A stretch of 29,970 nt of DNA from a virus, in the IMG/VR virus record IMGVR_UViG_3300047562_003823, positions 1-29,970 of that record. One strand, given 5' to 3'. The position numbers and the translations under genes were made by a program. This document shows, one piece after another, positions 1-29,970 of the stretch. Within the stretch, counting starts at the first letter, position 1. Each line of letters starts with the position of its first letter. The notes under the pieces are model-generated. The model did not search any database and was not told the DNA's origin. It worked only from the letters and a program-made list of their open reading frames with translations.

Positions 1-1
1 T

Positions 2-121
2 AATTATTTGAAGGAAATACTTGAAGATGATTATGATATTATTAAAAAACGGGATAGCAACCCCGTAAAAAGTTCTGATTTAACAGATCAGGAGCTAAAA
101 AATGACCAAAAAAGTCGATAA
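2..121 (+). CDS. 3' end of an unidentified upstream gene (partial)
   Basis: Reading from base 2, the frame stays open for 39 codons and ends at TAA 119-121. The visible tail is hydrophilic and strongly charged, with an acidic patch EILEDDYD followed by a lysine and serine rich end. It overlaps the next gene by 20 bases, a normal arrangement in this tightly packed phage region. The position ahead of gp25 suggests another baseplate or hub assembly gene, but the fragment has no motif that I recognise, so no function is assigned. Confidence 0.55.
   Translation, partial: NYLKEILEDDYDIIKKRDSNPVKSSDLTDQELKNDQKSR
90..94 (+). promoter_or_regulatory. Ribosome binding site for the 85-residue gene
   Basis: AGGAG lies 7 bases before the ATG at 102. 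It is one of the few strong Shine-Dalgarno sites in the window and supports that start, even though it lies inside the upstream gene. Confidence 0.7.
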
Positions 122-359
122 AGACCAGAATTTCATGGAAAATGAGTGGGGAACTCGATATTTGTCATCTGAATATGGTTGGGAAAGTCAAATTGAGAAC
201 AAAAAAATGCTTCGTGAGATTGCAAATGATGATTTGACACCAAAAAAACATGATTTTCTCCATCAGAATGAAATTCACGCAAAAATTCGTAATGATGAGG
301 ACTATGATGACTGGGAATATGGCACTGAACCTCTATATGAATCTAAAAAACCCGAATAA
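102..359 (+). CDS. Small acidic protein of unknown function (85 aa)
   Basis: An 85-residue soluble protein with no signal peptide or membrane segment. It is rich in Asp, Glu, Trp and Tyr (NEWGTRYLSSEYGWE near residues 14-28 and NDEDYDDWEYGTEP near 64-77). A good AGGAG site supports the ATG start, and its first 20 bases overlap the end of the preceding gene. The stop codon lies within a late promoter box serving gp25. I do not recognise the family. Location directly ahead of the wedge genes fits a small structural or assembly factor of a T4-like phage, but that rests on position alone. Confidence 0.7.
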   Translation: MTKKVDKDQNFMENEWGTRYLSSEYGWESQIENKKMLREIANDDLTPKKHDFLHQNEIHAKIRNDEDYDDWEYGTEPLYESKKPE

Positions 360-362
360 ATA
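355..362 (+). promoter_or_regulatory. T4-type late promoter box upstream of gp25
   Basis: AATAAATA matches the NATAAATA late promoter box described for T4-like cyanophages (T4: TATAAATA). It overlaps the stop region of the 85-residue gene and ends 20 bases before the gp25 ATG, so the transcript would start very close to the gene. It probably drives gp25, gp6 and the 4011-residue gene. The box is short and AT-rich, so chance matches occur, but its placement in a rare intergenic gap supports it. Confidence 0.6.
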
Positions 363-382
363 ATACAGTTTTTATACATTTT

Positions 383-784
383 ATGCCTTTAGAGCGAGTC
401 AGCAGGGGTTTTAAAGACATAAGTATGTCTTTTCAAGCAAACCCACTCAATTATGACTTAATCGCACTCAATAATACAAGTGCAATTGCTCGTTCTGTTC
501 GAAATTTGGTACTTACTTACCCTGGCGAAAGATTTTTTAATGAAAATCTAGGTTCTAAAGTAAGTCGCTCTCTTTTTGAGAATATTGATGACGTAACAGC
601 ATCAGTAATAAAAGATGAAATTAAAAATACTATTGAAAATTATGAACCAAGAGTCGAACTTACTAATGTTATAGTTGCTCCTAATTATGATTACAATGAA
701 TTTAACGTAACTATAGAATATGTAATAGTAGGAATTGACGTTCCACCCCAACAATTATCATTTGCACTTCAGCCAACACGATAA
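383..784 (+). CDS. gp25: Baseplate wedge protein gp25
   Basis: At 133 residues it is almost the same length as T4 gp25 (132), the small GPW/gp25-family wedge component that contacts gp6 and helps nucleate the contracting sheath. The family hallmark EPR triplet is present at residues 88-90 within YEPRVEL, preceded by the typical stretch with YPGERFF near residues 46-52 and LGS near 56-58. It is followed directly by gp6 with no spacer (TAA 782-784, ATG 785), so the two subunits are probably translationally coupled. There is no clear Shine-Dalgarno site; a late promoter box lies just upstream. The assignment is firm. Confidence 0.95.
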   Translation: MPLERVSRGFKDISMSFQANPLNYDLIALNNTSAIARSVRNLVLTYPGERFFNENLGSKVSRSLFENIDDVTASVIKDEIKNTIENYEPRVELTNVIVAPNYDYNEFNVTIEYVIVGIDVPPQQLSFALQPTR

Positions 785-2695
785 ATGGCACTAGTTAATT
801 TTACTAATTTAGATTTCGATCAAATTAAAGTTTCTCTTCGTGAATACTTAAGAGCAAACTCAAATTTTACTGATTATGATTTTGAAGGATCGAATCTATC
901 TACACTTATAGACGTTTTAGCGTATAATACTTACATTACCTCATACAATGCTAATATGATTAGCAATGAGGTTTTTATTGATAGCGCAACTCTTAGGGAG
1001 AACGTTGTTTCTCTTGCAAGAAATATTGGATACGTTCCAAATTCTCGCGCAGCTTCTAGAGCCAATGTTTCATTTTTTGTAGATACAACTTCAATCACAT
1101 CAAATCCACTAACATTAACTCTTAAGAGTGGAGTTGTTTGTACCACAGTTTCTACATTCGGTGGTCAAAGTTTTTCTTTTATTAGTCCTCAAGATATTAC
1201 TGTTCCGGTAATAAATGGAGTTGCTTTATTTGAAAATATTGATCTTTATGAGGGAACATATGTAACAACCAACTTTACAGTTGATTCTAATGACCCAAAT
1301 CAAAGGTTTATTCTTAATAATGCAAATATTGATATAGACTCAATAAGTGTATATGTAAGAGACACTGAACCAAGTTCAATAAGAAGACCATATATCTTAT
1401 CTAAAAATTTATTTGATGTTAATTCAGAATCTAAAATTTTCTTTATACAAGAAATAGAAGATCAAAGATATGAATTAATTTTTGGTGATGGAGTATTTGG
1501 TAAGAAACTTGATAATTTAAATTATATTGAAGTTTCTTATAACATTACCAATGGAGAACTCGGAAACGGAGTTTCTTCCTTTAATTATAGTGGGCGTATC
1601 ATAGATAATCTGAATAGAGTTGTTAATAATGGAATATCATTAATTACTACTAATTCTCCCTCTCAGAATGGAAGAGAAATAGAATCTGTAGAATCGATTA
1701 AAAAGTATGCTACTAGAAAATATGCATCTCAAAATAGAGCAGTAACAGCAACAGATTATGAAACTATTATACCCACAATTTATCCTGAAGCAGAATCTGT
1801 TTCTGTGTTTGGTGGGGAAGATTTAGATCCACCAAAATTTGGTAGGGTATTCATTAGCATCAAACCCATCAATGGTCCATTTGTTTCTAACCAGGTAAAG
1901 GACAATATTGAAAAATCCTTAAGAAAATATGCAGTCGCTGGAATTGTTCCGGAGATTATTGACTTGAAGTATTTGTATATTGAAACAGATACAACTGCAT
2001 ACTATGATTCAAATTCAACTTCAGACCCAAATAATATTAAAGATATTATCTTCACCAATATTAAAAATTATGCAAATTCAAATGAATTGAATAAGTATGG
2101 TGCCAGATTTAAATATAGCAAATATCTGAAAGTTATTGATGATTCAAATTCTGCAGTAACTTCTAATATTACAAAGGTCATAATGAGACGTGACTTGAGA
2201 GTTGAATTGAATAAATTTGCCGATTATGAAATTTGTTATGGAAATGAGTTCCATATTAAAAATATAAACGGATATAATATCAAATCTTCTGGATTTACTG
2301 TTTCTGGAATCAATGACACTGTTTATATGTCGGATATTCCAGATTCGGATGGTTTGACTGGAACTATTTTCTTCTTTAAATTGCAATCACCAACTCAACC
2401 TATGATTGTCAGAAAAAATGCTGGCAGAATTGATTACAAAAAAGGCGAAATTAAGTTATTCCCATTAAATGTAAGTTCTGCAGTAAAGACTTTATTTGAT
2501 CAACCAGTTATTCAAATTTCAGCCATTCCAAAATCAAATGATGTAATTGGATTACAGGATTTATATTTGCAACTAGATATTAATAATAGTACGTTAAATA
2601 TATTATCGGATGAAATTTCTTCGGGTTCAGATATTTCTGGATCGACCTATAAGACTACATCAAGTTACATCAACGGAGACCTTGTAAGAATATAA
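785..2695 (+). CDS. gp6: Baseplate wedge protein gp6
   Basis: 636 residues, close to T4 gp6 (660). In T4, gp6 dimers form the continuous ring joining the baseplate wedges. The N-terminus (IKVSLREYLRANSNFTDYDFEGSNLSTLID, residues about 14-43, with the conserved DYDFEGS) and the following block on asparagine-rich helices (AYNTYITSYNANMISNEVF) are typical of this family. A gpJ-like central domain follows, including IFGDGVFGKKL near residues 232-242 and ATRKYASQNRAVTATDYETII near 308-328. The gene abuts gp25 upstream and is separated from the giant gene by 4 bases. Contiguity with gp25 and gp8 supports the call. Confidence 0.95.
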   Translation: MALVNFTNLDFDQIKVSLREYLRANSNFTDYDFEGSNLSTLIDVLAYNTYITSYNANMISNEVFIDSATLRENVVSLARNIGYVPNSRAASRANVSFFVDTTSITSNPLTLTLKSGVVCTTVSTFGGQSFSFISPQDITVPVINGVALFENIDLYEGTYVTTNFTVDSNDPNQRFILNNANIDIDSISVYVRDTEPSSIRRPYILSKNLFDVNSESKIFFIQEIEDQRYELIFGDGVFGKKLDNLNYIEVSYNITNGELGNGVSSFNYSGRIIDNLNRVVNNGISLITTNSPSQNGREIESVESIKKYATRKYASQNRAVTATDYETIIPTIYPEAESVSVFGGEDLDPPKFGRVFISIKPINGPFVSNQVKDNIEKSLRKYAVAGIVPEIIDLKYLYIETDTTAYYDSNSTSDPNNIKDIIFTNIKNYANSNELNKYGARFKYSKYLKVIDDSNSAVTSNITKVIMRRDLRVELNKFADYEICYGNEFHIKNINGYNIKSSGFTVSGINDTVYMSDIPDSDGLTGTIFFFKLQSPTQPMIVRKNAGRIDYKKGEIKLFPLNVSSAVKTLFDQPVIQISAIPKSNDVIGLQDLYLQLDINNSTLNILSDEISSGSDISGSTYKTTSSYINGDLVRI

Positions 2696-2699
2696 TAAA

Positions 2700-5600
2700 A
2701 TGACAGAAACCAGAATCAAAATCAGTTCAATTGTCGAAAATCAACTTCCACAATTTGTAAAAGAAGAATTTCCTCTAGTATCAGAATTTTTATCTCAATA
2801 TTATACTTCCCTGGAAAATCAGGGAGGATCTATCGATTTACTTCAAAACATTGACCAATATATTAAGGTTGATTCCTTAACAAATTTGGTCGAATCAACA
2901 ACTTTGAGTTCTGATGTAACTTTTTTTGATTCTACAATAAATGTAACATCAACTGCAGGATTTCCAGACTCTTATGGTCTCATTTTAATTGATTCTGAAA
3001 TAATTACATATACTTCAAAAACCTCTACAACATTTGAAGGTTGTGTTCGCGGATTTAGTGGCGTCACTGCATATAAACCAAACGATGAATTAACTTTTTC
3101 AGAAAGTTTATCTCAAAGTCATTTATCTGGAGAAACTGTTCAAAATTTAAGCATTCTTTTCCTAAAAGAATTTTTAAACAAAGTAAAAAAGCAATTCACT
3201 CCTGGATTTGAAGGAAGAGAATTATACACTGAATTAAATGAAAGGATTTTTATTAAACAATCCATAGATTTTTATTCTTCAAAGGGTACAGATAATTCAT
3301 TTAAAATTTTATTTGGTGCGCTTTATGGTCAGAATGTAGAGATAATTCGCCCTAGAGATTATCTAATTCAACCTTCAGATGCGCAGTATAGAATTACATC
3401 CGATTTGGTTTTGCAAGCAGTAGAAGGAAACCCAGAAAATCTTGTAAACGGAACTCTCTATCAATATCAAAATGAAGATGAAACTGAGCAGTTAGCTCAG
3501 GGAACTATTACAAAGGTTGAAGAAATTAGAAGAGGTTCTGAGAGTTATTATCTAGTCAGTTTGGATGCAGATTATGATAAAGATATTCTGCCAATAGGAA
3601 CTGTTTATGGGCAATTTAAAATTCACCCCAAAACAAAAATCATATCTGATACTGTTTCTGCGTCTAGAACATTAGAGGTAGATTCTACCGTTGGATTTCC
3701 AAAAGAAAATGGAAAATTGAGGGTGGATTTGGAAAATGGTTCTTCTTTGGACATTTCTTATACATCCAAAACTTTAAATCAGTTTATTGGTTGTTCTGGC
3801 ATTAATCAGGATATTCCTCAAGGAACACATATTAAATTAGATTATTTTACTTATGGAAACTATAATGATGAAAAAATAACAGTAAGAGTTCTTGGTGTAT
3901 TGGCAGATTTGAACATACCGCCAAATACTCAGTTTTATTCTAAAGGCGATGTTATAAAAATAAAAACTTTAGGAAAAGATGCTAAAGATTTTAAGTCAAA
4001 TAATTGGTTCTTCAATATTCCTGTAGAGTATTCAGTTTCTAATATTTCAATTTCTGATGCATTTGATAGATCTTATATTGTTAATCTAAGTGAAGAACAT
4101 TCACTTAGAGTTGGGGATTCTGTATCTCTAATAAGTTCTTCTGATAATGAAAGTATTGGTAATATAATTTCCTTTAATAATACAAAATCAATAACCGTCC
4201 AGTTTGGTTCTGAAGGTTCAACACTTAATATTAACCAATCTTATATTATACGGAGAAGAATAAGTAAAGTAGATTCTGAAAATTACCCCTCAGTAAATCA
4301 ATACACCTCAAATGTTCAGAATGTTTACTCTGACAATGATGGATCTTTGTATGTTTCATCTCCGTCTCTTCCAACATATTTGAATAGAAAAATTAGAGTA
4401 AATGATAGATCTATTGTTTTTCCACCCAACAGTTCTACTCAAACAGTAGAACCGGATGATTATTCGGATTTAAGTAAGGGAACAACTCTGAACATTGGTA
4501 GACATGGATTTTATACTGGAGATGCTATTGTTTATAAACCACCTACTGAAAATTCCCTTGGAATTGCGGCCGGTGTATATTTTATTAAAAGAATAAGTGC
4601 AACAGAGGTAAAGTTAGCAAAAAGTAGAAATAATATTTTTTCTGAAAAATACATTTCATTTGATGCAACAATTAGAAATAATAAGTTTGAACTTCAAGAA
4701 TTTACATATAGGGATTTGAGTTCTAAGCTATTAGAATCTCAAAAATTAATTAGAAAAATTTCCAATCCATTGATTGATGGAAATACTTATGAAACTGAAC
4801 CCGGAACAACAGGAATTTTTATTAACGGTGTTGAACTTTTAAATTATAAATCAAAAGACAATATTTTTTATGGTCCGATTAACGATATAGTCGTTTCTTC
4901 CCCCGGAGAGGATTATGATGTATCTAATCCCCCAATTTTATCTATTAGAGACCCTAAAGGGTTTGGTGCAAAGGGACATTGTTCAATAATTGGTGGACTA
5001 GAAAGAATTGATATTTTAGACCCAGGATTTGATTATATAGAAGAACCAAAAATAGAAATTGAAGGTGGCAATGGATTTGGCGCATCAGCTAAAGTAAACT
5101 TAGTTAGTTTTGATTATTCTGCAGATTTCAATTCTATTTCTTCTGCGGAATTGGTGAAATTGAATCCGATAAATCAGATTGGATTTTCTACTTATCATAA
5201 GTTTAGGGATGCTGAAGAAGTTGTTTATATTACAAATGGACAAACTTCTATCAGTGGTCTATCTACAAATTCTTCATATTTTGTTTCTGTTAAGGATGAG
5301 TTTACTGTAAGTATACACAAATCTTTTGATGATGCAGTTTCTGGCATCAATACCATAAGACTCACTGCATATGGGTCTGGTGTACACGCATTTAAATCAA
5401 AAGATAAAAAGAAAAAAATAGGATCTATTTCTATAGAAAATAGAGGTCAAAATTATCAAAATAAATTAATTTTTGCGAAAACAAGTGGAATAAGTACCTC
5501 AGAAAATACAATTTATATTCCAAGTCATGGTTATTCTAGTGGAGAAATTGTAGTCTATAATGCTACTGAAAATCCAGCAGGAGGCCTATCGTCATCAAGA

Positions 5601-8600
5601 TCATATTACGTAACCAAGGTTGATGATGATAAATTTAAGTTGTCTGAGATTGGTTCCAGTGTTTTGGGAATTACGACAACATTTTATTATGATACTAAAC
5701 AATATGTTGACTTAACTTCTTCTGGTAGCGGTTCTCATAAATTTAACTATCCCGAAATCAAAGTGACTCTTAGTGGAAGAATTGGAGTTTCCACTATTTC
5801 TGGACAAAATTTTAATGCAACAATCTTGCCAGTGTTTAGGGGAGAGTTGCAATCTGTATTTGTGGAAGATGGTGGAGCAAATTATGGTACAGAAGAGATT
5901 ATTAATTATAATAGACAACCATTCTTTGAATTAGGATCTGGGTCTGGGGCTTCAGTAACACCAATAGTTTTAAATGGACAAATTGTTAATGTTTTGGTCA
6001 ATAGCCCAGGTGCAGGATACAATTCTATCCCCAATATTGAGATTTTTGGTGATGGCGTAGGCGCCATACTAACGCCAGTAATATCAAATGGTTCGTTAGT
6101 TGACGTTAAGGTAATTTATGGTGGAATTGGATATAATCAAATAAACACCAGTATTGATATAGTACCTTCTGGTTCTGGTGCAAAACTGGAAGCAAAAATT
6201 AAACCATGGAAAATAAATTTAGTTGAAAGATTAATACAAAACTCACAAATAACTCAAGACGACGGTATTTTATCTGAAGGATTAAATGACAATTTTGGAA
6301 TAGAATACACTCATGCATATGCTCCAAGGAGTTTAAGATCTACAGTTCAGGCAACTAGGTTTGAAGATGGAGAGATTAAATATGTTCCTGATCTGCAAAT
6401 TTTAGATGGAAGAGAATTGTCATCAGATAATCCCATCAATGGTTCTGGAGCACATTCTCCAATTATTGGGTGGGCATATGATGGAAATCCAATATATGGC
6501 CCATATGGTTATTCATCCAAAACTGGAGGAAGAATCAAATGTATGAGGTCTGGATATAAATTAAGATCCGATTTGCTTGGACTAGTTCAGGCAAAGCAGA
6601 GACCAAATTATACTAATGGGTTTTTCATTGAAGACTATACTTATGTTGGTGATGGTGATTTAGACGAGCATAATGGTAGATTCTCGGTTACTCCAGAGTA
6701 CCCAAATGGAGTTTATGCATATTTTACCACAATAAATCCAGGAGACCCCGAAAGAGTTGATTTTCCTTTTGGAAATTATAAAAGACCAGTGTTCCCATAT
6801 GCTGTAGGAGAAAGATATAAGTCGGCAAAGATTGACTTCAATTTCAATTCAGATTCAAACCAGGATGATATTGACATAAATGTTACAAATTGGAAAAGAA
6901 ATATTACACCATATAATATTAAATCATACGATTACCTCTTTAATCCAAATGATATTAAAGAGCAAAATTCTGTAGTTAGGGGTGTTTTGAGTGGTTTTGT
7001 CAATTCTGTGGTAGCAGAAGATGGTGGAGAAGATTATCAAATAGGAGATAAACTGGTATTTGATTCTGAAATTAACTATGGAACTAGAGCAATTGTTGAC
7101 TCTATAAAAGGAAAGGAGGTAAATTCAATAAGTGTTAATACGTCTACTTTCAATGATGTTGAACTATATCCTTTCGAATCTCAGTTTATAGGGTTTACAA
7201 CAATACCTCATAATTATTTAAATAATGATTTGATAAATTTTACGGGTAAATTTGATTACAATAAGTTTGGTAATATTCGTATTAGTACCAATAACTTAGT
7301 ACTAAATTCGGGTATAGGTTCTACAGAATATACTGGTCTTATAACTTATTTTAATGTTTCTGGAAATTTAAATTATCCAAATATTAGAGAAAATGATATC
7401 TACAAGATAGGTGAAGAAGAAATAAAGATTTTAAATGTTGAGCAAGATAAATCAAGAATTAGAGTTATTAGGAATCAAAATGGAACTCTAGGTTTAACGT
7501 CATATGCTCCAGGTTCTCTTTTGGTAGAGAAAACTAGAAAATTCAGAATAAACTTTGGAATTTCTACTAGTTATGGGTCGAATATCAATAAAGAAATCTA
7601 TTTTAATCCACCAGAGTCTATTGGTTTGGGAACAGTTTCTGGTGTTGGAATAGTCAGTACAATTTATTTTTCTAATCCTGGAGTAGGAGAGACTCAAATT
7701 GCAATACCCACTAGATCAATTTATATCAAAAATCATAATTTGAATAGTGGAGACTCATTGATTTATTCTTCAAATGGTGGGGATAGAATATCTGTTTCTA
7801 CTGATGGAATATCCTCATTCTTATTGGAAAATGAATCAATTGTTTATGCAACAAAAATTTCTAACGACTTGATTGGAATTTCTACAGTCAAGATTGGATT
7901 GGGTTCTGATGGATCTTTTGTATCTATTGGTTCAACGCTACAAGGAAGTATTTTATATTTTACTTCTGTTGGTGTGGGAGAAACTCATAGTTTTAAAACA
8001 AATTATGATGATATTATGGTGGGAAATATTTCCAAAAACACAGTAACCGTTCTCACTTCAGAAAACCATAATTTATCTTTACTTGATAGTGTAAATGTTT
8101 CAGTAAAGTCTGGAATATCCACCACATTTATTGTAAAATATAATGATTATAACAGAAGATTGGTAATCAATCCAAGAAGTTTCTCTTCAATTGATATTAT
8201 TAATAGTATTATTGTAATCAATAATCATAATCTTTATAATGGCCAAAAAGTAATATACACTGCAGCTAATCCGGCGACCGGGTTAGTTGATAATGGAATG
8301 TATTACATAGTTGTTATTGATTCCAATAAAGTAAAGTTATCAAACACTTACTATCAAGCAACTAAGTCAAATCCAGATACTGTCAACATAACATCATCTC
8401 AACCGGGAACTATATCTCCTATTAATCCTCCCTTGGAATTTATCAAAGATAAGCAAATTATATTTGATCTTTCCGATTCATCTCTCTCCTCTTTAAGCAA
8501 TGCAATTTCTTATTCTGCATTTGATTTTAAGTTTTATACAGATAGTAATTTTGTAGAAGAATTTAATAAAACACCATTTTCAAACGTATTTGAAGTTACT

Positions 8601-11600
8601 AAAACTGGAAGAGTTGGCATAGATTCCACTGCAAATGTAGCAATAACTTTAAATCAGGACATTCCAACTAATCTGCATTATAAATTAGTTCCGATTAATT
8701 TGGATAGAATATCCAAAAATAAAAAAGAAATTTTGATTGATACTGAAGTAGTTGGATTTAATAAAATTACACTGACTGAAAGTAAGTATAATGGCAATTA
8801 CACTGTTGTTGGACTATCTTCTACCTCATTTAACTACAATATAATAGAAATTCCTGAAAGTGTATCATATTCACAAGATATTGAGTACTTTGTAACTAAA
8901 TCAACATCAACAAAAGGTCCTATTAATCAAATAAAAGTTTCAAATAAAGGAACTGGATATTTCTCATTGCCAGAAAATGTTTCCGTAACTTCTAATGATG
9001 GGAAAAATTCACTACTAAATGTAAAAACACTGGACATTGGAAAAATTTCTGGAGTTGAAATTCAAGATATTGGATTCGATTATTCTATAGATTATAGCGT
9101 TAGACCAACTGCAAAGTTCCCTAGTATTTTAATACTGGAACCTTTATCCTCCTTAGATTATATCGGAATAGCATCAATAGGTAAAAACTATAATTCTGCC
9201 CCATCCCTCTTAATTTTTGATGGACTTACTGGAGAAATTGTCGATGATGTTGAGTTATCTTATAACCTTGGAGATTCTAGAGTAACTATAATTAAGAATA
9301 GCAACTTATTCAACCACGTAACACCGAAAGTTTTACCTATCAATAATTCAAATGGAATTAAAATTTCAAATATTTCATTTGATATCAACACCAAAGATGT
9401 AACTGTAACTTTAGGTTCTAGCTTTAGTAGTGCAGATGATTATCCATTTGAAGTTGGAAGTAAAGTTTTAATCGAAGGGATAAGCGTCGGTGTAGGAACA
9501 ACGGGAATCGGATATAACTCTTCAAGTTACAATTATTCTCTATTTACACTTACCGCAGTAGATTCAAATATTGGAGGTTCTGTTGGAATTGTAACTTACA
9601 ATCTTTCAGAATATATTGAGGATGGGGAGATTCCTGGAAATTTTGCAGAGAAAAGATCTTTTGGAAGAATAATCCCAGAATCTTATTTGCCTATTTTTAA
9701 TCCCGTTCTTAAAAAGAATGATTTTTATGAGGGCGAGAATGTTTACTCAGATTCTTCATCTGGAAAGATATTAAAGTGGGATGCAAATAATCAAAATCTC
9801 AAAGTCTCTACTGTTGATGATTTTGAACCAGACAAATTTATAATAGGCGAGACAACTGGAACAGTTGGAATTATAAGGGAAGTATTGAGTGTAGAATCTG
9901 ACTATAGAATAGATGCAAAATCGGATAGAAGAAAGGGGTGGAATACTGAAACCGGATTCTTAAATAATGATTTCCAAAGAGTTCATGATAGTGATTATTA
10001 TCAATATTTCTCATATGCACTTAAAACACAAAAGGATTTTAATACATGGAACAATCCAGTAAGTTCACTAAATCATACTGCTGGATTTAAGAAATTTGGA
10101 AATTTAATTATTGAATCTGAAGTAACAAATTCTGGAATTTCAACTGCTCAGAATCTTGGAGATTTCTCTGGTACTGCAGATTTAACAAGATTTGTTGATT
10201 TAAATTGTGTAAATGACTTTGACCTTGCAAGAGAAAATAATATTATAATTGATGATAAAATTAACTCAAATGAAATCTACTTTAATAGTAGAGTAATACA
10301 AGATTATATTGAGTCTATTGGAAATAAGGTATTAGTAATAGATGATGTGTCGGGAGAGTTTAACAGCAACCCAAGACCAACTGAATTTAGTGTAGTGGAT
10401 TCCTTTGATTTAAATTCTCTAAATTTCAAAAAATATTTTACTCTAATACAAGATAAAAAGTTTGTAAATGAAAAGCAATTTACTTTAGTAACATTACTCC
10501 ACGACAATACTGTTGGATTTTTAAATCAATATGGCCTTGAGTCTATAAGTAGTGGTCACTTAGGATTTTATGATTTTGTTGTCTCTGGAAATTCAGGAAA
10601 CTTGCTATTCTATCCAGTAAAACCAAAATTTAATGACTATAATATAGAAATATTTTCAATATCATTAACCGAAAATCTAACGGGAATTAGTGACTTTGAT
10701 TTGGGAGATTCTGTTCACATCCATACTCAAAATTCAACAATTCCAGATGAAACTTCTGCGGCAACTACTATTGTGGGAATTGCTTCTACATATAGATCCA
10801 CTAAACTTTTGGTTCAAATTTCATCCACAGATAATTCATATCATGAAGTAGACGAAGTTACAGTTATTTTTGACGGAAGTAATGTTCACTTGCAAGAATA
10901 TGGGCAAATAACAACTGACGGATTTACTGATAAATCTTCTGCCGGATTTGGCACTTACTATGCTTATTTTGATGGGTCCAATGTAAATGTTGATTTGATA
11001 CCTAATGATACGACATCTAAAGATTATAATGTCAACACTATCAATGTTTCCTTAGCAAGTACAATTTCTTCCGGAATTGGTACACAGGTTGTGGGAGGAA
11101 GCTCTTTAAATTCTTCCGCAGTTTCTATTGCCTCCAGTTCTTCGCCAACGGAAAGTTTGATATTTAGTTACTCGAATAGTAATTATAATTGTTCTTATTG
11201 TGTAATTGGTATTGAAGATAAAACAAATTCCGAATACCAAACTTCAGAGTTCTTAATCGCAACAAATATTTTTGAAAATGAATGCTACACTACTGAATTT
11301 GGACTTTTACGTACAGGTTCTTATTTGGGTGATATAACTGCAGAAGTTGCTGGATCGAATACTGAAATTTACTTTACCCCATCTCCAAATATTGATGTAG
11401 ATGTAAAAGTATTTGCAGTTAATGTTGGATTGAGTGAAGAACCCGGTCAGTTCATAATGGAAAATTCTGGCATCGAATATGATTATTCGGAATATACTGG
11501 AACAGATAATGATATTAAGAAAGAATTTGATTTAAAATATAATAATGTTCCAATTTTTGAAAGAATTTTTGATGCAAGCGATTCGGGGGTTGTTTCAGTT

Positions 11601-14600
11601 AATTCTAATAGTATCAGAATTCCAAATAATTTTTATGTTACTGGAGAAGAAATTACTTACTCATACCCACAGGATGGCGTATCTCAACCTATTGGAATAG
11701 CAACAACTTTTATTGCGGGAATCGGTACAACTGATAAACTTCCTTCATCCCTTTATGTTGTTAGATTGAGTGATTTGCAGATAAGAGTCGCTGCTTCTGC
11801 ATCAGAAGCTCTTAAACCAATACCTAATGTTTTAGATATAAACTCTGTTGGTATTGGATCTATTCACAAATTTACTGCAAAAAATCAAAATAATAAAGCA
11901 ATTATAAGTATTGATAATGTAATTCAAACACCAATAGTTTCTGCCGCAATTACAACTGGATTAGTGCGAGAAATATCATTCTTTGATTCTCAAATTTATG
12001 TCGAGGATATACAACAATTTTATGGCGGTGACTTGATTAAGATTGATGATGAGATTGTAAAAATAACTTCGGTTGGTGTGGGAAGTACAAACGTTCTTGG
12101 TGTTGTTAGACCTTGGATAGGAACTGGATTGTCTACCCATTCATCTTCTAGTATTATAACCAAAATTTATGGAAATTATAATATTATAGGCAACAAAATT
12201 TATTTCTCAGATGCTCCTTTCGGAGAAGTTCCTTTTGTAACTTCAAATCCAAGACCAGATGAATTGGATTTTGTTGGAATTAAAACTGGGTCATCGTTCT
12301 CCGGAAGAATATTCTTAAGATCTGGAATACTTAATTCTGATAGAGAATCATATTCTCATAATTATATTTTTGATGATATCTCTCATGACTTTAACGGTAC
12401 TGATAGTACTTTTGAATTGAAAACAAATGGCTCAAGTGTGACTGGAATATCTACTGATAATGCAATTGTTTTGATTAATGATGTGTTCCAAGGACCAGAT
12501 TCTGTTTTCTTTGATAGTAGTTACAATCTAAGTGAAAATGCAGGAATTACCACAATTAAATTTGTTGGGTCTGCATCTTCAACGAAGTATGATGTCAATA
12601 CTGCAAGTATTCCTAGAGGTGGCATTATTCAGACAGTTGGTTCTATTCAAGGTTTTGGATATCAACCATTAGTTTCTGCTGGAGGAACTGCAGTCGTATC
12701 TTCTGCAGGCACCATCCAATCTATAAGTATAGGTAATAGTGGTTCTGGATATAGACCACAATTACAGAGTATTATTAATGTTGGTGTAGCAACATTGAGT
12801 CTAGGCACTCCAAATATTGAGTTTATTGGAACAGCATCCGTAATTAATGGAAATATTGTTAGTGTTGCGATTACTAATCCGGGTGCTGGATATACTTCAT
12901 CAAATCCACCTATTGTAATTTTTGACGATCCGCTATCATACTCAAATATACCATTAATTTATAGTTCACAATCACCCGCTGGTGTTGGAACGGGTGCATT
13001 TATTGATATTGTTGTTGGTCAAGGTTCGAGTGTTATATCATTTGAATTCAAAAACCTTGGATATGGATACAAGAGAGGTGACATTTTGACAATACCCACT
13101 AGTGGAATAACTGGAATACCGACAGATGGGTCTTTAAGTTACTCCGAGTTCCAACTATTGGTTGATACTACTCAGAATGATGAATTTTCTGCATGGACTG
13201 TTGGTTCTCTTCAGGTTATTGATAGTATTGATTCCTTATTTGATGGGACAAGAAGAATATTCCCAATTACTATTGGTGGAAATCAAACCACGATTAGATC
13301 AAATACTCTCACAAAAGAAGAAATTCAGGCAACATTGTTGGTCTTCATTAATGATATACTGCAGGTTCCTGGTGAAGGATATACTTTCTCTGGTGGAAGT
13401 ACCCTAAGATTTTCCGAAGCTCCAAAGGAGGGTGATAAGTCAAAGATAATATTCTATGCAGGAACTGCAAATGTAGATACTCAAATTTCCGATATTTTGG
13501 AAACAATCAAAGTTGGTGATACTGTAAGACTAATTGGAGATACGAGAAGAACAATAGAAAATGGTAGGTTGGTAAATGAAATAATTTCTTCGGATATTCT
13601 TACAACAAACCTTTATTCTGGCCCAGGCATATCAGAAGATGAGGATTTATTGAGACCAATAACATGGTGTAGGCAGACCGAAGATCTGGTGATTAATGGA
13701 CAACAAGTTGGAAAAGATAGAGTTTTATATGAACCTTATATTCAACCAAGCACAAATATAATTGCTAATGTTGGAGTTGGTTCGACAGTTATTTTCGTAG
13801 AAAGCGTCAAAGCATTCTTTGATAGTGAAAAAGAGTATACTCACGATGGAACTAATGAAAAACCTCAAAATAAAATTTCTATCATCTCTCAGGACTCGTT
13901 AATTCCTGCGTTTGCAGAAGCAGTTGTTTCTTCTTCTGGCACCGTTTCTTCAATTACCATTTCAAATGGTGGTTTAGGTTATATAGAAGCACCTTCAGTA
14001 ATAATCGCAGGACCAATTGGTTTCGGTACAACTACTTCGCAAAATACTGCAAGAGCAAATGCAACCATTGCAAATGGAGTTGTAACTGGAATTGCGGTTA
14101 CACTTGGTGGATTTGGATATTCTCAATCTAAACCACCGATTGTTCTAGTTGAGTCTCCATCAGCAAATTATGAATCTATAGATTCTGTTTCATACGAAGG
14201 AGACTTTGGAATAATTACTGGAGTCCAGACAACATCTGTTGGCGCGGCAACAACTGGCATCATATTTGATTTATTTGTACCACAAGATTCTATTTTAAGA
14301 GATACTGATATAGTTAAAGTTGGAATAGCAACAACTGGCGTTAGTGGAATTCAAACTGGTTATTATTTTACAGTTAATAAATCAAATATTGGAGCAGGTT
14401 TAACTTCATTGAATGAATTTGGTGCTGTTGTTGGTGTTGGAACTACATTTATAGACAACATATATCAAGTTGCTTCCGTTTCTATAGCACAAACTTCTGT
14501 TCCTGGAATAGGAATAACATACGTTACTAAAGTAATTGTAAGTGTGTCGGGTTATAATGGATTGAGTGGTGTTGGATTTAGTAATTTTTATGGAGAATAT

Positions 14601-14735
14601 AGTTGGGGAAGAATTTTGACCCCAATAAGGTCAAATCCAAAAGAATTTACTTCATATGCAAATGTGGGAGGAATTACAACTTCACCAATTGTTCAAAGAT
14701 TTAATAGATTAAAATACCTAAATTATAATACATAA
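2700..14735 (+). CDS. Giant baseplate/tail structural protein, 4011 aa, in the gp7 position, with YHYH-type domain
   Basis: An uninterrupted 4011-codon frame between gp6 and gp8, where T4 encodes gp7 (1032 aa). The N-terminus (QLPQFVKEEFPLVSEFLSQYY, residues about 14-34, then DLLQNIDQYIKVDSLTNL) and the C-terminus (YGEYSWGRI to RFNRLKYLNYNT) look like cyanophage structural proteins. Residues about 1200-1375 resemble a YHYH domain (WAYDGNPIYGPYGY at 1258-1271, DEHNGR at 1322-1327). Residues about 2414-2477 hold GWNTETG...DSDYYQYFSYAL...LNHTAGFKKFG. Most of the rest consists of repeated beta-type modules: GY repeats, HG..TGD/YYV modules and EIITYTS modules, listed separately. It is probably a virion protein forming the wedge periphery or a fibre. 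Homology to gp7 is inferred from gene order, not shown. Confidence 0.93.
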   Translation: MTETRIKISSIVENQLPQFVKEEFPLVSEFLSQYYTSLENQGGSIDLLQNIDQYIKVDSLTNLVESTTLSSDVTFFDSTINVTSTAGFPDSYGLILIDSEIITYTSKTSTTFEGCVRGFSGVTAYKPNDELTFSESLSQSHLSGETVQNLSILFLKEFLNKVKKQFTPGFEGRELYTELNERIFIKQSIDFYSSKGTDNSFKILFGALYGQNVEIIRPRDYLIQPSDAQYRITSDLVLQAVEGNPENLVNGTLYQYQNEDETEQLAQGTITKVEEIRRGSESYYLVSLDADYDKDILPIGTVYGQFKIHPKTKIISDTVSASRTLEVDSTVGFPKENGKLRVDLENGSSLDISYTSKTLNQFIGCSGINQDIPQGTHIKLDYFTYGNYNDEKITVRVLGVLADLNIPPNTQFYSKGDVIKIKTLGKDAKDFKSNNWFFNIPVEYSVSNISISDAFDRSYIVNLSEEHSLRVGDSVSLISSSDNESIGNIISFNNTKSITVQFGSEGSTLNINQSYIIRRRISKVDSENYPSVNQYTSNVQNVYSDNDGSLYVSSPSLPTYLNRKIRVNDRSIVFPPNSSTQTVEPDDYSDLSKGTTLNIGRHGFYTGDAIVYKPPTENSLGIAAGVYFIKRISATEVKLAKSRNNIFSEKYISFDATIRNNKFELQEFTYRDLSSKLLESQKLIRKISNPLIDGNTYETEPGTTGIFINGVELLNYKSKDNIFYGPINDIVVSSPGEDYDVSNPPILSIRDPKGFGAKGHCSIIGGLERIDILDPGFDYIEEPKIEIEGGNGFGASAKVNLVSFDYSADFNSISSAELVKLNPINQIGFSTYHKFRDAEEVVYITNGQTSISGLSTNSSYFVSVKDEFTVSIHKSFDDAVSGINTIRLTAYGSGVHAFKSKDKKKKIGSISIENRGQNYQNKLIFAKTSGISTSENTIYIPSHGYSSGEIVVYNATENPAGGLSSSRSYYVTKVDDDKFKLSEIGSSVLGITTTFYYDTKQYVDLTSSGSGSHKFNYPEIKVTLSGRIGVSTISGQNFNATILPVFRGELQSVFVEDGGANYGTEEIINYNRQPFFELGSGSGASVTPIVLNGQIVNVLVNSPGAGYNSIPNIEIFGDGVGAILTPVISNGSLVDVKVIYGGIGYNQINTSIDIVPSGSGAKLEAKIKPWKINLVERLIQNSQITQDDGILSEGLNDNFGIEYTHAYAPRSLRSTVQATRFEDGEIKYVPDLQILDGRELSSDNPINGSGAHSPIIGWAYDGNPIYGPYGYSSKTGGRIKCMRSGYKLRSDLLGLVQAKQRPNYTNGFFIEDYTYVGDGDLDEHNGRFSVTPEYPNGVYAYFTTINPGDPERVDFPFGNYKRPVFPYAVGERYKSAKIDFNFNSDSNQDDIDINVTNWKRNITPYNIKSYDYLFNPNDIKEQNSVVRGVLSGFVNSVVAEDGGEDYQIGDKLVFDSEINYGTRAIVDSIKGKEVNSISVNTSTFNDVELYPFESQFIGFTTIPHNYLNNDLINFTGKFDYNKFGNIRISTNNLVLNSGIGSTEYTGLITYFNVSGNLNYPNIRENDIYKIGEEEIKILNVEQDKSRIRVIRNQNGTLGLTSYAPGSLLVEKTRKFRINFGISTSYGSNINKEIYFNPPESIGLGTVSGVGIVSTIYFSNPGVGETQIAIPTRSIYIKNHNLNSGDSLIYSSNGGDRISVSTDGISSFLLENESIVYATKISNDLIGISTVKIGLGSDGSFVSIGSTLQGSILYFTSVGVGETHSFKTNYDDIMVGNISKNTVTVLTSENHNLSLLDSVNVSVKSGISTTFIVKYNDYNRRLVINPRSFSSIDIINSIIVINNHNLYNGQKVIYTAANPATGLVDNGMYYIVVIDSNKVKLSNTYYQATKSNPDTVNITSSQPGTISPINPPLEFIKDKQIIFDLSDSSLSSLSNAISYSAFDFKFYTDSNFVEEFNKTPFSNVFEVTKTGRVGIDSTANVAITLNQDIPTNLHYKLVPINLDRISKNKKEILIDTEVVGFNKITLTESKYNGNYTVVGLSSTSFNYNIIEIPESVSYSQDIEYFVTKSTSTKGPINQIKVSNKGTGYFSLPENVSVTSNDGKNSLLNVKTLDIGKISGVEIQDIGFDYSIDYSVRPTAKFPSILILEPLSSLDYIGIASIGKNYNSAPSLLIFDGLTGEIVDDVELSYNLGDSRVTIIKNSNLFNHVTPKVLPINNSNGIKISNISFDINTKDVTVTLGSSFSSADDYPFEVGSKVLIEGISVGVGTTGIGYNSSSYNYSLFTLTAVDSNIGGSVGIVTYNLSEYIEDGEIPGNFAEKRSFGRIIPESYLPIFNPVLKKNDFYEGENVYSDSSSGKILKWDANNQNLKVSTVDDFEPDKFIIGETTGTVGIIREVLSVESDYRIDAKSDRRKGWNTETGFLNNDFQRVHDSDYYQYFSYALKTQKDFNTWNNPVSSLNHTAGFKKFGNLIIESEVTNSGISTAQNLGDFSGTADLTRFVDLNCVNDFDLARENNIIIDDKINSNEIYFNSRVIQDYIESIGNKVLVIDDVSGEFNSNPRPTEFSVVDSFDLNSLNFKKYFTLIQDKKFVNEKQFTLVTLLHDNTVGFLNQYGLESISSGHLGFYDFVVSGNSGNLLFYPVKPKFNDYNIEIFSISLTENLTGISDFDLGDSVHIHTQNSTIPDETSAATTIVGIASTYRSTKLLVQISSTDNSYHEVDEVTVIFDGSNVHLQEYGQITTDGFTDKSSAGFGTYYAYFDGSNVNVDLIPNDTTSKDYNVNTINVSLASTISSGIGTQVVGGSSLNSSAVSIASSSSPTESLIFSYSNSNYNCSYCVIGIEDKTNSEYQTSEFLIATNIFENECYTTEFGLLRTGSYLGDITAEVAGSNTEIYFTPSPNIDVDVKVFAVNVGLSEEPGQFIMENSGIEYDYSEYTGTDNDIKKEFDLKYNNVPIFERIFDASDSGVVSVNSNSIRIPNNFYVTGEEITYSYPQDGVSQPIGIATTFIAGIGTTDKLPSSLYVVRLSDLQIRVAASASEALKPIPNVLDINSVGIGSIHKFTAKNQNNKAIISIDNVIQTPIVSAAITTGLVREISFFDSQIYVEDIQQFYGGDLIKIDDEIVKITSVGVGSTNVLGVVRPWIGTGLSTHSSSSIITKIYGNYNIIGNKIYFSDAPFGEVPFVTSNPRPDELDFVGIKTGSSFSGRIFLRSGILNSDRESYSHNYIFDDISHDFNGTDSTFELKTNGSSVTGISTDNAIVLINDVFQGPDSVFFDSSYNLSENAGITTIKFVGSASSTKYDVNTASIPRGGIIQTVGSIQGFGYQPLVSAGGTAVVSSAGTIQSISIGNSGSGYRPQLQSIINVGVATLSLGTPNIEFIGTASVINGNIVSVAITNPGAGYTSSNPPIVIFDDPLSYSNIPLIYSSQSPAGVGTGAFIDIVVGQGSSVISFEFKNLGYGYKRGDILTIPTSGITGIPTDGSLSYSEFQLLVDTTQNDEFSAWTVGSLQVIDSIDSLFDGTRRIFPITIGGNQTTIRSNTLTKEEIQATLLVFINDILQVPGEGYTFSGGSTLRFSEAPKEGDKSKIIFYAGTANVDTQISDILETIKVGDTVRLIGDTRRTIENGRLVNEIISSDILTTNLYSGPGISEDEDLLRPITWCRQTEDLVINGQQVGKDRVLYEPYIQPSTNIIANVGVGSTVIFVESVKAFFDSEKEYTHDGTNEKPQNKISIISQDSLIPAFAEAVVSSSGTVSSITISNGGLGYIEAPSVIIAGPIGFGTTTSQNTARANATIANGVVTGIAVTLGGFGYSQSKPPIVLVESPSANYESIDSVSYEGDFGIITGVQTTSVGAATTGIIFDLFVPQDSILRDTDIVKVGIATTGVSGIQTGYYFTVNKSNIGAGLTSLNEFGAVVGVGTTFIDNIYQVASVSIAQTSVPGIGITYVTKVIVSVSGYNGLSGVGFSNFYGEYSWGRILTPIRSNPKEFTSYANVGGITTSPIVQRFNRLKYLNYNT
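2910..3100 (+). repeat. EIITYTS...RG module, copy in the 4011-aa protein (N-terminal)
   Basis: Residues about 71-134 read as strand-turn elements: a leading SSDVTFFDSTINV, then GFPDSYGLILIDSEIITYTS, then a CVRGFSG turn. The same order (short strand, GF with G, I-D/G-x-E-I/V-I-x-Y/I-T, then RG/RE turn and a T-x-A/S-x-x element) recurs at 3640-3830 (degenerate), 11955-12165, 22957-23220 and in gp15 at 27660-27875. Confidence 0.6.
4492..5745 (+). repeat. HGxxxGDxVxY...YYV module cluster (three copies)
   Basis: Three copies share the order: H-G/K element, G-E/D-x-V-Y, a G-L/I-A/S-x-G/S linker, Y-Y/F-x-V, and an end like GSGxHxF. They start near 4495 (GRHGFYTGDAIVY ... GVYFIKRI), 5187 (YHKFRDAEEVVY ... 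SSYFVSV ... GSGVHAF) and 5517 (SHGYSSGEIVVY ... RSYYVTKV ... GSGSHKF). Further copies are at 7715-7990, 8215-8450 and 11605-11885. The regular pattern suggests an autonomous beta domain. No function is assigned. Confidence 0.55.
4868..5115 (+). repeat. GY-repeat block 1 in the 4011-aa protein
   Basis: Two tandem copies in degenerate form: INDIVVSSPGEDYDVSNPP followed by GFGAKGHCSIIGG, then IDILDPGFDYIEEPKIEIEG followed by GFGASAKV. Pattern per copy: I-x-V-x-x-x-G-x-x-Y, x-x-P, a strand, then G-x-G-A-x-A. Confidence 0.65.
5776..6210 (+). repeat. GY-repeat block 2 in the 4011-aa protein
   Basis: At least three consecutive copies with GANYGTEE, GAGYNSIPNIEIFGDG and GIGYNQINTSIDI, each followed by a GSGA or GVGA element (GSGSGASVTP, GDGVGAILTP, GSGAKLEAKI). 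Spacing is about 38-40 residues, the same period as in gp14. Confidence 0.75.
6240..6830 (+). other. YHYH-type domain within the 4011-aa protein
   Basis: WAYDGNPIYGPYGY (bases 6471-6512) is the recognisable core of the YHYH domain, a family seen in cyanophage structural proteins and in bacterial secreted proteins. The second family motif is present as DEHNGR followed by TPEYPNGVYAYFTT, where the usual YHYH tetrapeptide reads YAYF (residues 1339-1342). The preceding HSPIIG segment also fits. The biochemical function of the domain is not known to me. Confidence 0.8.
6990..7135 (+). repeat. GY-repeat block 3 (single degenerate copy)
   Basis: VNSVVAEDGGEDYQIGDKLVF followed by EINYGTRAIVDSI and VNSISV. 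The layout is one GY-repeat copy with the GSG turn replaced by GGED. Confidence 0.5.
8903..9240 (+). repeat. GY-repeat block 4 in the 4011-aa protein
   Basis: Three degenerate copies: INQIKVSNKGTGYFSLPENV, then ISGVEIQDIGFDYSIDYSVRP, then IGIASIGKNYNSAPSLLIFDG. The G-x-x-Y-x-x-x-P core is kept while the Ala-rich connector has drifted. Confidence 0.55.
12613..13095 (+). repeat. GY-repeat block 5 in the 4011-aa protein
   Basis: Four GY cores: GFGYQPLVSAGG (near 12653), GSGYRPQLQS (near 12740), GAGYTSSNPPIVIFDD (near 12882) and GYGYKRGDILTIP (near 13062), linked by segments such as SAGTIQSISIGN and VINGNIVSVAITN. This is the best preserved block in this protein together with 13885-14165. Confidence 0.75.
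13885..14165 (+). repeat. GY-repeat block 6 in the 4011-aa protein
   Basis: Two clear copies: AEAVVSSSGTVSSITISN + GGLGYIEAPSVIIAG, and ARANATIANGVVTGIAVT + LGGFGYSQSKPPIVLVE. These are very close in layout to the copies in gp14. Confidence 0.75.
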
Positions 14736-14738
14736 ATA
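14731..14738 (+). promoter_or_regulatory. T4-type late promoter box upstream of gp8
   Basis: CATAAATA fits the NATAAATA late box. It overlaps the stop codon of the 4011-residue gene and ends 16 bases before the gp8 ATG, in a gap of only 19 bases. It probably starts the transcript for gp8, the 2640-residue protein, the two small genes, gp13 and gp14. Confidence 0.6.
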
Positions 14739-14754
14739 GATAAAAAACTGCAAA

Positions 14755-16302
14755 ATGTCCGCAATTATAACTGATCAATTAAGAATTTTGAATGCGAAGA
14801 ATTTTGTTGCTGCTGCAACTTCTTCTTCAAATTCTTATTATTCTTTTGTTGGTTTAACTAATGCAACTGACTATTTGCCCCTTTGGGAAAACAATCCTCC
14901 AGCACCAAAAGATAGTTTTGAGCAGGAAAATGATTATTGGGACACAATGGTTGCTTTAAAGAAAATTAAAGCAAATGATGTAAATCAGGTTGTAAGAAAA
15001 ATAACATGGTCTTCTGGTACTATCTATGACATGTACCGACATGATATTAGCAGAACAAATACTTCCCCCTCTGGAGCAACAAGTCTATATTCTTCCAATT
15101 ACTATGTAATCAACAGTGATTTTAAAGTATACATTTGCCTTCAAAATGGAACTGACCCAGAGAATCCAGGTGGAAGGCCTTCTTTGGATGAACCAACTTT
15201 TACAGACCTAGAACCAAAGGCAGCAGGTGATAGTGGGGATGGGTATATTTGGAAATATCTTTATACAATTAAACCCAGTGAGATCATAAAGTTCGATACT
15301 ATTAACTTTATACCTGTACCAAAAAATTGGGATACAAATCCAGAAAGCGCATCAATAAGAGAGAATGCATCATCTGTCAATAATCAAATCAAAATCATCA
15401 CTATTACAAACCGAGGTGATAGTGTAGGCGCTCCAAATAAAATCTACACAAACGTTCCGATTAAGGGAGATGGTACTGGAGGAAGAGCAACAATTGTAGT
15501 TAATAATGATTCTAAAGTAGAATCGGTTACAGTTTCCATTGGTGGGTCTGGTTATACATATGGAACAGTAGATTTGGTTGGTGGAAATGTTCCTGTTGGA
15601 GAAGTAACTCCAACATTTGATGTTATTATTCCCCCCAAAGGAGGACATGGAGCTGACATTTATAGAGAACTTGGTGCATATAGTGTTATAATTTTTTCCA
15701 GAATAGAAAATGATCTAGAAAATCCAGATTTTATCACTGGCAATAAAATTGCTAGAGTTGGAGTTGTAGAAAATCCAGAAGCATATAATTCATCTTCCCT
15801 ATTGGATATAGACAAGGCAAGTGCAGTTTATGCTTTAAAATTGATTGGTACTGGATATGAAACGGCTATATTTGTTCCAAATACAAGATTTACTCAAACA
15901 ATAAGTACTGGTACTACTGCTGTTGGTAGAGTAGTTTCATATGACCAAAATACTGGAGTACTAAAATATTGGCAAGATAAAAGTCTTGTCGGATTTAATA
16001 CCGATGGTTCACAAAACATAAACCCAACATATGGATTCCAACTGAATAGATTTACAAATTCAGTTGGTTCTGGAGGAACCACATTAATATCTGGTACAAA
16101 TCTTCGTATTGATACTTCGTTTACTGGTTTCTCTACCACACTAAATAATAGAACATACAATCTAGGTCAATCTTTTATTGGTGGTGTAGCAAATCCAGAA
16201 GTTAAAAAGTATTCTGGAAATGTGATTTATGTCGATAACAGACCTTCTATTACTCGATCTCCAAATCAAAAAGAAGATATTAAAGTTATTTTACAATTCT
16301 AA
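14755..16302 (+). CDS. gp8: Baseplate wedge protein gp8
   Basis: 515 residues, against 334 for T4 gp8, the wedge subunit that joins gp7 and gp10. The N-terminal part (ITDQLRILNAKNFV, YYSFVGLTNATDYLPLWENNPPAP, then GDGYIWKYLYTIKPSE near residues 161-176) is the typical gp8 pattern, and the C-terminus (VIYVDNRPSITRSPNQKEDIKVILQF) is equally characteristic. Extra length is mostly explained by residues about 212-302, which carry a GY-repeat segment (NRGDSVGAPNKIY..., GDGTGGRATIVV, then IGGSGYTYGTVDL), and by residues about 380-480. It lies between a late promoter box and the 2640-residue gene, 6 bases downstream of which that gene begins. Assignment is firm. Confidence 0.92.
   Translation: MSAIITDQLRILNAKNFVAAATSSSNSYYSFVGLTNATDYLPLWENNPPAPKDSFEQENDYWDTMVALKKIKANDVNQVVRKITWSSGTIYDMYRHDISRTNTSPSGATSLYSSNYYVINSDFKVYICLQNGTDPENPGGRPSLDEPTFTDLEPKAAGDSGDGYIWKYLYTIKPSEIIKFDTINFIPVPKNWDTNPESASIRENASSVNNQIKIITITNRGDSVGAPNKIYTNVPIKGDGTGGRATIVVNNDSKVESVTVSIGGSGYTYGTVDLVGGNVPVGEVTPTFDVIIPPKGGHGADIYRELGAYSVIIFSRIENDLENPDFITGNKIARVGVVENPEAYNSSSLLDIDKASAVYALKLIGTGYETAIFVPNTRFTQTISTGTTAVGRVVSYDQNTGVLKYWQDKSLVGFNTDGSQNINPTYGFQLNRFTNSVGSGGTTLISGTNLRIDTSFTGFSTTLNNRTYNLGQSFIGGVANPEVKKYSGNVIYVDNRPSITRSPNQKEDIKVILQF
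15389..15660 (+). repeat. GY-repeat segment inside gp8
   Basis: Residues about 212-302 contain KIITITNRGDSVGAPNKIY, then GDGTGGRATIVVNNDSKV, then ESVTVSIGGSGYTYGTVDLVGG. The GDGTGGRAT connector and GGSGYTYG core match the module in the giant proteins and gp14. Some gp8 relatives seem to carry this element, so gp8 may be the ancestral site; that is inference. Confidence 0.65.
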
Positions 16303-16308
16303 AGAATT

Positions 16309-19300
16309 ATGCCACAGGAAACTAATCTCAATGTCTCTCCATATTTTGATGACTTTGATGTAGATAAAAATTATTATAAGGTTTTATTTAAACCAGGTTA
16401 TCCAATTCAGGCAAGAGAATTGACAACTTTACAGTCAATTCTCCAAAATCAAGTAGAACAATTTGGAAATCATATTTTTAAAGAGGGATCTGTTGTAATT
16501 CCTGGGCAACTTTCTTATGATAATCCATTTTATGCAGTAGAAGTAGAGTCCACTTTTAATGGGAATCCCATATCTTTATATTTTAATCAATTATTGGGAA
16601 AAACTATTAGAGGAACTGATAGCGGAGTTTCTGCTAAAGTAGTTTATGTACTTGATAATGTAAATTCGGAAAGAGGAAATTATACACTATACCTTCAATA
16701 TCTGGAAAGTGGTGGAGAGAATTTTAATAATAATGTTTTCAACGATGGAGAAACAATAACCACAGAAAATGAGATTACCTTTGGCAATTTTACAATCCAA
16801 CCTGGACAAGGAATTTGTAATACTATTGCAACCAATTCAACCTCTGAAGGTTCTTCTGTAAAAATTGCATCTGGTGTCTATTTTGTAAGGGGTGTTTTTG
16901 CTAGAGTACTTGACCAAAGAATTATTCTTGACCAATACAGTACAACACCTTCTTATAGAGTTGGTTTTAATGTAATTGAAAAAATTGTGTCCTCTGATGA
17001 GGACGAAAGCTTATTTGATAATGCCAGGGGATTTTCAAACTATGCTGCCCCAGGTGCAGATAGATTTCAAATCGAATTGGAATTGTCTAAAGTTGGAATT
17101 GAAGAGGACGTAAATAACTTTGTTGAGATTCTTAGAGTTTTAAATGGTGTTCCTCAATTTTTCAATAGAAACACCCAATATAGTTTAATTAGAGATGAAC
17201 TTGCAAGAAGAACTGCAGATACTAACGGTGATTATTATGTAAAACCATTTACTTTGTTTGTTCAGGATAGTTTAAATGATAGAGTTATAAGTAATGGAAT
17301 CTACTTTGATGGACAAACTACAGTTAATGGAAATACTCCATCTGAGGACCAGATGGTTTATCAAATTGGTCCTGGAAAAGCATATGTAAATGGATATGAC
17401 GTTGAGAGTATTGCGCCCAAACTTTTAGATGTACCGAAACCAAGAACAACAAAGACTTTAAATAGGCAACTTATTCAATATAATGCCGGTAGTCTTTTTA
17501 CTTTAAATAATGCGTATGGGTCTGCTTCTATAGGACTCGGAACTACACTCTATGTGAGTTTGATGGATTCTCGCAAAGGTAGTTCACCTGAAGTTGCAGC
17601 AGGTAGTACCATTGGTATTGCAAGGGTTTATGATTTTATTCCAGAATCTAGTTACATTGATAACACTAGTAAGTTAAGTCTCAGATTGTTTGATATTCAA
17701 ACATTCACAAATATTGGACTATCAACATCAATTACACAATCACTTCCAGCTTTTATTCAAGGTAAAAAAAGTAATGCTGGTGGATATTTGCGAACTGCAG
17801 TAAATAATTCTAATGAATTGGTATTATACCAAGTATCTGGTAAATTTTTAGAAAATGAACCAATCACTATAAATGGAATTGATAATGGCAGACTTATCAA
17901 TAGTGTAAAAGATTATACAATATCTGATATTAAATCGATATATTCACAAACTGGCATATCAACTTTTAGCGCAGATTTAGTTCTAGATTCTGGATTCTTA
18001 TTAGCACCAACAGGAACTAATTTTACAATTAGTGGAAGTTCGGGGGGAATTAGTACAGTTTCTTCCGGACTGGGGACTAATTTCGTAAATAAAATTATTG
18101 TTGGTGATATTATTTCATATCCAAATCCAAATGTTGGTGGGGATATTATTTACAACAAAGTAAATTCTGTTTCTGCAGGAGGAACTAATTTTACTATTTC
18201 TGCAGTTGAAAGTATTTCTGGTATTTGTTCCGGAAATCTCCCAGAAAGTGATGTAATAGTTACTAATATCATAAAAGCAACTCCATCTTCATATAGTCAA
18301 GATAGTTCTTTATTGACAAGATTGAATAGGGAAAATGTTTCATCTATCTCACTTGAAGAAAATGAAATCGTTCAAAGGAGATTTTTCCCCAACCAAGCTT
18401 TTTCTCAAAGTTCTATAACTTTATCAATTCCAGAATCTGATGTTGATGTTTTCTTTGATTCTTTCGATGAAGATAGATTTGTAATTGCCTATTCGGATGG
18501 TTCTGTAGAACCTTTACGTAGAGACAAATACAATATTAGTTTGACTGGAAAGCAATTGACTTTTAATGGATTAACAAAGTCAAGTGGAATTGCTGATGTC
18601 ATTGCAACGGTTAGGAACTATGGCCCAAATTCTAAAATTAAGAAGCTAAATAAGGTCAATACTTTAATAGTAGGTAATTCTAAATTAGCATCATCTGGTA
18701 TTGGAACGACTACTTTGAATGATGGACTAACATACAGTCAAGTTTATGGAACAAGAGTTCAAGATCAAGAAATATGTCTAAATGTTCCAGATGTATTAAA
18801 CGTTCTTGCAGTCTACGAGTCTTCTTCTATTGCAGACCCAATCTTACCCTCACTGAAATTAACTTCATTCACTGGTCCAACAAATAACAATCAAGACTTT
18901 GTTGTTGGGGAGTATATTACTGGAAAAACTTCAGGGGCTGTTGCTATAGTAGTTAATAGAATATCAACAGACACTTTAGAATATGCCTATCTAAATACAA
19001 ATCAATTTACTGAAAATGAAGTTGTAGTTGGTAAGGAATCGACCACTGAAGCACTGGTTCTCGAAAAAAATCTTGGTGACAAGAATATAACACAAAACTT
19101 TACTTTTGACAGCGGACAACGACAGCAATATTACGATTATGGACGTATTGCTAGAAAAAGAAATGTTGTCGAACCTTCCAAAAAGATAAAAATAGTTTTT
19201 CAAAATTATACTATAGATTCCAGTGATACTGGAGAGTTTATTACTGCAAATAGTTATCTCAACGTAGATTTTAAAACTGAAGTTCCTTATTTTGATGGAA

Positions 19301-22300
19301 GAAGACTTACCGATTTTATTGATATAAGACCCAGAGTTGCTCCATATACTCTATCATCAAAATCTCCATTTGAATTCGAATCTCGTATATTCACCAACGC
19401 AGGACAATACTCGCAATATGTTCTTGCTCCTGATGAAAATATTGTTTTAAATTATTCTTATTATGTTGGTAGAATTGATATGATATTTTTAAATCAGGAT
19501 GGAAGGTTTGAAGTAGTTTCAGGAAAACCTGATGATAATCCAATAGCTCCACCTTTTAAAGATAATGCTTTTGATATTGCAATAGTAAATCTCCCACCAT
19601 ATCTCTATAATGTAAAAAATGCCATCGTAAGAATGGCTCAACATAAGAGATATAGAATGTCTGATATTTCTTTGCTTGAAGACAGAATTCAAAGAGTTGA
19701 AGAATTTACAACATTGTCAGCATTGGAAAATAAAACTGAAAACTTTATTATAAAAGATGCCGAAACTGGATTAGATAGATTTAAGTGTGGATTTTTTGTC
19801 GATGACTTTAAAACACATCTTTACCACGATCTTCAAAATCCAAGTTTTAAATCCAGTATTGATAAAGATAGAAAACATCTAAGACCACTACATTATACTA
19901 CATCTTTAGATTTGCAACTTGGTTCTGAAGCAATTTCTGGAATTGGGCAGACATTTTCGCCAAATAAAGATCAAAGTTATGTAACCGATTTGGGTTCTCC
20001 TGGAATTAGAAAAACCGGAGACTTAATCACACTAGACTATAATGAAGTCGTTTATGACCAACAACTTTTGGCAACAAAAACAGAAAGCGTTACTGCTTTT
20101 CTAGTTAGATACTGGAATGGATTTTTAACTTTAAATCCACCTATTGATACTTGGATTGATGAAAAGGCCATTACTACTACAAGTTTTAATGAGGTTAAAA
20201 CAACAGTAGATCCTTTGCCAGATCAAAATATTACTATTGTAAATAATACATCGGAAGACAAAGTTGTATATACAAATCCACCAATTGCACAAAATGGCGA
20301 TCGTCCATTTGATTGGTTAGGAAATGCAAGAAATACAATTGCGCAAAATGCATTGGGTGCTGGTCAAATAAATCCAGGAATACCCGGCAGTGCTACAATT
20401 ATTGGTACTGGTGGATGGTTTAGAAATGGTCGGAGCGTTGCTGCTGGAGAAGGAAATGAAAACAGAACTATTGAAATTAGAGATGGAAATACTATAAGAA
20501 TTAATGGTCTTCATTGGACTAGAAGCGACAAGGCACTTCTGGAAAGATTTGTTCCACCTGATGTTGCGGAAAGATTTCTTGTTAGAATGGTTGATCAAGC
20601 TGGATTTGGTGGAGGAAGAGGTTTAGGAGGATTCCTCGATTTTACTCCAGGACAAGTCAATGAGACAAGACAAACTACAACTACTACACAATCATCAAGT
20701 AATACAGTAACTACTTTTACTCCAGAAAAAATTATTGAAACAGATACTACTTCAGAATCATTATCAAATTATACAGAACCTGTAAGATATCTTAGAAGTA
20801 GAAATATTGAATTCGATGCTAGAGCACTAAAACCAAGAACGGCATTTTTCACATTTTTCCAAGGTATTGATGTAAAAGATTATATCATACCAAAACTCCT
20901 AGAAATTGAAATGATTTCAGGACAATTCCAAATTGGGGAGACTGTTGAGAGTGATCCCAACTTCACTCAAGCAAAAATAAAATTCAGATTGTGTAAACCA
21001 AATCACAAAACAGGACCTTTTGATGGTTCTAACCCACCATTTGTAACAAATCCCGTTCCTATTATTGATTTTGCCACTGGTGCAGTTTTACCTGCAAATC
21101 CAGATTCTCTTCCAAAGCCAGATGTATTCAGATTAAATCCATACACTCAGCAACCAATTCCAGAAACATATACTCCATCTTCAACATTCCTTAACGTTGA
21201 TACTAGAGCTCTTGAACTACCTTCTGAAGTTGAATTTTATGGGCAAGTTTTACCAAACATGACATTAATTGGTAGAAGTTCTGGTGCTGTGGCAAGAGTT
21301 ACTAATACTCGTTTAATTTCGGACAATTATGGAACATTGATAGGATCATTGTTTATTCCAGATCCAAATACAGTTGGAAATCCAAGATGGATAAATGGCG
21401 AAAACACTTTTACAGTAATTGATACTGAGACTCTCAACAGAGTTAATTTGGTAGAGTTTATTGCAAATAGCAGAATCAATGAAAGTAGTGCTGAAGCGCC
21501 ATTTACTTCAAGTGGTATTGTAAATATCGCAGAAACAAACATACTTACTACTAGAAATATTACGATTATCCCCCCAAGTCGAATTAATACAACAACAATT
21601 ACTAATAACACAATCAATACTACTACAATTACACAAACCGTTCAACCAGGTGCTGTAAATATTCAGCAACCATACGATCCACTTGCACAATCTTTCTATG
21701 TTTTTGAAGATACTGGAGTATTTTTAACTTCCGTAGAAGTTTGGTTTGAGACTAAGGATGAAGATAATATACCAGTCACTTTGCAAATTAGACCTCTTGT
21801 TGCTGGTGTTCCAAGTAACATGGTAGTTCCGTTCTCCGAAGTAACTTTGACTCCGGACCAAATAAATCTTTCTGCAGATGCAACTATTCCCACTACTTTT
21901 AGATTCCCATCACCAATCTATCTTCAGGGACCACAACAGCAGACAGTTAGACAAGCACCAATCGCAAGTCAAACTCAGGCAGAATATGCAATTGTTTTAA
22001 TATCAAACAGTCCTAACTATAGAGTATTTGTAACTGAACTTGGGCAAAATAATATTCTTCCTGGAGATATCTTTATAGGTGGAACTCAAGGTGCTTATAA
22101 TGGAACAGGTGTAAGAGTCAATAAGCAACCAACTCTAGGAAGTTTATTCAAATCTCAAAACGGAACTGTTTGGTCTCCTGCACAACTTGAAGATCTTAAG
22201 TATAGAATTAATAGAGCAGACTTTGTAACCGAAGGTTTGGTAAGATTCTTCAATCCAAAACTTTCTTTGGGTAATAAAAAAGTTAGTGTTACTGGACCCA

Positions 22301-24231
22301 ATCAAATTCAAACTATATCAAAAAGGATTCTTGTTGGACTTGGTTCAACTGGATATGACTCAAATATTATAGTTCCTGGAGTAACAATTAAACAAAATTC
22401 TGCATCATCAACACTGATTGGGATTGGTGGAAGTATAACTGTAGGAACTGGTGTAACTGTAAGTAATGTTGGATTTGGATATACGCCAACAGCAGGTACT
22501 CAAATATTTAATGATGTACTCCTAACTACCGAAACTGGTTATGGGCAAGGAGCCACTGCAGATATAACAGTAATTTCTGGATCTATCAATTCTGTGAATA
22601 TTACTGATGGTGGAATGGGATATCAAATTGGAGATTCTCTATTAATCCCCAATATTGGACAAAATGTTGGATTTGGCGGAAAGGTTATTGTCACTGAAAT
22701 AAATTCAAGAAATGCATTTGTTCTTGATGAAGTTCAAGGAACATTTAATACGGGAACATCACTTGACTATGTAAATTCTTCAGGAATTACCACGTCTATT
22801 GGAAATGGAATAACCGTATCAATGATAAATCCAGACCAATATTATGATGGATTGCACCTGAAGATATATCAACAAAATCATTGTATGCATTCATCCGAAA
22901 ATTATGTAAAAATAAGTGAAATGAGACCCCTTAATAGTGAGGTTAATTCAAGAACAACTGCAACCTTGGAAAGTACTGAAGTAAATGCAATTGATTTGAT
23001 TTCCACAGAAGGTTTTGATACCTTTGAGGGTGTTGGAGTAAGTACTTCCAACCCAGGATATGTTATCATCGGAAGTGAGATTATTTCGTATACTGGAGTG
23101 TCTGGAAATTCTCTTACTTCTTTGACAAGAGAAATTGATGGAACCCAAGCAATTTCATACAATACCGGTGTCTACGTTTATAAGTATGAATTAAACGGAG
23201 TTTCTTTGAGAAGAATTAATAAAATTCACAATTTTGCAGAAGTTGACAAAAATGTACATCCAATTGATTTGGATAGTTATCACATTAAGATTGATATGGA
23301 TTCTTCTGATTTTGAGGGCGCTCCAATTGGTTCAGATAGAACCAATGATCTTTATTTTAACTCCACAATTCAAACTGGAGAATCTGGAACTGTAATTTCA
23401 AATAATATTCAGTACGAGTCAATTACTCCCCAAATTGCACATATTATTCCGGCAAAAACAAACATAACGACACGTATCAGGACAGTCACTGGTACAAGTA
23501 TTGGTGGAAATGAAAAATCATTTGTTGATAGTGGATTTGAAGAAATTTCTATCAATAATACAACTTACTTTACCACACCAAAAATTATATGCTCTGAAAT
23601 TAATGAATCAAGATTCATCGATGAAGTTCCTGGAAATCGTTCGTTGACAATGGAATTTTTAATGCAGTCCGAAGATTCTAGAGTTTCTCCAGTTATTGAC
23701 ACAATTAAGACATCTGTAATTACAACTTCCAATTTAATTAATAATCCTATTGGAATTCAAACAGCATCTCTTTATGCCGATGATGATTTTACTAGAAGTT
23801 TGTTTAATGATAAGCATAATACCATTTATATCTCAAAACCTGTTAGACTTAAACTCCCAGCAAATTCTCTAAAAGTTCTATTGTCAGCCAGTAGAAATAA
23901 CTTGAATGATGTTAGAGTTCTGTATCAATTGTTTAGAGATGATGCACCTGAAGCTTCACAAAACTATGAATTTTTCCCAGGATATTCTAATTATAGAGTT
24001 GATGGGGTTGGAATAAAGAGGGTAATTGATCCTTCAAGAAATGATGGTTCTTCTGATTCTGAAGTAAAGGAAACTTCAGACAGATCATTTAAAGATTATG
24101 AATATAGCGTGGATGATCTTCCTGATTTTAATGCGTTTGCAATTAAGATTGTAATGGCGTCTTCAAACCAAGCAACTCCACCAATTATCTCTTCATTGAG
24201 AGCAATTGCAACAGTAAGACCTAGAATTTGA
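16309..24231 (+). CDS. Large virion structural protein with N-terminal DUF4815-type region (2640 aa), probable baseplate periphery/tail fibre
   Basis: The N-terminus (NVSPYFDDFDVDKNYYKVLF, GYPIQARELTTLQSILQNQVEQFG, IFKEGSVVIPG, residues about 7-67) is characteristic of the DUF4815 family of phage structural proteins. Residues about 1490-1530 hold VRYLRSRNIEFDAR...FFTFFQGIDVKDYI. Residues about 1790-2010 hold a conserved tail-protein domain (DPLAQSFYVFEDTGVF, VTLQIRPLVAGVPSN, later LGSLFKSQNGTVWSP). A glycine-rich insert lies at about 1334-1448, threonine-rich linkers near 1455-1475 and 1755-1780, GY repeats near 2040-2120 and an EIISYT module near 2217-2304. It occupies the position of T4 genes 9-12 and wac, so a role as wedge periphery, pin or fibre is likely; the exact equivalent is not determined. 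Confidence 0.92.
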   Translation: MPQETNLNVSPYFDDFDVDKNYYKVLFKPGYPIQARELTTLQSILQNQVEQFGNHIFKEGSVVIPGQLSYDNPFYAVEVESTFNGNPISLYFNQLLGKTIRGTDSGVSAKVVYVLDNVNSERGNYTLYLQYLESGGENFNNNVFNDGETITTENEITFGNFTIQPGQGICNTIATNSTSEGSSVKIASGVYFVRGVFARVLDQRIILDQYSTTPSYRVGFNVIEKIVSSDEDESLFDNARGFSNYAAPGADRFQIELELSKVGIEEDVNNFVEILRVLNGVPQFFNRNTQYSLIRDELARRTADTNGDYYVKPFTLFVQDSLNDRVISNGIYFDGQTTVNGNTPSEDQMVYQIGPGKAYVNGYDVESIAPKLLDVPKPRTTKTLNRQLIQYNAGSLFTLNNAYGSASIGLGTTLYVSLMDSRKGSSPEVAAGSTIGIARVYDFIPESSYIDNTSKLSLRLFDIQTFTNIGLSTSITQSLPAFIQGKKSNAGGYLRTAVNNSNELVLYQVSGKFLENEPITINGIDNGRLINSVKDYTISDIKSIYSQTGISTFSADLVLDSGFLLAPTGTNFTISGSSGGISTVSSGLGTNFVNKIIVGDIISYPNPNVGGDIIYNKVNSVSAGGTNFTISAVESISGICSGNLPESDVIVTNIIKATPSSYSQDSSLLTRLNRENVSSISLEENEIVQRRFFPNQAFSQSSITLSIPESDVDVFFDSFDEDRFVIAYSDGSVEPLRRDKYNISLTGKQLTFNGLTKSSGIADVIATVRNYGPNSKIKKLNKVNTLIVGNSKLASSGIGTTTLNDGLTYSQVYGTRVQDQEICLNVPDVLNVLAVYESSSIADPILPSLKLTSFTGPTNNNQDFVVGEYITGKTSGAVAIVVNRISTDTLEYAYLNTNQFTENEVVVGKESTTEALVLEKNLGDKNITQNFTFDSGQRQQYYDYGRIARKRNVVEPSKKIKIVFQNYTIDSSDTGEFITANSYLNVDFKTEVPYFDGRRLTDFIDIRPRVAPYTLSSKSPFEFESRIFTNAGQYSQYVLAPDENIVLNYSYYVGRIDMIFLNQDGRFEVVSGKPDDNPIAPPFKDNAFDIAIVNLPPYLYNVKNAIVRMAQHKRYRMSDISLLEDRIQRVEEFTTLSALENKTENFIIKDAETGLDRFKCGFFVDDFKTHLYHDLQNPSFKSSIDKDRKHLRPLHYTTSLDLQLGSEAISGIGQTFSPNKDQSYVTDLGSPGIRKTGDLITLDYNEVVYDQQLLATKTESVTAFLVRYWNGFLTLNPPIDTWIDEKAITTTSFNEVKTTVDPLPDQNITIVNNTSEDKVVYTNPPIAQNGDRPFDWLGNARNTIAQNALGAGQINPGIPGSATIIGTGGWFRNGRSVAAGEGNENRTIEIRDGNTIRINGLHWTRSDKALLERFVPPDVAERFLVRMVDQAGFGGGRGLGGFLDFTPGQVNETRQTTTTTQSSSNTVTTFTPEKIIETDTTSESLSNYTEPVRYLRSRNIEFDARALKPRTAFFTFFQGIDVKDYIIPKLLEIEMISGQFQIGETVESDPNFTQAKIKFRLCKPNHKTGPFDGSNPPFVTNPVPIIDFATGAVLPANPDSLPKPDVFRLNPYTQQPIPETYTPSSTFLNVDTRALELPSEVEFYGQVLPNMTLIGRSSGAVARVTNTRLISDNYGTLIGSLFIPDPNTVGNPRWINGENTFTVIDTETLNRVNLVEFIANSRINESSAEAPFTSSGIVNIAETNILTTRNITIIPPSRINTTTITNNTINTTTITQTVQPGAVNIQQPYDPLAQSFYVFEDTGVFLTSVEVWFETKDEDNIPVTLQIRPLVAGVPSNMVVPFSEVTLTPDQINLSADATIPTTFRFPSPIYLQGPQQQTVRQAPIASQTQAEYAIVLISNSPNYRVFVTELGQNNILPGDIFIGGTQGAYNGTGVRVNKQPTLGSLFKSQNGTVWSPAQLEDLKYRINRADFVTEGLVRFFNPKLSLGNKKVSVTGPNQIQTISKRILVGLGSTGYDSNIIVPGVTIKQNSASSTLIGIGGSITVGTGVTVSNVGFGYTPTAGTQIFNDVLLTTETGYGQGATADITVISGSINSVNITDGGMGYQIGDSLLIPNIGQNVGFGGKVIVTEINSRNAFVLDEVQGTFNTGTSLDYVNSSGITTSIGNGITVSMINPDQYYDGLHLKIYQQNHCMHSSENYVKISEMRPLNSEVNSRTTATLESTEVNAIDLISTEGFDTFEGVGVSTSNPGYVIIGSEIISYTGVSGNSLTSLTREIDGTQAISYNTGVYVYKYELNGVSLRRINKIHNFAEVDKNVHPIDLDSYHIKIDMDSSDFEGAPIGSDRTNDLYFNSTIQTGESGTVISNNIQYESITPQIAHIIPAKTNITTRIRTVTGTSIGGNEKSFVDSGFEEISINNTTYFTTPKIICSEINESRFIDEVPGNRSLTMEFLMQSEDSRVSPVIDTIKTSVITTSNLINNPIGIQTASLYADDDFTRSLFNDKHNTIYISKPVRLKLPANSLKVLLSASRNNLNDVRVLYQLFRDDAPEASQNYEFFPGYSNYRVDGVGIKRVIDPSRNDGSSDSEVKETSDRSFKDYEYSVDDLPDFNAFAIKIVMASSNQATPPIISSLRAIATVRPRI
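20308..20652 (+). other. Glycine-rich insert in the 2640-aa protein
   Basis: Residues about 1334-1448 differ from their beta-rich surroundings: FDWLGNARNTIAQNALGAG, GIPGSATIIGTGGWFRNG, a charged helical stretch SDKALLERFVPPDVAERFLV, then GFGGGRGLGGFLDFTPG. It is followed directly by a threonine-rich linker. It may be a separately folding insert or a flexible surface element. I do not recognise it. Confidence 0.45.
22426..22680 (+). repeat. GY-repeat block in the 2640-aa protein
   Basis: Two copies: GVTVSNVGFGYTPTAGTQIF followed by GYGQGATADITVISG, then INSVNITDGGMGYQIGDSLLI followed by GFGGKVIVTEI. The same core and spacing occur in the 4011-residue protein and in gp14. Confidence 0.75.
22957..23220 (+). 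repeat. EIISYT module in the 2640-aa protein
   Basis: ATLESTEVNAIDLISTEGFD, then PGYVIIGSEIISYTGV, then LTSLTREIDGTQAISYNTGVYVY. The order of elements matches the copy at 2910-3100 and the C-terminal extension of gp15. Confidence 0.6.
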
Positions 24232-24232
24232 T

Positions 24233-24457
24233 ATGGAATATATTAAGGTAAAAGATAAAGATCATTTAATGAGAGATTCTTATTCGCAGGGAATTGTGAA
24301 TACTGATGTGGATAGTTATAATGCATACTTGCAAAGGTATAAAAATGCATATAACGAGGCACAAAAAATTAAAAATCTTGAAAATGAAATGAGTGAAATT
24401 AAAAATGATTTGAATGAAATAAAAAATTTACTGAGGAATTTGTCCAATGGATCCTGA
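24233..24457 (+). CDS. Small coiled-coil protein of unknown function (74 aa)
   Basis: The gene starts 1 base after the stop of the 2640-residue gene, so coupling is likely. The N-terminal half includes LMRDSYSQGIVNTDVDSYNAYLQRYKNAYNEA, and the C-terminal half is a heptad-type coiled coil (KNLENEMSEIKNDLNEIKNLLRNL, residues about 47-70). This layout matches a small conserved protein I associate with cyanophage structural clusters, with a fixed N-terminal MRD-Y-S-x-x-I-V-N-T element. Function is unknown; a small trimeric or dimeric virion or chaperone component is possible. Its last 11 bases overlap the next small gene. Confidence 0.78.
   Translation: MEYIKVKDKDHLMRDSYSQGIVNTDVDSYNAYLQRYKNAYNEAQKIKNLENEMSEIKNDLNEIKNLLRNLSNGS
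24433..24437 (+). promoter_or_regulatory. Ribosome binding site for the 56-residue gene
   Basis: GAGGA lies 9 bases before the ATG at 24447, inside the end of the preceding gene, and supports translation of this very short reading frame. Confidence 0.6.
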
Positions 24458-24617
24458 TAAAATTGTGTTAGAAAACATATCCAAATTATTTGAATATGAG
24501 AAACTTTCTAGAGATATAGATAGTATAGATGATCTTGATACTTTAAGAAATTTTGCCAAATCTTATATCAAATTGTATCTAAGTCAGCAAGAAGTAATTT
24601 CTAATTTAGGAATCTAA
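24447..24617 (+). CDS. Very small helical protein of unknown function (56 aa)
   Basis: A 56-residue frame (MDPDKIVLENISKLFEYEKL ... SQQEVISNLGI) fills the only gap between the 74-residue gene and gp13. It overlaps the former by 11 bases and the latter by one base (TAATG), and has its own GAGGA site, so it is very likely real although short. The protein is charged and predicted helical, with EYEKLSRDIDSIDDLDTLRNFAKSYIKLYL spanning residues 16-45. I have the impression that similar small proteins occur at this site in other cyanophages, but could not check. The SR and KLYL elements are loosely reminiscent of NblA, too weak to assign. Confidence 0.75.
   Translation: MDPDKIVLENISKLFEYEKLSRDIDSIDDLDTLRNFAKSYIKLYLSQQEVISNLGI
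24608..24611 (+). promoter_or_regulatory. Ribosome binding site for gp13
   Basis: AGGA lies 5 bases before the gp13 ATG at 24617, supporting that start, which overlaps the preceding stop codon as TAATG. Confidence 0.55.
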
Positions 24618-25462
24618 TGGCACAACCATCTACTCGGCAAGAACTTATCGATTATTGCAAGAGGAAATTAGGTTTTCCTGTTTTAGAAATTAACGTTGCC
24701 GATGAGCAAATTGAAGACTTGGTTGATGATGCTGTTCAGTTTTTCCAAGAACGTCATTTTGATGGTGTTTATCCAACATTTTATAAGTATAAAATAACTC
24801 AAGATGATATAGATAGGGGAAGAGCAAGAGGTTCAACCTCTCCAGTTGGAATTGTAACAACAACTGCAACAGCAAATATTGTTGGTACTGCAACCACTTT
24901 TGCTTATGAAGAAAATAGTAATTATCTTCAAGTTCCTCCCAATGTTATTGGGGTAAATAAAATTTTTACTTTTGATGGCGCAAATACCATCACTAGTAAT
25001 ATGTTCAGTGTGAAATACCAATTATTTTTAAATGATATTTACTATTGGGGTTCTATTGAACTTTTAAGTTATGCTATGGTTAAAACTTATTTGGAAGATT
25101 TAGATTTCTTGCTCAATACCCAAAAGCAAATTCGTTTTAACAAAAGACAAGATAGATTGTATTTGGATATTGACTGGGCAACGGTCAGAGAAGGTCAATA
25201 TTTTATAATTGATTGCTATTCGACTTTAGATCCTAACGATTATTCTAAAGTTTGGAATGATTCTTTCTTAAAACCATATCTAACTGCCCTCATCAAAAAA
25301 CAATGGGGACAAAATATGATGAAATTTACCGGTGTAAAATTGCCTGGCGGGGTTGAGTTGAATGGTAGGCAAATGTTTGAGGATGGTCAAAGAGAAATAG
25401 ATATGCTAATGGAAAAAATGTCCAATACTTATGAACTTCCACCTTTAGACATGATCGGTTAA
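24617..25462 (+). CDS. gp13: Neck protein gp13 (head completion)
   Basis: 281 residues (T4 gp13: 309). In T4, gp13 and gp14 form the neck that seals the filled head and accepts the tail. The N-terminus (RQELIDYCKRKLGFPVLEINVADEQIEDLVDDAVQFFQERH, residues about 7-47) is a highly characteristic gp13 stretch, followed by the conserved YPTFYKYKIT. The middle (YQLFLNDIYYWGSIELLSY, then TQKQIRFNKRQDRLYLDIDW) and the end (YLTALIKKQWGQNMMKFTGVKLPGGVELNG, near residues 227-256) also fit. It is preceded by an overlapping small gene and followed 7 bases later by gp14. Unlike gp14, it lacks GY repeats. Confidence 0.96.
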   Translation: MAQPSTRQELIDYCKRKLGFPVLEINVADEQIEDLVDDAVQFFQERHFDGVYPTFYKYKITQDDIDRGRARGSTSPVGIVTTTATANIVGTATTFAYEENSNYLQVPPNVIGVNKIFTFDGANTITSNMFSVKYQLFLNDIYYWGSIELLSYAMVKTYLEDLDFLLNTQKQIRFNKRQDRLYLDIDWATVREGQYFIIDCYSTLDPNDYSKVWNDSFLKPYLTALIKKQWGQNMMKFTGVKLPGGVELNGRQMFEDGQREIDMLMEKMSNTYELPPLDMIG

Positions 25463-25469
25463 AAAGCAT

Positions 25470-26888
25470 ATGCTCAATCCATTCTTTTTACAAGGGTCAG
25501 AAACAGAACAAGGTCTTCTCCAAGACTTAATAAATGAGCAGTTGAGAATGTATGGAGTTGATGTTTATTATCTCCCAAGAAAATATATCACAGAGAAAAC
25601 AGTAATAAGAGAACTCATAGAATCGGAATTTGATATTGCTTATCCAATCGAAGCATATGTCAATAGTTATGATGGATATTCCGATAATCCAACTATTTTA
25701 TCAAAATTTGGAATTCAAGCTCTAAATGAAATTTCATTGACAATCTCTAGAGAGAGATATGAAAACTATATTGCACCTCTAATTAAAAATCAATTAAATA
25801 TAAAAATTTCACAAAGACCTAAGGAAGGTGATTTAATTTATTTCCCACTTGGCGATCGTCTTTTTGAAATTAAATATGTAGAACATGAGAAACCTTTTTA
25901 CCAATTGCAAGGAAATTACACCTATGAACTGAGGTGTGAACTCTTTAGATATGAGGATGAACTCATTAATACCAGTATTGATGAAATTGATGACCTTATT
26001 TCTGGAGCAGATTCGACAGATCCTGAGAAGAATCCAATTGGAAATCTTATCAACCTTACAATGTCTGGGGTTGGAGTAACTGCTTCTGCGGTTGCATCAA
26101 TTGTTGATGGTGGAGTAAGATTTGTCACTGTTACTAATCGTGGTGGTGGATATACAAGTATTCCAACTGTTGGGTTTACTTCGGCGCCTAGTGGAGGAAA
26201 AACTGCAACTGCAGTTGCAGAAATGATCGGCGGAATTGTAGTATGCAATGATAATGTAGACCCAAAAGCAAAATCAGTACAAAATGTATTGATTACTAAT
26301 GCAGGTTTTGGATATACAGTAGCACCTAGCGTTAGATTTATTGGCGGTGGTGGTAGTGGAGCAAGGGCAACAGCAACAATTGGCGATGGAATTGTTGGAG
26401 TAATTACTGTGACCAATGGTGGTTCTGGATATATAACTCCACCAGTAATTACATTTACTGGTGCTTCATCAGTATCTGCTGCAGCAACAGCAGTCATTTC
26501 TTCATCTGGTTCAATATCTGCAATTAATATTATAAATGCTGGTCTTGGATATACACAGACTCCAACAATTACTATTGGAAATCCATTTTTAACATCGACA
26601 GGAAACTTTGTTTTTAATGAGATTGTAACTGGTTCTCAGAGTGGAGTTACTGCAAGAGTAAAATCTTGGAATTCTGTTACTAGAGTTCTTCAAGTATCCA
26701 ATATTACTGGAGATTTTATTAAAGGTGAAAATATTGTAGGCTCTACTTCAAATGCATCTCATTATCTATTGTCTATTGATGATCTTCCATCAATTTCCAA
26801 AGATGGATTTGCTGCAAATGATGAAATTGAGGAAGAAGCATTGGATATTATAGATTTTGATGAAAGTAATCCGTTCGGAATGCCGTAA
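25470..26888 (+). CDS. gp14: Neck protein gp14 with an inserted GY-repeat array
   Basis: 472 residues against 256 in T4. Residues 1-185 are a clear gp14 neck protein (FFLQGSETEQGLLQDLINEQLRMYGVDVYYLPRKYITE, then YPIEAYVNSYDGYSDNPTILSKFG, then GDLIYFPLGDRLFEIKYVE and FYQLQGNYTYELRCELFRYE). After an acidic segment, residues about 203-372 form an array of four GY repeats (cores GGGYTSIP, GFGYTVAP, GSGYITPP, GLGYTQTP). A third module (VTGSQSGVTARVKSW...RVLQVSNITGDF) follows at about 378-425, and the protein ends with an acidic tail (NDEIEEEALDIIDFDE). The added mass probably projects from the neck. The next gene follows after a late promoter box. Confidence 0.94.
   Translation: MLNPFFLQGSETEQGLLQDLINEQLRMYGVDVYYLPRKYITEKTVIRELIESEFDIAYPIEAYVNSYDGYSDNPTILSKFGIQALNEISLTISRERYENYIAPLIKNQLNIKISQRPKEGDLIYFPLGDRLFEIKYVEHEKPFYQLQGNYTYELRCELFRYEDELINTSIDEIDDLISGADSTDPEKNPIGNLINLTMSGVGVTASAVASIVDGGVRFVTVTNRGGGYTSIPTVGFTSAPSGGKTATAVAEMIGGIVVCNDNVDPKAKSVQNVLITNAGFGYTVAPSVRFIGGGGSGARATATIGDGIVGVITVTNGGSGYITPPVITFTGASSVSAAATAVISSSGSISAINIINAGLGYTQTPTITIGNPFLTSTGNFVFNEIVTGSQSGVTARVKSWNSVTRVLQVSNITGDFIKGENIVGSTSNASHYLLSIDDLPSISKDGFAANDEIEEEALDIIDFDESNPFGMP
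26070..26590 (+). repeat. Four-copy GY-repeat array inside gp14
   Basis: The NxGxGY cores start at 26136 (NRGGGYTS), 26298 (NAGFGYTV), 26415 (NGGSGYIT) and 26535 (NAGLGYTQ), giving steps of 54, 39 and 40 residues. Each copy has V-x-x-I/V-x-V/I-T-N, the GY core, x-x-P-x-V/I-x-F/I, then a Gly/Ala connector with A-T-A. The DNA of the cores is similar but not identical, indicating old duplication. Confidence 0.85.
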
Positions 26889-26889
26889 T

Positions 26890-26897
26890 CATAAATA
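26890..26897 (+). promoter_or_regulatory. T4-type late promoter box upstream of gp15
   Basis: CATAAATA fits the NATAAATA late box and lies in the longest gap of the window (26889-26933), 36 bases before the gp15 ATG. It would drive gp15, gp16, the 51-residue gene and the mosaic ORF. Confidence 0.65.
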
Positions 26898-26933
26898 TTA
26901 ATTAATAATTGAACCTATTATAAGTTAATCCTC

Positions 26934-27935
26934 ATGTTTGAGTATTTTTACAACGAAATTTTAAGAAGAACTGTAATCGCTTTTGGTTCTTTATTTAATG
27001 AAATTACAATTAAGCATACCAATAATTCAGACCAAGTTGTCAGTTCTATTAAAGTTCCTCTCGCATATGGTCCTACTCAAAAATTTCTTGCGAGGTTGAA
27101 CCAATCACCAAACTTAAATAAACCAGTTCAAATTACATTACCAAGAATGTCTTTTGAATTTACTGGACTGACTTATGATGCCGGAAGAAAATCAACAACT
27201 ACTCAATATTTTACTTCAAAATCGGTAGAAGATAGTAAGGAAATAAAAAAAGCATATCTCCCAGTTCCATACAATATGCAGTTTGAGTTGAGTATTATGT
27301 CAAAACTCAACGATGATGCACTTCAGATTATAGAGCAAATTCTCCCATACTTTCAACCAGCATATACAATGACTGTTGAATTGGTTGACCAAATTAATGA
27401 AAAAAGAGACGTTCCTGTTGTCTTAGAAAACATCACAATGCAGGATGATTATGAGGGAGACTTCACTACAAGAAGGGTATTGATTTATACTCTAAGATTT
27501 ACTGCAAAAACTTATCTATTTGGTCCAGTATCTTCTGCAACAAAAGATATTATCAAAAAGTCTACTATCAGTTATATTGCAGGAGATCTTATTGCAAATC
27601 CAACAAGAGAAGTTGTATATTCTGCTGAACCAAGAGCGATTAAAAACTATACAGGTTCGATTATTACAAACTTATCAAAAGACATAACCACGTCAGATAC
27701 TTTGATTTTAGTTGATGACGCCAGTTCTATTTCTGTAAATACATATCTGGACTTGGAAGGTGAAGAAGTTTATGTCACTGCAAAGTCTGGCAATTCCATT
27801 ACAGTTGAGAGAGGAAAAGATGATACAACTATAACATCTCACTTAGGAGGTTCTCCAGTTAAATCAATTACCAGTCAAGATAATGCACTGGTAGAAGAGG
27901 GTGATGATTTTGGATTTAGTGGAAGTATATTTTGA
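26934..27935 (+). CDS. gp15: Tail completion and sheath stabiliser protein gp15
   Basis: 333 residues (T4 gp15: 272). In T4 this protein caps the tail at the neck end and stabilises the last sheath ring. The N-terminus (MFEYFYNEILRRTVIAFGSL, then KVPLAYGPTQKFLARL near residues 41-56) and the central region (TLPRMSFEFTGLTYDAGRK, YLPVPYNMQFELSIMSKLNDDALQIIEQILPYF) are characteristic, ending with YTLRFTAKTYLFGP near residue 198. Residues about 243-312 form an extra C-terminal module (DITTSDTLILVDDASSI, YLDLEGEEVYVT, ITVERGKDDTTITSHLGG) similar to ones in the two giant proteins. Gene order between gp14 and gp16 agrees with T4. Confidence 0.93.
   Translation: MFEYFYNEILRRTVIAFGSLFNEITIKHTNNSDQVVSSIKVPLAYGPTQKFLARLNQSPNLNKPVQITLPRMSFEFTGLTYDAGRKSTTTQYFTSKSVEDSKEIKKAYLPVPYNMQFELSIMSKLNDDALQIIEQILPYFQPAYTMTVELVDQINEKRDVPVVLENITMQDDYEGDFTTRRVLIYTLRFTAKTYLFGPVSSATKDIIKKSTISYIAGDLIANPTREVVYSAEPRAIKNYTGSIITNLSKDITTSDTLILVDDASSISVNTYLDLEGEEVYVTAKSGNSITVERGKDDTTITSHLGGSPVKSITSQDNALVEEGDDFGFSGSIF
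27660..27875 (+). repeat. EVYVTA...RG module, C-terminal extension of gp15
   Basis: This segment matches the order of elements of the EIITYTS module: a DTLILVDDASSI strand pair, then LDLEGEEVYVTAKS, a strand ending in ERG, then TITSH. It falls beyond the length of T4 gp15, so it looks like an appended domain. Confidence 0.6.
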
Positions 27936-27941
27936 TAGAGT

Positions 27942-28373
27942 ATGAAAATGTCTAAAAAATTCGACAAATTAAATGAAACTTTTAATGTTGATGGAGAAAT
28001 TGTACCAGTTAAAGCAGAGCAAGTCTCGGGTGAGATAGAAAAATATGCCACAACTGCTGATGATATTAAAAAAGATTATGAGTATGCAAGAGGAAATTTG
28101 TATTCATTGGTAGAAAAGGGGCAAGAAGCAATTAATGGAATTCTTGAGTTGGCACAAGAAAGTGAAATGCCAAGAGCTTATGAAGTGGCAGGTCAATTAA
28201 TTAAGAACACGAGTGAAATTGCCGAAAAACTTATGGCACTTCATAAACTCAAAAAAGATGTTGAGGAAGAAAAACAAAAAGGACCAACAACTGTTAATAA
28301 TGCACTTTTTGTAGGATCTACTGCAGAATTAGCAAAATTACTTAAGCAACAAACTGAGGATGAAAACGTTTAA
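27942..28373 (+). CDS. gp16: Terminase small subunit gp16
   Basis: 143 residues (T4 gp16: 164). The T4 protein forms a ring that recognises DNA and regulates the large terminase gp17 at the start of packaging. The sequence TADDIKKDYEYARGNLYSLVEKGQEAINGILELAQESEMPRAYEVAGQLIKN (residues about 42-93) is the typical helical gp16 core, followed by a coiled-coil region (EIAEKLMALHKLKKDVEEEKQ). Two in-frame starts, ATG 27942 and ATG 27948, are possible; the second is better spaced from a weak GAG at 27938-27940. The last 14 bases overlap the 51-residue gene. Confidence 0.92.
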   Translation: MKMSKKFDKLNETFNVDGEIVPVKAEQVSGEIEKYATTADDIKKDYEYARGNLYSLVEKGQEAINGILELAQESEMPRAYEVAGQLIKNTSEIAEKLMALHKLKKDVEEEKQKGPTTVNNALFVGSTAELAKLLKQQTEDENV

Positions 28374-28515
28374 GCAATTCCAAGAAGATTGGAGTAATAA
28401 ATATAAAAAGAGTATTGATTGCTCCAACCCAAAGGGTTTTTCTCAACGTGCCCATTGTGCCGCAAGAAAAAAGAGAGCAAAAGGTGAAAAGACTGAATCA
28501 AAACCAGCACAATGA
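28360..28515 (+). CDS. Small basic protein with T4 capsid-targeting-like N-terminus (51 aa)
   Basis: A 51-residue frame begins within the end of gp16 and ends in an ATGA overlap with the next ORF. The first residues, MKTFKQFQE, resemble the T4 internal-protein capsid-targeting sequence (MKTYQEFIAE): same MKT, aromatic residue, two polar residues, F, then E. The rest (SIDCSNPKGFSQRAHCAARKKRAKGEKTESKP, residues 18-49) is strongly basic with Cys21, Cys33 and His32 and matches a short phage module I recall as common in cyanophages. It could be a packaged DNA-binding internal protein. No separate ribosome site is seen; GAGG abuts the ATG, so coupling with gp16 is likely. Function is inferred only. 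Confidence 0.75.
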   Translation: MKTFKQFQEDWSNKYKKSIDCSNPKGFSQRAHCAARKKRAKGEKTESKPAQ

Positions 28516-29970
28516 ATGAACAAATAAAACCATTTAAAACAGTTGAACAAATTGCAAAGAAACATCGTCTAGAAGTTTCTTTCATAGAAAAGCAACTAAA
28601 AATGGGAGAAAAAATTGAGCATGAGCATACCAAAAATCATGAATTAGCAAGAGAAATTGCTCTTCAGCATCTTGATGAAATTCCCGATTATTATACTCGT
28701 TTGAAAAAGATGGAATCGGATGCTAAAAAATTTAAAGATGTAAAGGAAGAAACTAAGTCTGGAGATAAAACTCTTAGAGATTGGTTTAGGAAGTCTAGTG
28801 GAAAAGATCCAAAGACAGGAAGAAAGGTTAAAGGGTGGGTTCAACTAGGTGGTCCATTTGCAGGTGCTCCTTGCGCCCGCCAACCTGGGCAAACTTCTAC
28901 ACCAAAATGCGGAAGTTCTAAAATTGCAGCAAACCTTTCTCCAGAAGAGGAAGAAAAGGCATTTAGAAGAAAAAACAAACAAGACCCAAACCAACCAGAA
29001 AAAAAGAACGCAGCAAAGCCAACTAACGTTAGAACTGAAGAAATGGACTTGCAAGAAAAAGAAAAATCTGGCAAGAAAGATGCTTGCTATACAAAGGTAA
29101 AATCACGTTATAGCGTTTGGCCAAGTGCTTATGCATCTGGAGCACTTGTAAAGTGCAGAAAAGTTGGCGCAGCAAACTGGGGAACTAAAACGGAGGAAAC
29201 TCACATGCACGAAGAAGAAAGATATTGTCCTTTATGCAATAAAAGAGAAACTAGGTCCGAATGTTCTTATGGTGAAAAGGCATGGGATAGAGTTTCTGTA
29301 AAGGACCAAGAATATTCTATGGCAAGGTCCGAATTAAAAACAATTCATGATGCTCTTAAGAGATTGGAACAAAAGGTTGGAAAGGGTGAGGGAAATTTGG
29401 AAGCATGGGTACAATCAAAAATTACAAAGGCTGCAGATTACATTGACACCGCTGCAGATTATGTAAATAGTGGTGAGATGGAAGAAGATGTAACCATCGA
29501 AGATGCTGATGGCAATACTTTTGCAGAAGTCGTCGATATTATCACACCAGACCCAATAAAAGGATTTAAATCTCAAATGAACGAAGCAACAAGAATGCAA
29601 GCACAAACTGGAAATATTATTGCAGCCACTCTCTCTTGGAGAGGAAAATATTATTCACTTAAAATGTTCTTCCCACAAGTAAAACTTCCAACACGTAAAG
29701 AAATTTCTGACGAAATTCAAAAAGTATATCCAGGATCCAATCTAGTTTATCATTCAGTATCAGAAATCCAACCCGGAAAACCACTAATTCAAGCATGTGG
29801 ACCTCAGGGAGGAAGTGCAGCAAAAATGGGTTCAAATAAAAATTATGTAAAACCTATGGGTGAAGAGGTTGAAATATCAGAGGCAAAAAAGTCTGAAATG
29901 AAGTGCAATAAGCCAAAGGCTGAAGCACATGGTTCTGGCGAAACTGGCAAATCACATGTGGTTAAAGCAT
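28512..29970 (+). CDS. Mosaic protein of several small phage domains, incomplete at the window end (at least 486 aa)
   Basis: The frame from ATG 28512 stays open for 486 codons and runs off the right edge. In order: residues 1-76, a DUF5661-like segment (EHTKNHELAREIALQHLDEIPDYYTRLKKME); 88-177, LRDWF...GWVQLGG...CARQPGQTSTPKCG...RRKNKQDPNQP; 188-224, DACYTKVKSRYSVWPSAYASG...CRKVGAANWG; 231-251, HMHEEERYCPLCNKRETRSEC, a possible zinc site; about 270-318, a helical EAWVQSKITKAADYIDTAADYV block; 367-430, WRGKYYSLKMFFPQVKLPTRKE...QPGKPL; and from 459, KCNKPKAEAHGSGETGKSHVVKA. Each looks like a small phage module of unknown function (parts resemble DUF5872/DUF6321-type families; naming uncertain). 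It stands where gp17 is expected, but no terminase motif is visible. It overlaps the 51-residue gene as ATGA. Confidence 0.9.
   Translation, partial: MNEQIKPFKTVEQIAKKHRLEVSFIEKQLKMGEKIEHEHTKNHELAREIALQHLDEIPDYYTRLKKMESDAKKFKDVKEETKSGDKTLRDWFRKSSGKDPKTGRKVKGWVQLGGPFAGAPCARQPGQTSTPKCGSSKIAANLSPEEEEKAFRRKNKQDPNQPEKKNAAKPTNVRTEEMDLQEKEKSGKKDACYTKVKSRYSVWPSAYASGALVKCRKVGAANWGTKTEETHMHEEERYCPLCNKRETRSECSYGEKAWDRVSVKDQEYSMARSELKTIHDALKRLEQKVGKGEGNLEAWVQSKITKAADYIDTAADYVNSGEMEEDVTIEDADGNTFAEVVDIITPDPIKGFKSQMNEATRMQAQTGNIIAATLSWRGKYYSLKMFFPQVKLPTRKEISDEIQKVYPGSNLVYHSVSEIQPGKPLIQACGPQGGSAAKMGSNKNYVKPMGEEVEISEAKKSEMKCNKPKAEAHGSGETGKSHVVKA

Follow-up and report, generated by a model that had tools for sequence, protein, structure and literature searches.

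A variable GY beta-repeat array inserted in the neck protein gp14 of a T4-like cyanophage, a candidate neck decoration

In bacteriophage T4, the neck gate protein gp14 has a barrel that ends at residue 177, and the segment that follows, residues 178-256, is disordered or flexible in the isolated neck and makes extensive contacts with gp15 in the virion, after tail joining (PMC12270204, 2025 preprint). T4 decorates its neck with the whiskers and collar of fibritin (wac), a separate trimeric fibre protein bound to domain III of gp13, residues 190-239 (PMC12270204). A review lists wac among the genes missing from cyanomyoviruses and notes one whiskered isolate (PMC2984593). Another cyanophage neck decoration is known from the Anabaena myophage A-1(L), whose neck fibres (gp80-82) include a carbohydrate-binding-type module and are built of separate bead-chain proteins on a 15-fold adaptor (PMC10966104).

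Here, we describe a gp14 encoded in a stretch of 29,970 nucleotides, hereafter the window (positions 1 to 29,970 of IMG/VR virus record IMGVR_UViG_3300047562_003823). This protein shares with T4 gp14 (9mkb, 9lu5; PF11649) a homologous gate core, the gene order gp13-gp14-gp15-gp16 and probably the same C-terminal docking tail. T4 gp14, however, has 256 aa and lacks both the GY units and the further beta domain, of the type at residues 373-438, that are found in the window protein. The array would be a neck decoration, as fibritin is, but one carried by gp14 instead of by gp13, whose fibritin-binding segment is largely missing in the window, and one inserted in the gate protein rather than assembled from separate fibres as in A-1(L). 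Both gp14 and its family, PHROG 460, are already known, and positions 221-300 of the PHROG 460 profile already match the GY module; the annotation of the family is head closure only, and its description does not include the array, the copy range, the two insertion sites or the nested LamG domain. A literature search, with subscription papers mostly outside it, likewise returned no paper that describes the array, the range of its copy number, the two sites of insertion or the lectin-like domain nested in it.

The gp14 gene and its inserted array

The gp14 neck or head-closure (Hc2) gene (25470..26888, + strand, 472 aa) was assigned from its open reading frame and from PHROG, Pfam and PDB matches, and it lies between gp13 (24617-25462) and gp15 (26934-27935), with the small terminase subunit at 27942-28373. 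The whole protein is a member of PHROG 460, head closure Hc2 (5.6e-131), and residues 2-177 match Pfam PF11649, T4_neck-protein (5.9e-29; 101.7 bits, curated cut-off 25). Its best PDB match by sequence is T4 gp14 (1.3e-27), and the T4 gp14 structures 9mkb (1.2e-10) and 9lu5 rank at the top in Foldseek. The conserved core, residues 1-177 (25470..26000, +), comprises an N-terminal arm, a helix and the gate beta-barrel as in T4 gp14, as delimited from PF11649, Foldseek and the T4 anatomy (PMC12270204).

Beyond the core, a linker and beta cap at residues 178-217 (26001..26120, +), with low pLDDT over 174-191 and strands from 194, leads into an array of GY units. We define the GY module as a unit of about 40 residues in beta strands with the motif [VI].N.G.GYT..P.V.F..., and the window protein conforms to this definition in both its profile matches and the strands of its AlphaFold2 models. 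The motifs lie at residues 225, 279, 318 and 358, a spacing of 54, 39 and 40 that agrees with the period of 39-54 residues noted in a preliminary description of this DNA. A profile HMM trained on 142 non-redundant GY units from the gp14 family detects exactly four copies, at 34 to 51 bits each: residues 218-259 (26121..26246, +; 48.3 bits), 272-312 (26283..26405, +; 48.5 bits), 311-349 (26400..26516, +; 34.2 bits) and 351-393, the end of which overlaps the next domain (26520..26648, +; 51.3 bits). The preliminary description, which had placed a four-copy array at 26070-26590 (residues 201-374), was thus right in copy number and coordinates. Not one unit was detected by the HMM in 200 shuffles of residues 186-432, which rules out a chance repeat or artefact as the origin of the array. 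Against Pfam and NCBIfam the array matches no named domain, and the Pfam scan found no LamG domain (PF13385) in the window gp14. An antisense open frame of 191 aa (25922-26497, -) spans the array; it is probably not a gene and would be a by-product of biased codon content in the repeats.

The beta-rich insert runs on past the GY units into a distinct domain, missed in the preliminary description, at residues 373-438 (26586..26783, +), which was recognized by the motif block FNEIVTG...A.VKSW...L.V.N..G.F..GE.I.G and by PHROG 460 and 708 matches. The same type of domain is present in the gp14 of P-SSM4, P-TIM40, S-SZBM1 and Sf-CH11, there in the absence of GY units. It is followed by a conserved acidic C-tail, residues 443-470 (26796..26879, +; tail HMM 46.3 bits), which ends in NPFG, and we presume this tail to be equivalent to the gp15-docking arm of T4. 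The tail HMM also scores the insert-free, 217-aa gp14 of Sinorhizobium phage phiM12 at 16.2 bits, against 6.6 for the best of 250 shuffles; its score with T4-like gp14, 3.6 bits, falls within the shuffle range and is not significant. Because the conserved tail lies beyond the array, and is found in insert-free phiM12 gp14 as well, the GY array is an internal insert in a core-plus-tail protein, and a C-terminal extension is ruled out. The earlier view that a T4-sized gp14 would be nearing completion at residue 185 was mistaken, since T4 gp14 runs about 80 residues further, in the arm that docks on gp15 (PMC12270204).

Structure prediction of the repeats alone had been proposed as a check, and AlphaFold2 modelled residues 190-438 confidently as an all-beta fold with roughly three strands per unit (pLDDT 90.7, pTM 0.77). 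In the full-length model, residues 194-437 reach a pLDDT of about 81-95, with the exception of a loop around 250-270 and of the final residues; the core was modelled poorly (about 40-77) and the linker, 174-191, with low confidence. The gp14 array thus has a confidently predicted beta fold. Searched against the PDB, it had no match by sequence, nor by Foldseek at E <= 0.001.

Variation of the array and occurrence of the GY module

Relatives were compared in a set of 250 gp14 sequences fetched by similarity, a sample biased towards the query clades, in which GY copy numbers of 0, 4, 5, 6, 7, 8 and 9 and lengths of 217-1109 aa were recorded. A comparison of copy number among cyanophage gp14s had been suggested in the preliminary description, and in our cyanophage sample the array does vary, from 0 to 9 units in proteins of 291 to 1109 aa. 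P-SSM4 (308 aa) and P-TIM40 (291 aa) have no GY units, S-RIM2 (390 aa) and S-MbCM6 (486 aa) have two, and P-SSM2 (470 aa), S-SM2 (481 aa) and Bellamy (483 aa) have four, the S-SM2 protein being 64% identical to the window gp14 over its full length. Five units are present in Sf-FS3 (763 aa) and S-SSM6a (762 aa), and eight in S-CAM9 (657 aa) and S-8S53 (644 aa).

The array is therefore not universal in cyanophages, as P-SSM4, P-TIM40, S-SZBM1, Sf-CH11 and S-CRM01 are without any unit, and it must be dispensable, since the gp14 of P-SSM4, P-TIM40 and S-SZBM1 does without it. Of T4-like phages outside the cyanophages, five were examined, E. coli phage G53, Sinorhizobium phage phiM12, Klebsiella phage MDA2066, Vibrio phage K490 and T4 (PDB sequence); none of them carries GY units, and universality was ruled out for these five. 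The alternative raised at the outset, that such an array is simply usual in T4-like gp14, thus holds within the cyanophage clade of the window and fails in those five phages. Judged by these sequences, the window array, a variable feature and probable decoration of the neck, is typical of its lineage and common there, not exceptional.

On a tree of the gp14 core alone, a quick search with long branches outside the cyanophages, at least two changes are needed to account for the presence of GY units, with support of 95 for the S-RIM2/S-MbCM6 pair and 96 for the clade of the window. In that clade the 373-438 domain comes after the array; S-RIM2 and S-MbCM6 instead have the array inside a domain of this type, between FTVGEEIVG and AEVKSW. 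These comparisons indicate that gp14 gained GY units at least twice, at two different sites. The array also evolves faster than the core, with mean identities of 0.71 and 0.89, respectively, in the closest bin. In the Sf-FS3 gp14 (L087:1495-3783), a LamG/concanavalin-like domain (PF13385) is nested in the array with a score above the Pfam cut-off (2.9e-7), and the S-SSM6a gp14 (L257:2477-4762) has one just under the cut-off (7.6e-6). Three giant variants (L217, L222 and L245; 1021-1109 aa) combine eight or nine units with a long internal non-GY insert, for which no significant Pfam model was found in the two that were scanned, L217 and L245. In the Synechococcus phage S-SRM01, an HNH-domain protein is annotated right after gp14 (L261:2024-2551), the position of gp15 in other phages.

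The preliminary description had also placed the same module in baseplate proteins of this phage. This is borne out for the gp7-like baseplate wedge protein (2700-14735, 4011 aa), which has GY units near residues 1098, 3388 and 3751 and a stretch, 3731-3825, that matches the PHROG 460 profile (6.8e-19). For gp8 the likeness is weak (residues 203-269 against the PHROG 460 profile, 8.9e-5), and a GY motif search in that protein gave no match. The gp7-like protein also carries a YHYH domain at residues 1248-1346. Among the PHROGs, the module is found in those of baseplate wedge proteins, tail fibre proteins and virion structural proteins, and the array fold matches 56 predicted viral structures in BFVD at E <= 0.001, including cyanophage neck, baseplate-wedge-initiator, LamG and YHYH proteins. 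PHROGs 708, 701 and 2885 and the cyanophage GY, LamG and YHYH proteins of BFVD share the beta-repeat module with the window gp14, but they are baseplate or fibre-like proteins and not part of the head-closure ring. The fold also matches a predicted protein of Sylvanvirus, which we take to be a giant virus (BFVD A0A3G5AH46, 2.7e-6). A single-protein scan of bacterial genomes returned six Verrucomicrobia loci with similarity to the array, and the two read closely are multi-domain proteins with tandem GY units, combined in one (L265) with leucine-rich-like repeats and in the other (L268) with beta-helix-like and Ig-like sequence, these neighbours being named by eye. The two proteins suggest that the GY module is not phage-specific.

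Neck partners and the possible role of the array

The partner of gp14, the head-tail adaptor gp13 (Ad2; 24617..25462, +), was assigned by a PHROG match and alignments. Neither the window gp13 nor the other aligned cyanophage gp13s, that of the array-free P-SSM4 among them, have an equivalent of residues 192-224 of T4-type gp13, so that, by alignment, the window gp13 is without most of the fibritin-binding domain III. The preliminary description had seen no wac gene in the window, and we found no Pfam or PHROG match to fibritin among the ten main forward-strand open reading frames of this genome fragment; the absence of whiskers is independently supported by the loss of most of the T4 fibritin-binding segment from gp13. 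In the T4 gene order wac lies just upstream of gp13, a place taken in the window by a 2640-aa DUF4815 protein (16309-24231; PHROG 358, function not known). The gp13 of S-CAM9 (L086:371-1489) and S-CRM01 (L256:1312-2454) is about 100 residues longer than that of the window, the extra stretch being an insert near window gp13 residues 70-95; gp13 is thus another neck protein that takes inserts. The tail sheath stabiliser gp15 (26934..27935, +; PF16724 and alignment) is the expected docking partner of the gp14 C-tail, and in the alignment it bears a C-terminal beta-like insert, TTSDTLILVDDAS...GNSITVERG, which is also present in P-SSM4, S-SM2, S-CAM9 and Sf-FS3 and absent from T4-like, phiM12 and P-SSM2 gp15.

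The position of the cyanophage gp14 insert corresponds to the T4 gp14 segment 178-256. Because it falls in the gp15-docking segment and is large, the insert should sit outside the neck, exposed on the surface; six copies of about 250 extra residues, or up to roughly 900 in relatives, cannot fit in the DNA channel. Of the earlier proposal that the array forms neck projections, the parts that stood are that the insert is absent from T4 gp14, variable and confidently beta, and we infer the surface projection itself from position and size. We favour a model in which a beta-repeat decoration has been spliced into a T4-type gate protein between the channel-forming barrel and the gp15-docking C-tail. 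The six gp14 copies would then surround the gp14/gp15 junction with beta arms that face outward in a ring, or with a collar, and the array, as a rapidly changing accessory surface, would most likely make weak contacts with glycans of the cell surface or with other particles. Where phages have lost the fibritin whiskers of T4, the neck would be occupied by such arms, which would not be the primary receptor-binding device. Taken whole, the statement that the array is an exposed, variable beta-repeat neck decoration, most likely making weak accessory contacts with glycans or particles, is on balance probable, its exposure part being stronger than its ligand part. Host or polysaccharide contact by the window array is only suggested, by the LamG domain nested in two relatives, and the failure of a carbohydrate-binding module on the A-1(L) neck fibre to bind its host (PMC10966104) counts against a glycan role.

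Three other explanations were weighed. The repeats could form a structural collar, wrapped around gp15 and the upper end of the sheath, that makes the joint of head and tail stronger and has no ligand beyond the virion itself. In favour, the insert lies directly before the segment whose T4 equivalent docks on gp15 (PMC12270204), the gp15 of the same phage bears its additional beta-like insert, and the array is confidently predicted to fold as a single unit; against it, the copy number ranges from 0 to 9, with giant arrays, on a conserved core, and the gp15 insert and GY units can occur one without the other, P-SSM2 having four units and no insert and P-SSM4 the insert and no units. We consider such a collar unlikely. 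If the gp14 arms instead replaced the T4 whiskers, holding or folding against the phage's own fibres, one would expect the lack of whiskers to predict the array, but P-SSM4, which is array-free, also lacks the gp13 segment, and the fibres may be out of reach for a compact arm of some 250 residues. This substitution, to which the missing wac match in the window, the missing fibritin-binding part of gp13 and the folding of the A-1(L) tail fibres back to the capsid beside separate neck fibres (PMC10966104) lend some weight, is in our judgement quite improbable.

The array might, finally, have no selected role in gp14, GY units being copied by recombination among virion genes and tolerated in permissive loops. 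Their presence in gp7 and many other virion proteins and their two different entry sites in gp14 accord with passive spread, against which stand the retention of in-frame arrays of at least four units across most of a deep clade and the conserved glycine, proline and tyrosine positions, which suggest a maintained fold; we hold it to be very unlikely. The decoration reading can be carried further, to a whisker-less cyanophage connector that serves as an evolvable display platform, on which GY arrays with as many as nine units, inserted repeatedly into gp14 and in some cases bearing a lectin-like domain, form a six-armed glycan- or particle-binding collar in a fold without a solved structure, and this we regard as a tentative and rather doubtful extension.

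Few parts of a phage are under tighter constraint than the neck gate, and still many cyanophages have in it a large insert whose length differs from phage to phage. Marine phages have the repeat fold in baseplate and fibre-like proteins too, and our PDB searches gave no match to it, so that one structure would annotate many proteins. If exposed, the array would explain the neck decoration of T4-like cyanophages that lack wac and would count among the surface features of viruses that are abundant in the ocean.
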